Virus record (IMG/VR): IMGVR_UViG_3300033571_016365
Location: 1-59,324 of that record
Length of the DNA: 59,324 bases
Strand: one strand, 5' to 3'
Source of the DNA: a virus
The translations under genes were made by a program, and so were the position numbers. Each line of letters begins with the position of its first letter. Position 1 is the stretch's first letter. Positions 1-59,324 of the stretch are shown piece after piece. The notes below the pieces were generated by a model. That model was not told where the DNA came from and searched no databases. It was given only the letters and a program-made list of their open reading frames with translations.

Positions 1-1268
1 CCTTGAGGTCCTCTAAATCCTTGGTTTCCTTGATTTCCTTGGAATCCTTGGACACCTTGAGGTCCTTGGAAACCTTGGAATCCTTGATTTCCTTGGAAAC
101 CCTGGAATCCTTGTACACCTTGAGGTCCCTGGAATCCTTGGGCACCTTGATTACCCTGGTTTCCTTGAGTTCCTTGAGTTCCTTGTGGACCTTGTAAACC
201 TTGAGATCCTTGGAATCCTTGAGGTCCTACATTTCCCTGAGATCCTTGTGGACCTTGGAATCCTTGATTACCTTGATTACCTTGTGTTCCTTGGTTTCCT
301 TGAGATCCTTGTGGTCCTCTTGCTCCAGTTTCTCCTTGGAATCCTTGATTTCCTTGATTTCCTTGGAATCCTTGAGGACCCTGTGGACCAAATCCTTGAG
401 GACCTTGTAAACCTTGAGGTCCTTGAGGTCCTCTAAATCCTTGATTTCCTTGGAATCCTTGATTTCCTTGGAATCCTTGAGCTCCTTGAGGTCCTTGGAA
501 TCCCTGGAAACCTTGATTACCTTGATTACCTTGGAAACCTTGATTTCCTTGAGATCCTTGAGGTCCTTGGAAACCTTGAGTTCCCTGGAATCCTTGAGGT
601 CCTTGAACCCCTTGAGGTCCTTGAGGTCCAAAAAATCCATCTCCACCTTGGTTTCCTGCTATTCCTTGGAATCCTTGAGTTCCTTGAGGTCCTATTACAC
701 CCTGAACACCTTGATTTCCTTGATTGCCCTGATTCCCCTGGAATCCTTGAGCTCCTTGGGGACCCTGGAATCCTTGATTACCTTGAGGTCCTTGGAATCC
801 CTGAGGACCTTGTAAACCTTGAGCACCTTGAGGACCTTGGAACCCTTGGTTTCCTTGGTTTCCTTGATTACCTTGGAATCCTTGAGCTCCTTGTGGTCCT
901 TGGAAACCTTGATTACCTTGAGAACCTTGTGGTCCCTGGAATCCTTGAGGTCCTTGCAATCCTTGAGGTCCTTGTAGTCCTAATACTCCTTGGGTTCCTT
1001 GTGTTCCTTGAGGTCCTAGTAATCCTTGGAATCCTTGATTACCTTGAGGTCCTAGTAATCCTTGGAATCCTTGAGCACCCTGAGGTCCTTGGAATCCCTG
1101 GAATCCTTGGAATCCTTGAGTTCCTTGGAATCCTTGAGTTCCTTGGAATCCTTGTACACCTTGAGGTCCTTGGAATCCTTGATTACCTTGATTGCCTTGT
1201 GTACCTTGATTGCCTTGTGTACCTTGATTGCCTTGAGCACCTTGAGGTCCTTGGAAACCAGTATCTCC
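1..1268 (-). repeat. Gly-X-Gln triplet repeat tract 1 (about 140 triplets, continues past edge)
   Basis: A degenerate 9-bp period (plus strand roughly TCC-nnn-TTG) runs throughout. On the minus strand it encodes collagen-like triplets with Gln in nearly every Y position. Rare departures occur near 601-660, where GNQGGDGFFG is read. Such a tract could expand or contract by slippage or recombination. Confidence 0.9.
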
Positions 1269-2789
1269 TCTAATTTGACCTACATTATCCCAATCAGATC
1301 CATTATAAACCCAAAGATTTCCGGTATCTAGAGCAATGACTCCTTCACCAGCAGCTGGTGGATACCACGGGAATCCAGTATCATTTGCTGTTAGTGTTGT
1401 ATTTGGTGCAGAAGTAGTAACTGATGGAACTGATCCTACAATAGTAATAGATGTTCCAGTATTTCCCTGAAATCCTTGAACTCCTTGAGGACCCTGTAAA
1501 CCTTGAGGTCCTTGAGGTCCTCTAAATCCTTGGAATCCTTGAACACCTTGGGGTCCCTGGAATCCTTGATTGCCTTGAGCACCTTGTGGTCCCTGGAATC
1601 CTTGGGCACCTTGAGATCCTTGTGGTCCCTGGAAACCTTGATTTCCCTGAGTTCCTTGATTTCCCTGTACACCTTGAGGTCCCTGGAATCCTTGGAATCC
1701 TTGATTACCTTGGAATCCTTGTGCTCCTTGAGGACCTTGGAATCCCTGGAATCCTTGGTTTCCTTGGAATCCTTGAGCTCCTTGAGGTCCCTGGAAACCT
1801 TGATTACCTTGAGCTCCTTGAGGTCCTTGGAATCCTTGAGGACCTTGAATTCCCTGTGGTGCCTGGTCTCCTTGGAATCCTTGATTGCCTTGGTTTCCCT
1901 GGAATCCTTGGAATCCTTGTGCGCCTTGGGGACCTTGGAATCCCTGGAATCCTTGTGCTCCTTGAGGACCTTGAGCTCCTTGAGGTCCAAATCCTTGAGG
2001 TCCTTGGAATCCTTGTGGTCCCTGTGGACCTACAAAACCTTGGAATCCTTGTGATCCCTGAGGTCCTCTAAATCCTTGGAATCCTTGTGATCCCTGAGGT
2101 CCTCTAAATCCTTGAGGTCCTTGTGGTCCAATAAATCCACTAACGGAGTTCCAAGTAAATCCTGCTCCTGGACCTAATGATGTTAATACTTGAGGGAATA
2201 GTCCAACATTCCCATCTTTATTTGCAATATCTCCCTTTATTCTTACTGTTGGAACTTGTATGTCCAACTGATAATTTGTATTTGGATTATTGGTTCCAAT
2301 ACCTAATGACTGAGCTGCAGGAATATAAACTATATTACTTGGAGCAATATCAAAGGTAGTTACTAAACCACCAAATCTTTCGGTAGTAAATCCTAAGTAT
2401 CTTGGGCGTGCATCATCTGGCTCAACTACTGGAATCTTTGAATCAACTCTAATAGTTGCAATACCTACACCAGCAGATGCAAAACCTACAACACTAACAC
2501 TAACTCCAACAAAGTCTAAAATAGTAATTGAGTTAGCTACACCAACTAATGTGCCTTCATCCCTTACTGTAAATCCTAGAGGTAGAGTTTCTAGAGGAAC
2601 CCAAAATCTTTGTCCTGGATATGTAGGAATAGAAATTAAGAAATATCTATCTCCTACTGGAATAGATCCAGAATATGGAGGATCTCCCAAGTTAGGTTCT
2701 GCCTGATTTAATCCTAGGTACTGATATCTATCAGAAGTTAGCCTAGATTGGGGAGTTCTTATTACTCTGCGACTAAGATACTTTGCCAT
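1..2789 (-). CDS. collagen-like Gly-X-Y repeat fibre protein, C-terminus beyond window
   Basis: The minus-strand frame stays open from an ATG at 2789 to the window edge, at least 929 codons. The first ~215 residues are a non-repetitive domain that probably attaches to the virion. Two long Gly-X-Y tracts follow (2138-1467 and 1268-1), separated by a ~65-residue module at 1268-1466 containing GNLWVYNGSDWDNVGQ, a type often found between collagen-like tracts in phage proteins. The Y position is almost always Gln, with X mostly Pro, Phe, Asn, Ala or Val. The start overlaps the upstream stop as TAATG, so it is probably translationally coupled to the 127-aa gene. Collagen-like phage proteins form trimeric rods in fibres. 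That this is a tail appendage is inferred from its place after the other fibre genes. Confidence 0.88.
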   Translation of the reverse strand, partial: MAKYLSRRVIRTPQSRLTSDRYQYLGLNQAEPNLGDPPYSGSIPVGDRYFLISIPTYPGQRFWVPLETLPLGFTVRDEGTLVGVANSITILDFVGVSVSVVGFASAGVGIATIRVDSKIPVVEPDDARPRYLGFTTERFGGLVTTFDIAPSNIVYIPAAQSLGIGTNNPNTNYQLDIQVPTVRIKGDIANKDGNVGLFPQVLTSLGPGAGFTWNSVSGFIGPQGPQGFRGPQGSQGFQGFRGPQGSQGFQGFVGPQGPQGFQGPQGFGPQGAQGPQGAQGFQGFQGPQGAQGFQGFQGNQGNQGFQGDQAPQGIQGPQGFQGPQGAQGNQGFQGPQGAQGFQGNQGFQGFQGPQGAQGFQGNQGFQGFQGPQGVQGNQGTQGNQGFQGPQGSQGAQGFQGPQGAQGNQGFQGPQGVQGFQGFRGPQGPQGLQGPQGVQGFQGNTGTSITIVGSVPSVTTSAPNTTLTANDTGFPWYPPAAGEGVIALDTGNLWVYNGSDWDNVGQIRGDTGFQGPQGAQGNQGTQGNQGTQGNQGNQGFQGPQGVQGFQGTQGFQGTQGFQGFQGFQGPQGAQGFQGLLGPQGNQGFQGLLGPQGTQGTQGVLGLQGPQGLQGPQGFQGPQGSQGNQGFQGPQGAQGFQGNQGNQGNQGFQGPQGAQGLQGPQGFQGPQGNQGFQGPQGAQGFQGNQGNQGNQGVQGVIGPQGTQGFQGIAGNQGGDGFFGPQGPQGVQGPQGFQGTQGFQGPQGSQGNQGFQGNQGNQGFQGFQGPQGAQGFQGNQGFQGNQGFRGPQGPQGLQGPQGFGPQGPQGFQGNQGNQGFQGETGARGPQGSQGNQGTQGNQGNQGFQGPQGSQGNVGPQGFQGSQGLQGPQGTQGTQGNQGNQGAQGFQGPQGVQGFQGFQGNQGFQGFQGPQGVQGFQGNQGNQGFRGPQ
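1467..2138 (-). repeat. Gly-X-Gln triplet repeat tract 2 (about 74 triplets)
   Basis: This is the second 9-bp-period collagen-like tract of the same gene and in the same frame. It starts with GFIGPQG next to the N-terminal domain. Arg occasionally replaces Gln in Y (GFRG). Confidence 0.9.
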
Positions 2790-3172
2790 TATTGATTAAG
2801 AGTTTCCAGGATACTTATAGTGTATTTGATATGATTTGGAGATGTGGTAGAAATTCCACTCATTACAATGCTATCAGTTTTTAATGCTGTCCTTTCTAAA
2901 ACCAATCTTCCTTCTAAAAGAATCAAAGCATCATTAGGAGGAACTATGCCCCCACTAATAACTTCTGTAATATCAGTAGATACTCCAGATTGACTTCTAT
3001 TGACTCTTTTATGTGAAAATGTTACTGTTCCTATTCCAGATCCAGTATTAGCAGTTTGTGCAAAAAGAACAATGCTGGTATAACCTGTCCTTGTAGTATA
3101 AACCTCTGTGTTAGCAGTAGTGCTAACAATACCAGTAACTGTTTTGTATGTATTTAGTGGTTGTTGTGCCAT
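2789..3172 (-). CDS. small virion structural protein (unknown)
   Basis: A 127-residue protein (MAQQPLNTYKTVTG...). It is rich in Thr, Ser, Ile and Val, with no membrane segment or catalytic motif, and looks all-beta. It lies between a 1498-aa fibre-like gene (6-nt gap) and the collagen-like gene, whose ATG overlaps its stop by one base. The position suggests a connector, adaptor or decoration protein of the same appendage. I do not recognise a named family, so the structural role is inferred from context only. Confidence 0.75.
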   Translation of the reverse strand: MAQQPLNTYKTVTGIVSTTANTEVYTTRTGYTSIVLFAQTANTGSGIGTVTFSHKRVNRSQSGVSTDITEVISGGIVPPNDALILLEGRLVLERTALKTDSIVMSGISTTSPNHIKYTISILETLNQ

Positions 3173-3178
3173 GTAATT

Positions 3179-6100
3179 TTAACCTCCTCCTAGGGCAATG
3201 ATGAGTGGAGTGACTTCAGATTGAAGACTCTTACTGAATGCGGTCCCACTAATGGTTCCTGTATTTTGATTAATAGTAATTCCTTCACTAATTCTAAAGT
3301 TTCCTCCTTGATCAGTACTGGTAAAAGGAACTCTTCCCCCATCTGTTGCTACTATTTGATTTTCATCAATTGCAACAGCACCCTTAGAAGGAATAGAATT
3401 GACAATATCTGTACCTGTACCTATATATTCAAATGTTATACCTGATGCAATAATCTTACTTGCTTGGAAGAAGTTGACTGTTGCACCAACAGAAACTGGA
3501 TAAGTAATAAATTGGTCAAATGTTACTGTGCAAATACCAGTTGGGTCTGGTTTTGTAGAAGAAACAACATTAAAGAATAATTTTTCCATTACAGCAACTG
3601 CAGTTGCAGTTGTTCCAATTCCTGGTCCAATTAATGGAGGTGGAGAAATTGTCACAGTTGGAGGAGTTTCAGTATATCCAGTACCAGAAACTAATATAGT
3701 AATTTCTTGAACTGTTCCATCAGAACCAACCCCATCTTCAAATATTGTAACTTCTGCAGGAATAGCATCATCACCTAGTGCAGGAAGTCCAATTTGAACT
3801 TCCACTGCAGCTCCAGGTAAATATCCATATCCAGGATTTGTAACTCTAATACTATTAACTGTATAATATTGAGTACCAATAAAGGTTACTTGTCCATCAT
3901 AAGGTCTTTGACCTCTTGGAAGTTGTCTTGCTGGGATAGAAGTAGTTCCTATTCCAATTATACTTGTGATAATTCCTGCATTAGTTGTAATTGAAGATCT
4001 AATTGTAGGAGTGTATCCATTCTTATTGGTATTCTTAAACTGACTGATGCTACTTACGCCACTTTGATATGATTTTGGAAGATTTTGATTTGCAATAACA
4101 TAAGTACAAATTCCAGCAAGATATTTAATTGATTCAATTTCTCCTGTTGCAACATATCCAGTGGCAAATCCAACTGGACGTGGAGATGAATCATTTAGAT
4201 AAGTTCTTGCATAAGTGGGTGAATCTCTGTATGCAAGTCCACTATCAATAGAATTTCCATTTCCTTGAGAAAGAAGATCTAATGCAATAGTTTCTACTAT
4301 AATCTTAGAATCTCTCTTACAGAAATCTCTTCCCTTGATTGATCCACCATAATCAAATGTTGGGCCAAGTGCTCCATATGGACCATCTGTGCTAGTTACA
4401 AATCCAACAACTTCATTTGCAATGAAATCTGCATTTGCTCTTAATAGATCTACTGCATCTAAAGATGCCTGAGTAACTCCAGCACCAACATTAAGAATAA
4501 GAGTATCTACATTATCACCAGTAGGAGCAACAGTAACTACTCCAACATATTGAAGTGGTGTAGTGCCATTTGCCCACAATCCATAATTACCAAATGAGGC
4601 ATTACTGTTGTTCATGTCACAGACGCCACCACTATCATTGTATACTGCAGTATCACAGCAAATTGTGAATAGTGAAACTAACTGAGCATATCCAAAGTTA
4701 GTGATTGAAACTCCAATTCCACCTTGATTGTATTGAGTGTATGCATCAAGAACCATGGACTTAAATCCACCTGCTCTATTACCATCAATCCTCATTCCAA
4801 CACTATTAGGAACAAAGTTGGTGCAGTTCTGAACATATGGTGACTGCCAATTTTGCTCAGTTCCATCAGCATACCCAAGCCCTTGAGTTGGGAAAGATAC
4901 CATGGCATTTGGATTTGTTACACCAACAAAAGATTGGTGAGAAATATAGCAACCTCTTCTTACATGATAAAGATCAGTTTGTCCTCTGGTTGAGACAAGA
5001 GTTCTTCTTAAATCTTCTCCTACAACAGCAACTCTTTCTGCTACTTGAATTGGACCATCCTCAACATAAAGACCAGCAAAAACTCTTACTGTATCTCCAG
5101 GTTGAGCAAATGAACATGCTTTTTTGATAGTTAAGAAGGCATCTCCAGGAGATAATCCTTGGTTGCTGTCATTGCCAAACTTACTTACAAACCATTCATT
5201 GCCAACTTTTGCTCCTGGTGGGGACCAAACCAATTCTCCAACTGGTTTGTTGATTTTTGGAGCACTAATTGGACCTCCATTAATAATAGTTGTAACAATA
5301 CCAACACAACTATAAATTGCTGATACTACATTGGAGCAAGCATTTGGATTAATATTACTGTCACCATCTGGAAGAAGTTCAGTATCAATTAATTGTGGAA
5401 TGCTTCCAATTCCAGCAATAGTTCTAGTTGCAGGAAGTGTTTGTACATTTACATCAATTGCATTAGTAATTATTTGGAAGAATGTAGTGATTGCTGAAGC
5501 AGTATCAGAACAATCTCCAAGATTGTAAACTCCTGGAAGTCCAGAGATATCTCCTACAATTGTATTATCTTTATATTGAGTTAATGCACTATACCCACCA
5601 ATAGTAATACTCTGATTTCTCATGGCCTGGATGGCCATATCTCTTGCTTGATTAAATGCGTAAATTGATTGTGCTTCTTCCTGGAGAAGATAATTATTTT
5701 CTAAGTAAATCTTAGCAGCATCATAAACTTGGTCATTTCCACCAATCTCTAAATTATAACAAATTGCTTCTATTACATCTACAATGTCATCAACACAATT
5801 CTGGTTTCCACCAGGAACTGAAAATCCAGTGTAGAATGCTAACATTCTACCAACTGCAACTTCTGCAATTAATTGCTTGTTTGCAAGAATTACTCTAGTA
5901 GCATCTGCATTTTTTCCAGATATTGGTGGAACTTGGTAAGATTTTGGAATAATAGCATTATTAATTACATATCTTGATAGACTTGCAATACTGCTAAATC
6001 CTACAAGTGTTGCTCTCTTTACATACCCAGTAGAAAATCCTGTTGGTATTACTACAGAATCATCTAGGTACTGTAAAGTTACTCCTGAGTAGTATGATAA

Positions 6101-7675
6101 TCCAGCTCCAACAGACTTAGAGTTTCCACCCTTAGAAATATCAAATGCTATTGCATCAATAATTAAACCAATATCTCTTCTACACTTTACTCTTCCGGTT
6201 GCAACTCCAACTTTTCCATAATCAAAATCAGGACCATAATAACCAAAAGGACCATCTGTACTGGTTATAAATCCTACAATTTCATTAGCAATAAATTCTT
6301 TATTTCTTGTTAAAAGATTTGCAGCATCTAAGAATCTTCCTGGAATATTATAACCAGAAGAAAGAACCGAATATGCAAATCCTACATTCTCATATGCATC
6401 TACTACTTCTCCTCTAATTCTCAGATCCCCTGCTACATCAAGAGTTCTAGTTGGTAATGTTGTATTAATTCCAACTAAAGGATTGATAGTTTTTACGAAA
6501 TCAGTTCCAATAGTTCCATATACATCTTCAGTATTAAAAAATCTTTTTGCTGATAGTATAGTACCACCAGTACCAACATTTAACCTTTCTGTGGTAGTAA
6601 TTCCAGTAACTAAAAGATTTACAATTTCAGAATTTATGACAGTTTCTGATCCAATAGATGCTATTCCAACTGTGGCAATACCAGTCAAAAACTGAGATGC
6701 AGTTAGAATCCCTACAGTAGCAATTCCTACTGTGGCAATACCAATATAACTTTGACCAATAGTGGATAATCCAATATAAGCAGATGTAATGCTTGCAACA
6801 CCAACAGTTGCAATCCCTATTCTGGCATCAGTAATAGTTGCAAAACCTACTGTAGCAATACCAATATAAGTTTGACCAATGGTGGATAATCCAATATAAG
6901 CAGATGTAATTGATGAAATTCCAACTACTTCACGTCCAATTGTTGCTACATCTGTTGTAGTAATACCTATTATTGCCCTAGTAATAGTAGCAAATCCAAC
7001 AGTAGCAATCCCTGTTCTTACATCAGTTGCATTTACATACCCTACAGTAGATATTCCTACTTGCTCATCTGTAATATTAGCAAAAGAAATTGTAGATATT
7101 CCTATTCTGGCATTAGTAACAAATGCATCGGAAATAGTGGCAACCCCTGTTCTGGAAGCTGTAATAGTTCCAAAACCTATGGTAGTAACTCCAAGATATG
7201 AAGATGCAATTGTTGCAATTCCAATGGTTGCAAACCCAACATATGCAGTAGTTATTGAAGAAAATCCAGTTACTCTGAAATTCTTTAGAACATCTAATTC
7301 ATATTTTGGAATAGATACTCCAACACCAACTGAACCAAGTCCAGTTATTACAACTGATTCTGTATAGTTTGTATTAACTTTTACTTTATAATCACCAAGA
7401 GAAGCAGCATCAGTATTAACGCCAAACTGATCAGAAACTAATCCAGATCCAATTACATCAAATTCTACAGTTGGGTTAATAGTACCTACGCCAAAAGACG
7501 TTTCTGCATAGATACTTTCTGTTGACCTTATATCTCCTGTTACATCAAGAGTTACATTATCACTTACTACTGTCTTTCCTATAGCAACTGTTTTTGTGTT
7601 GGAATCCACATACAGTGCTTGTGTTCCTACACCAAGACCAGTTCTTACTACAAAATAGTTTTCTTGTGATGGCAT
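3179..7675 (-). CDS. giant repeat-containing tail fibre/structural protein
   Basis: A 1498-residue protein. After ~130 residues comes a long run of near-identical units like GIATVGFATITDARI (about residues 140-390), probably a beta-structured shaft. A segment duplicated inside the protein, with FIANEIVGFITSTDGP and FDYG cores and a CKRD/CRRD motif, appears near residues 460-530 and 1085-1150. Between them (~840-900) is a pectin-lyase-like stretch (AQPGDTVRVFAGLYVEDGP) typical of beta-helical virion proteins. Downstream are PGYGY/SGTGY motifs shared with other tail proteins here. A late-promoter motif sits at 7702-7709. No enzymatic residues could be assigned. The exact appendage is unknown. 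Confidence 0.85.
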   Translation of the reverse strand: MPSQENYFVVRTGLGVGTQALYVDSNTKTVAIGKTVVSDNVTLDVTGDIRSTESIYAETSFGVGTINPTVEFDVIGSGLVSDQFGVNTDAASLGDYKVKVNTNYTESVVITGLGSVGVGVSIPKYELDVLKNFRVTGFSSITTAYVGFATIGIATIASSYLGVTTIGFGTITASRTGVATISDAFVTNARIGISTISFANITDEQVGISTVGYVNATDVRTGIATVGFATITRAIIGITTTDVATIGREVVGISSITSAYIGLSTIGQTYIGIATVGFATITDARIGIATVGVASITSAYIGLSTIGQSYIGIATVGIATVGILTASQFLTGIATVGIASIGSETVINSEIVNLLVTGITTTERLNVGTGGTILSAKRFFNTEDVYGTIGTDFVKTINPLVGINTTLPTRTLDVAGDLRIRGEVVDAYENVGFAYSVLSSGYNIPGRFLDAANLLTRNKEFIANEIVGFITSTDGPFGYYGPDFDYGKVGVATGRVKCRRDIGLIIDAIAFDISKGGNSKSVGAGLSYYSGVTLQYLDDSVVIPTGFSTGYVKRATLVGFSSIASLSRYVINNAIIPKSYQVPPISGKNADATRVILANKQLIAEVAVGRMLAFYTGFSVPGGNQNCVDDIVDVIEAICYNLEIGGNDQVYDAAKIYLENNYLLQEEAQSIYAFNQARDMAIQAMRNQSITIGGYSALTQYKDNTIVGDISGLPGVYNLGDCSDTASAITTFFQIITNAIDVNVQTLPATRTIAGIGSIPQLIDTELLPDGDSNINPNACSNVVSAIYSCVGIVTTIINGGPISAPKINKPVGELVWSPPGAKVGNEWFVSKFGNDSNQGLSPGDAFLTIKKACSFAQPGDTVRVFAGLYVEDGPIQVAERVAVVGEDLRRTLVSTRGQTDLYHVRRGCYISHQSFVGVTNPNAMVSFPTQGLGYADGTEQNWQSPYVQNCTNFVPNSVGMRIDGNRAGGFKSMVLDAYTQYNQGGIGVSITNFGYAQLVSLFTICCDTAVYNDSGGVCDMNNSNASFGNYGLWANGTTPLQYVGVVTVAPTGDNVDTLILNVGAGVTQASLDAVDLLRANADFIANEVVGFVTSTDGPYGALGPTFDYGGSIKGRDFCKRDSKIIVETIALDLLSQGNGNSIDSGLAYRDSPTYARTYLNDSSPRPVGFATGYVATGEIESIKYLAGICTYVIANQNLPKSYQSGVSSISQFKNTNKNGYTPTIRSSITTNAGIITSIIGIGTTSIPARQLPRGQRPYDGQVTFIGTQYYTVNSIRVTNPGYGYLPGAAVEVQIGLPALGDDAIPAEVTIFEDGVGSDGTVQEITILVSGTGYTETPPTVTISPPPLIGPGIGTTATAVAVMEKLFFNVVSSTKPDPTGICTVTFDQFITYPVSVGATVNFFQASKIIASGITFEYIGTGTDIVNSIPSKGAVAIDENQIVATDGGRVPFTSTDQGGNFRISEGITINQNTGTISGTAFSKSLQSEVTPLIIALGGG

Positions 7676-7701
7676 CGGGTTCCACTATCCCCCTTTTGTA
7701 T

Positions 7702-7709
7702 TATTTATA
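7702..7709 (-). promoter_or_regulatory. late promoter motif TATAAATA
   Basis: TATAAATA on the minus strand overlaps the stop codon of the 1797-aa gene and lies about 27 nt upstream of the 1498-aa gene start. It matches the T4-type late promoter consensus. No -35 element is expected for sigma-gp55-type promoters. Confidence 0.65.
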
Positions 7710-10700
7710 AAGTTCTCATAATAAATGCGAGTGCATAATATGGAGGTCTGTTTTCATGAGATCCACCACCACCAGTATTAGGTTGAATTGTTGTGTCAGT
7801 TGTAGAAGTAGCACTAGTTGCTGATGAAGTTTCCGTAATTGAGATAATTGCAGTGTTGCCCTGAGCTCCCCTTGCTGCAGATGTAGTAGTTATATCAGTT
7901 AAAACATTAGCAGGAGATATTGTAGTTGTTGTAGTAGATATTGCCACATGGGTGTGTGCTGGAATCTGAGTAGAATCTAAGGTTACTGAATTTAATCCAC
8001 CTTGAGTTCCTGGAGTATACCCAACTGTTCCTGCTACTGCTGGATTATCGCCACCAGCACCAACAATAAACCTTTCTCTTAAATCTGGAGTTCCACTTGT
8101 ACCATCACAAAGAGCCCATCCAGAAGGAATGGTTGCTACTGATCCAGACCACATAATGATTCCATTAATAGGAATAGTTCCATATCCTTTAAACTTAGCA
8201 CTAGAACCAGCAACAATATCTCCAACTGAAGTTATACTAGCACCAGCACTTACATTAGAAACAAAGGTAGAAACACCAGCAACTCTTATATTGTCAGATA
8301 CATGTAAATTATCATTAACAATAACATTTCCATCAGCAGAATTTAAATATAAATTTTGAGACGAAGTGTCAATAGTAGATGCTGATGCAATTCCAATTCT
8401 TATTGATGAAATACCTGCAGTTCCAATTACTTTTAAGTTTTCTCCAATATTGACACTTTTATCTATTCCAACTCCACCAAGAACAACTAAAGCTCCATTA
8501 GAAGGATCTGTAGTATCTTGAGTGCTTGCTACTGTAGTAATACCAACAATAAATGCATCAGTAGATACTGTAAGTTTATTGAGATTTGCTGCAGCAGTTG
8601 TCCCATCTAATTCATCATTAATAATTACTTTGTTAGCAACAACAACATCAAGAGTTGCAGCATTAGAAGATTCTGCTTCTGGAAGTCCAACATCAATTTG
8701 TTTGCCAGTTACTGCATCAAATTTAGTTTTACCAATATAAAATTCTCCATCACTATTCATTCCAGTATAAACTACTAAACCTCCTCTACTATTCAGAGAT
8801 TGTGAAGTTAATACTTCAGCATCAGAAAGAATTCTATCTTGGTTTGTTGGCATTCCTGTTGAATAGTTACCAGGACCAAATCCAGTGTATTCAAAAGTAT
8901 GACCAGATGCACGAATGATAGAATTTCTTCTAAGTTCAATTGGTACTATTTTAATTTTCTTAATATTTGAATTATTTTCATGAGCTACTGCTCTAGTTCC
9001 AAATAATGCTCTCTTAACAAAAACTTCACCACCAGAAATTCTGGTAATAAGCATAATTTCTGAATTGATTTGTATAAAATCTCCTTTATCTAATCCATAA
9101 AGATCATTTATTAAGAAATTAGAAACTGATGCAGATATTTGTTGAGAGATTGCTCCTTTATATCCACCAAGAATAGTAAACAATCTTGAGTTTAAATTTT
9201 CATTAGTAATTGAAGTATCTTTTGGATTTGAAAGTAATCCTGCACCAAATACTCTTACTGCATCACTAGCATCTCCCTTTACAGTAAATGTAGTAATACC
9301 AGTAACTGTAGAAATAGTAGAAATTCCAATTTTTTCAGGTGGATTTCCAATTGCATCATCAAAAATAACTTTACTACCAACAGCAAATGAGTGTGGTAAT
9401 TGAGTAGTTATTGTTGTAGTATCTGTTAATGCATTATATACAGATCCATCTGGACTATTTCTTATTTGGTATCCAATTCCAGATAAGAACGATACTGCAT
9501 TTGCAGGAGTTTCTGGAGTTGCATTATTATTATAATATGTAATTGTATTTGATTTTACTGACTGTATAACAAATGTTCCATTATTTTGTTCTTTGGCGCA
9601 CCCAATTATTTGAATTGTATCAGTATCTGATGCACTGTAATTGACAGAAGATACAGTTAAGAAACAATCATTAGTAGATCCAGGAATTCCTCTAACCCTT
9701 AATAGATCTCCAGAGAGATAACCAGATCCTTGATTTTGAATACTAGCTTCTGCTACTACATTAGATGCTACTCTAATATTTGCAGTTGCATTAGATCCAC
9801 TCCCACCACAAAGAGGAACATCATAAAATAATCCATTAACATACCCTGATCCTGGAGTTGTAACAGTAAGTCTTCTAATTCCACCTAGTCCATGAGAAAT
9901 TGCAGTTGTTACTGTTGCAATTCCTACCCCAGAATCATAATATGTAGTAATGCCTGAAATTTTAGATGTTAAATTAAAATCCTTAAGATATGAAGTTAGA
10001 GTTTCCTTAGTAACGCTCTTTTTAACATCATTAACAGTTACTGTGCCAATTTCTTTTCTGGAAGCTAAACTAATAGTTCCTTCTGGATCTGCAATTGGAT
10101 TGTCTAAATCTTGAGTTGGGTATAATTTTTCTATGCTTTGAGATAATTTATATTGCTCAGTATTAAATGGAACAATAGTAGGGGTATTTTTAAATGCATT
10201 TAATGTTACATGATAAATTCCATCTGAAGTTCCCTCTACATATTCTTGAATAGTTTCAATATCATATAATTGATAATCATTAATTATCTTTTTATTAACA
10301 AAATATGGCAAATTAGTTCTATTTGCATCATAAATTGTGTATGGAGGAACTCTATAGTTTGAAGTTTGAGAACAATTTCTTTCGCTCAACCAAGTTGCAA
10401 CAGCAGAAGTTCCTAAAGTTATTGTTCCAGGATTTCTTGAAATTGTATATGTAAATCTAATTTCATTAATTACACTTGCAACAGTAAATTTTCCATTATA
10501 CCCAGTTCCAGTTCCTAACCCCACTGGGGTTGGTTCATTAGTGCTCTTTAAATTATAAACTTCAATAGTATCACCAACATTTAATTTGTGGGGTTTGCTA
10601 GTTACTATAGTGGCTGTACCAGAGGAATACCAAGCATCTACAATAGCCCCATCATTTCTTATTTGATTGATTGGATTAGAAGATACTAACTGCTCACTAT

Positions 10701-13098
10701 CTGCTTGATATAATGCAGAATCTAGAGCATTAGATGCTTTTTGAATAATAAAACCAGAAGATAAATCTGAAGAATTTTCTGATTCTTTTGGTATTACTAT
10801 TCTTACTCTATAAAGTTTATCTTTATTAAATCTAGAGTCAACTTTTCTAGTAAAGAATGAACCTGGAGCAGTAACTCCAATTAGATTTAAAAAGAAGTCA
10901 GTTGCGCCAGAACCTACTGAGTTTACTCCAACATACCAATTTAAAGCAGTTTCATCCCATTGAACAGGACTTCCAACATCACCAGAATTTTTTTCAGAAA
11001 TTCTACTAACAAATTTTAAATTTGATGTAGTTAATCCTACGCTATTTTTTATATCTATTGGTGCAGTATTTGTTTCTGCATTAAGAGAATTTGAGTATAA
11101 CCTAACTCCAGTTCCTCCAGTCAATCTTAAATTATAAAGTTTATCTGCTACTATTCCATCTGGAAGTTCTCCAGTACCAGAAATAATTTTACCAGATATG
11201 CCTGTAGATATTCCAGATACACTAGAAAGTGTAATAATATTTGTATCTGCATCAATTCCAGTTACATCATATTCAGATTTATAACTTGGACTTATAGGAA
11301 TAGAATATTGATCATTTGCTCTCTTAAATGATATAGTATCATTTTGCTTACCACCAATAACAAAATTTCTAACATTGTTTGGAGGTGGATCTAATAGATC
11401 AATATATCCCTTCAGATATACTCTAGTGTTTTGATTTGAAGGTGCTTTTGTTGATGTTAAGGTAGCATCTATATCAATATATCTAACATCACTTTCAATT
11501 GATGAGATATCTTTTGGCGGGATAATGTGAGTTATGTATGCATGATTATCTTTTGCTAAAACAATATCTTTGAATCCAGTTGAGAATAAAGATATAGCTC
11601 CAAAGTTAGAGTTAGAGTTTGTAATTGATTGATCACCACCACTTTCAGTTACAAACTGTTTGGCATAACCAATAGCAAAAATAGATACACACTGAATGAA
11701 TGAATTATTGCTTGCCTTTACATGGTAACTTTCCCAAGATGGTCTATATTTTGCTCTAGATGATTGGTGAAGGAATTTATCCACACCATAATTTTCTTGG
11801 TAATTATATCCACCAACTGCTTCATCATATTCTACAAAAGCTCTATCATCTTTTTGTAGGGAAATTCCAGTAAATTGTGCAGTAACAACTGATTTAAATC
11901 CAGATACTTTAGAACCATCAGCATGAATACCATTCATGCCATAGACTGATTTCAAACTGCAATTGTATATGTATGGAGATGCAGATGATACTGTATCTGA
12001 AATTACCTTAACTGTTGCTCCAGAAACACTTGGATTTAGAGTTTGGGTAGGAACATTTGAAAGTAAATATGTAAACTCAGTTTCGCTAGTTACCTGGGCA
12101 ACAACATAATTTCCATTATACTCTAATTCACTTGTTGGACCTTCATCTTGCCCAAGACCAGAAAGTAAAATTGGCGTTAATGGAGAAAGACCATGAGGTG
12201 TTTGAGTCTGTACAGTAATTACATTAGTACCAGAAGTTCCATTTCCAGAAACTGCAGATATAATGCTAATTGAACCAAGACCCAACTCTCCAACGATTCT
12301 ATTTTCATCTACATTTGGTTGGAAGTTGGTAAATCCATCAATAATGCTTCTTCCAGATTGAGCACCATATGCTAGACTTAATTTATAGTAATATGCCTCT
12401 AAATCTGTATATCCAGTATCTACCCCATTCCTTACTAAAGTATTACTATCATCTGCATACTCAAATGCAGTTAATTTATGGTGAGAATAATTTGGTACTG
12501 AAGTATTTGTTGTATAGTTACTGTAAACTTTTCCTACTGGATCTCCATCAAAAATAGTAAATCCATAAATGTAACAAGCACCAGTAAGCCTAAAAATAGC
12601 AGCAGGAGCAATTAAATCATTGATAGGATTGGGGACAAACTTTGGTTTAATCTTAGTTTTTCTAAGATCCGTAGAAACAATAGATGTTCCCTTAGGTAAT
12701 ATTACTCCCCCATCTGCACTATTAAGTGTATATAATATATTTGCTGGGTCATCTAAATCAAAATTTGAAGAAATATTTAATTCAGATATAGTTTTTATGG
12801 AATTATTTACATCTCTCAAAACCTGATTTTGGTCTACATAAAATCCAGGTCTATTATCAATAAAATGAGTTCCTGGAGAAATTAAAATCGTAGTTTGATC
12901 AAATAGATCATTATTAGGTCCAGGTATATATGAGAATCTTGCTGCTTCAATTAAAGCTCTTTGAATCGTCTTAAATGGTCTAATTCTAGAGTTTCCTCTA
13001 TTTTCAATAGAATCTGAGGCATCTAATTCATTAGGATCTACATATAGAGTATTTCCATTTAAATTCTTCAAAAAATTCTCTAGTCTCGCTAAAGGCAT
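7705..13098 (-). CDS. 1797-aa tail fibre protein with C-terminal tail-collar domain
   Basis: The N-terminus (NGNTLYVDPNELDASDSIEN, then RPFKTIQRALIEAARFSY) is a pectin-lyase-like start seen in many cyanophage structural proteins. The middle holds PGSGYVNG and QGSGYLSG motifs (~1080 and ~1126). From about residue 1640 to the end it carries a phage tail-collar domain: GIIMWSG, GWALCDG, DLRERFIVGAG, PAHTHV and a final GGGGSHENRPPYYALAF. Collar domains are found in short and long tail fibre proteins (T4 gp12 type) and in receptor-binding tips. The gene begins the minus-strand fibre operon, behind a late motif at 13130-13137. It is far larger than T4 gp12, so orthology is not claimed. Host adhesion is inferred. 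Confidence 0.88.
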   Translation of the reverse strand: MPLARLENFLKNLNGNTLYVDPNELDASDSIENRGNSRIRPFKTIQRALIEAARFSYIPGPNNDLFDQTTILISPGTHFIDNRPGFYVDQNQVLRDVNNSIKTISELNISSNFDLDDPANILYTLNSADGGVILPKGTSIVSTDLRKTKIKPKFVPNPINDLIAPAAIFRLTGACYIYGFTIFDGDPVGKVYSNYTTNTSVPNYSHHKLTAFEYADDSNTLVRNGVDTGYTDLEAYYYKLSLAYGAQSGRSIIDGFTNFQPNVDENRIVGELGLGSISIISAVSGNGTSGTNVITVQTQTPHGLSPLTPILLSGLGQDEGPTSELEYNGNYVVAQVTSETEFTYLLSNVPTQTLNPSVSGATVKVISDTVSSASPYIYNCSLKSVYGMNGIHADGSKVSGFKSVVTAQFTGISLQKDDRAFVEYDEAVGGYNYQENYGVDKFLHQSSRAKYRPSWESYHVKASNNSFIQCVSIFAIGYAKQFVTESGGDQSITNSNSNFGAISLFSTGFKDIVLAKDNHAYITHIIPPKDISSIESDVRYIDIDATLTSTKAPSNQNTRVYLKGYIDLLDPPPNNVRNFVIGGKQNDTISFKRANDQYSIPISPSYKSEYDVTGIDADTNIITLSSVSGISTGISGKIISGTGELPDGIVADKLYNLRLTGGTGVRLYSNSLNAETNTAPIDIKNSVGLTTSNLKFVSRISEKNSGDVGSPVQWDETALNWYVGVNSVGSGATDFFLNLIGVTAPGSFFTRKVDSRFNKDKLYRVRIVIPKESENSSDLSSGFIIQKASNALDSALYQADSEQLVSSNPINQIRNDGAIVDAWYSSGTATIVTSKPHKLNVGDTIEVYNLKSTNEPTPVGLGTGTGYNGKFTVASVINEIRFTYTISRNPGTITLGTSAVATWLSERNCSQTSNYRVPPYTIYDANRTNLPYFVNKKIINDYQLYDIETIQEYVEGTSDGIYHVTLNAFKNTPTIVPFNTEQYKLSQSIEKLYPTQDLDNPIADPEGTISLASRKEIGTVTVNDVKKSVTKETLTSYLKDFNLTSKISGITTYYDSGVGIATVTTAISHGLGGIRRLTVTTPGSGYVNGLFYDVPLCGGSGSNATANIRVASNVVAEASIQNQGSGYLSGDLLRVRGIPGSTNDCFLTVSSVNYSASDTDTIQIIGCAKEQNNGTFVIQSVKSNTITYYNNNATPETPANAVSFLSGIGYQIRNSPDGSVYNALTDTTTITTQLPHSFAVGSKVIFDDAIGNPPEKIGISTISTVTGITTFTVKGDASDAVRVFGAGLLSNPKDTSITNENLNSRLFTILGGYKGAISQQISASVSNFLINDLYGLDKGDFIQINSEIMLITRISGGEVFVKRALFGTRAVAHENNSNIKKIKIVPIELRRNSIIRASGHTFEYTGFGPGNYSTGMPTNQDRILSDAEVLTSQSLNSRGGLVVYTGMNSDGEFYIGKTKFDAVTGKQIDVGLPEAESSNAATLDVVVANKVIINDELDGTTAAANLNKLTVSTDAFIVGITTVASTQDTTDPSNGALVVLGGVGIDKSVNIGENLKVIGTAGISSIRIGIASASTIDTSSQNLYLNSADGNVIVNDNLHVSDNIRVAGVSTFVSNVSAGASITSVGDIVAGSSAKFKGYGTIPINGIIMWSGSVATIPSGWALCDGTSGTPDLRERFIVGAGGDNPAVAGTVGYTPGTQGGLNSVTLDSTQIPAHTHVAISTTTTTISPANVLTDITTTSAARGAQGNTAIISITETSSATSATSTTDTTIQPNTGGGGSHENRPPYYALAFIMRTL

Positions 13099-13129
13099 TG
13101 TAGAGTATCCTGCTATTTTTCTTCTGTCT

Positions 13130-13137
13130 TATTTATC
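13130..13137 (-). promoter_or_regulatory. late promoter motif GATAAATA (minus)
   Basis: GATAAATA on the minus strand, 32 nt upstream of the 1797-aa gene start, in the 70-bp divergent region. It is back to back with a plus-strand copy. Confidence 0.6.
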
Positions 13138-13145
13138 AATAAATA
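13138..13145 (+). promoter_or_regulatory. late promoter motif AATAAATA (plus)
   Basis: AATAAATA on the plus strand, 23 nt upstream of the ATG at 13169. It directly abuts the minus-strand motif, forming a compact bidirectional late promoter. Confidence 0.6.
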
Positions 13146-13168
13146 CTGTTATCTAGATTTTGTAATTT

Positions 13169-13960
13169 ATGGCAATTAGCACTAGTACTGAAGCATTGAT
13201 ATCGTTATATCAACAAAAAGTAGAATCTGATACAGAGCAAATACAACAAGTAATATACACAGAAAACGGATTTACCTCTACACTATCTAATGGGGAAGAG
13301 TTTAGGTTATATGGAGTGCAAGAAACATTAGACTATTTTGATGCTCCAATTAAAAAAATAGATAATAAAATAGTTGAAATAAATGCAAAAATTGTAGGAC
13401 TTCAAAACACCATTTTAGATGTTGGGCAAACTGCTAATGATTGTGGTTGTGGAGGAGCTACAGGATTTAGCACTTCAGGAATATTTCCATTCACTTATAC
13501 TCCATTCTTTCTTGGTATTAATACAATCACTGTGTATGCAGATACTATTCCATACAGAGGATATTCATACACATCTCCAAATCCATTTGCAGAAATTAAT
13601 GGATCTTTAACATCTGTAAATGTAGGTATAGGAACTGAAGATTTGGTAGGACAATCTTCTCTTGGGGTCTATTATGGAAATGTTGGAATTGCAAGAACAA
13701 CTCTTCCAGTTTGTCCTGGAGTAACTGATTGTACTGGATATGCAACCTCAATAACAAATCTAACTTCTCAAATAACACCTCTTCAAACTGAAAGAAATGA
13801 TTTAATCACAAAAGTAAATTATTTGAAAAAAGAAAGGTCAAGATTTGAAATTAGAAAATATGGGTTTGATAGACAAAAAGAAGAATTAAATGCAGAAATT
13901 GCAACTAGCAATACTATTATAAGTTTCTTCCAAGACCCTGCTAATGAAGAATGGTTATAA
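13169..13960 (+). CDS. structural protein of unknown function with coiled-coil ends
   Basis: A 263-residue protein. The N-terminal ~90 residues contain a heptad-like helix (DAPIKKIDNKIVEINAKIVGLQ). A Gly/Cys stretch (NDCGCGGATGFS) and a beta-rich middle follow. The C-terminal ~70 residues are strongly charged and helical (TERNDLITKVNYLKKERSRF), which suggests a trimeric coiled coil. It is the only plus-strand gene between the fibre operon and the hub operon and has its own late motif. A virion role is inferred from the expression signal and neighbours. No family was recognised. Confidence 0.75.
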   Translation: MAISTSTEALISLYQQKVESDTEQIQQVIYTENGFTSTLSNGEEFRLYGVQETLDYFDAPIKKIDNKIVEINAKIVGLQNTILDVGQTANDCGCGGATGFSTSGIFPFTYTPFFLGINTITVYADTIPYRGYSYTSPNPFAEINGSLTSVNVGIGTEDLVGQSSLGVYYGNVGIARTTLPVCPGVTDCTGYATSITNLTSQITPLQTERNDLITKVNYLKKERSRFEIRKYGFDRQKEELNAEIATSNTIISFFQDPANEEWL

Positions 13961-13961
13961 A

Positions 13962-14006
13962 AACCCTACAGGCAATTTTTTCCTGGAGATTTTTCGAGGG
14001 TATTTT
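13962..14006 (+). terminator. possible terminator after plus-strand structural gene
   Basis: ACCCT at 13962-13966 can pair with AGGGT at 13996-14000, enclosing a CAGG/CCTG inner stem, and ATTTTT follows. The loop is long and T-rich, so this is weaker than the other terminators in the window. Confidence 0.35.
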
Positions 14007-14032
14007 TGGAATTAAAAGTTGATTTTAGTTTG

Positions 14033-14359
14033 CTACAATTCAATTAAATTTGCATGTATCATACGATGGCAGTTAGCACAAAGAACAACACACTTATCAA
14101 TTTCTTCTTGTAATTTTTGGTAAGAACAAGATTTCATAAGTTTACTTATGTGAGCATCTTTGATAGATGGGTCTTTGTGATGCAAATCCATCACAACTGA
14201 ATTGTATTCAACACCACAACAACAACAAGGTTTATTTTTTGCTTGTTGCACTATTTCTTTTCTTTTTATCCAACCAGTTTGTTGTGATTTTGGTTTGATA
14301 TTTTGTTGTGCCCAAATTTTTTGATATTCTTTTTGTTTATCTTTGTCTTTGTAAGGCAT
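14033..14359 (-). CDS. HNH endonuclease
   Basis: A 108-residue protein with a Lys/Gln-rich N-terminus and an HNH core: CCCCGV, then DLHHKDPSIKD (the His-His of the metal site), then CANCHRMIH. The two Cys pairs form the usual structural zinc knuckle. Small free-standing HNH proteins in T4-like phages are generally mobile homing nucleases. It lies between structural genes and tRNA-Leu, a typical insertion position. A late motif lies at 14382-14389. The cleavage target cannot be predicted. Confidence 0.88.
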   Translation of the reverse strand: MPYKDKDKQKEYQKIWAQQNIKPKSQQTGWIKRKEIVQQAKNKPCCCCGVEYNSVVMDLHHKDPSIKDAHISKLMKSCSYQKLQEEIDKCVVLCANCHRMIHANLIEL

Positions 14360-14381
14360 TAGGTTCCAGATAACTATTAGT

Positions 14382-14389
14382 TATTTATA
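14382..14389 (-). promoter_or_regulatory. late promoter motif TATAAATA
   Basis: TATAAATA on the minus strand, 23 nt upstream of the HNH gene start and 16 nt beyond the 3' end of tRNA-Leu. Confidence 0.55.
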
Positions 14390-14404
14390 ACCCATATTAC
14401 ACAA

Positions 14405-14487
14405 TAGGAACGGTCGGAATTGAACCGACAAGGGCAATGCCCGCGACATTTTAAGTGTCGTGTGTTTACCAATTTCACCACGCTCCC
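14405..14487 (-). tRNA. tRNA-Leu (anticodon UAA)
   Basis: Full cloverleaf of 83 nt. Acceptor stem GGGAGCG pairs with CGTTCCT (two G-U pairs), and the discriminator base is A. Anticodon stem CGACA/TGTCG encloses loop CTTAAAA, giving UAA. A long variable arm (CGGGC..GCCC) is present as expected for Leu, and the T arm is GTCGG/CCGAC with TTCAATT. CCA is not encoded. The tRNA reads UUA, a preferred codon in this AT-rich phage. Confidence 0.93.
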
Positions 14488-14492
14488 AGAAT

Positions 14493-14512
14493 GGAGAGGA
14501 AAAATCCTCTCC
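14493..14512 (-). other. 8-bp perfect hairpin just upstream of tRNA-Leu
   Basis: GGAGAGGA and TCCTCTCC pair perfectly around a 4-nt loop, 5 nt before the tRNA 5' end in the transcribed direction. There is no T-run after the stem, so it is more likely an RNA processing or stability element than a terminator. Confidence 0.4.
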
Positions 14513-14559
14513 AGCACTTCCTTCACACTAAAATATTATACCACAAACACCTTACCAAG

Positions 14560-14730
14560 TCAACCCTCATATACCAACTCACCACGAAGTTCTGCAAGTT
14601 TTGCTTGAGCAAATGCTTCAACACAAGTCCAAAAAGTTTCGCCACTCACCATATTTTCTTCACAGAAATGAGAGGCAACATCTTCAAGAATGCCATTGAG
14701 TTCATCAAGTTGGGTGCGATCAATCTGCAT
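14560..14730 (-). CDS. 56-aa acidic hypothetical protein
   Basis: The frame reads MQIDRTQLDELNGILEDVAS... and ends LRGELVYEG before TGA. It is helical and acidic, with one Cys and no membrane segment. It lies between the tail S74-chaperone gene and tRNA-Leu in the same direction. The start codon is part of an 8-bp inverted repeat (14729-14736 with 14752-14759) that could hide the ribosome site. Function is unknown. It is supported by coding-like composition and fit between neighbours. Confidence 0.6.
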   Translation of the reverse strand: MQIDRTQLDELNGILEDVASHFCEENMVSGETFWTCVEAFAQAKLAELRGELVYEG

Positions 14731-14767
14731 GGTAGGTACTGGTCTTGCTTACCCTACCATTATAGCA

Positions 14768-15463
14768 TCAAGGGCAGCACTCTGCCAACTTAGTGGACAG
14801 TTCCTGAACTGTCTGCTTCAAGGTATTGATTTGTTCTTGCTGCTCTTTAATTGCTTCTACTAACACTGCACTTAAATTTTCATAATAGATCATTTTATAT
14901 CCTTCAGAATTTTCTACTACTAATTCTGGTATTATTTTTTCCACTTCTTGAGCTATCATTCCAACTTCATGGTTGTTATTTTTAATTCTATCATATTCAA
15001 CTCCTTGAAGACTTAAAATCTTACTCAAAGAATTTTTAAGTGGAGTAATATTAGTTTTTAATCTACCATCAGAAACTAATCTGACTGCTGTACCATTTTC
15101 TGTTAATGACCCAATAACATCAAATTTACCAAAAAACTTTCCAAGTGGAGATGCTGCACTCCAACCAGGAGTTGCTTCAAATTTTTTGATAATAGCATCT
15201 GCCTTAATTCCAAGGTCTCCTTTCAACCCAAAAGAAGTACTAGTGCCAAATTTTAAATGTGCCCCAAAAGCATTAGATAATCCAAATGCATTATGTGTTC
15301 CAATTTGATTAGTTAATCCATTGAGTTGATTAATTCCTGTTGTTTGTAGTGCAAAAGGTCTAATTGGATCTAGACTTTGCCAAATGTCAACAGTAGCTAA
15401 AGGAGGTGCTGCTGCTAATCCAGCCTGCATCCCTTCTGTTTCTACGGTATTAATAATTGCCAT
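14768..15463 (-). CDS. tail protein with C-terminal peptidase S74 chaperone domain
   Basis: A 231-residue protein starting at ATG 15463 (MAIINTVETEG); the longer frame has no better start. Residues ~30-130 are rich in Gly, Phe and Leu (NAFGLSNAFGAHLKFG). The C-terminal ~100 residues match the intramolecular chaperone/auto-protease S74 domain of endosialidase-type spikes: SDGRLKTNITPL (catalytic Ser-Asp region), VGMIAQEVEKIIPELV, YENLSAVLVEAIKEQ and a terminal coiled coil. Such domains trimerise a fibre or spike and are then cleaved off. It is the last gene of the hub operon, 2 nt after the spike-like gene, which suggests a baseplate tip or side fibre. Confidence 0.85.
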   Translation of the reverse strand: MAIINTVETEGMQAGLAAAPPLATVDIWQSLDPIRPFALQTTGINQLNGLTNQIGTHNAFGLSNAFGAHLKFGTSTSFGLKGDLGIKADAIIKKFEATPGWSAASPLGKFFGKFDVIGSLTENGTAVRLVSDGRLKTNITPLKNSLSKILSLQGVEYDRIKNNNHEVGMIAQEVEKIIPELVVENSEGYKMIYYENLSAVLVEAIKEQQEQINTLKQTVQELSTKLAECCP

Positions 15464-15465
15464 AA

Positions 15466-16026
15466 TTAACAACCAGCATCAGGTAAAATAGTTTCTATAA
15501 TTTTTTCTACTAGTTCATTAAGACTAGTTGGAATTAATTTAGATCTAGGTTCTATGATGGTAACTCCACCAGTACCTCTAATGTATGTAGGACCTTTGCT
15601 TGAAAGTATCAGTTTATTTTTAGCACCAATTGCAATATTAGCAGCACATATTCTTACTGTGTCTGCTGCTTCTATCTCAATGTTATTAGAAGATCTAAAG
15701 ACCAAAGTTTGATCACTAGCAGAAGATTCAAACCTAATGACTCTTGCTGCTAATGTAAGTTCTCCATTTCTAGCATCAATTCTGATATTATTTCCTTGTA
15801 TATTTAATCCATCTTTAGAATTGCTATTAATATTATCAGATTCTCTTGCTGTAGGATTACTAGTTAACTCAAATCCACCATCATCAAATAATTTTAAATG
15901 AGCATTTGATGCTGAATGAAGTTCTACTTGTCTAGGTCTTTTTACTTTTGCACCTTTGTCTGATCCAATGAACAAAGATCCAAATCTAGAATCATTAAAT
16001 ACATATCCTGGTTGTGGTTCACTCAT
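15466..16026 (-). CDS. gp5 C-terminal-like beta-helix spike protein
   Basis: A 186-residue protein starting at ATG 16026 (MSEPQPGYVFNDSRFG), overlapping the gp5 stop by 8 nt. The middle shows short beta repeats (NIQGNNIRIDARNGELTL, NNIEIEAADTVRICA, NIAIGAKNKLILSSKG), as in the triple-stranded beta-helix of T4 gp5C, which forms the membrane-puncturing needle. In T4 this region is fused to gp5; here it is a separate gene directly after the gp5-like gene. The spike role is inferred from repeat character and adjacency. Confidence 0.65.
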   Translation of the reverse strand: MSEPQPGYVFNDSRFGSLFIGSDKGAKVKRPRQVELHSASNAHLKLFDDGGFELTSNPTARESDNINSNSKDGLNIQGNNIRIDARNGELTLAARVIRFESSASDQTLVFRSSNNIEIEAADTVRICAANIAIGAKNKLILSSKGPTYIRGTGGVTIIEPRSKLIPTSLNELVEKIIETILPDAGC

Positions 16027-18115
16027 GTTCTTCTGCACAAAGAATTACTTGTTCAACTTTTTGTCTATCAGTTTCTATAGACACGGGTTTTATAGGTCTA
16101 AACTCTAAAATTGGAAGTAAAGTAGCACCAAAACCATCCTCAGTATTTATTGTCAATTCTGGATAGACTCTAATTGCAGTTCCAGGATTTACTATGTTTA
16201 CTCCTATTATTCTACCATCAGGATCTGTTTTGGGATAAATTTCTACATCAGTATTACAAATTGAATTTGTTATTTTATCTGTAGTCTTGTAAGAAATTCC
16301 TGTATTTAAAACTATAACATCTTTAATAAATGCCACAACTTCATTACCATTTTCATCAACTGGATTTACATCACAAGGATCTACTTCAATCCCATCAGAT
16401 CCAGTAGCAGTTCCAGTTCCAGTAGAAACACTATCTGGTCCAATATACCCAGATCCTGGATATGTCATTACTATTGTATTAATTGATCCATTTGTACCTA
16501 ATGTAGAATATGCTCTTGCCCCAGATCCAGTTTCACAATTATCATCTATAGAAATATAAGGTGCTGATGTATATCCAGATCCTGGATCTAAAATATTAAC
16601 TCCAAGAATTTGTCCAAAAGTATCTACAATGACACTTCCTGAAGCACCAGATCCCCCTCCTCCAAATATAGTAACTTTAGGGAATCCACAATCAAGAATA
16701 GAAGCATCACAACCACCAACAATACTTAATCCAAAACCTAAACCAGAATTAAACTGCTCAATTGCCTCTGCGGTAACTCCTTCACCTACTCCAACAGAAC
16801 CCAACCAAATTTTAGATTGGGATGCTCCATCATTGAATAAATTTCTAACCCCTTGAGCAGGACTATAATTTAAAATTTTGGCAAAGTTAACATCACCCTT
16901 TGGAACATATCCTTTATTCATCTCATAATCAAAAACTGCTTGACACTCTGCATTCTCACAAGTTAAGAATGATAAAGCTAATCTTGCATACCCTATTGCC
17001 TTTCCAATATATGATGCAATTGTTCCAATCCCTTCCCCAAGAACTGAAGTGATTTCATCTAATGCTGGACCTATATTTTCCGCAATCTCATTAGCAAGAG
17101 ATTGCATAATACTTCCAATGAAACTTTCTGCTGCACAAAGTGGAATGGATACCACCTTTCCAATCATTCCAAACAGAAAATCAAACACAAATTTAAATAA
17201 TTTTTTAAGAATATTTTGAAAAAGGCACCAAATTCCATCTACTATTTTATCAGTAGCTATTTTTTTAATTAATATTAAATCTTTAGGAAGGAATCCTTCT
17301 ATAATACCCTTCAACTTATCATATATTTCTGAAATAATAGTGTCTCTTACTATTTTAATATAATTTGAAATGCCATCAGAAACTGCTGTTGCTATTTCAA
17401 AAATTAAAGATGGAATGTCTTGAATATAATTCAGAACTGGATTTATATAAGTATCTGCAAAATTAGTAACAGTGTTTAATATTTTTACGAATTTTCTTAA
17501 AGCTTGTGCTATTTTTCCAAAGATATCTTCACTACTCTTACATGAAGGAACTATAGTTACTACTTGACTCTCATTAGATGCTGCTGTTTTTTGTCTTTGT
17601 GTTTCTTTATTTTTTCCATCCTTATCAGTGATAGTTCCATCTGCATTTGGAATAGTTCCACTATCTCCAGGTGGTTTTCCAGTTTCTGCTACAACATTGC
17701 TTTGATTAGGTTGTGATCCTGGCTCTGCTTTAAATGGTTTAAACCCATTAGTTCCAACATTCCATCCATTTGGGTGAACAATAGTAGCTCCAGAAAAAAG
17801 AGCACCTATTACAACTGGTTGCTGACCATCTTCTCCATCAGCAAAAAATCCAATTACTGTCTCTGATCCTCTTGGGTTAAAACTTACTCCAGTACCACCT
17901 TCACCAGCACCCATGTTTAATGGTACTAAGACATGAGCCCAAGGGAGATCTTCATCTTTGACCAGACTAGCAGCATCAGGATGGTATCCAATAACTCTAA
18001 CCTTTACTTTATATCCGTTATCGGTATTTTTAAATTTAGTTACCTGACCGACAAACCACCTAAAAGAATCTTTACCAATAAAATTTGGATTAACTAAACT
18101 TTGTTCTAATAACAT
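16019..18115 (-). CDS. 5: gp5-like baseplate hub protein, no lysozyme domain
   Basis: A 698-residue protein. Residues ~15-115 form the gp5/VgrG-type OB fold (WFVGQVTKFKNTDNGYKVKV, DLPWAHVLVPLNMG, ETVIGFFADGEDGQQPVVIG). T4 gp5 next has a lysozyme domain; here no such motif is visible. Instead there is a Ser/Gly linker, a long hydrophobic helical region (~205-395) and a C-terminal section with ILDPGSGYTSAPYI and TYPGSGYIGPD motifs (~513 and ~553). It sits in the hub operon after the gp27-like gene, as expected for the T4 5-27 complex. The 1-nt TAATG overlap with the upstream 72-aa gene indicates coupling. Confidence 0.85.
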   Translation of the reverse strand: MLLEQSLVNPNFIGKDSFRWFVGQVTKFKNTDNGYKVKVRVIGYHPDAASLVKDEDLPWAHVLVPLNMGAGEGGTGVSFNPRGSETVIGFFADGEDGQQPVVIGALFSGATIVHPNGWNVGTNGFKPFKAEPGSQPNQSNVVAETGKPPGDSGTIPNADGTITDKDGKNKETQRQKTAASNESQVVTIVPSCKSSEDIFGKIAQALRKFVKILNTVTNFADTYINPVLNYIQDIPSLIFEIATAVSDGISNYIKIVRDTIISEIYDKLKGIIEGFLPKDLILIKKIATDKIVDGIWCLFQNILKKLFKFVFDFLFGMIGKVVSIPLCAAESFIGSIMQSLANEIAENIGPALDEITSVLGEGIGTIASYIGKAIGYARLALSFLTCENAECQAVFDYEMNKGYVPKGDVNFAKILNYSPAQGVRNLFNDGASQSKIWLGSVGVGEGVTAEAIEQFNSGLGFGLSIVGGCDASILDCGFPKVTIFGGGGSGASGSVIVDTFGQILGVNILDPGSGYTSAPYISIDDNCETGSGARAYSTLGTNGSINTIVMTYPGSGYIGPDSVSTGTGTATGSDGIEVDPCDVNPVDENGNEVVAFIKDVIVLNTGISYKTTDKITNSICNTDVEIYPKTDPDGRIIGVNIVNPGTAIRVYPELTINTEDGFGATLLPILEFRPIKPVSIETDRQKVEQVILCAEEHE

Positions 18116-18333
18116 TATAGATCGTAAATTTTACATTCTAGTGAACCTGGATTGTCATTACAATATAATTCAAAGGGGGTTGGATCATGATCATCATTTG
18201 GATGAGTCACTCTATATCTATTGAGTTCATCCAACTCACTTTCAAGATGCCTTTTTCTTTGAGAATTTATCAAAGGATCCGAAAGTTGTTTAATGTCCTG
18301 ATCTATGTGATCTTGAATTGATTTGTGATTCAT
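18115..18333 (-). CDS. 72-aa hypothetical protein in hub operon
   Basis: MNHKSIQDHIDQDIKQLSDPLI... is highly charged and helical in its N-terminal half, with a C-terminal Cys pair (ELYCNDNPGSLECKIYDL). It overlaps the gp27-like gene by 4 nt (ATGA) and the gp5-like gene by 1 nt. The tight coupling suggests a small hub or chaperone component. No family was recognised. Confidence 0.7.
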   Translation of the reverse strand: MNHKSIQDHIDQDIKQLSDPLINSQRKRHLESELDELNRYRVTHPNDDHDPTPFELYCNDNPGSLECKIYDL

Positions 18334-19610
18334 TTTGCTACTCCATAAGAATCTCTTAGTAGTTCTAATCCAGTAAGACCTTTTACGCCTTCTAGTGAAT
18401 GCTTTAATTTACTTATCAAATATTTGCCAGATTTACTGTTATCCTTTAATCCTTTTTTGTCTTTGTCTTTTGTTATATTTGGAAATTCTAGTTCAATAAC
18501 ATCCCCAACGCACAAGTTTAAATTTAATGGTATAGTTATATTTAACGTTTGACTAAACAATAAATTATATCTAGTGACACTTTGAGCCTGGTACTTCATT
18601 CTATTATCAGTAGTTTCTAATTTTCCACTTTTATTCATTTGCCCATTATCCAACATCCTAACCATCAATCTAGATGGAGAATCTTGGAGACCATTTGGAA
18701 TTATTGGAGATGCATCTTTATTGCTTGCATGATTCATTGTATTATAACTTTCTGATAACTTATATTTGTTCACATAAAATTTTCTAGAATTAAAATCTAG
18801 AAAGTAATTCAAACTAGAATACATTCCAACTTTTAAATTGTCTATTATATCTACATTCTTACTAAAAACTGGAGTGGTTATCATCTTAAAATTTAATCTA
18901 GAGTCTGCTGGAGTTAAAACAGTTTCACTGTAAAAATATTTCTCAGCAGGTTGTCTATCAGGAGAAAAAAGAAAATCTACACTCTTGTAATTATATCCAT
19001 TTTTATTTTCATAAAATAGATATCCAGCAGTTCCTTTTTCAGATCCAGAAGATCCTGAGGAAGTTTGTGGGATTCCTTTTGGCAACAACCATGTCAAAAC
19101 AGTAAATGGTTTTCTGGCATTGCCCATAAAAGAATAGGAATTTACTGTAGAATCAATAGTGGAAGAACTAAATCTTGAAGTCTTTAACTCCTCTGTTAAT
19201 ATTTTTACAACAGTTTTATCAATAGTCTTATCGTATCTTCTGAAGACTCTAGCAGTTTCATTAGTTAAAAGTTCTCTGGGAACTAACTCCATGGAAAGAA
19301 GTTCCTTTGTTGATTGCGTACTAGATCCACCTATTCTGCTTATGTAAAATACTTTACTTGTCTCATCAAATAGAATTTTTTTACCTGTGGCAGGTTGAGA
19401 TACATGCAGTCTTACTTTTTCTCCTCCTCTCAATTTTAAATTAGAAATAATGCCACTAGTATTAAGCAATACCAAATTCACATACACTACTGGAGATAAT
19501 ATATTTTCCACATACTCTATTGATGCAACAGTTTCCAATAAAGAAATGAATTTCCCTTCTGATATTTCTACTGAAAATTCTAATATTTTGTAATTAAAAT
19601 ATGATGCCAT
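18330..19610 (-). CDS. gp27-like baseplate hub protein
   Basis: A 426-residue protein. It begins with a beta-rich domain (FNYKILEFSVEISEGKFISL, YVNLVLLNTSGIISNLKLRGGEKVRLHVSQ), followed by DKTVVKILTEELKTSR and FTVLTWLLPKG, and ends with LNLCVGDVIELEFPNI and GKYLISKLKHSLEG, typical of the tube-like domains of gp27/GpD hub proteins. T4 gp27 is 391 aa, a similar length. It is encoded between the lysin-like hub genes and gp5, which matches the 5-27 partnership. Assignment rests on fold-like pattern and synteny, not on a decisive motif. Confidence 0.6.
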   Translation of the reverse strand: MASYFNYKILEFSVEISEGKFISLLETVASIEYVENILSPVVYVNLVLLNTSGIISNLKLRGGEKVRLHVSQPATGKKILFDETSKVFYISRIGGSSTQSTKELLSMELVPRELLTNETARVFRRYDKTIDKTVVKILTEELKTSRFSSSTIDSTVNSYSFMGNARKPFTVLTWLLPKGIPQTSSGSSGSEKGTAGYLFYENKNGYNYKSVDFLFSPDRQPAEKYFYSETVLTPADSRLNFKMITTPVFSKNVDIIDNLKVGMYSSLNYFLDFNSRKFYVNKYKLSESYNTMNHASNKDASPIIPNGLQDSPSRLMVRMLDNGQMNKSGKLETTDNRMKYQAQSVTRYNLLFSQTLNITIPLNLNLCVGDVIELEFPNITKDKDKKGLKDNSKSGKYLISKLKHSLEGVKGLTGLELLRDSYGVAK

Positions 19611-21508
19611 TATGAAAATGCCTTATACATTATGGATCTTTCTAGTAGACTATTTCCATTATTTAGAGGCATCTGTGGTGATGCTCCCATAGCCAACTGT
19701 TGAGGTTGAGGTGGTAGTGGAAATGGAACAGTGATGGATCTTGTCATTGGAGAATTAATTGCTGATGCAATAGGATTTCTTTTTATTGGTTCAACATTAG
19801 AAGATTGAACTGGGATTCCTAGATCTTGTAATTGTTGTAAAGTGGATGGTCTTGATTGAACAGGTCTAGGTGGTTGAGGAGTACCAGAAGGTCTAGGTGG
19901 TTGAGGAGTACCAGAAGTTCTAGGTGTTGGAACAGCATCAGGACCTCTAGATCTTTGTCTTTCTAAATTGTAGAAGTCATTCATAAATGCCCTGACTTTT
20001 GCAGATCCTGCATATTCTCTTTGTCCTATAGGACTTCCTGGACTTCCTCCCCACTGTGCCCCAGGAACATCAAAAGCACGTCCCTCATAATGAGCAGATC
20101 CTGCTGTGTGTCCAGATGTTACCCCAAGTTCAGTAACCTGAATTCCCTTACTCTGTAAGAAATTGTATGCTCTTCTTGTAGTTTCTACATCTTTAAATGC
20201 CAAATGATCATGATAATTAGATACTGTTCCATGAGATGGATCATATGCTCCACCAGGAGCATTTGGATCTCCAGTCAAATACTGAGAGAATGATGATTCA
20301 TTTGTAAATTCATATCCTGCTGCTGAAATTGGAGTTGACCCACCACCCAAGTCTTCAATTCTTGCTGCTGTTTCTCTTACTTGTTGTTCATTCATTCCCA
20401 TAGTGCCATTAAATCCTTTAACAAACTCATCAAACTTTATTAATGCTTTTTCATAACTTATAAGAGTTGTTTTAAAAGATAAAGTAGAACTACTTGCTCT
20501 AGTTTGTTCTTTTTGTTTTTGAGTTTCTTCTTTTAGTCGTTCTTCTATTTTTGTTTGTTGTGGTTGTACTAATTTATTTTTCTCTTCTTCTCTTGAACTT
20601 GCTCCAGATAGATCTCTAATTAAATTAGTTGCATCCAAAGCAAAAGATGCTACAGAAAGTAACCCTGCAACAGGTAATCCAATTCCAGTTACAGCACTTG
20701 CTGCTGCAGCAGCATCTAAAGCAGCAGCAGTTCCAGCAATTGCAGATCCAGTTTGATCTCCAGATTGAGCTCTAAGTGCAGCATCTGCAACACCAACTGC
20801 AACACCAACTCCAGGAATTAATGCTGCCCCAAATCTACCAAATGCCTTTCCTACTTTTGCTCCTTTTGTTGCAGTTTGTGCTACTTCTGATCCTTGAGTT
20901 GCTGTTTTTAATGCATCTTTTCCAAATCTATTTTTAAATGCACCTTCACCATATCTACTCAAATATCTTTGCTGAACAGGTCTAGTAACTCTTCTCCCAG
21001 TAACATCAAATCCTCTTTGTGGTTTTGGAGTTCTTCCAAACATAGCACTACCAGCACCCTTTATAAATGCTGGAGCAAGTAACAATCCTCCAGCAAGTAA
21101 TGATTGCCCAAGTCCAGTAAATATATCTCCCTTTCCAAAATTTAAGAATGCTTTAAATGCTGCTAGTTGCGCAAGATTATTAAATACATCATCTTGTCCA
21201 GAAAAAAGGTTACTCTTAAATTCTGGTAGAGCATTTTTAGGAGATAATTTTTTACGTAATGTTTTTTTCTGCTTAGATTCTTCTTGTTTTTCTATAGAAT
21301 CTAATCTTTTTTTATACCTAGTTAGAACTGATAGTTGAGTTTTCTTTTGATAAACTCCTTTCTCAAAAATAGTTCTCAATTTTTTAGAAGTTTTTTTAGT
21401 GTCTACACTAATAGCAATAAGCGATTTTATTTTTGTTGTCTTAGCAACTATGGTTGGAGTTGTAGTTGTTTCCTCTTTTGGAGAGTTTAATAACTTAGTA
21501 ACTTCCAT
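19610..21508 (-). CDS. hub/tail protein with C-terminal DD-peptidase-like domain
   Basis: A 632-residue protein. The N-terminal ~130 residues are Lys-rich and helical. A Gly/Ala-rich hydrophobic middle (~130-300, e.g. GLGQSLLAGGLLLAPAFIKG) resembles tape-measure or hub proteins. The region ~400-520 has an M15/hedgehog-type signature: a His-Asp pair (YHDHLAF) and SGHTAGSAHYEGRAFDVPG, where His and Asp are zinc ligands in DD-carboxypeptidase-like enzymes. The C-terminus is Pro-rich (TPQPPRPSGTPQPPRP, repeated). It follows the muramidase-like gene by 4 nt. A likely role is cleavage of host peptidoglycan stem peptides during injection. Activity is inferred. Confidence 0.7.
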   Translation of the reverse strand: MEVTKLLNSPKEETTTTPTIVAKTTKIKSLIAISVDTKKTSKKLRTIFEKGVYQKKTQLSVLTRYKKRLDSIEKQEESKQKKTLRKKLSPKNALPEFKSNLFSGQDDVFNNLAQLAAFKAFLNFGKGDIFTGLGQSLLAGGLLLAPAFIKGAGSAMFGRTPKPQRGFDVTGRRVTRPVQQRYLSRYGEGAFKNRFGKDALKTATQGSEVAQTATKGAKVGKAFGRFGAALIPGVGVAVGVADAALRAQSGDQTGSAIAGTAAALDAAAAASAVTGIGLPVAGLLSVASFALDATNLIRDLSGASSREEEKNKLVQPQQTKIEERLKEETQKQKEQTRASSSTLSFKTTLISYEKALIKFDEFVKGFNGTMGMNEQQVRETAARIEDLGGGSTPISAAGYEFTNESSFSQYLTGDPNAPGGAYDPSHGTVSNYHDHLAFKDVETTRRAYNFLQSKGIQVTELGVTSGHTAGSAHYEGRAFDVPGAQWGGSPGSPIGQREYAGSAKVRAFMNDFYNLERQRSRGPDAVPTPRTSGTPQPPRPSGTPQPPRPVQSRPSTLQQLQDLGIPVQSSNVEPIKRNPIASAINSPMTRSITVPFPLPPQPQQLAMGASPQMPLNNGNSLLERSIMYKAFS

Positions 21509-21512
21509 GCTA

Positions 21513-23567
21513 CTATCCTAGAGCTCCAACTAAATTTAACTCTCCTGCTGTTAATAATGAAAATCTATCACCCCCATAATTTGGATCAATGTTTGGAAGG
21601 TTAGTTCCTGAATTTGCTGCTACTGCTCCTGATTTATTTGAAGAAACTGGAACTACAGTAACTGCAAGATTTGATTGGGATCCTGATCCAGATAAAGCAC
21701 TAGCTCTTCTACCATCTGCTGGTCTTGGAGCTGGTTGAACTGGAGAGGTGCCTTCATATTGCCTTAGTCTATTTTTAAATAATTCATTATAATCAGATCC
21801 ATATTTTTGAAGTCCAGTATAAGTTGTCCCTTCCAATCTACTTTTAATAGCATTTGGATCTCTCTTTAATTGCTCTACAATGCTTGCCTCATCTCCACCT
21901 AAAACACTTGTAATATGTCCCCTAGTAATTAGGTCTTGATTTTGAGGACTAAATTTTGCAGTGGCTGGATCTAATCCAACTTGCCTAGCTCTTTCTTCTA
22001 AAAACTGTGGTTTATGTTGATATTTTCCAACTGGTCCAGTTGCAGTTCTAGCAACCTCTGAAATTGTCATTTCAGTTGCACCTGGAAGAGTAGTACTTGG
22101 ATACATAGCTTCATAGTTTCCTCCAGATTCTGGAGAAGATATAGTATCCATGAGTGCTTTCATCTCTGGTGGGGCATTGCCAGACATTAAACTCATGCTC
22201 CCTAAAGGGGGTGCACTGCCAGGAGATGTTCCTGGTCCAGAAGATGATGGTCTTTGTTGACCCCTATCCTGCATAGTTTTTTTATAAGTTTCAATAAAAA
22301 ATTCAAGTGCTTTTTCAAATCTTATATTTAATGCTTCAAACTTTTTGAGATCTTCTTGAGCTATTGAACTTACTTCAGGAGAAGATTTTTGTTGGAGAGT
22401 TAATTCTTCTAATCTTTTTTCTGTTTCTGGTTGTTGATCTTGATTAGATGCAGAAAAAGCAGATCCCAATGCTAATGCACCAGCACCTAAAGATGCAATT
22501 TTTGCCCACTTTCCAAACCCAGAAGTTGGTGCTGCAATAGGTGCTCTTCTCATTCCACCGCCAACACCCCTTGAAATTCCACCACCAACTGCTCTACCTG
22601 CCATTGATGCTAGTAGATTTTTAAGTATTCCTCCAGCAATCATCATTCCAATCTTTGGTAGGAATGATAATCCAATACCAAAAAGACCTTTAAATACTGA
22701 GGAAATATCTCCATTTAAAATGCCAAGAAGCATTTTTAATAATGCTAGAGATCTTATTGCACCACCAGCACCAGAAAAGAAATTACTTATAAAAGGTTTA
22801 ATTGATTCAGTTACACTTTTTTTATCAGATCCAAGTTCTTTCTTTGTAAGTTTTCTTCCTCTATTTGCTACTCTCTTTCTATACTCATCTGTTTCTTGTT
22901 TATTTTTTTCTTTTGTAGTTTTAAAGTCTTCTTCTATTACTTCCTTTATAGCATCTAAATCGTTATTAATCTGAACAAAATTTAATAACAATCTTCCGAA
23001 GGAAGAAGAGTCTTCTTCTTCTTTTGGTTGTATATTTGGTGTATCTACAGGAGAGGATATTTTTTGAAATACTTCTGATGGAATAGATCTTTTTGGAATT
23101 ATTCCCTGCATTTTAGTCACATTCAGAGACATTTTTTTGCCTGGTCTGAATGAAGTTGCTCCAGAAATAAATGATGTTGCTTTTTGTTTCCTTTCTTCTT
23201 GTATCTCTTTTAGTCTAGATTCTATTGCAGCATCTTCAATCTTTTGATTAGTCTGTTGTTGAAATGGTTTTTCAAGAAACTCTTCAACTAACCACTTCTG
23301 ATATTCTTCGTTATTATATGCACCACCATACTTATCATTTTGATTAACTTGTGGATACTGACCATACTTTTTAATATTTGCAATCAATTTATCAGCATCA
23401 GCATCACCAAGTTTTACATAAGATGTAAAGTTCTCGCTCAATCCTGGGATTGATCTGCCAGTTAATTTTCCTTTAAGACGCAACCAAGTTCTCTCATTAA
23501 CCTTATCAGCAGGCCAATAAGGTTGCTTTGGGTCTAGTATTCCAGATGGTGCATCTGTTACGTTCAT
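21513..23567 (-). CDS. hub/tail protein with lysozyme-like (muramidase) domain
   Basis: A 684-residue protein. The N-terminal third is charged (WPADKVNERTWLRLKGK). The middle has hydrophobic Gly/Ala segments (GAGGAIRSLALLKMLLG, GMMIAGGILKNLLASMAG). Around residues 470-610 is a lysozyme-superfamily pattern: TISSPESGGNYEAMYP (candidate catalytic Glu), ARTATGPVGKYQHKPQFLEE and SPQNQDLITRGHI, as in phage tail muramidases and lytic transglycosylases. Its ATG overlaps the gp51 stop (ATGA). With the peptidase-like neighbour it could supply the wall-degrading functions missing from gp5. Overall architecture may also reflect a gp29-like hub or tape-measure role. Confidence 0.7.
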   Translation of the reverse strand: MNVTDAPSGILDPKQPYWPADKVNERTWLRLKGKLTGRSIPGLSENFTSYVKLGDADADKLIANIKKYGQYPQVNQNDKYGGAYNNEEYQKWLVEEFLEKPFQQQTNQKIEDAAIESRLKEIQEERKQKATSFISGATSFRPGKKMSLNVTKMQGIIPKRSIPSEVFQKISSPVDTPNIQPKEEEDSSSFGRLLLNFVQINNDLDAIKEVIEEDFKTTKEKNKQETDEYRKRVANRGRKLTKKELGSDKKSVTESIKPFISNFFSGAGGAIRSLALLKMLLGILNGDISSVFKGLFGIGLSFLPKIGMMIAGGILKNLLASMAGRAVGGGISRGVGGGMRRAPIAAPTSGFGKWAKIASLGAGALALGSAFSASNQDQQPETEKRLEELTLQQKSSPEVSSIAQEDLKKFEALNIRFEKALEFFIETYKKTMQDRGQQRPSSSGPGTSPGSAPPLGSMSLMSGNAPPEMKALMDTISSPESGGNYEAMYPSTTLPGATEMTISEVARTATGPVGKYQHKPQFLEERARQVGLDPATAKFSPQNQDLITRGHITSVLGGDEASIVEQLKRDPNAIKSRLEGTTYTGLQKYGSDYNELFKNRLRQYEGTSPVQPAPRPADGRRASALSGSGSQSNLAVTVVPVSSNKSGAVAANSGTNLPNIDPNYGGDRFSLLTAGELNLVGALG

Positions 23568-23740
23568 TTATTTGCTTTGGCTGCTTTTTTTTCTTCATCT
23601 TCAATGTACTGTTCCAATAAAGAAAGATAAACTTCTCTTTCCCAAGGCATCATATTTTCAATATCTGTCAATGAATATTTATGATGCTGCATCAAAGCAA
23701 AATTAATTCTATAGAAAGTTTCTAAACTTTCATGCCCCAT
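23564..23740 (-). CDS. 51: gp51-like baseplate hub assembly catalyst
   Basis: A 58-residue protein reading MGHESLETFYRINF... with the core HKYSLTDIENMMPWEREVYL, then LLEQYIEDEEKKAAKAN. The pattern of an aromatic helix followed by S-x-x-E/D-I-E-x-M-x-W-E-R is typical of T4 gp51-family hub proteins and of short chaperones that follow tail genes. It lies directly after gp26 (2-nt gap) and overlaps the next gene by 4 nt, keeping the T4 26-51 order. In T4 gp51 acts catalytically in hub assembly and is not in the final particle. Confidence 0.75.
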   Translation of the reverse strand: MGHESLETFYRINFALMQHHKYSLTDIENMMPWEREVYLSLLEQYIEDEEKKAAKANK

Positions 23741-23742
23741 CA

Positions 23743-24474
23743 CTATCCGAAAAAACTTGATAACCCTTCTAATACTATCTCATTTTCTACTTTAGTTTTT
23801 GGATTAGTTACTTTAAGTGTATGAGACAACTTAGGCATTGTATCAAAAAACTTTTCAATATTTTTAAATTGCAAGGAATCAAAAGTTTGTAACCATTCTA
23901 CAAGTTCCTTCTTAGTTAGATCAGAAGCAGACCAAGATTCTTCTTTGGTATAAACTTGATCTACACAAGAAGCAACAATTTCAAATGACTTTTGAATAGT
24001 TTCTTGACTATTATTAGTAGAACTAAAATTAAAATTATTGTCTATAAATTCTTGAAGTGAAGGATACTTCATCTTAACTGTTATATCATCATTCACTTTC
24101 AAATCTTGAGAATGACCTTCTGGAACATCAACTTCAATTTCATCAACACTGATACTCACTTCTACTTGTGTTTCATTATCATCTGGACAAGTAACAATAA
24201 GATCTATTAAAGCACCAACTGATTTTGCTCTGATGTTCAAGAACAAATATTCAATATCAAAACTGGGAAGAGTTTCTACTTTAATTCCTCTAGTAAGAAT
24301 ACACTCTTTCAATACATTTTTAATTGCATCTCTAATTTCACTAGGATTTTCACTCTCCATAGCGATGATTAGAATTTTTTCTTCTTTAACTAAAAATGGT
24401 CTATATTTAATTTGCTTTTTATTAGAAGGAAGAGTCAACTCATAAGAAGGAGTTACTACTTTTGGTAAAGGCAT
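23743..24474 (-). CDS. 26: gp26 baseplate hub subunit
   Basis: A 243-residue protein starting MPLPKVVTPSYELTLPS, with KQIKYRPFLVKEEKILIIAM in the next 30 residues, a hallmark of the T4 gp26 baseplate family. It continues LTRGIKVETLPSFDIEYLFL (a conserved middle block) and ends in an acidic helical C-terminus (QTFDSLQFKNIEKFFDTMPK). T4 gp26 is ~208 aa. It opens the hub operon behind a late motif at 24501-24508 and is followed by gp51, as in T4. It would act in assembling the central hub. Confidence 0.88.
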   Translation of the reverse strand: MPLPKVVTPSYELTLPSNKKQIKYRPFLVKEEKILIIAMESENPSEIRDAIKNVLKECILTRGIKVETLPSFDIEYLFLNIRAKSVGALIDLIVTCPDDNETQVEVSISVDEIEVDVPEGHSQDLKVNDDITVKMKYPSLQEFIDNNFNFSSTNNSQETIQKSFEIVASCVDQVYTKEESWSASDLTKKELVEWLQTFDSLQFKNIEKFFDTMPKLSHTLKVTNPKTKVENEIVLEGLSSFFG

Positions 24475-24500
24475 TTTGAAATATACAATTCAGGTATGAT

Positions 24501-24508
24501 TATTTATG
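24501..24508 (-). promoter_or_regulatory. late promoter motif CATAAATA
   Basis: CATAAATA on the minus strand, 27 nt before the gp26 start, in the 47-nt gap between gp26 and the tail-tube-fold gene. It is well placed to drive the ten-gene hub operon. Confidence 0.55.
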
Positions 24509-24521
24509 GAGAAAAATCAAA

Positions 24522-25271
24522 TCATTCTTCACCAAGAGCTACTCTAGCTGCTCTAGACAATCCACTATTTGGATCATTAAATGAACCTTCAAGAGGTCTA
24601 TCATTTCCTGGACCTACAACACGAGCACCTCCTTCATCATTACCACCAATTTGTCTATCATCAGCAAAGGGTGTATATCTATACACATCATAATTAAATG
24701 TTACTGTAGTTCTTAAGATGTCTGCTTGACCATAAGATATAGGGATAGAAATTAGGTTGATTGGATAAGCATTTAGAAGCTTGTACTCAACCCTATTTCT
24801 AGGCATAGAATACATACCAGCTTTAGATAATCTTTGACTAGGTTCTCTAAAGTTTTTTTCAAATTTTGTAATTATAACATTTGTTTCGTACTTATCTGGA
24901 TATTGAAACTTATTATATGAATCAATATTTCCACTCTTTCCTTTATTTGGAGATATTTTTGACATCCATTGCTCAAAGAATTCTATAACCTTATAGTCTT
25001 GATCTATATAAAAACTTACATCTACTGAAGGATAAACTCTTTTATTTGCATACTGCTCTGTGATTCCTTGTCTGTCTCCAAAAACTTGACCAGTTTCAAA
25101 TGAAGTTCCGGGAAGAACAGCTTCATATGCCAAAAAATTTACATCATCATTATCTGCGTTACCATATTTGCCAGGAATAAAAACACTAAAGTATGATGTT
25201 AGAGCAGGTTTAAATTTGTCTATTAACTGATCAGTTGTATAGTATAGTTGTTGGTAATTAGTTACTGTCAT
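24522..25271 (-). CDS. tail-tube-fold protein, gp54- or gp19-like
   Basis: A 249-residue protein (MTVTNYQQLYYTTDQLIDKF...). The order of conserved segments FLAYEAVLPGTSFETGQVFG, RVYPSVDVSFYIDQDYKVIE and a late LLNAYPINLISIPISYGQ with VTFNYDVYRY is characteristic of tail-tube-fold proteins in T4-like phages (gp19 tube, gp54 tube initiator). Its position next to gp26 and opposite gp4/gp48 fits gp54, which starts tube polymerisation on the baseplate, but gp19 itself cannot be excluded. The start is 32 nt from the divergent gp4 ATG. Confidence 0.65.
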   Translation of the reverse strand: MTVTNYQQLYYTTDQLIDKFKPALTSYFSVFIPGKYGNADNDDVNFLAYEAVLPGTSFETGQVFGDRQGITEQYANKRVYPSVDVSFYIDQDYKVIEFFEQWMSKISPNKGKSGNIDSYNKFQYPDKYETNVIITKFEKNFREPSQRLSKAGMYSMPRNRVEYKLLNAYPINLISIPISYGQADILRTTVTFNYDVYRYTPFADDRQIGGNDEGGARVVGPGNDRPLEGSFNDPNSGLSRAARVALGEE

Positions 25272-25278
25272 CTAAATA
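25272..25278 (+). promoter_or_regulatory. late promoter motif CTAAATA (plus)
   Basis: CTAAATAA on the plus strand, about 25 nt before the gp4 ATG at 25303. CTAAATA is a common form of the cyanophage late promoter. It is the only motif for the plus-strand gp4-gp48-gp53 operon. Confidence 0.55.
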
Positions 25279-25302
25279 ACTTAAGTGCCTTATAATATAT
25301 GT

Positions 25303-25737
25303 ATGAGTTATAAGGGAATATTTAAACCATCATTTCCCCAAAAATATATTGGAGATTATACAAATATAATCTACAGATCTTTGTGGGAATTAAAGTTTAT
25401 GAATTACTGCGATAAGAATGAAAATATTATTAAATGGTCTAGTGAAGAAATTTGGATACCATACATATCTCCATTAGATAAAAGAATTCATAAGTACTTT
25501 CCTGATTTTTACATTAAGTACATAGACAAAGAGAAATCTATAAGTGAAAGTCTAATAGAAGTAAAACCAAAAAGACAAGTTGCTGGACCTAAACTTGGTA
25601 AAAAAGTTTCTCAGAAACAAGTATATGAAATAAAAGAGTTTGCAAAAAATCAAGCAAAGTGGGCTGCTGCAGAAGAATTTTGTGCTGATAGAAAATGGAA
25701 ATTTCAAATACTAACGGAGGATAACCTTGGCATATAA
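25303..25737 (+). CDS. 4: gp4 head completion protein
   Basis: A 144-residue protein starting at ATG 25303 (MSYKGIFKPSFPQKYIGD); an upstream in-frame GTG at 25285 is less likely. Conserved features of T4 gp4 are visible: IIYRSLWELKFMNYCD, IIKWSSEEIWIPYISPLDKR, HKYFPDFYIKY and SLIEVKPKRQ, an arrangement like restriction-endonuclease folds. T4 gp4 is 150 aa and acts with gp50 and gp65 to finish DNA-filled heads before tail joining. It is first in the plus-strand operon. Confidence 0.9.
   Translation: MSYKGIFKPSFPQKYIGDYTNIIYRSLWELKFMNYCDKNENIIKWSSEEIWIPYISPLDKRIHKYFPDFYIKYIDKEKSISESLIEVKPKRQVAGPKLGKKVSQKQVYEIKEFAKNQAKWAAAEEFCADRKWKFQILTEDNLGI
25716..25729 (+). promoter_or_regulatory. Shine-Dalgarno GGAGG that sets a TTG start
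   Basis: GGAGG at 25716-25720 lies 6 nt before TTG at 25727-25729, inside the gp4 coding end. The next in-frame ATG is about 65 codons later, so TTG is the probable start of the 189-aa gene. Confidence 0.65.
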
Positions 25738-26296
25738 AACCATTTTTGAAGAAGTTAAAGAAAAATCAAATCAAGAATTAACAGGAACTCCTTCTAGAGA
25801 ATGGTATAGAACTCAAGTATTTGCTGCCAAAACTATACAATATGAAAATGATCCTACAAAATTAATCAGACAAGAGAATTATGATCAGTCTGACAATGTT
25901 TTAAAAAGAGATCAAAATACAATGAGGGTATTCCCAAAATTGTTCAGTCTCATGCTCTTTCAATATAAGGCAAAGTATAGAGAAGAACTTCCATACTACG
26001 ATAAATATCCTTTAGCATTTGTATTAGACTTTAAACCAAAATCATTTTTTGCTGTAAATTTACATTACTATAAACCAGAGCAAAGAATAGGAATAGTTCA
26101 AAGTTTGATTAAAAATAAAATTCCAAGATTTGAAACTGGAGCACATAAATACTTATTATCAGAGGTTAAAACCCCTTACCTAGATCTTGCTGAAGCAGAA
26201 TGGGAAACCATATGTGTACTACCATTAGAAGAATTTGTGATGGATTTGGGTGGCGTAGAAATTCCAATTCCATCAAATAAAGTGTGGGGAAGATAA
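25727..26296 (+). CDS. virion structural protein between gp4 and gp48
   Basis: A 189-residue protein that starts at TTG (AYKTIFEEVKEKSNQELTGT...). Its first ~10 nt overlap the end of gp4. Notable segments are REWYRTQVFAAKTIQYENDP, GVFPKLFSLMLFQYKAKY-like aromatic helices and DLGGVEIPIPSNKVWGR at the end. It appears globular with no membrane segment. gp48 follows with no gap. In T4 the neighbours of gp4 are a DNA-end protector and a wedge protein, but I see no motif that proves either. A baseplate or neck role is inferred. Confidence 0.75.
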   Translation: MAYKTIFEEVKEKSNQELTGTPSREWYRTQVFAAKTIQYENDPTKLIRQENYDQSDNVLKRDQNTMRVFPKLFSLMLFQYKAKYREELPYYDKYPLAFVLDFKPKSFFAVNLHYYKPEQRIGIVQSLIKNKIPRFETGAHKYLLSEVKTPYLDLAEAEWETICVLPLEEFVMDLGGVEIPIPSNKVWGR

Positions 26297-27991
26297 ATGT
26301 CAATAGTTTCTGGAGACAAGCAAGTAAAACCAGGATGGTATCAAGATGGTAGTAACCCAGATATTTACAGAGCTTACATAAAAAGTTCTGCAGTAGGTAG
26401 CACATATATTGGAGACTATATCTATGAATTTAATACAAGAACTGGAAGTTCTAATATTTTAACGGGGGGATTATCCAGACAAGGTATATGGCAAGCAAAT
26501 GGAAGTGATCCATATAAACCAGTAAATGTAGATTCTGAATTAATAAAAAGTATTAAGTCTGGAGGAGGATTAGATGTTACTGCTCTGCAAAGAGTAGATC
26601 AAAATTATGCAAATTGGGCAAGAACAAATCTACCTTTAACTGGGGTTCAGGAACAAAGATTAAACTCTTTAGGTAGATTTAGTCAAGCACAACAACCAGC
26701 TCCACCAACTAGAGATCCAAATGCTCCTGATTCAGGATCTAATCCTCCAAATACTGGAGGTGCTGCTGGTGGCACTAGTGCACCAGTATCATTTGATAAT
26801 AATCTAAGTAAATATGGATCTGAAGGAAAATACGAAACATATTCTTATCCAGAAAATATAAATCTAGGTCAAGATTATATGATGATAAGTCAATTTAAAT
26901 ATGTTGTGCCTGAAGTATTTTCATCTGGGTTTGATTCTGCAAATACATCTGATATTTTAGGAAACAAATCCTTAAGTTCAAGACAATTTACTGATTTAAA
27001 AGGGTCAGTAATTCTTCCAATGCCAAGCAATATATCTGAGGCAAATGAAACTGGATGGGGATCAAATGAACTTTCTACCTTATCAGCAGCAGCATTGAGT
27101 GTAGGAGTAGGAGCAGCAAATGATATCACTGAATTAGATCTTGCTAAGTTTACATCAAGATTAGGAGGAGCACTTCAAGGAGCTAGAGGTGCTGCTGCTT
27201 CAGAAACTATAATAAAATTAGCAACTTTAAAAGCTGGAGCATCCATAGTTAGTAAGTTTGGACTTAATGTAGATCCTGCTGCATACTTATCAAGAGCTAC
27301 AGGAACAGTAGTCAACCCAAATCTTGAATTATTATTCCAAGGTCCAAAGTTAAGGTCATTTCAATTCCAAATTAAAATGACACCAAGAAGTCAAAAAGAA
27401 GCAAATAATATTAGAAGGATTATTAAATTCTTTAAGAAAGGAATGTCTGCTCAAAGATCAAATGCATCAGAAACTTCATTTTTCTTAGGAGCTCCAAATG
27501 TATTTCAAATTAAATTCATGTCAAATGGTAGACAATTAAGAAGTATTACTCAAATTAAAACCTGTGCCCTAACTAATTTTACAGTTGACTATACTGCAGA
27601 TGGTTTATATGCAACTTATGAAGATTCATCTGCCAATGGTTCTCAACCAATAGCAACTAATATAACTATGTCATTCTCAGAGTTAACCCCAATATATGAA
27701 GATAACTATGGAATAGATGATCATGTTGGATTTGGAGATGGTGTTGATCTTAATGGTTTAGATTCATCTAATTTTGAAGCAACAGGAGAAACTCCAAATA
27801 ATCCTGATAATCCTGGATCTTCAAGACCTTCAGCAGGAGGAGCAGGTGCTCCAGTGGCTCCACTAATACCAATTACTGGAGGAAGAGATCCAACTGCAAT
27901 ACCAGGAGATCCTGGATATAGACCTCCCTCACCAGGAGGAGGTTTGCTTGAAGGTACTGGGTCTCAATTTGATAGAAGAGGAGGATTTTAA
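26297..27991 (+). CDS. 48: gp48 baseplate tail-tube cap
   Basis: A 564-residue protein. The C-terminal core has the T4 gp48 signature: LRSFQFQIKMTPRSQKEANN, RRIIKFFKKGMSAQRS, NVFQIKFMSNGRQLRS, then NFTVDYTADGLYATYEDS and TMSFSELTPIYEDNYG. T4 gp48 is 364 aa; the extra length is an N-terminal segment (~1-170) with a Pro/Gly-rich stretch and a C-terminal Pro/Gly-rich tail after ~480. The protein sits on the hub and starts the tail tube with gp54. The start directly follows the previous stop. Confidence 0.85.
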   Translation: MSIVSGDKQVKPGWYQDGSNPDIYRAYIKSSAVGSTYIGDYIYEFNTRTGSSNILTGGLSRQGIWQANGSDPYKPVNVDSELIKSIKSGGGLDVTALQRVDQNYANWARTNLPLTGVQEQRLNSLGRFSQAQQPAPPTRDPNAPDSGSNPPNTGGAAGGTSAPVSFDNNLSKYGSEGKYETYSYPENINLGQDYMMISQFKYVVPEVFSSGFDSANTSDILGNKSLSSRQFTDLKGSVILPMPSNISEANETGWGSNELSTLSAAALSVGVGAANDITELDLAKFTSRLGGALQGARGAAASETIIKLATLKAGASIVSKFGLNVDPAAYLSRATGTVVNPNLELLFQGPKLRSFQFQIKMTPRSQKEANNIRRIIKFFKKGMSAQRSNASETSFFLGAPNVFQIKFMSNGRQLRSITQIKTCALTNFTVDYTADGLYATYEDSSANGSQPIATNITMSFSELTPIYEDNYGIDDHVGFGDGVDLNGLDSSNFEATGETPNNPDNPGSSRPSAGGAGAPVAPLIPITGGRDPTAIPGDPGYRPPSPGGGLLEGTGSQFDRRGGF

Positions 27992-27993
27992 TA

Positions 27994-28743
27994 ATGACAT
28001 ACTTTAGAAATTTTTCGGATATTTTATATCCTTCTCAACTACAATCTAAAAATTCATCCTCTGATCTAGTAAGAGTTAAAAATCTCTTTCGTAGATCTAA
28101 AATTCGTGATGACATACTTAATAGTGCAGTGGCATTTACTAAGTATAAAATTGTTGGAGAGGAGAGACCAGAACAAATTGCAGAAAAAATATATGGAAGT
28201 CCTACATTTGATTGGGTAGTTTTACTAGCAAACAATATAATTAATATTAGAACTGAATGGCCACTATCAGACTCTGAATTTGATGATTATATTTTTAGAA
28301 AATATACTTCAGAACAATTAACAGAAGCACATCATTATGAAACAGTATCTCACTATGATAGTAGAGGAAAACTTATAGTTCCTTCTGGGAAACTAGTAGA
28401 TTCTAATTTTACTGTTACATACTTTGAACCATCTATTCAACAGATTAATGTAATCACTGTACCATTTTCATTTGATTCAACATTACAAAAATTTGATTCA
28501 ACTTTGGTTAAATTTGACTCAGCACAAGTAGTAGAAAACATACAAGGAGATACAGTTACTATTAACCCAGTAAAATCAGTAAGCATTTATGAATATGAGA
28601 TTGCTCAAAATGATAAGAAAAGAAATATCTATGTACTAAAACCAAAATTCTTACAGACTATTATAGATGATATGGAAGAAATAATGTCCTATGGATTTTC
28701 AACTCAGTATGTAGATATAAAAACAAAAAAAGGAGGTGACTAA
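27994..28743 (+). CDS. 53: gp53 baseplate wedge subunit
   Basis: A 249-residue protein with the gp53 family core: YFRNFSDILYPS, then YKIVGEERPEQIAEKIYGSP followed by FDWVVLLANNIINIRTEWPL, which carries the LysM-like fold of T4 gp53. T4 gp53 is 196 aa; the C-terminus here is extended and ends KTKKGGD. It joins wedges to the hub. The gene is the last of the plus-strand operon, 2 nt after gp48. Its last codons form one arm of the gp32 terminator. Confidence 0.88.
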   Translation: MTYFRNFSDILYPSQLQSKNSSSDLVRVKNLFRRSKIRDDILNSAVAFTKYKIVGEERPEQIAEKIYGSPTFDWVVLLANNIINIRTEWPLSDSEFDDYIFRKYTSEQLTEAHHYETVSHYDSRGKLIVPSGKLVDSNFTVTYFEPSIQQINVITVPFSFDSTLQKFDSTLVKFDSAQVVENIQGDTVTINPVKSVSIYEYEIAQNDKKRNIYVLKPKFLQTIIDDMEEIMSYGFSTQYVDIKTKKGGD

Positions 28744-28752
28744 GCACCTCCT
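28725..28752 (-). terminator. gp32 terminator overlapping the end of gp53
   Basis: AGGAGGTG (28731-28738) and CACCTCCT (28745-28752) pair perfectly. On the minus strand a run of seven T follows (28731-28725), making a rho-independent terminator for gp32 transcripts. No T-run is present on the plus strand. Confidence 0.85.
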
Positions 28753-28759
28753 GATATAA

Positions 28760-29671
28760 TCATTCTTCAGCCAGTCTTTGGAAATAACTCAGAGCATCAT
28801 CATCTTCATCATCAGAAGATTGTGATGCTTTACTATTAGAAGTAAACCTAGGAAGATCAATCACTTCTTCTTCCAGAGAACCACGACTATCATCTTCTCC
28901 TTCAGTAGATTCATCTTGCTTAGGAGTAGTCTTCTTACCAAGAACTGCTTTCAGTCTACCATCAAGTTGCTCATAAGACTTGAAGTTTTCTGCCTTCATA
29001 AACTCTTGAAGAGAGTATGCTTTTTTCCAGATTCCTTCAAGGGTATCATCATCAAAGTTCCCCAAGGTTGATGGAGATTCAAACTCAGACTTATCATAGT
29101 TCCAGTAACCATCTTTCTTGGTGATCTTCACTTTGAAGTTTGCACCATTCCAGAAGTCAAAAGGATCAATAGGAGTTTCATCATCAAACTCTGGTTGCAT
29201 AGCAGCAGAGATCTTATCAAAGATCTTCTTGCCATACTTGAACAGGAACACCTTACCTTCATTCTCAGGGTGTGCCTTGTCACTCACAACATAGATGTTG
29301 GAGTAGTAAGAAAGTTTACGCTTTCTTTGACGAACAATTTCTTGGTTTGCTTTGCTTCCAGTATTCCACAGTTCACGATTTGCTTCGCAAACTGGACACT
29401 GTTGACCAAGAGTTGTAAGACAATTATCAATTAACCATCCACCAGTTCCCTGGAAGGCATGATTATATACTTTTGCCCATGGAAGATCTTCTCCCTCTGG
29501 AGCAGTAAGAAATCTAATAACTGCAAATCCATTACCTGCTTTGTCTACTTCAGGTTTCCACAGTCTATCATCTGCAGAATTACTTGAAGTATTCATCTTC
29601 TCTACTTCTTGTACCAGTTTAGAAGTAAGAGAACCAAGCTTGGATTGTTTTTTAAGGTCTGAAAAAGACAT
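28760..29671 (-). CDS. 32: gp32 single-stranded DNA-binding protein
   Basis: A 303-residue protein close to T4 gp32 (301 aa). The N-terminal cooperativity segment (MSFSDLKKQSKLGSLTSKLV) is followed by the OB core with aromatic-rich binding surface (GFAVIRFLTAPEGEDLPWAK, GGWLIDNCLTTLGQQCPVCE, a zinc site with CPVC and a nearby His, RKRKLSYYSNIYVV). The C-terminus is an acidic Ser/Asp/Glu tail that recruits replication partners. It has its own sigma-70 promoter (29719-29747), a five-base repeat leader (29672-29704) and a terminator, so it can be expressed apart from the upstream operon. T4 gp32 represses its own translation; the leader may do the same. Confidence 0.95.
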   Translation of the reverse strand: MSFSDLKKQSKLGSLTSKLVQEVEKMNTSSNSADDRLWKPEVDKAGNGFAVIRFLTAPEGEDLPWAKVYNHAFQGTGGWLIDNCLTTLGQQCPVCEANRELWNTGSKANQEIVRQRKRKLSYYSNIYVVSDKAHPENEGKVFLFKYGKKIFDKISAAMQPEFDDETPIDPFDFWNGANFKVKITKKDGYWNYDKSEFESPSTLGNFDDDTLEGIWKKAYSLQEFMKAENFKSYEQLDGRLKAVLGKKTTPKQDESTEGEDDSRGSLEEEVIDLPRFTSNSKASQSSDDEDDDALSYFQRLAEE

Positions 29672-29704
29672 GGATTACCTCGGATTAATTGGATTGATCG
29701 GATT
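29672..29704 (-). promoter_or_regulatory. four AATCC repeats in the gp32 leader (putative translational operator)
   Basis: On the minus strand AATCC occurs four times at a 9-10 nt spacing (plus-strand GGATT at 29672, 29682, 29691 and 29700). The third-to-fourth interval contains the GAGG ribosome site next to the ATG. The leader is unstructured, as expected of a site for cooperative gp32 binding. Confidence 0.5.
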
Positions 29705-29718
29705 GAGATCACAAAAGT

Positions 29719-29747
29719 ATTATAGCACAACCAAATACTCTTGTCAA
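29719..29747 (-). promoter_or_regulatory. consensus sigma-70 promoter for gp32
   Basis: TTGACA (29747-29742), 17-nt spacer, TATAAT (29724-29719) on the minus strand. Both boxes match consensus perfectly. It starts transcription roughly 40 nt before the gp32 ATG. Confidence 0.9.
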
Positions 29748-29753
29748 CCTTAT

Positions 29754-30089
29754 TTATCTGCCCTTTAGAGCAGTCTTTCTAAGACTATCAATTGTTTTCT
29801 GCATAGATTTAAATACAACATTCACATCAGGATTTGGGCCAAATCCTAATATCTTTGCTGATTCTATCATTTGCTCTTTCAATCTCAGAGCATCTGGATC
29901 ATCAGAAAGAGTTAGTCTAGTATAAAGAATTTGTTGCTTTTCTAAAAGTTCAGAAAGAAGATTTATATGTTCTAATTTTTCATTAGTATCCATAATGAAA
30001 AATGATGGAAGTTCTTTTACGATCTTCTTTTGAATCTTTGCAATAGTATTCATTTCTTCTTGAACCATTTCTGAATCAAAAAAAGACAT
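29754..30089 (-). CDS. DUF1825-like small protein
   Basis: A 111-residue all-helical protein. The start MSFFDSEMVQEEMNTI and the middle EKLEHINLLSELLEKQQILYTRLTLSDDP have the layout of the cyanobacterial DUF1825 family (FFDSEIVQEEA..., E-x-x-E-x-M-x-x-L-x-E). It is 1 nt after gp59 and upstream of gp32. The role is unknown. It may have been taken from the host and fixed in the replication-recombination operon. Family assignment is by eye and needs a profile search. Confidence 0.6.
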   Translation of the reverse strand: MSFFDSEMVQEEMNTIAKIQKKIVKELPSFFIMDTNEKLEHINLLSELLEKQQILYTRLTLSDDPDALRLKEQMIESAKILGFGPNPDVNVVFKSMQKTIDSLRKTALKGR

Positions 30090-30090
30090 T

Positions 30091-30684
30091 TTATTCTCCT
30101 GTAATTGTATCCTTTAAAATCTTTTTATACTTAAACACATCGATATTTAGAAATGGTGTGTACTTCTTTATTTTTAAAGACACAGATTCCCAAATTGGAT
30201 CTAAAAGTTTCTTGTCAAAATTATTCCTGATCAGGAATATTCTATCATAGATCACTAGTGTTTCAGGTGAAATATTCCCGCTCAGGAACTTTCTTAATAC
30301 AGGTGGATGACCCTTCTTACAATCAAATGCTTGGTCTAAAGTATACTCAGAAAAGAAAGTTTGTGACTCTTGTGTGAAAAGATACTGCAAACTTTGCTGT
30401 CGTTTAACCCAATCCTTATAGTAAATATCTCCTGCTCTAATCACATTACCAATCCACAAACTATTTGGATCATCTGCTTCTACAAAATTAGCGATGTAGA
30501 AGTTTTTAACCTCATCATCGCTCTTTTGTCTGCTAAGTTTTTCAAACCAATACTTATCCTTTCTTTTATTAAATGATTCTATTGATGCTCTAGACTTGCC
30601 TGCATACTTGTGATAATCATATTTGTCTTTGCTAAAATGATTCTTCAATGCAATGTAAGTTTTATAGGCATCAAATGGTGTCAT
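30091..30684 (-). CDS. 59: gp59 helicase loader
   Basis: A 197-residue basic protein starting MTPFDAYKTYIALKNHFSKD, the conserved opening of gp59 loaders, followed by DYHKYAGKSRASIESFNKRK and a C-terminal domain with SPETLVIYDRIFLIRNNFD. T4 gp59 is 217 aa. It binds forks and gp32 and loads the gp41 helicase. It overlaps gp33 by 4 nt (ATGA), as part of the T4-like 33-59-32 group. Confidence 0.88.
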   Translation of the reverse strand: MTPFDAYKTYIALKNHFSKDKYDYHKYAGKSRASIESFNKRKDKYWFEKLSRQKSDDEVKNFYIANFVEADDPNSLWIGNVIRAGDIYYKDWVKRQQSLQYLFTQESQTFFSEYTLDQAFDCKKGHPPVLRKFLSGNISPETLVIYDRIFLIRNNFDKKLLDPIWESVSLKIKKYTPFLNIDVFKYKKILKDTITGE

Positions 30685-30938
30685 ATTAAAAGTTTTGCTC
30701 TAGATGTACGCTTTAGAAAATTTAAATTGATAGCATCACATTTGAGTTTTTCTTTCAAAGGTTTGCTAATTAGTTTACCAACAGAATCTACTTCAATATT
30801 ATTTTGATCGCAATAGTGAACTATTGCATCAATATAATTCATATCTTTATTGACCTTGACTAGATCTTCAATCAGTTGAGAGAATTTTGCCTGACATAAA
30901 AACTTTGATTCTAATGCAGATTTTAATTTACTTTCCAT
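30681..30938 (-). CDS. 33: gp33 late-transcription coactivator
   Basis: An 85-residue protein with KFSQLIEDLVKVNKDMNYID, HYCDQNNIEVDSVGKLI and KPLKEKLKCDAINLNFLK, the compact pattern of cyanophage gp33. It links the sliding clamp to RNA polymerase carrying the late sigma factor and so activates the ATAAATA promoters seen in this window. It overlaps the upstream nuclease by 11 nt and gp59 by 4 nt. T4 gp33 is 112 aa. Confidence 0.8.
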   Translation of the reverse strand: MESKLKSALESKFLCQAKFSQLIEDLVKVNKDMNYIDAIVHYCDQNNIEVDSVGKLISKPLKEKLKCDAINLNFLKRTSRAKLLI

Positions 30939-31608
30939 ATTCTTTTAGTTTAAATTGTATAAAATCTTTAATATACTGTGAAAGAAGTTTGATGTATTTC
31001 ATTTTATCATACTCTTCATAAACAACGCAATCACCATCTTCACATGCCATAAGAATTACAAGTTTTTTAACTGGGATACCAGTCAATTCATAAAACATAC
31101 AAGCATATGCTGCTGCTTGAACAAAGTAATGTTCAACCCATTCTCTTGGTTTTTCTTTCTTTGAAGTTTTAAAGTCTATGATTGCCAACTCACCATTATA
31201 TTCAGCAATACAGTCTACTGTTCCTGCTATACCCAACTGCTTGCTGTATAATGAAGACTCAAGTGCATAGATATTATTTATTTTTTTTAATTCTCTACAC
31301 ATAATCTGAAATAACATTTCAGACATTGGGTTGACATCACTATTACAATCTAGGTTATTTAAGTACTGCTCGCACAAAAAGTGCATTTGAGTACCACGTG
31401 TAGTTGCTTGTTTGTTGACTCTATTTGCTTCTTCTTCTCCTACCTTTTTTCGCCACTTCTCAAAAATATGTTTATTGTGGTGACTAGTTACAGAAGTAAT
31501 GGAGACAAACTTTAGAAGTTCATCTCCATCAGGAACTTTATAGTATCTTACACCATCAATTGCCTCCCTCTCTAATTGAGGGAGACTAATATCAATATGA
31601 TTAAACAT
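30928..31608 (-). CDS. PD-(D/E)XK (RecB/Cas4-like) exonuclease
   Basis: A 226-residue protein. The catalytic pattern is RGTQMHFLCEQYL (motif with His near the first helix), GTVDCIAEYNGELAIIDFKT (Asp of GxxDxI and the IDFKTSK core, equal to D-x-K), then QAAAYACMFYELTG (the QxxxY helix). These are the hallmarks of RecB-family nucleases. Its ATG overlaps the PhoH stop by one base. It probably processes DNA ends during recombination or host DNA breakdown. Confidence 0.85.
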   Translation of the reverse strand: MFNHIDISLPQLEREAIDGVRYYKVPDGDELLKFVSITSVTSHHNKHIFEKWRKKVGEEEANRVNKQATTRGTQMHFLCEQYLNNLDCNSDVNPMSEMLFQIMCRELKKINNIYALESSLYSKQLGIAGTVDCIAEYNGELAIIDFKTSKKEKPREWVEHYFVQAAAYACMFYELTGIPVKKLVILMACEDGDCVVYEEYDKMKYIKLLSQYIKDFIQFKLKEYGK

Positions 31609-32366
31609 TAAAATCCAGCAGCTATTTTATTAACGATATAAGATTTAACTAGTCCAGATCTAACAATATCTTCTACGCCAAATTCAATGGTTTCAAATTC
31701 AGGCATTCTTTGAATGATTTTCATAAAATCTAAAATGCCATTTCTTTCATTAGTCTTAGTTAAATCTGATTGTGTAGCATCTCCACAAAACACAATCCTT
31801 GAGTTGTCTCCAACCCTTGTAATTATACTATCAAGTTCATGAAAGTTCAAGTTTTGAGCTTCATCTACAATAATAATAGAATTATCTAAGGTTGTCCCCC
31901 TGATAAAAGATGTGCTCCAAAAAGTAACAGTCTCTTGAGTTTTTAGACTTCCATAGAGCATTTCAAATTCTGCATCAGATGGCATTTCAAACATGTACTT
32001 AACCATGTTCTTGTATGGGATCTGATAAAGTGCAGACTTGTCATCATGATCTCCAGGAAGAAAACCAATCTCTCTAGTTGCAACTAAAGATCTAACAATA
32101 ACAATCTTTTGATATGGAGTAATCTCAGAAAGAACATCTTTAAGTGCTAAGTATAATGCACAAAATGTTTTACCAGTTCCAGCACAACCATAAACAAAAA
32201 GATGTTTATCTGAATTATAAGCATCAAAAAGTTTACCTTGGTTTTCAGTTACTGGATTTATATCCAGCAATAGATCTGTATTGATTGGTTTCCTTCTCTT
32301 CATTTGCCTTGAAGTCATTCCAATACCAATTGGATGTAAATCGTTGTTTCTTTTTTTTCTTGTCAT
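31608..32366 (-). CDS. phoH: PhoH-like ATPase
   Basis: A 252-residue protein with Walker A (VYGCAGTGKTFCA), Walker B (SIIIVDEAQNLNFHELDSII) and PhoH-specific blocks IVRSLVATREIGFLPGDHDD and RIVFCGDATQSDL. The N-terminus is Lys/Arg-rich. phoH is almost universal in marine cyanomyoviruses. In bacteria it belongs to the Pho regulon, but no clear pho box is visible here, and the gene sits inside a DNA-metabolism operon. The molecular role (possibly RNA or nucleic-acid handling) is unsettled. Confidence 0.92.
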   Translation of the reverse strand: MTRKKRNNDLHPIGIGMTSRQMKRRKPINTDLLLDINPVTENQGKLFDAYNSDKHLFVYGCAGTGKTFCALYLALKDVLSEITPYQKIVIVRSLVATREIGFLPGDHDDKSALYQIPYKNMVKYMFEMPSDAEFEMLYGSLKTQETVTFWSTSFIRGTTLDNSIIIVDEAQNLNFHELDSIITRVGDNSRIVFCGDATQSDLTKTNERNGILDFMKIIQRMPEFETIEFGVEDIVRSGLVKSYIVNKIAAGF

Positions 32367-32608
32367 TAGATTTTTTTTACTCTAGATCCAGGGGCTTTAC
32401 TTGCTTTACTTAGGACATCATTCCATCCTGGATTTCTGCTAATTAGTTTGTTTCTCCAATCACCAGTTTCTCCAGGACTTGCACATCCCTCAGACCAATC
32501 TCTTCTCCATTCAGGGTTATCTTTATACCACTGAGTAATATCATGAATGCTCATTTCAATTACTTTCTTTTCTCCAGTATCTACATGAATAATTGGATAT
32601 ACTGCCAT
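32366..32608 (-). CDS. 80-aa hypothetical protein upstream of phoH
   Basis: MAVYPIIHVDTGEKKVIEMS... with a Trp-rich middle (WYKDNPEWRRDWSEGC) and a basic tail (LSKASKAPGSRVKKI). The opening resembles short FmdB-like regulator proteins but lacks their Cys pairs. It overlaps the phoH start by one base (TAATG). Function is unknown, though it is likely coupled to PhoH. Confidence 0.75.
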   Translation of the reverse strand: MAVYPIIHVDTGEKKVIEMSIHDITQWYKDNPEWRRDWSEGCASPGETGDWRNKLISRNPGWNDVLSKASKAPGSRVKKI

Positions 32609-32633
32609 AAGTAATAATACTATACAAAGATAT

Positions 32634-33326
32634 TTATTCTATACAAATTGAAGGAGCATCAATACATTCTGGGCAATTTTCTGTATTGTCCCATCCAAGA
32701 GCTTTAGATACTTCTGGGAACTGGCAAATGAAAACACACTTACATGCTTCAGCAATATCCATGTGTTCTTTCTGAGTGCCATGAGCAGAACGCAGATTGA
32801 TATAATGAATCCAGGACCTGCAAGAGCCAGTCATATAGATTCTAGTGGGGGTTGCTAAAGGAAGAACAAAACGAGCACACTCCTTTGCAACTCCTCTTTC
32901 AATAAGTCTATTATAAAGATTCAAAGATGATTTAAAGTGCTCTGCAATTTCACCTTGTAATCCTAATTTTACATATTCACCAAGATCATCAGTAGAGTTT
33001 TGACGATTCTTTGTATCCTGTCTACGAAGATCTGGAATAGGAATATGATTAGATAGCAGATTTGTGTCTGCATATCTTTGAGAAAATTCTTGAAATGTGA
33101 AAGATCTATGCCTCAATATTTGTGCTGCAATACCACGATTGGTTTCAATCTCTAATGTCATAGAAGACTGTTCAAACACAGACCAATGATTATGCTTAAT
33201 ACAATAAGCAAGCAACTTGGCATAGTTCTCGTTATCTTGATTTGCAGGATTAGAAACTCTAGCAATATATGCCATTGTTTTTTCTGCATCTGGGGTAACT
33301 GAAATAAATTTAACATTAGAACTCAT
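32634..33326 (-). CDS. thyX: flavin-dependent thymidylate synthase ThyX
   Basis: A 230-residue protein with the ThyX motif RHRSFTFQEFSQRYAD (a variant of RHRxxSxxxxSxRY, with Thr in place of the middle Ser) and YMTGSCRSWIHYINLRS. It converts dUMP to dTMP with FAD, NADPH and methylene-tetrahydrofolate, feeding phage DNA synthesis. The ribosome site AGGAG lies inside the preceding 51-aa gene, which overlaps by 11 nt. The Cys-rich C-terminus (NCPECIDAPSICIE) is unusual. Confidence 0.93.
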   Translation of the reverse strand: MSSNVKFISVTPDAEKTMAYIARVSNPANQDNENYAKLLAYCIKHNHWSVFEQSSMTLEIETNRGIAAQILRHRSFTFQEFSQRYADTNLLSNHIPIPDLRRQDTKNRQNSTDDLGEYVKLGLQGEIAEHFKSSLNLYNRLIERGVAKECARFVLPLATPTRIYMTGSCRSWIHYINLRSAHGTQKEHMDIAEACKCVFICQFPEVSKALGWDNTENCPECIDAPSICIE

Positions 33327-33471
33327 CTTTTTCTCCTTTCATATGCTTAAGTTTTAAAGCTTTTTGTGCAAGTTTTTTTGCTTTTTTAATGTACTGTAGT
33401 TCTTTCTCATCATACAACCAAGGTTGTTTCAATGCAACCTTGGCTAACCTTGCAGCATCATTAAACTTCAT
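33316..33471 (-). CDS. 51-aa basic hypothetical protein
   Basis: MKFNDAARLAKVALKQPWLY... continues with a Lys-rich helix (KKAKKLAQKALKLKHMK). It starts within TAATG of the upstream 50-aa gene and its stop lies inside the thyX start. Overlaps on both sides argue for a real, translationally coupled gene. Function is unknown. Confidence 0.65.
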   Translation of the reverse strand: MKFNDAARLAKVALKQPWLYDEKELQYIKKAKKLAQKALKLKHMKGEKDEF

Positions 33472-33623
33472 TAGTACGCCTCATCATAATCTTCAGTAAA
33501 AGGAGTTACCATAGCATCCTCTTCTACTGAAATATGCATGGGAGGTCCTTCTATTTCGTGCTTTAAAGATTGAACTAGAAGTTCCATGTTTCTAACAATC
33601 ATTCTAACTTTTTCTCTATCCAT
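33471..33623 (-). CDS. 50-aa acidic hypothetical protein
   Basis: MDREKVRMIVRNMELLVQSL... then an acidic tail ending FTEDYDEAY. The N-terminal half is a likely amphipathic helix. It is the first gene after the terminator at 33654-33680 and is coupled (TAATG) to the next small gene. Confidence 0.65.
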   Translation of the reverse strand: MDREKVRMIVRNMELLVQSLKHEIEGPPMHISVEEDAMVTPFTEDYDEAY

Positions 33624-33653
33624 AAGATATCTTACTTTTAAGATAGTCTACAC

Positions 33654-33680
33654 AAAAAAAGGGGGAAAGTCAATCCCCCC
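33654..33680 (-). terminator. rho-independent terminator after speD
   Basis: On the minus strand GGGGG(G), 9-nt loop and CCCCC are followed by seven T (33660-33654). It separates the speD group from the thyX-phoH-gp32 operon. Some read-through is expected because no strong promoter is seen before 33623. Confidence 0.85.
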
Positions 33681-33736
33681 AGTCAATCTCTTTGTCTTCA
33701 GTCATCGGATCTATCTTTAGTAATGTTATTTAAAAT

Positions 33737-34063
33737 TTACCTTTCAATATAACTTAAAGTATGACTTTGTGAGCACAGTTGTTCTATGATAATATCACAC
33801 CCAATTTTTGGATCACAATCACCACAAGTATATACATCTACTGCAGCCTTTCCTTCTTCAGGCCAAGTGTGAATACTAATATGACTCTCTGAGAGTAAGC
33901 ATATTACAGTCACTCCTTGTGGTTCAAACTTTTTAGATATAGTTTGAATCACAGTTGCTTTGCTTTTAACTGCTGCAAATTCCAGCAGGTTAACTAAAAT
34001 TTGTTCATCATCCAAAAGAACGAATGAGCATCCATATAGGTTTAGTAAATAATGTTTGCCCAT
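33737..34063 (-). CDS. speD: S-adenosylmethionine decarboxylase
   Basis: A 108-residue protein starting at ATG 34063 (MGKHYLLNLYGCSFVLLDDE). The pro-enzyme processing site ESHISIHTWPEEGKAAVDVYTCGDCDP is complete: Ser in SHISIHTWPE becomes the pyruvoyl group, and His and Cys are the known catalytic residues. The product is decarboxylated AdoMet for spermidine synthesis. Polyamines help neutralise packaged DNA or sustain host metabolism. The start is 1 nt after the upstream stop. Confidence 0.93.
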   Translation of the reverse strand: MGKHYLLNLYGCSFVLLDDEQILVNLLEFAAVKSKATVIQTISKKFEPQGVTVICLLSESHISIHTWPEEGKAAVDVYTCGDCDPKIGCDIIIEQLCSQSHTLSYIER

Positions 34064-34064
34064 T

Positions 34065-34316
34065 TCATCTTGACTTTTTTTTAGGTTTTTCTCCGTATGT
34101 TTTGGGGTTTGCTGCCCCATCAGTCCATTTAATGCTTTTAATCTTATCCTTTCCTAACTCATCATAATAGTTATCAAAAACTTCCACAAAACAACTTGCT
34201 TGCACTATATCATATTTAAGTTTATCTTTGTCAATATAAGTAACTAAGTAACTATTTCTTGGAAGAGATTTATCTTTAGATAAATCTTTATTACAATCTT
34301 TATGAATAACATTCAA
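34065..34316 (-). CDS. 83-aa hypothetical protein upstream of speD
   Basis: MNVIHKDCNKDLSKDKSLPR... has a beta-like middle (NSYLVTYIDKDKLKYDIVQA) and a basic tail (PKTYGEKPKKKSR). No family was recognised. It is coupled to speD by position and lies 20 nt after the DUF6433-like gene. Confidence 0.7.
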   Translation of the reverse strand: MNVIHKDCNKDLSKDKSLPRNSYLVTYIDKDKLKYDIVQASCFVEVFDNYYDELGKDKIKSIKWTDGAANPKTYGEKPKKKSR

Positions 34317-34336
34317 TTCTACTTACCTCAATTTAA

Positions 34337-34774
34337 TCAAGATGAGAATTGAATTTCTGGGAAAGCATCTTGAACAACTGCTTTTGTAATTTTAAATCTT
34401 TTATGTAGTTGCTTATCTTTCATAACGCAAACTAATTCAGCTTCAGATGCATGTAGAGCTTCTAGAAGTTGAATAAACATTACTTCTTTTTTAATTTTAG
34501 TAACATTAGTAACCCCTTGAACAAAGTGATTAAACTTTTGCCACTCATGAATAAGCTTTGAGTGTTCTGTGCCTGCTGGGGCATCATTTGGGGTATATGG
34601 GACATCTCCAGGAGGTAGATCAGATAATACTTTATCTTCAAAATTCCATATGAGAACTGCTCTAAGAGCAGGGGAATCATAGTGCCTTAAAATTTGAATC
34701 TTTTCGTCTCTAGTTTTTGCATTAGAAACTCTTTGAATGATTTCAGACACCAATTGATTTGGTGGTAATTTCAT
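34337..34774 (-). CDS. DUF6433-like cyanophage protein
   Basis: A 145-residue protein. The ordered segments LVSEIIQRVSNAKTRDEKIQ, LRHYDSPALRAVLIWNF, PPGDVPYTPNDAPAGTEHS and MFIQLLEALHASEAELVCVM correspond to a protein family common in T4-like cyanophages (DUF6433). All-helical and probably DNA- or protein-binding. Function is unknown. Confidence 0.7.
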   Translation of the reverse strand: MKLPPNQLVSEIIQRVSNAKTRDEKIQILRHYDSPALRAVLIWNFEDKVLSDLPPGDVPYTPNDAPAGTEHSKLIHEWQKFNHFVQGVTNVTKIKKEVMFIQLLEALHASEAELVCVMKDKQLHKRFKITKAVVQDAFPEIQFSS

Positions 34775-34792
34775 AAGTTTAACTCCAATTAA

Positions 34793-35008
34793 TTAATCTT
34801 CAGGATCTTCTTCCTCTAGATCTCCTTCAAATCTAAAGGCAATAATTTCATCAGGAATAACATTTCCATTTTCATCATACATTTCTGGATGTAATCTTGC
34901 AACTTGTTGGGACCAAGCATGTTCTCTATAAACCCAACCAACTAATCCCCCAACCACCAAAGACATAATGAAAAACATTACTGAGAAAACTAGTGTTATT
35001 GCTATCAT
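34793..35008 (-). CDS. 71-aa single-pass membrane protein
   Basis: The N-terminus MIAITLVFSVMFFIMSLVVG followed by GLVGWVYRE is one transmembrane helix. The remainder is a soluble, very acidic tail (FRFEGDLEEEDPED). The ribosome site AAGGAG lies 8-10 nt before the ATG. Probably an inner-membrane protein with a cytoplasmic acidic tail. The role is unknown. Confidence 0.75.
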   Translation of the reverse strand: MIAITLVFSVMFFIMSLVVGGLVGWVYREHAWSQQVARLHPEMYDENGNVIPDEIIAFRFEGDLEEEDPED

Positions 35009-35022
35009 TTTAGTACTCCTTA

Positions 35023-35205
35023 CTACTTTTGTCTCTTGATATCAAGAGAAATATTAAAGTAGATGGTTATATCTTTTCTTAAAAAAGAGACCATCTTTTG
35101 AAAAACAAATGAAAATGTTTTCTTTTCAGGTGTCCTCCTTCTTAACAGCAACTCAACACCCCTATTAATATCAGGGGTTCTTTGATTATTTATAGAACTC
35201 ATCAA
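35023..35205 (-). CDS. 60-aa hypothetical protein coupled to glutaredoxin
   Basis: MMSSINNQRTPDINRGVELL... continues LRRRTPEKKTF and ends in a hydrophobic-basic stretch. It overlaps the glutaredoxin stop as ATGA, which favours a real gene. The DNA also holds an ACCCCT/AGGGGT hairpin (plus 35157-35177) and a TATAAATA motif, so this could instead be a regulatory leader of the 71-aa membrane gene. Confidence 0.5.
   Translation of the reverse strand: MMSSINNQRTPDINRGVELLLRRRTPEKKTFSFVFQKMVSFLRKDITIYFNISLDIKRQK
35187..35194 (-). promoter_or_regulatory. late promoter motif TATAAATA inside the 60-aa frame
   Basis: TATAAATA on the minus strand just after the glutaredoxin stop. It could start late transcription of the membrane-protein, DUF6433-like and speD genes. 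Confidence 0.4.
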
Positions 35206-35450
35206 AGAAGTGATTGTTCACTAAGGTATTTAACTGTATCAGAACATCCACCAAGATGCTTACCATTCATAATGATTTGAGGAAAAGTAGATCCTTGACC
35301 AAATTCTGAATAAAATTCTTCTCTGGTAAAATCAGTACCAAGCTCATATGAAATTACAGGGATCCCTTTTCTGATACTAAGATCCCCAAGAACTGTTTTA
35401 ATTTTGTCGCAATATGGACAACCTCTTTTGCTGTAAACTGTAAAATTCAT
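35202..35450 (-). CDS. glutaredoxin
   Basis: An 82-residue thioredoxin-fold protein with the active site CPYC at residues 11-14 (FTVYSKRGCPYCDKIK), the TFPQIIMNG cis-Pro loop and the GGCSDTVKYL glutathione-binding motif. It would reduce ribonucleotide reductase, as T4 NrdC does. It is 4 nt after the glycosyltransferase-methyltransferase gene and is the last clear enzyme before the speD group. Confidence 0.92.
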   Translation of the reverse strand: MNFTVYSKRGCPYCDKIKTVLGDLSIRKGIPVISYELGTDFTREEFYSEFGQGSTFPQIIMNGKHLGGCSDTVKYLSEQSLL

Positions 35451-35454
35451 AACT

Positions 35455-36711
35455 TTAAATTCTAACTGGATGTGGTCTACGTGTATTTGATTTTATGGCA
35501 CAAAGCCAAGCACTTGTTACTGCTATGTTGTCTTGCCACCATGTAGTATCAAGTCTAAACTCTTGAAACTTAATTGTATCATTTCTGATGAATTGTGCTT
35601 TATCTCTTCTAGTATAATACCAGAAACTATTTTCATTCCAAAAACTAACATGAGTTGGATCTTGGAAAGCTCCTCTACCATCAGTAGAAGGAACTTCAAT
35701 GAATGCCCAACCCCCATCACAAAGAACTCTGTAAATTTCTTTCATGGATTTGATTGGATCCTTTAGGTGTTCTAATACATGACTTGCATTAATAACACCA
35801 ACACTATTGTCTGGTAGTGGAATTCCTTCATTTAAATCACAAGTAATGTCCCCACCTTCTTGGTCAATAGTAACATATCCAGGTCTTGGAAATAATCCTC
35901 CACCAATATCAACCTTCATCAAACCCTTAAGATCAGCATCTCTTTCTGCCAACAGTTGAGAATATTCCCTCATCAATTCAAAAGTTTTGATTTGAATTGC
36001 TTCATTTCTAATGAGTTGGGTATTATCTCCTCCTGGCAACCATCTATAGTAATAAAGAATTTTCTTAATAAATTTAAATTTAGTTTTAAGATAAGTCCTA
36101 ATTACTAATTCATGATCATCGCAGATATTTAACTCTGGATTATGCCCACCCAATTCATGATAAATTTCCTTTCTCCAAGATCTAACATGGTCTGGAGCAT
36201 ACCAAATAATACTCACACTCTGACTAGTTGCTGGGAACTGATCTATTTTCATAAAATCTTCTCCCCTGAAATTGACCCAAGTATTGGTCCATCCATTTTC
36301 AGGATTCCAAGGAACTTTAAACTCATTGCCTCTCATATCATAAAGAAGATTTTCACTGTAAGCAAATCCAATTTCTTCATCTTGGAAAGCTAGATTGAGT
36401 TCCTCTAAACAATCTAAAGAAAGTAAATCATCATGATCTACTTCTACTAGAATATCTCCAGTCCCCAGGAAAAAAGCTTTATTTTTAATAAACCCAATAT
36501 TGGGATTAGTTATTCCTGTATGGATCTTTACTTTTTTATCGGATTTAATTTCATCTGGAATGTCTGAAACTTTACATTCACCATTCAAATAAAGAATCCA
36601 TTCCCAATCAGTATAAGTTTGATCCCTAATTGTTTCATACAATTCAATTAGGAAAGGAATATTTTTTTTACTATGCTCTGGAGTAATAATACTAAACTTA
36701 TAATTTTTCAT
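35455..36711 (-). CDS. fused GT2 glycosyltransferase and SAM methyltransferase
   Basis: A 418-residue protein starting at ATG 36711 (MKNYKFSIITPEHS). Residues ~1-240 are a GT-A/GT2 enzyme: FSIITPEHSKKNIPFLIELY, then DILVEVDHDDLLSLDCLEEL (D-x-D metal site) and NICDDHELVIRTYLKT. Residues ~265-400 are a class I methyltransferase: KVDIGGGLFPRPGYVTID (SAM loop), SVGVINASHVLEHLKDPIKS (type-11 core). Both activities in one chain suggest transfer of a sugar followed by its O-methylation. It is coupled to the upstream oxygenase-like gene (1-nt gap). Confidence 0.85.
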   Translation of the reverse strand: MKNYKFSIITPEHSKKNIPFLIELYETIRDQTYTDWEWILYLNGECKVSDIPDEIKSDKKVKIHTGITNPNIGFIKNKAFFLGTGDILVEVDHDDLLSLDCLEELNLAFQDEEIGFAYSENLLYDMRGNEFKVPWNPENGWTNTWVNFRGEDFMKIDQFPATSQSVSIIWYAPDHVRSWRKEIYHELGGHNPELNICDDHELVIRTYLKTKFKFIKKILYYYRWLPGGDNTQLIRNEAIQIKTFELMREYSQLLAERDADLKGLMKVDIGGGLFPRPGYVTIDQEGGDITCDLNEGIPLPDNSVGVINASHVLEHLKDPIKSMKEIYRVLCDGGWAFIEVPSTDGRGAFQDPTHVSFWNENSFWYYTRRDKAQFIRNDTIKFQEFRLDTTWWQDNIAVTSAWLCAIKSNTRRPHPVRI

Positions 36712-36712
36712 A

Positions 36713-37297
36713 TCAATCAAAGAAAAACATATGGAACAATCTGGAATCTTCTAATGTTTGGCCAAAGTATTCTGAGGCAGAATGTATACACTTGCCATTA
36801 AAAATAACAAGTCTATTAAAAACATTACCAACAGTATCAACTAATTCAAATTTACTTTTATCATAAAATCCTCCAGCAAATGCATTTTCAATCCCAGGAT
36901 CTGATGTATGCCTTGCTCTAGTTTCTTTATGAGCATACATGGAAGTTCCACACTCAAAAGGAGCATCTGGAGTTAAGTATACCATGCCTGCCCATTGTTG
37001 TAAATCTGTATGATATACAAGGGGATCTTCTGCATTACATGTTTGAAATACACCATTCATACCATACTCTTCCCAAATATTAATTTGAGATCCAATGATA
37101 GATTCAAAGACTTCTTTTGTTCCAGGAACAAAAAACTTTTCTTGAGTTCTTTTTCCTTTATAATATCTAAGGTCTGCAATGAATTCTTGTTGCAAAGCAT
37201 ACTCTCTTACTGTATAAGGATCAGAGTAAAAATTATCTACAACAAAGATTCTTTTTGAAAAATCTTGATTAATAGTTGCATTAAGCATGTAGTTCAT
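36713..37297 (-). CDS. DUF6445-like putative 2-oxoglutarate/Fe(II) oxygenase (copy 1)
   Basis: A 194-residue protein from ATG 37297; ATG 37288 is also possible. The core is IFVVDNFYSDPYTVREYALQ, YHTDLQQWAGMVYLTPDAPF (H-x-D), then IFNGKCIHSASEYFGQ (distal His) and SRLFHMFFF (Arg for 2-oxoglutarate). The H-x-D...H...R order on a jelly-roll is that of 2-oxoglutarate oxygenases, and the whole looks like DUF6445. Residue layout is strongly shared with the gene at 37871-38437. The substrate is unknown; neighbours suggest a glycan or its carrier. Confidence 0.7.
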   Translation of the reverse strand: MNYMLNATINQDFSKRIFVVDNFYSDPYTVREYALQQEFIADLRYYKGKRTQEKFFVPGTKEVFESIIGSQINIWEEYGMNGVFQTCNAEDPLVYHTDLQQWAGMVYLTPDAPFECGTSMYAHKETRARHTSDPGIENAFAGGFYDKSKFELVDTVGNVFNRLVIFNGKCIHSASEYFGQTLEDSRLFHMFFFD

Positions 37298-37868
37298 GGG
37301 ATCTATACCTATTAAGTAAATCTGTTATCTCTATTTCTGTAGGATCGTTTTGGAGTATTGGAAGCATATCATTAATTTGATCATCCTCAAACTCCCACCA
37401 TCTCAATTTCAGAAGTAGTTCTATAATGTTATCTGAGAATCTCTTTCTAATTACTTTAGCTGGGTTTCCTCCAACAACAGTATAGGGATGTACATCCTTA
37501 ACCACATGAGAATTATTAGCAATTACTGCTCCATCTCCAATAGTAACTCCACTCATAATAGTTGTATTGGCAGCAATCCAAACATCATTGCCAATAACTA
37601 CATCACCATTACTGTAATTAATTAAAGGATTTGCTTTATTGAACATATAATATGCTTTAAAGGGGAAAGCAGTTGCCCAATTAGTAATATGATTGCCCCC
37701 CAAATAAACAGCTGTATTTGGACCTATAGCAGTATAATTTCCTATGTATAATTTAGTATTTTCAAAGAATTGCTGAATGTGAACATGTCCACATTCTGGT
37801 CCATAACTAAATTTTCCCATCTCCCAAGGAACTTCCTGATAAGAAGTTCCTTCATTATAAATTCTCAT
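37281..37868 (-). CDS. left-handed beta-helix (hexapeptide) acetyltransferase
   Basis: A 195-residue protein from ATG 37868 (MRIYNEGTSYQEVPW). Hexapeptide repeats are clear: LYIGNYTAIGPNTAVYLGGN, DVVIGNDVWIAANTTIMSGV, TIGDGAVIANNSHVVKDV, PYTVVGGNPAKVIRKRF. These are characteristic of xenobiotic/CatB-type acyltransferases that O-acetylate sugars from acetyl-CoA. It lies between the two oxygenase paralogs with short overlaps. A role in acetylating a phage-made or host glycan is inferred. Confidence 0.88.
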   Translation of the reverse strand: MRIYNEGTSYQEVPWEMGKFSYGPECGHVHIQQFFENTKLYIGNYTAIGPNTAVYLGGNHITNWATAFPFKAYYMFNKANPLINYSNGDVVIGNDVWIAANTTIMSGVTIGDGAVIANNSHVVKDVHPYTVVGGNPAKVIRKRFSDNIIELLLKLRWWEFEDDQINDMLPILQNDPTEIEITDLLNRYRSHELHA

Positions 37869-37870
37869 GA

Positions 37871-38437
37871 TCAATACGCAGTATTAAAAAAGAAAGTTTG
37901 AAACAGTCTTCCATCATTTAGATTTGACCCAAAGTAATCTAAAGATGCATGGTACATATTACCAGGATAAAGAATTAATCTATTGTAAATGTTTCCAATC
38001 CTATCTACTACTTCCCATTTAGTATAATCTCTAGCATCTTCTCCATGATCAGTATTACCTACTGATTGTCTCTCTCCACTTTGTTTGTGCATGTAGAGAG
38101 CAGTGCCTCCACTGATAGGAGCATCTGGAGTTAGATAACAAACTCCTGCCCACATATTATTATAGTCTGAATGAATCCAGGTTCTATCATTTTGGGTACA
38201 GATTTGAAATGCTCCATCATATCCATCTGAATTCTCATCAAGTAGCCAATCAGATACTCCTCCAGCAGGGTATCTAAGTAGTGCATCTATAACTGCTTTT
38301 TGACTATCATTTAAAAATGATTTAGTTCTAAGTCCAGGATAATTTCCCCTAACTTCAAACTGTTGTGCTAATGCAAATTCTCTGACTTGATCAGGATTAT
38401 CGTAAAAATTATCAACAACTATTAAATTAACCTTCAT
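37871..38437 (-). CDS. DUF6445-like putative 2-oxoglutarate/Fe(II) oxygenase (copy 2)
   Basis: A 188-residue paralog of the 36713-37297 gene: LIVVDNFYDNPDQVREFALA, WIHSDYNNMWAGVCYLTPDA (H-x-D), LYPGNMYHASLDYFGS (distal His), DGRLFQTFFF (Arg). Same length, motif order and ending, but clearly diverged, so an old duplication or two acquisitions. It overlaps the upstream glycosyltransferase by 11 nt. Possible hydroxylation of sugars or virion residues is inferred only. Confidence 0.7.
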   Translation of the reverse strand: MKVNLIVVDNFYDNPDQVREFALAQQFEVRGNYPGLRTKSFLNDSQKAVIDALLRYPAGGVSDWLLDENSDGYDGAFQICTQNDRTWIHSDYNNMWAGVCYLTPDAPISGGTALYMHKQSGERQSVGNTDHGEDARDYTKWEVVDRIGNIYNRLILYPGNMYHASLDYFGSNLNDGRLFQTFFFNTAY

Positions 38438-39185
38438 TCCAATAATCTCCTGTTCGTGAACAATATTTTATGTCTGGATTAAGCATATGAAATCTATCCC
38501 ATCCAGGTTCTCCTTCTGCAACTCTTTTACCATGAAAATAATCGCCAATATGATTGACCATCATTCCACCAGTATCAGTTTTTAATAATGCTGCACCAAT
38601 ATTATATTGCATTTGTAAATATTGAGCAATAACTGATTCTGAAGGATTATATCCAGTTCTTTCTAGAATAGGTTCTTTTGCTATCCATGCAGGATAAAGA
38701 GAAGTTAACATCCAAAAATATGGAGTTGCTTTTTCATATCTATAATTTTTAAAAACTACATCATCTTCTCTAGGTCCTATCTCTTCTGTTTCATGACCAT
38801 ACCAATTATTTCTCTTCAATTGAACTTGAGATAAAGTAGGATCTTGTTGAAGAATTTCAATCATGTCAAGAACTTTTAATGGGTACATGATTTCTACATC
38901 ATCTTCTTGATGTAGAATATAATCATAATCCCTATCCTTAACTATATCAAAAAGTTGTTGCCAAGTTTTTGTAATTCCAAGGTTTTCTTCATGAAGGATT
39001 ACTTCATTATATCCATAAGATTTTACAAATTCAACTAAAGCATCATTGTCTCTACCTAGAGGATAATCATCAATAAAAAGTTTATGTACTTCTACTCCAG
39101 TATAATCAAATTTCTTTTGTGCTTCAAATGTTTTTTTCAAAAACTCTACCCTATTGGTAGAAAAAACTACATGACATACTTTCAT
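38427..39185 (-). CDS. GT-A family glycosyltransferase
   Basis: A 252-residue protein from ATG 39185 (MKVCHVVFSTNRVEFLKKTF); longer upstream translation would overlap another gene. YDYILHQEDDVEIMYPLKVL gives an E-D-D metal motif of GT2-like enzymes, with LPLGRDND-type nucleotide loops earlier and a C-terminal HIGDYFHGKRVAEG. It starts the first glycan block, 1 nt after the 105-aa gene. Donor and acceptor are unknown. Confidence 0.8.
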   Translation of the reverse strand: MKVCHVVFSTNRVEFLKKTFEAQKKFDYTGVEVHKLFIDDYPLGRDNDALVEFVKSYGYNEVILHEENLGITKTWQQLFDIVKDRDYDYILHQEDDVEIMYPLKVLDMIEILQQDPTLSQVQLKRNNWYGHETEEIGPREDDVVFKNYRYEKATPYFWMLTSLYPAWIAKEPILERTGYNPSESVIAQYLQMQYNIGAALLKTDTGGMMVNHIGDYFHGKRVAEGEPGWDRFHMLNPDIKYCSRTGDYWNEG

Positions 39186-39186
39186 A

Positions 39187-39504
39187 TTAATTAACAATAA
39201 AAGGTTCTTGTTGTCTTTCTGGAAGTTTAATTTGAGGTAATGATCCAGGTCCATTACCAGATGGCATTGGATTTTCCCAAGAATTACCAACACCACCTTG
39301 TACTATCTCATTAGTAGGAAGTGCTTTTGGCATTTCTACATCAATAACTGAGCTCATGAGTGTTTTGTTTTTTACAATTTCACGATTTGGTGCATCCATA
39401 TACATGAGCATTCTTGCATCTTCAAAATCCCCACAGTCACAAATCTTTCTTCCAGTCCTTCTTTCTCTTACAGAAAAGTAATCTTCTGTATTATACTTTT
39501 TCAT
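39187..39504 (-). CDS. 105-aa hypothetical protein
   Basis: MKKYNTEDYFSVRERRTGRK... has a CDCGDFEDARMLMYMD segment and a Pro/Gly/Asn-rich C-terminal half. No known family was seen. It starts inside the 42-aa gene (14-nt overlap) and precedes the glycan block. It may be a structural or regulatory small protein. Confidence 0.65.
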   Translation of the reverse strand: MKKYNTEDYFSVRERRTGRKICDCGDFEDARMLMYMDAPNREIVKNKTLMSSVIDVEMPKALPTNEIVQGGVGNSWENPMPSGNGPGSLPQIKLPERQQEPFIVN

Positions 39505-39619
39505 TCTTGGATTTTAATTCTTTTGTTTTATTATAAGGCATTTTTATTGGCCTGTAAAGTTGAGGCCATGTATCTCTGATAATTTCTGCTAGTTTATAAG
39601 GAGTGTCTGAGGATATCAT
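39491..39619 (-). CDS. 42-aa basic hypothetical protein
   Basis: MISSDTPYKLAEIIRDTWPQ... then a Lys-rich tail ending LKSKNEKV. Its ATG directly follows the HNH stop without a gap and its end overlaps the next gene by 14 nt. Supported only by this packing and codon pattern. Confidence 0.55.
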   Translation of the reverse strand: MISSDTPYKLAEIIRDTWPQLYRPIKMPYNKTKELKSKNEKV

Positions 39620-39991
39620 TTAAGGTACATAATTTCTTCTAGGAGGATATCTGTATAAATTAGATGGTTTTTCTGGTTTCATCCAATTTCTAATCTTATT
39701 ATAGTTCTCTTCAGAAAAGAAAACTTGATTGAAGTACCATTCTTCCCAAGGAATATGTCCCTTGGATTGATTGCAGGAATGGCAACATGCAACTACATTT
39801 GTCTTAATATCTAAACCACCCTTACACTGGGGCAGGATATGATCTAGTGTTATATTTTCTTTTGATTGACAATAAGCACATTCATGGTTCCATGCATCCT
39901 TTATATTCTGTCTCCATAATCGCTTTGCCTCACTTTTAGATGATGTGTGAAGATTAAACAGATAGTCCTTAGGCGAATGCAGAGGAACCAT
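39620..39991 (-). CDS. HNH endonuclease downstream of psbA
   Basis: A 123-residue protein. The HNH core is CAYCQSKENITLDHILPQCKGG (Cys pair and the D-H of motif 1), NVVACCHSCNQSKGH (Asn and second Cys pair) and IPWEEWYFNQ. It lies 82 nt downstream of psbA in the same direction, behind a psbA terminator and a late motif at 40012-40019. The position recalls the free-standing F-CphI homing nuclease next to psbA in phage S-PM2. Here psbA has no intron. Homing in psbA is an inference. Confidence 0.88.
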   Translation of the reverse strand: MVPLHSPKDYLFNLHTSSKSEAKRLWRQNIKDAWNHECAYCQSKENITLDHILPQCKGGLDIKTNVVACCHSCNQSKGHIPWEEWYFNQVFFSEENYNKIRNWMKPEKPSNLYRYPPRRNYVP

Positions 39992-40011
39992 AAGTACTTG
40001 CGACTTATAGG

Positions 40012-40019
40012 TATTTATT
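40012..40019 (-). promoter_or_regulatory. late promoter motif AATAAATA
   Basis: AATAAATA on the minus strand, 21 nt upstream of the HNH ATG and just after the psbA terminator. Confidence 0.5.
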
Positions 40020-40024
40020 TACAT

Positions 40025-40046
40025 AAAAAAATCCCCAGAAGGGGAT
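40025..40046 (-). terminator. psbA terminator
   Basis: ATCCCC (40046-40041 read as ATCCCC on minus), 4-nt loop and GGGGAT, followed by seven T on the minus strand. It lies 27 nt past the psbA stop. Confidence 0.88.
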
Positions 40047-40072
40047 TAATTTATTTTATACCAGTTAAGGTA

Positions 40073-41152
40073 TCAACCAATAGAAGGTGCAGTCAAGGCA
40101 ACCTGAGTTGTCTCAGCAGCAGCAAGGTCAAGGGGGAAGTTGTGAGCATTTCTTTCATGCATCACTTCCATACCAAGACCACCACGGTTTAGAATGTCTG
40201 CCCAAGTAGGGATCACACGGTTCTGACTATCAACAATAGACTGGTTGAAGTTGAATCCATTCAAGTTGAATGCCATGGTGCTAACACCAAGAGCAGTAAA
40301 CCAGATGCCAACAACAGGCCAAGCAGCAAGGAAGAAGTGTAGTGAACGTGAGTTGTTGAAAGAAGCATACTGGAAGATCAGACGACCAAAGTAACCATGT
40401 GCAGCTACAATGTTGTATGTTTCTTCTTCTTGTCCAAACTTATATCCATAGTTCTGTGACTCAGTTTCTGTCGTCTCACGAACGAGACTAGAGGTGACAA
40501 GAGATCCGTGCATAGCAGAGAAAAGAGAACCACCGAAGACCCCAGCAACTCCCAGCATATGGAAAGGGTGCATAAGAATGTTGTGTTCTGCCTGGAAAAC
40601 AAGCATGTAGTTGAAAGTTCCTGAAATCCCCAGAGGCATTGCATCAGAGAAGGATCCCTGACCAAAGGGATAGACCAGAAACACTGCGCTAGCAGCAGCA
40701 ACGGGTGCAGAGTAGGCAACACAAATCCAAGGACGCATACCCAATCTGTAAGACAATTCCCATTCGCGTCCCATGTAAGCATAAATACCAATCAGGAAAT
40801 GGAAAACAACCAGTTGAAAAGGTCCACCATTATATAGCCACTCATCAAGTGAGTTTGCTTCCCAGATGGGATAGAAGTGAAGACCAATAGCGTTGCTAGA
40901 AGGAACAACAGCACCAGAAATGATGTTGTTGCCATACATGAGTGAACCAGAAACAGGTTCTCTAATCCCATCAATATCGACAGGAGGTGCAGCAATGAAA
41001 GCAACAATGAAACAGATAGTAGCAGCAAGAAGAGTAGGGATCATTAGTGTCCCAAACCAACCAACATAGAGTCTATTGTTAGTTGAAGTTACCCACTCAC
41101 AGAACTGTTCCCAAGTATTGCTCTCACGCCTTTGGGCGATTGAAGCGACCAT
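40073..41152 (-). CDS. psbA: photosystem II D1 protein
   Basis: A 359-residue full-length D1 reading frame without intron. Typical blocks include [53 protein letters not shown] and the C-terminal [10 protein letters not shown] processing region. Residue 130 is Glu ([13 protein letters not shown]), the high-light D1:2-type form. Phage D1 replaces photodamaged host D1 so that photosynthesis continues during infection. A consensus sigma-70 promoter (41220-41248) and a leader hairpin (41188-41210) control it. Base composition is clearly richer in G+C than the structural genes, in line with host origin. Confidence 0.98.
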
Positions 41153-41187
41153 AAGTAAAACTCCGTTAAGTTTGTTAGAAATAATTA

Positions 41188-41210
41188 TTAAGGAATGTTT
41201 CCTTCCTTAA
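41188..41210 (-). promoter_or_regulatory. psbA leader hairpin
   Basis: TTAAGGAA and TTCCTTAA form an 8-bp perfect stem with a 7-nt loop in the psbA 5' untranslated leader, 36 nt before the ATG. There is no T-run, so it is more likely a stability or translation element than an attenuator. Confidence 0.55.
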
Positions 41211-41219
41211 CATTTATTT

Positions 41220-41248
41220 ATTATAGCATTGTCAGGAAATCCTGTCAA
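41220..41248 (-). promoter_or_regulatory. consensus sigma-70 promoter for psbA
   Basis: TTGACA (41248-41243), 17-nt spacer, TATAAT (41225-41220) on the minus strand. The leader to the ATG is about 60 nt. Confidence 0.92.
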
Positions 41249-41282
41249 TGAGCAAAAGTGCCTATGACAGGTTTCTTAAGAT

Positions 41283-41882
41283 TTACTTCGCAGTAGAGAC
41301 CACAGGAGGAAGGCAGGAAGAAAGTTCAGGGAACCTTGCATCATCAAATTTGACATTCATCTTTTCCAATTGACTGCACATCATAGCAGTATTGGCAGCA
41401 TTCTCAAACAGTGCCCTCTTACGAAGACTGGACTGAACAGCATAACAATCCTTCTGACCTGTCAGGGGAATAGAAATACCAATACTTCCTTGAACTCCAT
41501 ATTGATTATTAAAAGGATCAGTCTCCAAAGTTTGAACAGCACCATTAATAGTTGGGCCCTGACAAGAAGCAGAACTCATAGAAAGAGAAGACTGCGAGGG
41601 GGCAACATTAATCCAATCAGGGTAATAAACAGTTCCTTGATTAACAAGAGTATTCGTAGACCCACCTAGATTATTAGAAGTAGTTTGGGTGGAAGTAGAA
41701 GTAGAAGAACCACCATTAGAAGTAATGGTATTACTGTTACTATTATCGTTATTATTAGTATTGGTATTGGTATTGGTATTAGTGTTGTTAGATTGATTTC
41801 GCCTATCATCATCACCAGCATAAGCAGGAAGAAGACTGGTGGCAATCATAATGCCAGCAATGGCAGTTCCAAAAAGTTTCAT
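41283..41882 (-). CDS. exported Asn/Thr-rich protein next to psbA
   Basis: A 199-residue protein. The N-terminus MKLFGTAIAGIMIATSLLPA followed by YAG is a Sec signal peptide with an A-x-A cleavage site. Next is a low-complexity Asn/Thr/Ser segment (~28-75, NTNTNTNTNTNNN), then a folded domain with four Cys (CQG, DCYAV, MMCSQ, LSSCLPP) that may form two disulfides outside the cytoplasm. It has its own sigma-70 promoter and precedes psbA. Phage genes for exported host-surface or periplasmic proteins are unusual. No family was recognised. Confidence 0.85.
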   Translation of the reverse strand: MKLFGTAIAGIMIATSLLPAYAGDDDRRNQSNNTNTNTNTNTNNNDNSNSNTITSNGGSSTSTSTQTTSNNLGGSTNTLVNQGTVYYPDWINVAPSQSSLSMSSASCQGPTINGAVQTLETDPFNNQYGVQGSIGISIPLTGQKDCYAVQSSLRKRALFENAANTAMMCSQLEKMNVKFDDARFPELSSCLPPVVSTAK

Positions 41883-41904
41883 AGTTTAACCAATGTTACA
41901 CCTT

Positions 41905-41933
41905 ATAGTAACAAGTCACTGCTGCCTTGTCAA
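41905..41933 (-). promoter_or_regulatory. sigma-70 promoter for the exported protein
   Basis: TTGACA (41933-41928), 17-nt spacer, TACTAT (41910-41905) on the minus strand, 22 nt before the ATG. Confidence 0.85.
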
Positions 41934-41949
41934 CTGGCATTTGCTAAAA

Positions 41950-41957
41950 GATAAATA
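41950..41957 (+). promoter_or_regulatory. late promoter motif GATAAATA (plus)
   Basis: GATAAATA on the plus strand, 22 nt upstream of the ATG at 41980. It is well placed for the short plus-strand cluster up to 42732. Confidence 0.5.
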
Positions 41958-41979
41958 TTAATTATTAGATAAATTAAAA

Positions 41980-42084
41980 ATGTCTAAGTCGCCAAATAAA
42001 GGCAAGAAGGGATCTAATGGATCCAAACAAAATCAAGGGAATGCTACTGCTAAGAAAGCAAAGAATGGTGGCAAGAAAAAATGA
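41980..42084 (+). CDS. 34-aa Lys/Gly-rich basic peptide
   Basis: MSKSPNKGKKGSNGSKQNQG... ending AKNGGKKK, extremely basic and disordered. It is the first frame after the late motif, and the next gene follows 6 nt later. It could bind nucleic acid. Support comes from position and a clean Lys-rich frame. Confidence 0.55.
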   Translation: MSKSPNKGKKGSNGSKQNQGNATAKKAKNGGKKK

Positions 42085-42090
42085 GGTCTT

Positions 42091-42288
42091 ATGCCAAGAG
42101 AGTGGAATACTCCCAATCGTGAATGTTGGAACAAACCCATTCACCAAATACTACAAGCAATAGATAATCATACAAGGATAGGAATGGAAACAGGAAATCC
42201 ATGGCACGAAGAACAAGCACAAATATTAAGAAAATATGTAAAAGATTTAAAAATATGGATACACAGACAAGAGGGGTGGGATGAATAA
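42091..42288 (+). CDS. 65-aa hypothetical protein
   Basis: MPREWNTPNRECWNKPIHQI... contains several Trp residues and a helical middle (HEEQAQILRKYVKDLKIWIH). It overlaps the next gene by 8 nt. Unknown function; the gene is supported by tight packing in the plus-strand cluster. Confidence 0.65.
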   Translation: MPREWNTPNRECWNKPIHQILQAIDNHTRIGMETGNPWHEEQAQILRKYVKDLKIWIHRQEGWDE

Positions 42289-42391
42289 TTTTCCTTGGGG
42301 AGTATGTATAATTCTTGGATCAGGTTTAGTTTTTACTATGTGGTGCATTTACTACATACTAAGATTGGCATATTTGGAGACTAAAGAATAA
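42281..42391 (+). CDS. 36-aa single-pass membrane peptide
   Basis: MNNFPWGVCIILGSGLVFTM... continues WCIYYILRLAYLETKE: one transmembrane helix with a short polar tail. Its stop overlaps the ATG of the nuclease gene (TAATG). Function is unknown. Confidence 0.6.
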   Translation: MNNFPWGVCIILGSGLVFTMWCIYYILRLAYLETKE

Positions 42392-42732
42392 TGTATAACT
42401 ACAAAATAAAAAAAATCAACAAGGTCGTTGATGGAGACACTGTTGATTTAGATATTGATTTAGGATTTGGAATTACAATATCCCAAAGAGTTCGTCTTAA
42501 AGGTATTAATACTGCCGAAACAAAGACATTAAACCTAGAAGAAAAAGCAAAGGGATTAGTGGCAAAGGAATGGTTAAAAACTGAATTATCCAAAAAAGGT
42601 GAATGGGTTATTGAAACATTCAAGGAAGATAAGTATGGAAGAATTCTTGGAACTCTTTATCTTGTCGGAGAACCTGTTACAGTTAATGAAAGAATGATAA
42701 ATGAGGGAATCGCAAAACCTTTTATGGTGTAG
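42391..42732 (+). CDS. SNase-like (thermonuclease) nuclease
   Basis: A 113-residue protein with the staphylococcal nuclease order: VVDGDTVDLDIDLGFG (Asp metal site), QRVRLKGINTAE (catalytic Arg and the following Glu/Asp region) and FKEDKYGRILGTLYL (second Arg). Length is typical of the minimal OB-fold SNase domain. It may help degrade host DNA. It converges with the lysozyme gene with an 11-nt overlap. Confidence 0.88.
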   Translation: MYNYKIKKINKVVDGDTVDLDIDLGFGITISQRVRLKGINTAETKTLNLEEKAKGLVAKEWLKTELSKKGEWVIETFKEDKYGRILGTLYLVGEPVTVNERMINEGIAKPFMV

Positions 42733-43186
42733 ACCAAAGTTTTCCTTCTGCTTTTCTACGTCTCAATAATCCCACCTCAACATTACTTCCAGGATTACGA
42801 TATATCTCTAATGTTTTTGGAATTGCCGTCCAATTTTTCTCACGAAGGTTGCGAGTGATAGTATTAAAGTTACTTCCCCCGTAAAAGCCAGCACCGAGAT
42901 TGTAAGCAAAGGATAAAAGTGCTCCGCGTTGATTGTCATTCATTTCTCTCCAATATGGGATTTTAGAAAGTGCTGGTAAGAACTGACTCTCACATTGAGC
43001 AATCAACAATTCATCTGCTTCCTTTTGAGTAATGGTATCTCCAAGTTTAAATGGTGTCCCATTCTTCTTACGAGTAGACCCCCAACCAATAGTGATTGGA
43101 AGACCACCAGATAGTGGGTCTGGATATGCTTTAAGATGGCATCCTTCAAATTTTTTAATTAAATCTATTCCTGCCTTTAAAGTCAT
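42722..43186 (-). CDS. GH24 phage lysozyme (endolysin)
   Basis: A 154-residue T4-type lysozyme: GIDLIKKFEGCHLKAYPDPL (catalytic Glu in KFEG), LPITIGWGSTRK (Thr of the E-D/C-T triad), NDNQRGALLSFAYNLGAG and a C-terminal GLLRRRKAEGKLWS. No signal peptide is present, so a holin or another route is needed to reach the wall. The start overlaps the peptidase-like gene by 4 nt (ATGA), making a two-gene lysis unit. Confidence 0.93.
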   Translation of the reverse strand: MTLKAGIDLIKKFEGCHLKAYPDPLSGGLPITIGWGSTRKKNGTPFKLGDTITQKEADELLIAQCESQFLPALSKIPYWREMNDNQRGALLSFAYNLGAGFYGGSNFNTITRNLREKNWTAIPKTLEIYRNPGSNVEVGLLRRRKAEGKLWSTP

Positions 43187-43878
43187 TTAAAGATTCTTCC
43201 CCAACCAGTCTTATCTTTACCGTGCTCTAACCACCTATGAGTTAAATCAGATCTCTTGTATACTGCACCTTTGCCATTGGTTACTGCACCAGTGTATCCA
43301 TCATTCAAACTACCATAAGGATCATTAACAACATAGTCATTACCTTTCTTACCAATGACTACAACCATGTGCCCGCCAGTAGGTGCAGAAAGAGAACCCC
43401 TGTGCAGAATGCCAATAACGACAGGCTTTCCAATAGATAAACTCTTATCAAGATCAGAAAAAGAAAGGTTGTAACTAAAGTATGACTTAACACCATAACC
43501 CTCAAGAACACGGGTTTGAACTGAGTGATCTGTTGTATCACCAATTGCAAATACTTTTTGAATGTAGGCATCATCTCCCTTTGCCCCTTTTAGTGTTCCT
43601 GGTTTTAAAAACTCAAGGCACATAGCACAGGATGAAGAGTTGCAAGTTCTATCTGCATCTCTATAATTATCAGTTTGAGGAAAATATGGAACGGATAAAA
43701 CTCCAGTATGTGTAGGAACTGGTGTTTTTTCTCTAAAAATTTTGACCCAATTAGATTCATCTTGAATCAAATCTGGTTGCTTTTGTTCCAAATCTTTTTC
43801 AAGTTGCTCTACTGCTGCAACATGCTTTGGATTCTTTGGATCAAAATGTAGAAAGAAGTTATGAAGATCTATTTTCAT
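43183..43878 (-). CDS. peptidase C39-like cysteine hydrolase
   Basis: A 231-residue protein. After an N-terminal linker, VLSVPYFPQTDNYRDADRTC leads to CNSSSCAMCLEFLKP (candidate catalytic Cys), with PTGGHMVVVIGKKGNDYVVN (His) and NDPYGSLNDGY (Asn/Asp). This is the papain-like pattern of C39-like domains common in lysins. With the GH24 enzyme it may cut peptide crosslinks, or act in the virion. A CTAAATA late motif lies 20 nt upstream. Confidence 0.8.
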   Translation of the reverse strand: MKIDLHNFFLHFDPKNPKHVAAVEQLEKDLEQKQPDLIQDESNWVKIFREKTPVPTHTGVLSVPYFPQTDNYRDADRTCNSSSCAMCLEFLKPGTLKGAKGDDAYIQKVFAIGDTTDHSVQTRVLEGYGVKSYFSYNLSFSDLDKSLSIGKPVVIGILHRGSLSAPTGGHMVVVIGKKGNDYVVNDPYGSLNDGYTGAVTNGKGAVYKRSDLTHRWLEHGKDKTGWGRIFK

Positions 43879-43898
43879 TATATCTTTGACAACTACCC

Positions 43899-43905
43899 TA
43901 TTTAG
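43899..43905 (-). promoter_or_regulatory. late promoter motif CTAAATA for lysis genes
   Basis: CTAAATA on the minus strand, 20 nt before the C39-like gene. Late timing fits lysis functions. Confidence 0.5.
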
Positions 43906-43930
43906 ATTTTGATACCTTCACCCACACCAA

Positions 43931-44083
43931 TCAAGAAAAATATTCACCAATCTTGTCTAAGACTTTGTTGAGATACTTATGAGCAAGATCCTTTGACTCA
44001 AAAGTTTTCTCATTATAAAGTTCAGTCTTTAACTTCTCTACCTGAACTTTAATTTCTTCTTTTGTTAGTTGATTTCTAGGCAT
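43931..44083 (-). CDS. 50-aa helical hypothetical protein
   Basis: MPRNQLTKEEIKVQVEKLKT... then ESKDLAHKYLNKVLDKIGEY: two amphipathic helices, no Cys. A strong GGAGAGGA ribosome site precedes the ATG and is itself one arm of the hairpin at 44087-44117. A conserved type of small cyanophage protein; the role is unknown. Confidence 0.7.
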   Translation of the reverse strand: MPRNQLTKEEIKVQVEKLKTELYNEKTFESKDLAHKYLNKVLDKIGEYFS

Positions 44084-44086
44084 AAT

Positions 44087-44117
44087 AAAAAATCCTCTCC
44101 TGTATATAGAAGAGGAT
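44087..44117 (-). terminator. terminator hairpin that also holds a ribosome site
   Basis: ATCCTCT (44117-44111) and AGAGGAT (44098-44092) form a 7-bp stem on the minus strand, followed by TTTTTT. The distal arm contains the Shine-Dalgarno sequence of the 50-aa gene, so the hairpin can both end hli transcripts and mask translation. Confidence 0.6.
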
Positions 44118-44123
44118 ATAAAA

Positions 44124-44318
44124 CTATTTTGTATATGCTGCTTTTATTATTATAATAGAGAATAATATTGTAAAATATAATTCTGCTATTATCATTTGAA
44201 ATATAAATGTTCCCCACTCATATTTAGAATGAGGATAAGTATTATTGCTTATTTTTGTTAGGGTTTCACCATACTCCAGGAATAATTTGCCCAGTTGTGA
44301 AATAAGTTCCAACTGCAA
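44124..44318 (-). CDS. possible small membrane protein after hli
   Basis: The frame encodes up to 64 aa. The last ~35 (WGTFIFQMIIAELYFTILFS and IIIIKAAYTK) form a transmembrane helix. The ATG at 44318 lies inside hli in another frame, so the real start is unclear; a later Met would leave only ~23 aa. The region could also be a decayed gene. Confidence 0.4.
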   Translation of the reverse strand: MQLELISQLGKLFLEYGETLTKISNNTYPHSKYEWGTFIFQMIIAELYFTILFSIIIIKAAYTK

Positions 44319-44385
44319 TTACAAAACCAAGCATAGCAAGGCGACCATTAAGAATCTCTGCCTCAGGTGTCCATCCGAATTTCAT
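44266..44385 (-). CDS. hli: high-light-inducible protein (39 aa)
   Basis: The frame MKFGWTPEAEILNGRLAMLG... has the Hli core E-x-x-N-G-R-x-A-M-x-G and the C-terminal TTGQIIPGVW typical of Prochlorococcus/Synechococcus Hlips. One chlorophyll-binding transmembrane helix. It protects photosystems under light stress and is often next to psbA in cyanophages. Its ATG overlaps the 54-aa gene stop (ATGA). Confidence 0.92.
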   Translation of the reverse strand: MKFGWTPEAEILNGRLAMLGFVIAVGTYFTTGQIIPGVW

Positions 44386-44546
44386 TTTGTTTGTCCTCTT
44401 TTAGTAGTGTTTTGAATAACAATAAATTTGTCTTTTTTTAATGTGCCTGCGATACAAACTTTAAGTTCATCATCAGTAGACCAGGCACCATCTTCTATAA
44501 GTTGTTGAAGGGCAAGACTAAGTTGCCCAAGCATTCCAGCACTCAT
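44382..44546 (-). CDS. 54-aa hypothetical protein between hli genes
   Basis: MSAGMLGQLSLALQQLIEDG... followed by STDDELKVCIAGTLKKDKFI. No membrane helix. Overlaps on both sides (1 nt and 4 nt) show it is cotranslated with the Hlips. The role is unknown. Confidence 0.7.
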   Translation of the reverse strand: MSAGMLGQLSLALQQLIEDGAWSTDDELKVCIAGTLKKDKFIVIQNTTKRGQTK

Positions 44547-44632
44547 CAGTAAGTTTCGCAGACCTTCTCTACAGCATAACTCAAAAGCACCAAAAATGCA
44601 ACCCCTGTAAATGTAAAGATTGTTTCAGTCAT
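44546..44632 (-). CDS. 28-aa single-pass membrane peptide
   Basis: MTETIFTFTGVAFLVLLSYA then VEKVCETY: one transmembrane helix in 28 residues, the size of small photosynthetic complex subunits (PetN, PsbT class), though no specific match is seen. It overlaps neighbours by one base on both sides (TGATG). Confidence 0.6.
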   Translation of the reverse strand: MTETIFTFTGVAFLVLLSYAVEKVCETY

Positions 44633-44841
44633 CAGGCAAGACCAAAGAACAGATTACCAGTGATTGCATAAGAGGCAAGTCCTGCAATGATGCCCATCAT
44701 TGCCCAACGACCATTAGCAAGTTCTGCTCTTTCATTATGGGTCATCATACCATACTTGATTGCATCAGCATCAGAGATATACATAACAGGTTCTTTAGCA
44801 AACATGTTTTGCTGCCCATACTCATTAGTTGTTACAGTCAT
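44632..44841 (-). CDS. hli: high-light-inducible protein (69 aa)
   Basis: MTVTTNEYGQQNMFAKEPVM... then the Hli helix NERAELANGRWAMMGIIAGL with the E-x-x-N-G-R-W-A-M-x-G chlorophyll motif and ASYAITGNLFFG. It is first in the small photosynthesis cluster, with a consensus promoter 27-55 nt upstream. Confidence 0.93.
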   Translation of the reverse strand: MTVTTNEYGQQNMFAKEPVMYISDADAIKYGMMTHNERAELANGRWAMMGIIAGLASYAITGNLFFGLA

Positions 44842-44867
44842 TTAAAATTGTTAAGAAACATTACAAT

Positions 44868-44896
44868 ATTATATATGATCCATTAAGTTTTGTCAA
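44868..44896 (-). promoter_or_regulatory. consensus sigma-70 promoter for the hli cluster
   Basis: TTGACA (44896-44891), 17-nt spacer, TATAAT (44873-44868) on the minus strand. The -35 box overlaps the stop codon of the upstream glycosyltransferase gene. Confidence 0.92.
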
Positions 44897-45687
44897 GGAT
44901 CTATAGCATGGACTAATGGTTCCCAGAATCCATAGTACTCATAATCTAAAAGATTATTAGAGTCCATAGATGGTTGTCTATTTTTCCAAAAATTTAACAC
45001 TCCTTCCACGTTTTGTTTGTGAAAAACTTCAATATGATCTTGGTGAATTCCAGATTCAAAATCATATCTATATGTAAATAATGGCATTGAGTAAGTCCTG
45101 CCAGAATTATAGATAATCTCTTCTGAAGTTGCTCTTGGTTTTATTTTTTGATCTAACCTATATTTGTCTCCTCTACAATGATTAGTAATTATTTTCTTTG
45201 CATGATGTCTTGTTATGACATAAAATGCTGCACAGAAATCATTTATAAGTCTTGGGTGTAGATTTGCTCTTAGATTTTTAGTGCTAGTAATAGCACACTG
45301 CAAAACATCCCAGTCATAAGGTGCAGAAGCCATAAACCCACCCCATGTAAAAGGCCAGTAAGGAACTGTATCAAATACAATATCATCTTCACATATAATA
45401 ATGTGATCTAATTGTGTTTCAAAGTAGAAATGTTTTATCGCCTTTAGGTGAGACATAGTACACCCAAGTTCTCCTTGAGTCAATAACTCAGGAAATTTAC
45501 CAACTAGAAGATCAGTTACATCATTATCTCCTCTGGCATCAATTCCAGAGATTCTAGTATTTTCTATTCCATAAAAATCAAACAGACTATTCATGTGGTC
45601 CTGTCTGTTTGTTTCAGTATCAAGATTGATCCAAAGAATAGGACCAATTCCTTTAAGTTTCTTTTTTACTGTAGAAGTATCTGTCAT
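44893..45687 (-). CDS. GT25-like glycosyltransferase (copy 1)
   Basis: A 264-residue protein from ATG 45687, overlapping the upstream stop as ATGA. PILWINLDTETNRQDHMNSL is the family opening, followed by GELGCTMSHLKAIKHFYFET and IIICEDDIVFDTVPYWPFTW (E-D-D metal site), as in LPS galactosyltransferases of family 25. It is the last gene of the long glycan operon. Confidence 0.85.
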   Translation of the reverse strand: MTDTSTVKKKLKGIGPILWINLDTETNRQDHMNSLFDFYGIENTRISGIDARGDNDVTDLLVGKFPELLTQGELGCTMSHLKAIKHFYFETQLDHIIICEDDIVFDTVPYWPFTWGGFMASAPYDWDVLQCAITSTKNLRANLHPRLINDFCAAFYVITRHHAKKIITNHCRGDKYRLDQKIKPRATSEEIIYNSGRTYSMPLFTYRYDFESGIHQDHIEVFHKQNVEGVLNFWKNRQPSMDSNNLLDYEYYGFWEPLVHAIDP

Positions 45688-46334
45688 GGTTTCCCCCACT
45701 GTGGATATCTATGATCTTTTAAAAATGAATAGTCAACATTAAAACCTTCAATATCTGAATAACTTTCTCTTTGCCAAGTTAAATGTGGGACTATTACATA
45801 TGCATTAATTTCCTTATGAGATTGTGCATAATGAACATCACAAGGTTTAGTAATATCTATTAAGTTATTAATGAACCTATCATAAACTGTATACTTAAAA
45901 GCAACAGAATGTGCTGCCAAAGTATATTCACATCTGTAAATATGTTCAGATACTTGGGTAAGATTCATTCCATGAAAATGTTGACCTCCAAGATATAGCA
46001 TGTCCCAATCATGTGGAACTTCAGCACGATACCTATTGAACTTGCTATTTAAATCTTCATCAAATTCAATATCATCTTCAAGAAGCAAAAAAGTTTTTGC
46101 TTTAATTTGTTTTGCCAACTTAAGAGTAAACAACTGAGACAGTGCACATCCAACTGCCCCTTCTTTAATTTGGGGAGGAAAGTCAAGATTCATATTAGAA
46201 CCTTTAATTCCAGGAACTCTTTCCACCCAAAGGTTATGTTTATGGAATTGCTTTGCAGCCTCTACCATCCTATCTTTTCTATCATCAAGATTAATACAAT
46301 AAATCTTGTCAAAAAAATCATTTAAAGTTCTCAT
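45684..46334 (-). CDS. GT25-like glycosyltransferase (copy 2)
   Basis: A 216-residue protein from ATG 46334. KIYCINLDDRKDRMVEAAKQ, EGAVGCALSQLFTLKLAKQ and TFLLLEDDIEFDEDLNSKF (E-D-D) are the family 25 signature. Shorter than copy 1 and diverged. Coupled to the GT11 gene by ATGA overlap. Sugar specificity is unknown. Confidence 0.85.
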   Translation of the reverse strand: MRTLNDFFDKIYCINLDDRKDRMVEAAKQFHKHNLWVERVPGIKGSNMNLDFPPQIKEGAVGCALSQLFTLKLAKQIKAKTFLLLEDDIEFDEDLNSKFNRYRAEVPHDWDMLYLGGQHFHGMNLTQVSEHIYRCEYTLAAHSVAFKYTVYDRFINNLIDITKPCDVHYAQSHKEINAYVIVPHLTWQRESYSDIEGFNVDYSFLKDHRYPQWGKP

Positions 46335-47131
46335 AAAACCTCCCAATCATCTAGATAAAGATCCTTTGTATTATGGTCTGGTAAAGAAGGTCCAAACCAA
46401 ATTTTTGGAGCAATAACATTTTTACTTTTAGCTAACCATGCTCCCCACCAACTAAATGAACTATTTGCAATGATATGATGAGTACACATAGACATAAGGC
46501 ACATATCATATTCTGCCATATTTGCTTGAGATATAAAAAATCTATCTGGATCAAATAAATTTTGTCTCACGCACCACTCACTATCATCTGAAAAAATAAT
46601 GACTGGAATATCCCCAAACCTTGATAGTGCTTCAGAATAATACTCAAGTGGTGGAGTTGGATGAAAGGATTGTAAGGTTAAATAATCCCCTCTTCTAATA
46701 TGCAAAGAGATTATTTGATCACTCTTAACAATCTCTTGAATAAACTCTTCACATACATCCACTACTTCAGATTTAAAAGTAAAATCTTTTCTAAGATCTT
46801 CTTCAATATTCTTAAAGTATTTTTCAGATTGAAAATATCCATAAAGATCTACATTATCTTCACAGTTATTAAACAAGTATTCATCAAAATGAAATCCAGA
46901 TTCCTTAACCATTTGATTTGGTTCAAGGAATTTATTATACTTACTTAAATCAAAAGCAGTGTGAATATTAGTTTCTGAATTTTTTACATTTGGATCACTA
47001 ACACCAAACACTTGTTGTGGAGGAATGCAAAATTCAAATCCTCTATTCGCAGCAATACCTCTTAAAGAGGCATACTGAAACATCTGATTTCCAAGTCTTC
47101 CTAAATTTCCTAACTGATTAAATGAGATCAT
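46331..47131 (-). CDS. GT11 family alpha-1,2-fucosyltransferase-like
   Basis: A 266-residue protein. LGRLGNQMFQYASLRGIAAN is the N-terminal GT11 motif, VSLHIRRGDY-type LHIRRGDYLTLQSF is the conserved peptide that binds GDP-fucose (HxRRxDY), and NSSFSWWGAWLAKS is the C-terminal motif III. All key residues appear present. Next to GT10, Gmd and Fcl genes in the same operon, so fucose is a strongly supported donor. Confidence 0.92.
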   Translation of the reverse strand: MISFNQLGNLGRLGNQMFQYASLRGIAANRGFEFCIPPQQVFGVSDPNVKNSETNIHTAFDLSKYNKFLEPNQMVKESGFHFDEYLFNNCEDNVDLYGYFQSEKYFKNIEEDLRKDFTFKSEVVDVCEEFIQEIVKSDQIISLHIRRGDYLTLQSFHPTPPLEYYSEALSRFGDIPVIIFSDDSEWCVRQNLFDPDRFFISQANMAEYDMCLMSMCTHHIIANSSFSWWGAWLAKSKNVIAPKIWFGPSLPDHNTKDLYLDDWEVL

Positions 47132-47931
47132 TGCAAATAATTAACGTAAATAAAATCTTCTAGAACTTCAATCTGTTTGACTCTTTTTAAGTTATCTTTG
47201 ATTGCTTCAATCTTGCTTTCATAAATTTCTTCAGAAACATCAAACTCATCACTCAGTTGAATGATTCCATCTTGGTTAAAATGTTCACCAATGTCAGGAG
47301 ATCCCAGATAAACAGGGATAGTACCAGTAGCAAAACAATCAAGAATCTTCTCTGTGTAGTATGATTCATAAACTCCATTTTCAATTACAACAGAAAACAT
47401 ATAATCACAGAGACCTTCTTCTTTATCATCAATTGGATTGATACCTCTACCATAGATATCAACCTGATCCCCAAGTCTTTCCACCCAATCTAATCTATTT
47501 TTTTGCCCTTCAGTAAATGCTTTATTAGAAGAGATCATAGAAATCATTTTACTTTTCTCATAGATCTTTGGTTCTTTAATCCAAAATCCTTGAGCTGGAC
47601 ACCACTTAAATCTAGAGTCAAGACTAAGAAGTTCTTTATTATGCGTAAAAATATATTCAAATACTTTAAAGTATTCTTCTACATTTGCCTTTATCTCATC
47701 TGCAATCCCAGGAACTACAAATTTAGATTCAAGCAACCATCCATATTTTTTGCCTGGAATTCCATCAGTAAATGCCTGATTAATATTCTGATCTACATAA
47801 ACAGTTTCATTTGCAGAAAGATCAAAGACCCATTCAATATACTTAGATTCCTTTCCATGTACAGAGTATCCTTTATTTCCTCCAGTAAGATGGGTAAAGG
47901 AATTTCCAACTAAATTAATTCTGTGTTTCAT
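47128..47931 (-). CDS. GT10 family alpha-1,3-fucosyltransferase-like
   Basis: A 267-residue protein. The donor-binding block SVVIENGVYESYYTEKILDC followed by FATGTIPVYLGSPDIGEHF matches GT10 fucosyltransferases (F-x-(L/V)-x-x-E-N-x-x-x-x-x-Y-x-T-E-K). DIYGRGINPIDDKEE and SMISSNKAFTEGQKNRLDW are also typical of this family. A second fucosyltransferase of another fold in the same operon strengthens a fucosylated product. Confidence 0.88.
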   Translation of the reverse strand: MKHRINLVGNSFTHLTGGNKGYSVHGKESKYIEWVFDLSANETVYVDQNINQAFTDGIPGKKYGWLLESKFVVPGIADEIKANVEEYFKVFEYIFTHNKELLSLDSRFKWCPAQGFWIKEPKIYEKSKMISMISSNKAFTEGQKNRLDWVERLGDQVDIYGRGINPIDDKEEGLCDYMFSVVIENGVYESYYTEKILDCFATGTIPVYLGSPDIGEHFNQDGIIQLSDEFDVSEEIYESKIEAIKDNLKRVKQIEVLEDFIYVNYLQ

Positions 47932-48772
47932 AATTGATATAATTTTTATTTTTTAAGTTAGGTATCTTACTTTCAAAAAAAGGATACATTATCCACTGTG
48001 GAGATTCTAGCACAATATCAGGAGTAATGCCATATGCACTAGGATATATTCCATCTTTATATTCATACATGGGACCCTGCCAATCTATTCCAGGAACTCC
48101 TAATCCCCATTTTTTGATAAAAGTATTCATAGAAATACTATGGTATTTCATTGATTTCATATGATGTATGTCATTTCTAACAAACCCAGAATACTTTTCT
48201 TCTACATTAGCTACATCATAATCTAATCTATTATTGATTCTAGCATGTAAAAGGTCATTTATAGAACTTGCATTTTTATTATAAATCAAATGTCTTAAAA
48301 AGTAATCACACTCTTGCCATCCAATGTTACAATATCTTTCATCCCACAATCCAACTGCTATAATTGCATCAACAGTATAGCTATGGAAAGCATCTCCACA
48401 TCCACTAGTAATAAAATTATAAATCTTATGACTTTCAACTAATTTATTAATAGTGCCTTCATCATAATGAACGTCATTTTGAGAAAGAATAACAATATCA
48501 CAATCTGGATTTTCCAAATCCCTAAACCCATCAATCAAACACTCATTCCAATTTCTAGCAAGGTGTCCAGTAGAAAATGTTGGTCTAGTAGAATTAGTAA
48601 TAACAGTATATTTTAAATCAACATCCTCAAGAACAACTGGGGCATCTTTAAAATTATTGACTATAAAAATTTCATGATCAAAATCTTTGATTCCACTTTT
48701 TTCAAATGTTTTAAGAGTTTTATTCAACTCAAAATCATTATCATAAGTAACAAAATAAACTTTAATTTTCAT
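47915..48772 (-). CDS. GT-A family glycosyltransferase
   Basis: A 285-residue protein (MKIKVYFVTYDNDFELNKTL). IVILSQNDVHYDEGTINKLV contains an N-D-V site in the place of the D-x-D motif, and IAVGLWDERYCNIGWQECDY is the acceptor-side GT2 motif. It overlaps the methyltransferase by 4 nt and the GT10 gene by 17 nt. Confidence 0.78.
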   Translation of the reverse strand: MKIKVYFVTYDNDFELNKTLKTFEKSGIKDFDHEIFIVNNFKDAPVVLEDVDLKYTVITNSTRPTFSTGHLARNWNECLIDGFRDLENPDCDIVILSQNDVHYDEGTINKLVESHKIYNFITSGCGDAFHSYTVDAIIAVGLWDERYCNIGWQECDYFLRHLIYNKNASSINDLLHARINNRLDYDVANVEEKYSGFVRNDIHHMKSMKYHSISMNTFIKKWGLGVPGIDWQGPMYEYKDGIYPSAYGITPDIVLESPQWIMYPFFESKIPNLKNKNYINYETQN

Positions 48773-49503
48773 AGGATACAGATGGCAGTGTCTTGAACCA
48801 TATTACTTTGATAATGTTCATCATTCCATTCTTCAAAGTCCCACTTAGTTAATTCTAGTTCATCATAGAACTGTCTTACATCTTTAAGTCTAATGTCCCA
48901 AACATTATCAATGACAATAAGAGTATCTTTATCTGCTACTGACATAGCAACTTCAAAATCTCTCTTAACTCCTTCATAAGAATGATCTCCATCTACAAAA
49001 ATAAGATCATATCTGCTACCAAAATCTTTAGATGCTTCTTTAAGAATTTGAATATTCTTTTCTGAAATCTCATCATTTGTATAGTCTACAAAATCATTAA
49101 ATGGAAGATCTACTTTATACTTCCAATCATCATAATCTGAATGATGAGGATACCAGTATCTGGCATTGACTCTAGTTGAATGAGGAACATATGAAATCTG
49201 TCCATCATAACCACCCTTTCTAATGTCAAAGGAATCAATCACACCATATCCAGATCTACCATAAAGTTCATCCATAGCAAAAGCCATAGCATTAGAACTT
49301 TCATAATGCCAAGAACCAATTTCAAGAACAGTTTTTGCTTCAATCATTTTGACTAAAGTGGCAAGACAATTTCTACAATGAGTTGCTGCTCCTTGATATT
49401 TAAACCCCTGAAGGATCCCATTTTCAGGTCCTTTATCTACATAATAATTTACAAATTCATTTTTAATGAATTCAACTTTATTTTCATAACCTTTGTAACT
49501 CAT
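48769..49503 (-). CDS. class I SAM methyltransferase
   Basis: A 244-residue methyltransferase-24-like protein. TVLEIGSWHYESSNAMAFAM is the SAM-binding loop, RYDLIFVDGDHSYEGVKRDF is motif II with the Asp-Gly-Asp-His that binds metal in such O-methyltransferases, and TLIVIDNVWDIRLKDVRQFY follows. Likely to methylate the glycan being built in this operon. Substrate unknown. Confidence 0.85.
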   Translation of the reverse strand: MSYKGYENKVEFIKNEFVNYYVDKGPENGILQGFKYQGAATHCRNCLATLVKMIEAKTVLEIGSWHYESSNAMAFAMDELYGRSGYGVIDSFDIRKGGYDGQISYVPHSTRVNARYWYPHHSDYDDWKYKVDLPFNDFVDYTNDEISEKNIQILKEASKDFGSRYDLIFVDGDHSYEGVKRDFEVAMSVADKDTLIVIDNVWDIRLKDVRQFYDELELTKWDFEEWNDEHYQSNMVQDTAICIL

Positions 49504-50147
49504 TTAATTAATCCTGCAGATTTAAATTTTTGTAGTATTGTTGGCATTGACCTTTGGGACAAATGCATATGAGATCCTTCCCAGTCATCTAGAAAATCAC
49601 CATTGGTTGTTCCATCATCATTAAGCATTTCTGAAAAGATTGTAATAAATTCAAATTGGGGTTTAATGCAACACAATTCAAGTGTTGTATTAAATGCTTT
49701 TGTTATTAAATTTCTTTCCAAATTTGTTCCAAAAGATGGCCCTCCAGTATATACCTTCTGATCGCACCATGACGCAATAGGTCCCCATACAACAATAGGA
49801 ATATTATACTTTTTATATACACTTAGAGATTCAACATATCTTTCTACACATTCTACCACCAATTCTTCTACTGGTCTATTTTGAATTTTAGATTGCTTAA
49901 TTAAATGAGCTCTAATATCAACTTCACCAAAACAAAACATTAAATAATCTTCTGATGTAAGTTCTAGTGAATTAATTAGAGATTCAATAATAGGTTGCTT
50001 AGTTGCTAATTGATATGCAGTAGCAGGACCAATTCTATAACTCTTAAAGTAAGGAAGTTTATTTGCAGCTGGATCTGGCCAGCAAGGTTGCATTGTTTCC
50101 TCACCACTGAATACTGCTGAATGACTATCTCCAATACAATGAATCAT
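49500..50147 (-). CDS. SGNH/GDSL-like hydrolase
   Basis: A 215-residue protein. MIHCIGDSHSAVFSGEE holds the block I Ser, CFGEVDIRAHLIKQS corresponds to block III (Asn replaced by Glu-Val-Asp), and GSHMHLSQ at the end provides the catalytic Asp-x-x-His region (DWEGSHMH). Such enzymes deacylate, or less often acylate, polysaccharides. It could edit acetyl groups on the glycan. Confidence 0.75.
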   Translation of the reverse strand: MIHCIGDSHSAVFSGEETMQPCWPDPAANKLPYFKSYRIGPATAYQLATKQPIIESLINSLELTSEDYLMFCFGEVDIRAHLIKQSKIQNRPVEELVVECVERYVESLSVYKKYNIPIVVWGPIASWCDQKVYTGGPSFGTNLERNLITKAFNTTLELCCIKPQFEFITIFSEMLNDDGTTNGDFLDDWEGSHMHLSQRSMPTILQKFKSAGLIK

Positions 50148-51106
50148 TTTAATTTACCAAGAATGCTGTCTACAAATTCTACCTCATAGGTGTACCCATC
50201 TTCCATACCTATGTTCCAAATATTTTTGTTACCATAGATGGTATTGTAAATGGTATGGATGCCAAATCCATTTTCAATATAAAGAAACTTTTTATTATAC
50301 TTTTCTCTATACAAATTCAACTGAATTTCATCAAATGAATCATGAGCACCAATATCTAGTAACCTTTTCCAATCTTCAGTTTTAATTATAAATGTGCTTG
50401 TTGTGTAATATGGTTCTTTAAATTCTTTGATACTATAGTCATGCTTTGATATTAGTCTATCAAAGTTTTCTACAATATAATTGTTTAATAATAACTGAGC
50501 TTTAGCACAAATTCTAATAGGGTGAATTCCCTTTAAGTATGTATTCAGGTTAGAAACACCTTCAAAAAATGCTTTGGAGTCCCAAGAATTAGCATTGATT
50601 GTATGTGCATTTAGAGGAGTATAATCTGCACCCCATAATCCATTGGGCATTTCTTGGTTCAAATAATTTCTATATATTGCCCCTATCATCCAAGGATCTT
50701 TAACAAAAGATTCTACAAATCTATCTGTATGGGGAATACCATTAGACAGCATTGGTGTAAGAATAAAATTATCTTCATCATCTAAGACATCTATGTTCTC
50801 AATAATATAATCCCATACATGATTGCTAATAAAACAATCTTCATCAAGCTTAACTGAATACTTATTTGTTTCATCTAATGCTGCACTAATCTTTTGCATG
50901 TAGTTGAGTTCTACATCAGGAAACACCATAACTTGAGATTCAAATCCTTCAAGATAAGATCCCCAATCAAAAGACTTTGATGCAAGAACATTAATTTTTA
51001 CTTTCTCTTTATTCTCTGGTTTAATTTTATTCAGAAAATGTGTTGTTATCTCCCAATACTTATGGAGATCTTTTCTTTGATGGGACAAATAATTAATAGT
51101 AATCAT
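50144..51106 (-). CDS. putative GT-A glycosyltransferase
   Basis: A 320-residue protein (MITINYLSHQRKDLHKYWEI). KYSVKLDEDCFISNHVWDYI carries a D-E-D metal site in the usual position, and the rest is alpha/beta with an aromatic C-terminus. A glycosyltransferase by motif and context; the family is unclear. ATGA overlaps on both sides. Confidence 0.65.
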   Translation of the reverse strand: MITINYLSHQRKDLHKYWEITTHFLNKIKPENKEKVKINVLASKSFDWGSYLEGFESQVMVFPDVELNYMQKISAALDETNKYSVKLDEDCFISNHVWDYIIENIDVLDDEDNFILTPMLSNGIPHTDRFVESFVKDPWMIGAIYRNYLNQEMPNGLWGADYTPLNAHTINANSWDSKAFFEGVSNLNTYLKGIHPIRICAKAQLLLNNYIVENFDRLISKHDYSIKEFKEPYYTTSTFIIKTEDWKRLLDIGAHDSFDEIQLNLYREKYNKKFLYIENGFGIHTIYNTIYGNKNIWNIGMEDGYTYEVEFVDSILGKLK

Positions 51107-51786
51107 GGAATCCTAGACAGATTTACAATGTTCAATTCATCATTCTTAAATGATAGGACTTTTTCAAATCCACAATAATCAAAAAGTTCTTCTACTAATT
51201 CTATCGTAAATGTGTGATGATGTACAACTCTTGTGAGATGATTGATTTCACATAATTCATAGAATTGATGATGCCCACCATAAGACCAATCATGTAATTG
51301 TTTCTGTTCTTCTATATGGGTAGTATCATCTTCCCCAACCCCTTCCACATAATCACAAATCAAATGATCCATTCTGGTTAGTGGTCTCTTCCTGTCAAAA
51401 CAATATTGATAGTCTGGAATAATAGTTAAAATATAACCACCTGAATTCAACAGATATTGTTGCCACAACTTTAAAGTATGAATGGGATTTGCAAAGTGCT
51501 CTATTGCATGTGAGGTTACAACAAAATCATATTTCTTTAACTTCTTTAATTGATCCTCATTTGTACAATCAACATCATATTGTCTTCCTATTTTATCTCC
51601 ATAGATAAAATTTGATGATATATTTGTCTGAAAGTAATTATTACTTATAATATTTCCCCCATCCAAATTTACATATGGATATAGCAACATGTTATGTTGC
51701 AGTTCACTAAAAAGTTCAGTAGGTCCTCCAAACTCTATTCCCTTTAGATTTAAAAGGATGTCTGTAACTTGTTTAAAATTTAACAT
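51103..51786 (-). CDS. SAM methyltransferase (type 11-like)
   Basis: A 227-residue protein. GIEFGGPTELFSE is a modified SAM loop, YDFVVTSHAIEHFANPIHTL the methyltransferase-11 core, and GGYILTIIPDYQYCFDRKR follows. A cluster of His residues (HHQFYELCE and VVHHHTF) is unusual and may bind metal. Coupled to neighbours by short overlaps in the glycan operon. Confidence 0.8.
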   Translation of the reverse strand: MLNFKQVTDILLNLKGIEFGGPTELFSELQHNMLLYPYVNLDGGNIISNNYFQTNISSNFIYGDKIGRQYDVDCTNEDQLKKLKKYDFVVTSHAIEHFANPIHTLKLWQQYLLNSGGYILTIIPDYQYCFDRKRPLTRMDHLICDYVEGVGEDDTTHIEEQKQLHDWSYGGHHQFYELCEINHLTRVVHHHTFTIELVEELFDYCGFEKVLSFKNDELNIVNLSRIP

Positions 51787-52634
51787 AACACATTAATATC
51801 GTATGGAAGACTTTTAACTAAGGAATAAGTTTTTGCAATTTCCAATGAAGGATAGTAGATCAAATTATTAAATGGTTCTATATCAATAAAGGTATTTTGA
51901 AATCCTATATGGGGATAAGGAGATTCTACAAACTCTTGAAATATGTCAGTCTCTGATAATTTTTCAAAAGCTATTTTAAAAAAATCATCAGATTTAAATT
52001 TTGAATAAGGACTATATGGAGAACAATATTTTTTTTCTAATAGTTGAGTGATGTGATCTTGTTCAGTTGCATCATATCCAAGATTAATTTTATTTCCAAC
52101 TTGAACACCAACATATCCAACTGCAGTGCATTGATCTCCTATTTTCATTTCTCCATCATGATCCCAAGTAAACTCCCAATTTATTTGATCTAATACTTCT
52201 GCTTTAGCAAACCAAAAAGGGGATCTTAAATGACTTTCATGTGGATATGATTTATGTCCATTAAATATTTGACTTGCTCCAAATCCAATTTTCTCATGGG
52301 AGTACATGGTATGAATAATATCTTTTAACCAATTATCTCTTTTTAAGATAACATCATCTGATATAAAAACAAAAAATTCATAATCACTTTTATACTTATA
52401 GAAGTAATGTCTATAAGCACCAAAAGCTTTATGTGGAATATCCTGACCATTAATAATTTTATTTTCTATAATCATCCTCCCATCATAGTTTCTAACCTTA
52501 GATGGAAATCCAGCATAGTCTCTATGAACAACTATCAAATCATGAGGATATCCAGAAATACAGTTATTGTAGGACTTCCAAAAAAGATCCTTTTGCCTAA
52601 TGCCCCCAAGCATTATAACTGCAACTTTTTTCAT
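51780..52634 (-). CDS. putative GT-A glycosyltransferase
   Basis: A 284-residue protein. DYEFFVFISDDVILKRDNWL has an S-D-D metal site, with VIMLGGIRQKDLFWKSYNNC as the nucleotide-binding start and SPFWFAKAEVLDQINWEFTW an acceptor-side motif. Specificity unknown. Confidence 0.7.
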   Translation of the reverse strand: MKKVAVIMLGGIRQKDLFWKSYNNCISGYPHDLIVVHRDYAGFPSKVRNYDGRMIIENKIINGQDIPHKAFGAYRHYFYKYKSDYEFFVFISDDVILKRDNWLKDIIHTMYSHEKIGFGASQIFNGHKSYPHESHLRSPFWFAKAEVLDQINWEFTWDHDGEMKIGDQCTAVGYVGVQVGNKINLGYDATEQDHITQLLEKKYCSPYSPYSKFKSDDFFKIAFEKLSETDIFQEFVESPYPHIGFQNTFIDIEPFNNLIYYPSLEIAKTYSLVKSLPYDINVLC

Positions 52635-53317
52635 ACAACCTCTCTTAACTTATCAGCAGTATCTTGACCTGTAATATTGAATGCAGGATCTTTAAATTTT
52701 AAAGATTTTACTGTTGAGAATTGATTAATTGAAAAATCATATTTTTGTCTGACTTGCTTTGACCAGAACACATCTTCTCCCTGCCCCCAAGAAAGATTTT
52801 CATTTAATGGGAATTCCATCATGGTGCTTTTTTTAGCAACCCAATATGTTCCAGAAATATACATGTACTTGGATAGATGAGTAATATCATATGGGATCAA
52901 GCATTCTCTGTTAGGGAGAACAATACCATCCATAAAATTATCATTATGTGGCCAAATTACCCAATCTCTAAATCTTGAGTTATCTGGATTCACGAACTTG
53001 TTCATACAAATTTTAAAATCTTCTCCAAATTTTAAAAACCCATCATACCATCCAGGTTCAAATACAACATAGTCATGAGAGTAAACTATATTTTCATATC
53101 TAGAATTTATAGTAATTAAATTCTTTTTCCTAGTAATCCAAGAAGGTCTAATAGTTTCATTAAATGGAATTATAAAAGTATTATCTCTAGAGATATAACT
53201 GTTCCCAACTATTATAATTTGATACTCTTTAATATTTTGTGATTCTATGCTGTCAATAACTTTATTTAAATTATCTTCAGAATTTCCATCAGTAATAATA
53301 CCAAAAGTAAATTTCAT
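52631..53317 (-). CDS. GT2-like glycosyltransferase
   Basis: A 228-residue protein. FTFGIITDGNSEDNLNKVID opens as in GT2 enzymes, NIVYSHDYVVFEPGWYDGFL provides the S-H-D metal motif, and NENLSWGQGEDVFWSKQVRQ is the conserved G-x-x-E-D of the family. It overlaps both neighbours by 4 nt. Confidence 0.75.
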   Translation of the reverse strand: MKFTFGIITDGNSEDNLNKVIDSIESQNIKEYQIIIVGNSYISRDNTFIIPFNETIRPSWITRKKNLITINSRYENIVYSHDYVVFEPGWYDGFLKFGEDFKICMNKFVNPDNSRFRDWVIWPHNDNFMDGIVLPNRECLIPYDITHLSKYMYISGTYWVAKKSTMMEFPLNENLSWGQGEDVFWSKQVRQKYDFSINQFSTVKSLKFKDPAFNITGQDTADKLREVV

Positions 53318-53778
53318 ACTAGATACCCAACATAATCACTACAAATACCAAAGCAATCATATGCTCTAAGGTCTACAAATTCATTTACATTTTTATTCCA
53401 TTCTGGCATGACTATTACAGACTTTGAAGTATAAGGTTTACCTGGATAAGTCCAAATATAATTTCTACTAGTTAAACTATAATCATCTTCTTGATGCCAA
53501 AAATAATTAAATCCACTTGTGCCACGAGAAAACTCATAAAGTGCTTCAATGTTTTTACAATGAATCCATAAATTATCTCTATATTTACCAAACCAAAACC
53601 AATCTACTTTATAATCTGGTTCATCATGTCCTAGATACAATTTAGAATCTAGAGGACTATATCTAACATCAATTTCAACATCAAAACCTTGAGAAATTGC
53701 TTGTTCAATATAATCTGGATTATTTTCCTTAGAGGGATCAGGTCCGTTAATATTTCCTCTATGTGCAATCAGTTTCAT
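53314..53778 (-). CDS. short GDPD-like (glycerophosphodiesterase/PLC-like) protein
   Basis: A 154-residue protein. KLIAHRGNINGPDPSKENN (His-Arg active site), QGFDVEIDVRYS (E-x-D) and LYLGHDEPDY (second His) match the first third of the GDPD TIM barrel. Normal enzymes are ~240 aa or more, so it may be a minimal or truncated form. In this operon it may cleave a phosphodiester-linked glycan or be a structural remnant. Confidence 0.7.
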   Translation of the reverse strand: MKLIAHRGNINGPDPSKENNPDYIEQAISQGFDVEIDVRYSPLDSKLYLGHDEPDYKVDWFWFGKYRDNLWIHCKNIEALYEFSRGTSGFNYFWHQEDDYSLTSRNYIWTYPGKPYTSKSVIVMPEWNKNVNEFVDLRAYDCFGICSDYVGYLV

Positions 53779-55142
53779 TCTTTGTAGTGCTCCAAGAAAT
53801 AATTTAAATCTTCAGGTGTCCCAATACCCCACATCCCATCCTTTTCAATCTCTTTAATTCTGATTTTTTTACTATCGGAAATTGCCTCATTGAATACTGG
53901 ACAGACATAGAATTCATTATTAACTCTAATGTTTTTCTTAATCATTTGTTCTGCATACTTTACATAATCAGAACCTTTCTTCCAGTAGTAGATACCAACA
54001 GTAGCATGTTCAGAGATTGGTTTCTTCTCTGCAACTTCTTCAACATACCCATCATCACCAAGCTTAGCATAGGACCATTTAGGGTGAGTTGCAGGGAATG
54101 TCAGGATACCTCCATCACATTCACCATTCTGAAATGCATAGAGAGTTTCATTAGAATCCCATACAACAAACTGGTCTGAGTTTGCCATCACCAGAGGTTC
54201 ATCATTATTGATAAACTCTTTAGCAAGAAGAGTTGTACAAGCAGCACCTTCAGTGATTCCATCTACTTGAACAATATTACAATTGGGAGCAATCAGGGGA
54301 AGTAGATAATTTAAATTATATTTTTCATAGTGTTCTTTCTGAACAATAAAAGTATAGTTTGCTTTAATATTCAGGTTCTCAACTACTACCTGAATCATTG
54401 GTTTCCCTCTAACTTCAATCAAAGGTTTAGGGAAGGTATATCCCTGACTAGCAAATCTACTACCAGCTCCTGCCATAGGAATCAGAACATTCATGGTCTT
54501 ACTCTCCCATGCCACTTTTTGTTTTGTGCCATTTAAAATCTTTTTAATTCTATTGATCTTTTCTTGATTAAGATCTTTTCTATTTTCTACTGGAACCAGA
54601 TGTGCCTTACTATCTAATGCTCCCTGTCTGCCAATATGACTATCCTCAACAATCACAGTATCTGCAGGAAGAGCACCAAGAGCAGTCATACACTTCCAAT
54701 ACATTGCTGGGAATGGCTTGTTCCTGACTACATCTTCATTAGACACATACATGTCTACAAACTCCAATACTCCCAATCTTAATAAAAGTATTTTAACAGT
54801 ATTCCTAATAGAATTAGATGCAACAGCAATCTTATACCCAGCATCTACAAGTTGTTGGAAGTATCCCATCAACTCATAATCTTTTGCTACACAGTCATTA
54901 AAGATCTTAAGTGTTGCCTCTTGTTTGTCTTGCCAAATCTGATCATAAAGATCTACCGGCAAACCTTTATTTTTAGTAAGAAGTTCTAACTTTGCCCTGG
55001 TTGGAAGACCATCATAAACGCTAACATGCTCTTCTCTACTAATAGAGTACTTGTCTCCAAGTGCCTGATTAAGTGCTTCATAGTGATAGTCCTTGCTATC
55101 AATCAAAACACCATCTAAATCAAAGATTACTAGTTTGCTCAT
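53775..55142 (-). CDS. HAD phosphatase fused to sugar nucleotidyltransferase
   Basis: A 455-residue protein from ATG 55142 ([20 protein letters not shown]). Residues ~1-210 are a HAD phosphatase: D-x-D-G-V motif, KIAVASNSIRNTV (motif II), VRNKPFP (Lys) and VIVEDSHIGRQGA (E-D). Residues ~220-455 are a nucleotidyltransferase: NVLIPMAGAGSRFASQG, PKPLIEVRGKPMIQVV and NSDQFVVWDSNE. The fusion suggests that one protein dephosphorylates and then activates a sugar phosphate. Which sugar is unknown. It overlaps fcl by 23 nt. Confidence 0.85.
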   Translation of the reverse strand: MSKLVIFDLDGVLIDSKDYHYEALNQALGDKYSISREEHVSVYDGLPTRAKLELLTKNKGLPVDLYDQIWQDKQEATLKIFNDCVAKDYELMGYFQQLVDAGYKIAVASNSIRNTVKILLLRLGVLEFVDMYVSNEDVVRNKPFPAMYWKCMTALGALPADTVIVEDSHIGRQGALDSKAHLVPVENRKDLNQEKINRIKKILNGTKQKVAWESKTMNVLIPMAGAGSRFASQGYTFPKPLIEVRGKPMIQVVVENLNIKANYTFIVQKEHYEKYNLNYLLPLIAPNCNIVQVDGITEGAACTTLLAKEFINNDEPLVMANSDQFVVWDSNETLYAFQNGECDGGILTFPATHPKWSYAKLGDDGYVEEVAEKKPISEHATVGIYYWKKGSDYVKYAEQMIKKNIRVNNEFYVCPVFNEAISDSKKIRIKEIEKDGMWGIGTPEDLNYFLEHYKE

Positions 55143-56088
55143 TCTTGTACCACTCATAAGTTTCATAGATTCCTTGACGAATCCCAATCTTAGGACTCCA
55201 ACCAAGAGATTTGATTTTGTCTACATTCAAGACTTTTCTAGGAGTACCATTAGGTTTAGAAGTATCCCATTCAATTTTACCTGGATAATCAACAATAATA
55301 GAAATTAATTCTGCAAGTTCTTTAATAGTAAGATCTTCACCAGTTCCTACATTAATAATTTCAGAATCATCGTATGAAATCATACATCTGAAACATGCTT
55401 CTGCAAGATCATCAACATGAAGAAACTCTCTCCTTGCAGATCCATCTCCCCACAATTCTACTGATGGACCATACCAAGGACCACCTGGATCTATTACATA
55501 TCCCTTTCTAGCAGCTTCATGAAACTTCCTAATCATTGCAGGAAGAACATGTGATGTTTCCAAATCAAAATTATCATTAGTACCATAAAGATTTGTAGGC
55601 ATCAGTGAGATGGCATTGAACCCATACTGTTCTCTATATGCCTGACACATCATAATACCAGATATCTTGGCAATTGCATAGGCATCGTTTGTTGGTTCCA
55701 AAGAACCAGTCATAAACTGATCTTCTCTGATTGGTTGAGTAGCAAACTTAGGATAGATGCAAGAGGAACCAAGGAACAGAAGTTTAGTTGCATTCCAACG
55801 ATTAGCAGACTCAATAATATTAGTTTGAATGCGAAGATTCTCAGTTAGAAAATCTGCCTTATAGTTATTGTTTGCCATAATGCCACCAACTTTAGCAGCG
55901 GCAACAAAAACATACTCGGGTTTTGCTAACTGAAAAAACCTATCAGTTTCTTCTTGGTCAGTAAAATCTACAATATGGCGAGTTCCTTTCATGATATTAG
56001 TATATCCTTTACTCTCAAGATTTCTGACAATTGCCGATCCAACCATTCCATTGGCACCGGCAACCAATACTTTAGAATTACTGTCCAT
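55120..56088 (-). CDS. fcl: GDP-L-fucose synthase
   Basis: A 322-residue short-chain reductase/epimerase from ATG 56088 ([20 protein letters not shown]). The NADP loop [27 protein letters not shown] (catalytic Ser), [16 protein letters not shown] (Tyr-x-x-x-Lys), and [20 protein letters not shown] are those of Fcl/WcaG. It epimerises and reduces GDP-4-keto-6-deoxy-mannose to GDP-L-fucose. It overlaps gmd by 11 nt, so both steps are coupled. Length is as in bacteria (~320 aa). Confidence 0.95.
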
Positions 56089-57079
56089 AAATGCACATAT
56101 CCTCAACTAATTGATCAAATGAAATCTTAGGTTCCCAACCTAATTCAACTTTTGCCTTAGAGGCATCACCTAACAAAGTCTCTACTTCAGCAGGTCTAAA
56201 ATATTTAGGATCTACTTTAATAACCTCTTTTCCAGTATTAGTATCAATCCCAACTTCATCCATATATTTACCTTTCCATTCAATATTAAATCCAAAGTAA
56301 GGTGCTGCTTTATCTACAAATTCTCTGACTGAGTATTGTTCTCCTGTTGCAATAACATAATCATCTGCATATTTTTGCTGGAGCATTAACCACATTGCTT
56401 CTACATAATCTTTTGCATGACCCCAATCTCTTTGGGCATTAAGGTTGCCCAGATATAATGTATCTTGCAAACCACAAGAAATTTTAGATAGTGCTCTAAC
56501 AATCTTTCTAGTTACAAATGTTTCTCCTCTTCTAGGAGATTCGTGATTGAACAGGATGCCAGTACAGGCATACATGTCATACGCTTCTCTATAGTTCTTT
56601 GTGATCCAATAAGCATATAACTTAGCAACACCATAAGGAGACCTAGGATAAAAAGGTGTTGTTTCTTTCTGAGGGATTTCCTGAACAAGTCCATACAGTT
56701 CAGATGTAGATGCCTGATAGATTCTCACTTTATCTTCCATACCAAGCAACCTAACTGATTCTAGGATCCTTAGTGTGCCAACACCATCAACATCAGCAGT
56801 GTACTCAGGCATCTCAAAAGATACCTTTACATGACTTTGTGCAGCAAGGTTATAGATTTCATCTGGTTGAACTTGTTGAATAACTCTAACTAAGTTCGTA
56901 GCATCAGTAAGGTCCCCATAATGCAAATTAATTGAATCATATACATGATCAATACGATGCGTATTGATAAGGGAAGACCTTCTAATAATGCCATGAACTT
57001 CATAACCTTTTTGGAGTAATAATTCAGCAAGATACGATCCATCTTGGCCAGTGATACCAGTAATTAAAGCTACTTTCAT
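56078..57079 (-). CDS. gmd: GDP-mannose 4,6-dehydratase
   Basis: A 333-residue protein. [20 protein letters not shown] (NADP loop), [39 protein letters not shown] (Thr-Ser-Glu active site) and [20 protein letters not shown] (Tyr-x-x-x-Lys) are the Gmd signature, with [20 protein letters not shown] later. It makes GDP-4-keto-6-deoxy-D-mannose, the Fcl substrate. It heads the 12.2-kb glycan operon. A TATAAT box at 57100-57105 lies 20 nt upstream. Confidence 0.96.
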
Positions 57080-57099
57080 ATACAGATTACTTTTTCATT

Positions 57100-57128
57100 A
57101 TTATACTAAAAAAGGAGAGTTTATGCAA
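57100..57128 (-). promoter_or_regulatory. possible promoter for the gmd operon, embedded in a terminator
   Basis: TATAAT (57105-57100) with TTGCAT (57128-57123) 17 nt upstream on the minus strand. The -35 box matches only three consensus bases and sits in the loop of the terminator hairpin, so the promoter is tentative. Confidence 0.45.
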
Positions 57129-57134
57129 CTCTCC
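57108..57134 (-). terminator. terminator after the tRNA-Ile / repeat RNA transcript
   Basis: GGAGAGTT (57134-57127 on minus) and AACTCTCC (57121-57114) form an 8-bp perfect stem with a 5-nt loop followed by TTTTTT (57113-57108). It separates the tRNA/repeat region from gmd. Confidence 0.88.
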
Positions 57135-57139
57135 TATTA

Positions 57140-57336
57140 GGTCTTTCATGCACGCCACCAATTCTTTAACTGGAAATTGGAAACCAGGCGGGAGTAACCT
57201 CCATCCGCACCACCAATTTTTTGAGGAAATTGGAAACCTAATGAGGGTCATATTGACTCCACCAGGATTTTTAAAGTCTCTCCATGACTGAAGGGGGTTC
57301 ATCCCGACCAGGGTTTTTAAAGTCTCTCCATGACTA
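57140..57336 (-). ncRNA. structured repeat region, candidate non-coding RNA
   Basis: No convincing coding frame. Two pairs of direct repeats occur. A 22-nt exact repeat lies at 57268-57289 and 57314-57335. A 14-nt exact repeat lies at 57172-57185 and 57225-57238, each copy within a longer hairpin (CCAATT/AATTGG at 57158-57180; CCAATTT/AAATTGG at 57213-57233). Another stem is GCGG/CCGC around 57188-57207. The region lies between tRNA-Ile and a strong terminator in one transcription direction, so it would be the 3' part of a tRNA transcript or an independent small RNA. Confidence 0.5.
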
Positions 57337-57337
57337 T

Positions 57338-57361
57338 ATTTGCTATTTGCGAATAGCAAAT
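57338..57361 (-). other. 10-bp hairpin at the 3' end of tRNA-Ile
   Basis: ATTTGCTATT and AATAGCAAAT pair perfectly around a 4-nt loop and touch the discriminator base of the tRNA. Possibly a processing signal for tRNA 3' maturation. Confidence 0.55.
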
Positions 57362-57432
57362 GGGAATACTGGGAGTTGAACCCAGACTAAGCCCTTATAA
57401 GGAGCCCGCTCTAACCATTAAGCTATACTCCC
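57361..57432 (-). tRNA. tRNA-Ile (anticodon UAU)
   Basis: 72-nt cloverleaf: acceptor GGGAGTA with TATTCCC, D arm GCTT..GAGC, anticodon stem GGCTC/GGGCT with loop CTTATAA giving UAU, T arm CTGGG TTCAACT CCCAG, discriminator A, CCA not encoded. UAU reads AUA directly. Bacteria normally use a modified CAU anticodon for AUA, so this tRNA is notable. The anticodon stem has two G-U pairs, making the call slightly less certain. Confidence 0.85.
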
Positions 57433-57440
57433 TAAAAAAG

Positions 57441-57632
57441 TTAAGGTCCATCTTCATGTTCTGTGTGGATCTTAACAAATTCATCAACTAGACTTAGTTG
57501 GTTTTTTCCAACATAAGGAGTCATTACAGCATTACCATATTCACTTGTGATTAAAAATGATTCTCCATTTTCAACTCTATTCAACAAATTATCAAAATCT
57601 TGTTGAAAGTGTTCAATAGTAAATTGTTCCAT
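57441..57632 (-). CDS. Phd/YefM-like antitoxin without visible toxin
   Basis: A 63-residue protein. FTIEHFQQDFDNLLNRVENG and ESFLITSEYGNAVMTPY have the Phd/YefM layout (helix, V-x-x-G-E-x-x-x-I-x-x beta hairpin, then G-x-x-x-x-x-x-P). No toxin-like gene lies next to it; the upstream genes encode unrelated small proteins. It has its own sigma-70 promoter at 57654-57682. It may neutralise a host toxin or act as a transcription regulator. Confidence 0.7.
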   Translation of the reverse strand: MEQFTIEHFQQDFDNLLNRVENGESFLITSEYGNAVMTPYVGKNQLSLVDEFVKIHTEHEDGP

Positions 57633-57653
57633 AATGTTGAAGTTGATTTAGTT

Positions 57654-57682
57654 ATCATACTATAAACTTGGGGTTAGGTCAA
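57654..57682 (-). promoter_or_regulatory. sigma-70 promoter for the Phd-like gene and tRNA-Ile
   Basis: TTGACC (57682-57677), 17-nt spacer, TATGAT (57659-57654) on the minus strand. The next features downstream are the antitoxin-like gene, tRNA-Ile and the repeat RNA. Confidence 0.7.
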
Positions 57683-57834
57683 GCTTTTTCTTTGTTGCTC
57701 CAAAATTTATCCATAGGATCTATTTTAGTTTTTATTATAGCACATGCTCTTTTGTAAAACATATTATTGGTATTACCAGATTTTTCAAATGTTTCTTTTA
57801 TTTTCACCCAATTATCATAGGTGTGTTGATCCAT
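57679..57834 (-). CDS. 51-aa basic hypothetical protein
   Basis: MDQHTYDNWVKIKETFEKSG... ending DKFWSNKEKA. It is basic, with a helical middle (MFYKRACAIIKTK). Its ATG overlaps the upstream stop (TAATG). Function unknown. Confidence 0.65.
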   Translation of the reverse strand: MDQHTYDNWVKIKETFEKSGNTNNMFYKRACAIIKTKIDPMDKFWSNKEKA

Positions 57835-57989
57835 TAGAATTTTTGTAAATGGTCATTTAATCTAAGCAACATTTTTTCTGCTTCTCGAACGTCCATTCCA
57901 TCTTGCTTAGAATAATATATGTAGTCATCTAGTGCAAGAGTGATTAATTCAACATCACCTTTTCCTAACTTTGGGGACTCCCAACTCAT
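57834..57989 (-). CDS. 51-aa hypothetical protein
   Basis: MSWESPKLGKGDVELITLAL... followed by SKQDGMDVREAEKMLLRLND. Acidic and helical. ATGA overlap with the upstream zinc-ribbon gene and TAATG overlap downstream support a coupled gene. Function unknown. Confidence 0.65.
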   Translation of the reverse strand: MSWESPKLGKGDVELITLALDDYIYYSKQDGMDVREAEKMLLRLNDHLQKF

Positions 57990-58237
57990 TTAATTTCAAA
58001 CTCCAATTTTTTGATTTTACGTTTTTTTCTTGCTTCCTGAAAAGCAAGATCTTCTTTTGAAAAAAGAGAATCTTTATTCTTCTTGTCTATACTACTCAAC
58101 AATTCAACTAATGTCAAGTCAATTGCTGTAATGGTTTCTCCTGTTATAGAAGACATATTTTCACATCCACAACATTTAGTTCTTATTGGATGTGATATTA
58201 ATTCTGTATTACAATTTTTGCACCTTATTTTTAACAT
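57986..58237 (-). CDS. 83-aa zinc-ribbon protein
   Basis: MLKIRCKNCNTELISHPIRTK followed by CCGCENM: two Cys knuckles (C-x-x-C ... C-C-x-C) form a zinc ribbon. The C-terminal half is a charged helix (FQEARKKRKIKKLEFEIK). Likely nucleic-acid or protein binding. A late motif lies 22 nt upstream. Confidence 0.72.
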   Translation of the reverse strand: MLKIRCKNCNTELISHPIRTKCCGCENMSSITGETITAIDLTLVELLSSIDKKNKDSLFSKEDLAFQEARKKRKIKKLEFEIK

Positions 58238-58258
58238 AGGTCTACATAATATTTTTTA

Positions 58259-58266
58259 TATTTATC
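58259..58266 (-). promoter_or_regulatory. late promoter motif GATAAATA
   Basis: GATAAATA on the minus strand, 22 nt before the zinc-ribbon gene, between it and the porin terminator. Confidence 0.5.
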
Positions 58267-58283
58267 AATAGCAAATCATCTAT

Positions 58284-58311
58284 AAAAAAACCACCCCTTT
58301 TGAGGGTGGTT
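58284..58311 (-). terminator. porin terminator
   Basis: AACCACCC and GGGTGGTT (58311-58304 and 58296-58289) form an 8-bp stem with a 7-nt loop, followed by a T-run on the minus strand (58290-58284). It lies 23 nt after the porin stop. Confidence 0.88.
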
Positions 58312-58334
58312 CTACTCATGTTATGAGTTGTTTA

Positions 58335-59324
58335 TCAGAATGTGAACTTGGTCTGAACCACACCACCCCAAGCAGATTCATTTTGGAATCTTTGGTTGTT
58401 ACTTACATAGAAGATAGCAGGAGTGATGCTGATGTTGTCTGAAACTTTATACTTGTAGAAAACTTCAAGCATCGTAGCATCATCAGAGATGTTATCAGAA
58501 TTTCCAGGTTGACCCACAGCAATGCCAGCAGCATTACCTTGAACAAACACATCAGACCACTGAAGTCCAACGAACCAGGAATCAGAATCAGTAGCACCAG
58601 TTTTCTTACCAGCACCATCAACATCATTGTATCCATAACCTACTGAAATGGAAGGCACGAATCCACTTTGGGAAGGTTGCCAGTAAGCATTAGCAGCAAT
58701 GCTATTGCTTTCTTGTCCAGTAGCAAGGACACCAGATCCACCACCAAGGGCATTAAAGGTACGAACACGACTGCCTTCAGTACCATAACGATAAGCAACA
58801 GCAGCACCCCATTGAGGAGCACGATACCCAACTTGTGCCATGAAGTTCAATCCACTGTCTGAATTAAACACACCAGTTTCAGTACTATCACCATCCTGTG
58901 AAACATAGTTCAGTCCAGCAACGAAACCACCCTTACCTTTTTGGGTAGGTTGCTTCCATTGAGCACCAAAACCAGCACCAGTTGCTTTGTTATAAACACC
59001 AGATGTACCACCAAGTTGGAAGAAGTCCAGAATTTCTGACTTATAAACAGAAGGAATCCAAGCCATCTCAGTGTTACGAACTAGAGGACCAGCAGTTAGA
59101 GTTACACTCTTCCCAACTGGGAACTGATAGTACAGACGATCAATTTTTACTTGATCATCATAAGACTCTGCCTTATCAAGTTTGAACAGTGAAGAACTAG
59201 ATCCAAAAGGATCAGTACTAAAGTTACCAGAACGCAGACGAGTACGAAGCAAGTCCTTACCAGTGAATGAAGTATCAAAGTTCAGACGGAGATCATAGTT
59301 GAATGCGGTGTTGCCAACGTTTCC
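58335..59324 (-). CDS. cyanobacterial-type outer-membrane porin (OprB/Som-like), N-terminus beyond window
   Basis: At least 329 codons remain open to the right edge. The visible part starts GNVGNTAFNYDLRLNFDTSF and continues as amphipathic beta strands (DRLYYQFPVGKSVTLTAGPL, GGFVAGLNYVSQDGDS, FMAQVGYRAPQWGAAVAYRY, SWFVGLQWSDVFVQGNAAG), ending VVQTKFTF with a terminal Phe as in outer-membrane barrels. Cyanobacterial porins of this kind normally also have an SLH domain and coiled coil upstream, which would lie beyond the window. G+C content is higher than in neighbours, like psbA. A phage copy could alter nutrient entry or receptor exposure. Confidence 0.85.
   Translation of the reverse strand, partial: GNVGNTAFNYDLRLNFDTSFTGKDLLRTRLRSGNFSTDPFGSSSSLFKLDKAESYDDQVKIDRLYYQFPVGKSVTLTAGPLVRNTEMAWIPSVYKSEILDFFQLGGTSGVYNKATGAGFGAQWKQPTQKGKGGFVAGLNYVSQDGDSTETGVFNSDSGLNFMAQVGYRAPQWGAAVAYRYGTEGSRVRTFNALGGGSGVLATGQESNSIAANAYWQPSQSGFVPSISVGYGYNDVDGAGKKTGATDSDSWFVGLQWSDVFVQGNAAGIAVGQPGNSDNISDDATMLEVFYKYKVSDNISITPAIFYVSNNQRFQNESAWGGVVQTKFTF

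Follow-up and report, generated by a model that had tools for sequence, protein, structure and literature searches.

A conserved pseudoknotted RNA array at the cyanophage wcaG locus, half of it a known RNA and half an undescribed module

The locus described here raises the question of what occupies the roughly 220 nt between a tRNA-Ile gene and gmd in a 59-kb virus record (IMG/VR IMGVR_UViG_3300033571_016365; 59,324 nt), the whole of which was analyzed and is referred to as the window. An earlier note, made from the letters alone, had proposed that this region lacks a credible gene, consists of two duplicated structural units rather than spacer, and might be an undescribed phage small RNA. All of the elements concerned lie on the minus strand, which is also the strand that the note took to be transcribed. 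Read in this direction from 57432 to 57107, the locus begins with tRNA-Ile (57361–57432; anticodon TAT; detected by ARAGORN and by Rfam RF00005 with 65.3 bits), which adjoins the 5′ side of the array. It is followed by a hairpin of 10 bp (ATTTGCTATT/AATAGCAAAT; 57338–57361), recognized from sequence and fold, which has an AT-rich stem without a T-run, touches the tRNA end as the note had stated, and separates the tRNA from two units of about 46 nt (unit 1, 57290–57336; unit 2, 57246–57290). A 98-nt element (57144–57241) comes next, and then an intrinsic-terminator-like hairpin (AGGAGAGTT-GCATA-AACTCTCCT plus T-run; 57107–57135) whose 9-bp stem and T-run (57135–57113) correspond to the terminator at which the RNA had been said to end. 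The next gene downstream is gmd, encoding GDP-mannose 4,6-dehydratase (56078–57079; Pfam PF16363, 520 bits).

The repeats that drew attention to this region are present as described. The 22-nt exact repeat, with its 46-nt offset, is contained in a 29-nt direct repeat (57261–57289 and 57307–57335; 97% identical, 46 nt from start to start), and an exact repeat of 22 nt inside about 220 nt is not a product of chance (order 1e-9 by our own estimate). The 14-nt repeat GGAAATTGGAAACC occurs at 57172 and 57225 with a spacing of 53 nt. The predicted fold of the minus strand from 57362 to 57100 lies 2.8 standard deviations below that of dinucleotide shuffles, 1 of 200 of which was equally low. We rejected a coding reading based on ORFs of 90 and 54 amino acids because the distances between conserved anchors in relatives are not multiples of three, being spread over all three frames (41/37/24), and because the frames are closed in most relatives; the ORF starting from the in-element ATG is shorter than 40 codons in 47 of 61. 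The array is thus, as proposed, without a credible gene. It is a real and conserved RNA, one half of which is known and the other half of which is an undescribed module of the same locus.

The known half is the 98-nt element, which matches the wcaG RNA (RF01761) over model positions 1–98 of 98 with 94.1 bits against a gathering cut-off of 42. The claim that the RNA is undescribed therefore stands for the 46-nt units and falls for the half that holds the 14-nt repeat, since this repeat (GGTTTCCAATTTCC) is the core common to both wcaG halves. Each half is an H-type pseudoknot; for the second, covariation supports crossing helices, whereas the structure line of RF01761 contains hairpins only. The family dates from 2010, when it was put forward as a riboswitch candidate that is almost confined to marine metagenomes and cyanophages and precedes exopolysaccharide genes or high-light genes (PMC2864571), and phage isolates annotated later carry the label "wcaG" (PMC9964418, PMC9602691). 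The window agrees with the nucleotide-sugar gene context of the family in that gmd and an fcl-like gene lie downstream of wcaG on the same strand, and in relatives the downstream genes are mostly those for nucleotide sugars and surface glycans.

The undescribed half consists of the two units, which are structured and nearly identical. Each is built from a covarying stem of 4 bp, a loop of 7 nt (NYGGNNN), an A-rich linker, and the sequence CTGGT[C/G]G, whose variable base defines a C type and a G type. Unit 1 is of the C type (stem AGTC/GACT, loop ATGGAGA, CTGGTCG, followed by the hairpin GGG-atgaa-CCC), and unit 2, with the same stem and loop, is of the G type (CTGGTGG, followed by the hairpin GGAGTCA-at-aTGACCC). 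Stem types among relatives include AGTC/GACT, AGAC/GTCT, CGTC/GACG, CGTG/CACG, TGTC/GACA, and CGCC/GGCG. Because the sequences in our core counts and alignment were preselected for a paired stem, the fair test of the stem is a sample gathered independently of it, in which pairs 1–4 are formed in 83–100% of sequences versus 46–99% with shuffled partners; pairs 5 and 6, beyond the 4-bp stem, are not formed in this sample. With the loop numbered N1-Y2-G3-G4-N5-N-N, loop base 2 is matched by a complementary linker base −3 in 184 of 184 distinct cores among the matches listed (C:G 114, T:A 70). In the class with the long, 11-nt linker, loop base 5 is likewise complementary to linker base −4 (81/81 among the matches listed; G:C 42, A:T 34, T:A 5), and in the class with the 9-nt linker both of these bases are A, which the search patterns partly impose. 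An alignment of 76 sequences restricted to the named pairs is paired in every cell and falls to 17–24% when the partner is slid by one column; for these sequences and for the 184 cores alike, a paired stem was a condition of choice and the pseudoknot pairs were outside the selection. Since the loop-linker pairing is found in every distinct sequence, we conclude that the unit is a small pseudoknot. A loop-tail helix of GG with CC was considered and dropped, the covarying partners being loop 2/−3 and loop 5/−4, and CsrA-type ANGGA sites were set aside as well, since they fit A-first loops only, T-first and C-first loops having no ANGGA. Covariation and conservation among cyanophages, on which the earlier note had let its proposal depend, are both strong.

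The two units represent a widespread cyanophage RNA element that is not described in Rfam 15: the segment that contains them (57246–57336) matched no family of that release, even at E ≤ 10, nor did the units match the wcaG model at E ≤ 10, and a description of the unit was not found in the literature searched. An exact 21-mer from the unit is present in 57 IMG/VR contigs, and three pattern scans of fetched contigs, which require GG and CTGGT and leave the stem unconstrained, gave at least 386 distinct instances in at least 352 loci; the conservation of GG and CTGGT is therefore partly imposed by the patterns and is no independent measure. Our model of the unit (R1), whose seeds were found partly through the 21-nt core of the window unit, recovers unit 1 with 48.3 bits (E 1.2e-10; 57305–57336) and unit 2 with 43.8 bits (E 1.7e-9; 57259–57290). 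Two strict patterns had no match in 84,980 species genomes searched for cellular homologues. T4 gave a match at E = 0.04 that we take as chance, and none at E ≤ 0.01.

Units occur singly or in pairs, and the pairs obey a strict rule. All 159 tandem pairs among the matches listed combine one CTGGTC unit with one CTGGTG unit, the C type coming first in 109 and the G type in 50; since random combination would give about half mixed pairs, the pair apparently acts as one structure. The element is also tied to wcaG. Among 20 cyanophage isolate genomes wcaG is present in 15, and units are found in 14 of these (absent from Syn9) and in none of the five without wcaG (P-SSM2, P-SSM4, P-HM1, S-TIM5, and S-SSM7); many isolates were picked for matching the window, so the informative part of this comparison is the agreement between unit and wcaG, and the fraction of positives is no estimate of prevalence. 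Every one of the 12 metagenomic loci with units that were scanned contains wcaG as well. The units and the wcaG RNA are built alike, with TGGT[C/G] coming after a small pseudoknot, and in S-PM2, Syn1, and S-SCSM2R the wcaG match encloses a unit, which replaces the first pseudoknot. Upstream of the common TGGTGCGGATGG domain we find the usual wcaG pseudoknot in 152 cases, a third type of pseudoknot in 11, or modules of the unit type, and the three are interchangeable at this site. Judging from these comparisons, it is almost certain that the region is an array of four pseudoknotted modules characteristic of the cyanomyovirus wcaG locus, two of them undescribed, with tandem units forming a C + G pair and wcaG following. 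The third type is itself an H-type pseudoknot (for example GTCC..GTCGG..GGAC..CCGAC before TGGTGCGG) that stands in for the first pseudoknot of wcaG in about 11 loci, such as L172:7612-7660 and L189:133-181, and a further variant, CCCC..GCAGG..CCTGC, is found in several more.

The position of the array is as informative as its structure. In 85 of 117 distinct arrays among the matches listed, the 110 nt after wcaG include a terminator-like hairpin, compared with 6% of random segments, so that the placement of this hairpin in the window is conserved in relatives. A promoter-like −35 overlaps a hairpin of at least 5 bp in 77 of the 117 (again among the matches listed), mostly 17 nt before a TATAAT-like −10. 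The window has the same arrangement (57100–57128; TTGCAT, 17 nt, TATAAT), with a −10 that agrees with the consensus at 6/6 positions and a −35 that agrees at 3/6, owing to which the consensus scan did not list it; relatives commonly have TTGACA or TTTACA. Because this terminator and promoter-like sequence stand between wcaG and gmd, the RNA is probably the tail of an early transcript of tRNA and small ORFs and not a gmd leader. On the upstream side, among the matches listed, 133 of 264 distinct arrays start from −14 to +45 nt relative to the stop codon of an ORF and 39 have a tRNA no more than 60 nt upstream; a tRNA is thus not essential to the element. From these positions, arrays appear to occupy the 3′ end of an early transcript or its vicinity, or to separate cistrons, more often than they belong to the leader of a sugar gene. 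The idea that the fused terminator and promoter is specific to wcaG was rejected, as the same cassette precedes other genes without wcaG. Such fused terminators, in which the loop or an arm carries the −35 and the T-run lies in the promoter spacer (57138–57100 in the window), were seen before many cyanophage genes, both where wcaG is present and where it is absent (146 distinct cases), and this is a general cyanophage device.

We tentatively favor, short of regarding it as probable, a role of the array as a cis-acting 3′ or intercistronic segment of an early transcript, ahead of a riboswitch leader and then of a small RNA. With boundaries that we infer from the sequence, the array would be co-transcribed from upstream with small ORFs and tRNA-Ile and would stop at the terminator, and the overlapping promoter-like sequence would start a separate gmd transcript about 10–15 nt before the gmd ATG. 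The array may then act in cis on the transcript that carries it, its folded segment setting the ends, processing, or stability of that transcript or the translation of neighboring small ORFs, perhaps with the help of a protein or ligand that binds it. On the opposing side, the strictly conserved G3G4 and CTGGT, whose conservation the search patterns partly impose, suggest that a partner recognizes them and that the array is more than a physical obstacle. That unrelated pseudoknots can be swapped at a single site speaks for the fold plus TGGT as the feature that matters, not a single ligand pocket. A further reading is that of a modular phage RNA system in which several unrelated H-type pseudoknots serve as exchangeable scaffolds for a UGGU[C/G] sequence, and a C-type and a G-type module join as a heterodimer that makes up a single regulatory or binding site; this would be a long shot; its target could possibly be a ligand or, because UGGU complements ACCA, the 3′ ends of tRNAs beside phage tRNA genes. 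Several observations count against a transcript-end segment: the weak −35 in the window, the sugar and glycan genes downstream, which fit a leader that regulates them, and, among the matches listed, the 12 of 117 wcaG arrays that immediately precede an ORF with no terminator in between and the 92 of 147 arrays without wcaG that are no more than 80 nt from the start of an ORF, a leader-like position.

The main alternative, along the lines suggested for wcaG in 2010, is that the units and wcaG form a riboswitch or otherwise regulated 5′ leader that senses a metabolite or binds a phage protein and thereby regulates gmd and comparable sugar or high-light genes at the level of read-through or translation. 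The enrichment of nucleotide-sugar enzyme genes downstream, the conserved covarying fold, and the conserved unpaired bases within the pseudoknot, which are typical of aptamers, would all be expected of such a leader, as would the solitary units that end 4–30 nt before an ATG, many with GGAG-like bases after CTGGT, and wcaG is a published riboswitch candidate (PMC2864571). Set against this are the terminator, usually with its overlapping promoter-like sequence, that parts the RNA from the gene in the 85 of 117 wcaG arrays counted above among the matches listed, the mixed contexts (tRNAs, small ORFs, and tail, porin, and glycan genes), and the swapping of different pseudoknots at one position, which is odd for a single aptamer. 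An expression platform that works through terminator pairing also finds no support: terminator arms have complementarity of 7.24 nt to their own wcaG and of 7.20 nt to the wcaG of other phages, and antiterminator pairing between the arms and wcaG was not seen. The free variation of the arms, and pairing with their own wcaG that is no stronger than with others, argue against a classical antiterminator switch, and we consider a leader of this kind doubtful, though the nearest competitor to a cis-acting transcript-end segment.

The earlier note had raised the possibility of a small RNA processed from the tRNA transcript. For a stable, trans-acting RNA cut from the tRNA-Ile/small-ORF transcript, the T4 tRNA cluster, which yields stable non-tRNA RNAs, offers a comparison. 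The probable end of the transcript at the terminator after wcaG, the promoter-like sequence before gmd, the hairpin that separates tRNA from array in the window, the 39 of 264 arrays among the matches listed that follow a tRNA, and the presence of wcaG and manA among tRNA genes in S-CREM1 are consistent with this. Most arrays follow protein genes, however, and solitary units lie between ORFs inside operons, where a separate RNA would not form; we judge a small RNA improbable. A mobile or duplicated intergenic repeat without an RNA function, to which the one to few copies per genome and the 97% identical duplicate in the window might point, is disfavored and has hardly any credibility, as the covariation of stem and pseudoknot, the C/G rule, and the co-occurrence with wcaG require selection on RNA.

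Among known RNAs, the unit resembles preQ1-I-like H-type pseudoknots and tandem riboswitches, in which a short hairpin has a loop that pairs with a 3′ A-rich tail and copies sometimes occur in tandem. It too has a short hairpin, a loop that pairs with an A-rich linker, and tandem copies; it differs in having no sequence match and a helix of two covarying pairs with GG looped out. The STAXI motif (RF01728) is a function-orphan pseudoknot that occurs as two or three tandem copies (PMC2864571) but was reported in Enterobacteriales near DNA-handling genes, and it has no match in the window array at E ≤ 10. The manA RNA (RF01745), also a cyanophage RNA, a riboswitch candidate from 2010, and located among tRNA genes, is a separate family, and identity with it was rejected as it has no match in the window. 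As for the wcaG RNA, the tandem units lie outside the RF01761 model and are not described with wcaG in the text consulted (PMC2864571). A second undescribed and strongly covarying element is thus added to the locus of a riboswitch candidate orphaned since 2010, and the position of wcaG relative to promoter and terminator here, which suggests a transcript end, puts its status as a 5′ leader in question. The loop-linker pairs, the pairing of C and G units, and the exchange of pseudoknots supply testable rules for an element that recurs in cultured cyanomyoviruses and in hundreds of environmental contigs, at a time when the RNAs encoded by marine cyanophages are poorly understood.

Some further observations were made in passing. 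In cyanophages the manA RNA, although classified as cis-regulatory, sits precisely between a pair of tRNA genes and is not directly followed by a protein gene (L067:6872-7081 and, in S-CREM1, L358:2079-2293). A 63-aa ORF on the minus strand of the window (57441–57632) resembles Phd-type antitoxins by eye and has no Pfam match, and a Phd-like gene is annotated close upstream of units in S-PM2, S-SM2, and DSL-LC03. Positions 1–2138 of the window contain a long, degenerate tandem repeat with a 9-bp period (AATCCTTGG), which probably encodes collagen-like Gly-X-Y repeats from the minus strand.

Follow-up and report, generated by a model that had tools for sequence, protein, structure and literature searches.

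A host-derived SLH/OprB porin carried by a large family of cyanophages and its possible role in ion supply during infection

Introduction

Why would a cyanophage carry the gene of an outer-membrane channel? The question is raised by the right end of IMG/VR record IMGVR_UViG_3300033571_016365 (positions 1 to 59,324, hereafter the window, 59,324 nucleotides in all), where a first-pass annotation had recognized a cyanobacterial porin gene and proposed that it could change nutrient or ion uptake during infection or replace a receptor. The best-known auxiliary genes of phages act within the cell, mostly in photosynthesis and central metabolism; a widespread channel in the outer membrane would let phages govern entry into the infected cell as well.

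Structure of the porin gene and protein

The last 990 bases of the window form an open frame of 329 residues that runs from position 59324 to a stop codon at 58335, is open at the window edge (Table 1), and matches Pfam OprB (PF04966; E-value 2.1e-9, 37.7 bits, cut-off 22.9). The remainder of the gene was recovered from a 142,782-base IMG/VR contig (IMGVR_UViG_3300032292_000618, hereafter L003), which contains positions 50338–59324 of the window at 100% identity and also positions 1–12000 at 100%, placed as expected if the whole window lies inside it. In L003, the gene is complete and unbroken (7509–8990, 493 aa), which removes the concern that it might be broken upstream, and both a signal-peptide-like start and the SLH domain, which had been expected beyond the right edge, are present (the former and a C-terminal Phe were read by eye). 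The complete protein matches the NCBIfam model por_somb (NF033921, ‘iron uptake porin’) from end to end (model positions 1–485 of 485; E-value 7.6e-88, 295.3 bits, cut-off 100), and in Pfam an SLH domain (PF00395, residues 46–89) precedes the OprB barrel (PF04966, residues 101–493), confirming a cyanobacterial OprB/Som-type porin on a phage. ‘Iron uptake porin’ is the name of the family and does not imply that the phage porin is selective for iron.

An AlphaFold2 model of the L003 porin (84-row alignment, mean pLDDT 80.6, pTM 0.69) shows a long helix (residues 85–137) followed by 16 strands (142–492), with the first 77 residues mostly of low confidence. Its best matches among solved structures were OprB, the Veillonella outer-membrane attachment porin OmpM1, and OmpF. 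The predicted build of the window porin is a putative signal peptide, an SLH wall anchor, a coiled coil, and a 16-stranded barrel. The gene has its own terminator, as the first-pass annotation had stated: the hairpin and T run after the stop codon (−17.6 kcal/mol, z −4.6) were equalled in stability by 0 of 200 shuffles.

Table 1 Features of the porin locus and the cyanophage marker psbA, in window positions
Feature	Position	Strand	Remarks
psbA (photosystem II D1), cyanophage marker	40073..41152	-	phrog_182, E-value 1.9e-201
fcl-like gene (GDP-L-fucose synthase), same sugar/surface-glycan cassette as gmd	55120..56106	-	73% to S-SRM01 GDP-L-fucose synthase
gmd-like nucleotide-sugar epimerase, start of sugar/surface-glycan cassette	56078..57079	-	phrog_540; 76% to S-SRM01 GDP-D-mannose 4,6-dehydratase
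tRNA-Ile(tat), downstream of porin	57361..57432	-	
83-residue frame with paired cysteines, directly after porin	57986..58237	-	no Pfam family
Intrinsic terminator after porin	58283..58311	-	hairpin about 58289–58311, then T run; sequence and fold
Phage porin gene, 3' two thirds (residues 165–493 of 493; most of the OprB barrel)	58335..59324	-	5' part beyond right edge, present in L003

The porin gene belongs to the phage

The window contig encodes T4-like baseplate, tail, and ssb genes together with psbA (phrog_1922, phrog_230, phrog_224, phrog_182) and, given T4-like genes plus psbA, is that of a T4-like cyanomyovirus; L003 has nrdA and nrdB upstream. At its left end, the window is G+C-rich (1–2129), and copies of this stretch with 67–76% identity occur farther along the 142,782-base contig, like a repeated gene family. 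The porin gene is also more G+C-rich than its neighbors (0.430 compared to 0.354–0.375 in five other L003 genes), as had been noted, but this is no sign of a recent host origin. At fourfold-degenerate sites, its G+C content (0.158) is like that of the same five phage genes (0.094–0.183) and far from that of four cyanobacterial porins (0.68–0.89). The G+C excess therefore comes from amino-acid composition, the gene is long adapted to phage codon use, and a recent host origin inferred from G+C content was rejected.

A chimera, in which a host gene was assembled onto a phage contig, would be compatible with a window that ends within the porin gene and with a closest isolate relative that is only 70% identical. 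However, the whole gene lies within the long phage contig L003 with phage-like fourfold sites, the same gene is present in the genome of the isolated phage S-SRM01, and a query with a host paralogue returned no viral copy of more than 60% identity over its full length among 68 loci. The isolate and L003 refute the chimera, which we regard as vanishingly improbable, and the host paralogue query (68 loci) likewise led us to reject host contamination of IMG/VR as the source of the porin loci.

The gene is kept intact. It was complete in 70 of 80 loci from the first IMG/VR scan (nine were cut at the 5' and one at the 3' contig edge), and exactly one such gene was present per record in all 17 phage records tested. 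Four cyanobacterial genomes gave 4–8 porin matches each, some of them fragments. Pairwise omega ranged from 0.10 to 0.38 in 923 phage porin pairs, with dS near saturation in many of them, and the family is under purifying selection. The porin is therefore a candidate auxiliary metabolic gene, being host-derived (trees, see below), intact in phages (70/80 loci), and under purifying selection (omega).

Distribution of phage porins

Among the genomes in INPHARED, only S-SRM01 has the porin (two records of one phage), compared to psbA in 512 records; the annotated ‘porin’ of S-SRM01 is 69.6% identical to the window porin over residues 167–493. In IMG/VR, 299 relatives were confirmed in a first scan and at least 564 in a second, although phage contigs are often near-copies or related and the counts are not independent events. 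The view that a phage-borne porin is unusual did not survive these scans. A large family of phages of freshwater-type cyanobacteria carries this host-derived porin, acquired long ago. With the porin of marine WH7803 as query, no relatives were confirmed in IMG/VR, and PHROGs holds no family for the porin. The best match in the genome collection (73%; all others ≤61%) was L088, a phage contig in a metagenome-assembled genome labelled Microbacteriaceae, on which the translations, as we read them, point to ribonucleotide reductase, a deaminase, and an hli-like gene. This contig (CALGUV010000018.1) looks mis-binned, a porin-bearing cyanophage contig under ‘Microbacteriaceae’, as does L128 (CALPNT020000072.1), which has cyanobacterial porins under ‘Bifidobacterium breve’.

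Origin of the phage porins and exchange of barrels

In a 123-row tree, the 46 phage rows, which were chosen by similarity to the window porin, formed one side of a single branch (100*) beside a Cyanobium/Synechococcus paralogue. Most phage porins form one clade adjoining this paralogue. When the rows from the host query (68 loci) were added, the phage label required four changes, and a single clade of all phage porins was rejected (AU test on the barrel, p 1.2e-6, 40 phage rows). Seven odd loci among these are phage loci, with a porin fourfold-site G+C of 0.14–0.23, like most of their neighbors; L309 has tRNA-Gly before the porin and a Dps-like gene after it, and L298 has an hli-like gene after the porin.

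Identity was compared segment by segment along the protein. In L298/L301 and L300, residues 39–123 best matched other phage porins (0.93–1.00, compared to 0.80–0.96 for hosts), most of the barrel matched host paralogues, and the switch fell at about residues 128–145. In L286-type rows this signal was weak, with phage and host scores close, but the tree was clear. In barrel-only trees, the L300, L298, and L286 types each fell into a starred host group of their own, and four changes were forced. Seven odd or long host rows had been removed by hand from the barrel and anchor trees before changes were counted. The anchor region did not reject a single phage clade, with weak overall support: two of three trees separated all phage rows from the host rows (support 82, and 35 for residues 1–140), and the third tree had four changes, only one of them forced by starred branches. 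The L300 anchor lay in a starred all-phage set of 16 rows and the L286 anchor in one of five rows; the L298 anchor lay in no starred all-phage set, so its assignment as phage-type comes from the segment-wise identity.

Taken at the level of alignments and trees, the barrel has been swapped for host paralogues in at least three groups, with the leader, signal peptide, and anchor remaining phage-type. This exchange suggests repeated recombination of host porin genes with phage genes near a domain boundary. Barrels of the L300 type, 73–100% identical, turned up on 19 contigs in a further IMG/VR scan, the contig of the query counted among them. Only one residue difference between phage and host porins was fixed by the criterion used (position 12), so no single residue is diagnostic of either group. 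A different arrangement was seen in L533 (3471–4403), a phage SLH protein with a porin-type signal peptide and a different, smaller C-terminal part at a locus of the porin-hli-lysin type. It is akin to the ‘putative S-layer protein’ of S-PM2 and the ‘iron uptake porin’ of S-CREM1, and Pfam finds SLH alone in it and no OprB.

Outer loops are short and nearly constant in phage porins

Loop lengths were taken from the 16 model strands and compared at matched barrel identity, with the in–out topology assumed from the periplasmic anchor. Two phage sets were used: set A, ranked by similarity to the window porin (best 80 of 299 and best 80 of at least 564), and set B, which had no similarity cut to the window porin but came from a host porin query (68 loci, of which 8 were dropped as partial or unparsed). 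At 75–80% barrel identity, the 361 host pairs (best 80 of 393 rows, orthologues and paralogues mixed) differed in 5.50 of the 8 outer loops, compared to 1.75 in set A (982 pairs; counts depend on the alignment, set A giving 2.45 in the first one) and 2.92 in set B (263 pairs; raised at low identity by 7 rows with host-type barrels). At 80–85%, the values were 5.24, 1.32, and 1.55, respectively. The periplasmic turns varied in the opposite sense (75–80%, turns differing of 7: hosts 0.06, set A 1.47, set B 1.10), so phage porins are not generally poor in length changes. Phage outer loops were also shorter on average than those of hosts, loop 1 most of all (15 compared to 32 residues), and the constriction-type loop 3 had 31 residues in all 69 set-A porins. 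This contrast amounts to a natural experiment in which a single porin fold evolves both in cells that phages can still attack and in cells that one has already taken.

Gene neighborhood and leader of the porin

Within 3.5 kb downstream of the porin, ferritin/Dps genes were present in 18 of 45 representative loci, hli genes in 14, and neither in 13, the window phage included. When only the 30 loci with 3.5 kb of downstream sequence were counted, Dps was found in 12, hli in 9, a lysin in 7, gmd in 5, and ferredoxin in 1. Seen from the other side, 80 Dps loci represent 39 distinct Dps proteins, and the porin lies 0.5–2.8 kb upstream on the same strand in 25 of the 31 that could be evaluated. Since conservation of the porin's neighbors is largely shared synteny of related phages, we give it moderate weight. 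Of 16 porin-phage records, 9 carried a ferritin gene; none was found in the contig of the window phage, which may be incomplete. The stretch of small genes after the porin in L003 occupies the place of Dps or hli in many relatives.

Some further observations concern this region. The ferritin/Dps family of cyanophages comprises S-SRM01 and 292 IMG/VR stretches, mostly beside a porin; in INPHARED, the Dps of S-SRM01 has no cyanophage relative but itself among the matches listed. A 63-residue frame of the window (57441–57632) is weakly similar to Phd/YefM antitoxins (Pfam E-value 0.0045, below the cut-off). Five loci (L012, L013, L037, L063, and L067) contain 20–26 tRNA genes within 11–17 kb around the porin.

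Upstream of the porin in L003 (7331–7508), a sigma-70-like site (12/12) precedes tRNA-Gly(tcc), a terminator-like hairpin follows the tRNA, and TATAAATA lies 39 bases before the porin start. Many relatives also have tRNA-Gly just upstream. From an AAATA-type box to the start codon, the leader is conserved, with a hairpin-like stretch (in L003, the terminator-like one after the tRNA) and then TTGT(C/A/T)..T.TAGTAC. It was seen in L004, L015, L026, L031, L036, L058, L064, L068, L072, and L215, as well as in the barrel-swapped L286, L298, and L300, where it is also of the phage type. All 154 occurrences of the leader motif TGT[CAT][CG]T[AT]TAG[TC]AC precede a porin-like start (in overlapping loci, with none in the window itself), and the leader folds better than shuffles in four of five tested (z −2.5 to −3.0), the exception being L300 (z −0.95). 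The motif TATAAATA, described as a late promoter, stands 22–39 bases before annotated genes in several copies found by eye. On the plus strand of S-SRM01 positions 1–50000, neither it (6 compared to 5.4 expected) nor CTAAATA (5 compared to 10.0 expected) was in clear excess. Late expression of the phage porin is only hinted at by these motifs.

Possible functions of the phage porin

We tentatively read the phage porin as an outer-membrane channel that supplies inorganic ions, iron included, during infection, and give this reading close to an even chance. The porin would be made during infection and exported via the host Sec system. It would form a 16-stranded barrel in the outer membrane, with the SLH domain tying it to the peptidoglycan layer. 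The added channels would admit inorganic ions, iron among them, to a cell that no longer supplies porins of its own, and these ions could feed the iron-rich photosynthetic and nucleotide-making machinery for which such phages carry genes as well (psbA, hli, ferredoxin, ribonucleotide reductase). Ferritin/Dps from the nearby gene could hold iron in many relatives. The promoter leader, signal peptide, and anchor would remain those of the phage, with the barrel occasionally exchanged through recombination with a host porin. According to the host literature, cyanobacterial SLH/OprB (Som) porins pass inorganic ions and are anchored to the wall, and cells of a Slr1908 mutant contain about 40% less iron and form more vesicles (PMC8707739); many oprB-like transcripts in Synechococcus Fe experiments were similar to an iron-selective porin (PMC9723758); and a study of Prochlorococcus reported several host porin transcripts that were enriched when infection took place in the dark and not otherwise (PMC5082946). 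From these accounts, we infer that the phage porin would sustain the supply of ions, probably iron, to the benefit of the phage. The representatives without Dps or hli nearby (13/45) and the lack of a ferritin gene in the window phage's contig speak against it.

The short, constant outer loops would also suit a porin that lacks receptor sites. Lacking long variable loops, it could dilute or replace host porins that serve other phages as receptors and so hinder superinfection or the loss of progeny on debris. This is favored by the loop contrast between hosts and both phage sets, by the sugar/surface-glycan cassette that forms the next large genes downstream in the window, and by the precedent of a phage-coded, surface-changing porin in the temperate coliphage PA-2. 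Yet old porins would persist in a lytic infection, so that one more removes few receptors; the loops may be constant merely because infected cells face no phage selection; host-type barrels have been taken up repeatedly; and the iron-storage and hli neighbors are left unexplained. We consider this explanation unlikely, and the evidence between ion uptake and receptor change, the two options of the first-pass annotation, leans to ion supply.

It is decidedly unlikely that the anchor is the point of the protein and the channel secondary, with the SLH domain pinning the outer membrane to the wall and preventing blebbing or early lysis. The anchor (SLH and coiled coil) does stay constant while barrels change, the S-PM2 and S-CREM1 proteins have an SLH-plus-small-barrel build, and PMC8707739 reports hypervesiculation upon loss of the related Slr1908, but purifying selection and the constant loop 3 are located in the barrel, and anchor constancy may only mark where recombination ends. 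Ion supply and the loop data could also be combined, a possibility that we rate as unlikely: the porin would be an exchangeable outer-membrane cassette of fixed phage leader, signal peptide, and wall anchor with grafted host barrels, in which the usual barrel is a ‘stealth’ porin whose short, constant loops keep ions including iron flowing and offer rival phages nothing to bind.

Comparison with known systems

Among open-licence PMC papers, no account of this cyanophage porin family was found. The word ‘porin’ is absent from the main text of the S-SRM01 paper, though the porin is annotated in GenBank. This porin (QPX48248.1; MW015081, Serangoonvirus) is like that of the window phage in family, build, and locus type; its locus has tRNA-Gly upstream and Dps downstream, whereas the window phage has no Dps after the porin. 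Phage-carried SLH proteins also occur in S-PM2 (‘putative S-layer protein’, its gene followed by hli genes) and S-CREM1 (‘iron uptake porin’), but their C-terminal part is much smaller than that of the window porin and is not OprB, given that Pfam finds only SLH in the L533 relative. The Lc porin of coliphage PA-2 is a phage-encoded outer-membrane porin of a temperate phage, associated with lysogenic conversion, and, unlike the window porin, lacks an SLH anchor. PMC8115048 describes a viral OmpL porin, encoded next to glnK-amtB on contigs of marine viruses and proposed there as an auxiliary uptake gene; it differs from the window porin in porin type, in its ammonium genes, and in its proposed Flavobacteriales origin.

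The closest likeness is to the Som-type SLH/OprB porins of the hosts (NF033921 por_somb; Slr1908 and Slr1841 of Synechocystis), with which the phage porin shares a signal-peptide-like start, single SLH domain, coiled coil, OprB barrel, and C-terminal Phe. It differs from them in its single copy, low-G+C synonymous sites, short and near-constant outer loops, and repeated barrel exchange. The last two, outer loops that are short and hardly vary in length and the exchange of barrels while the anchor stays that of the phage, are unusual traits for a phage-carried porin.
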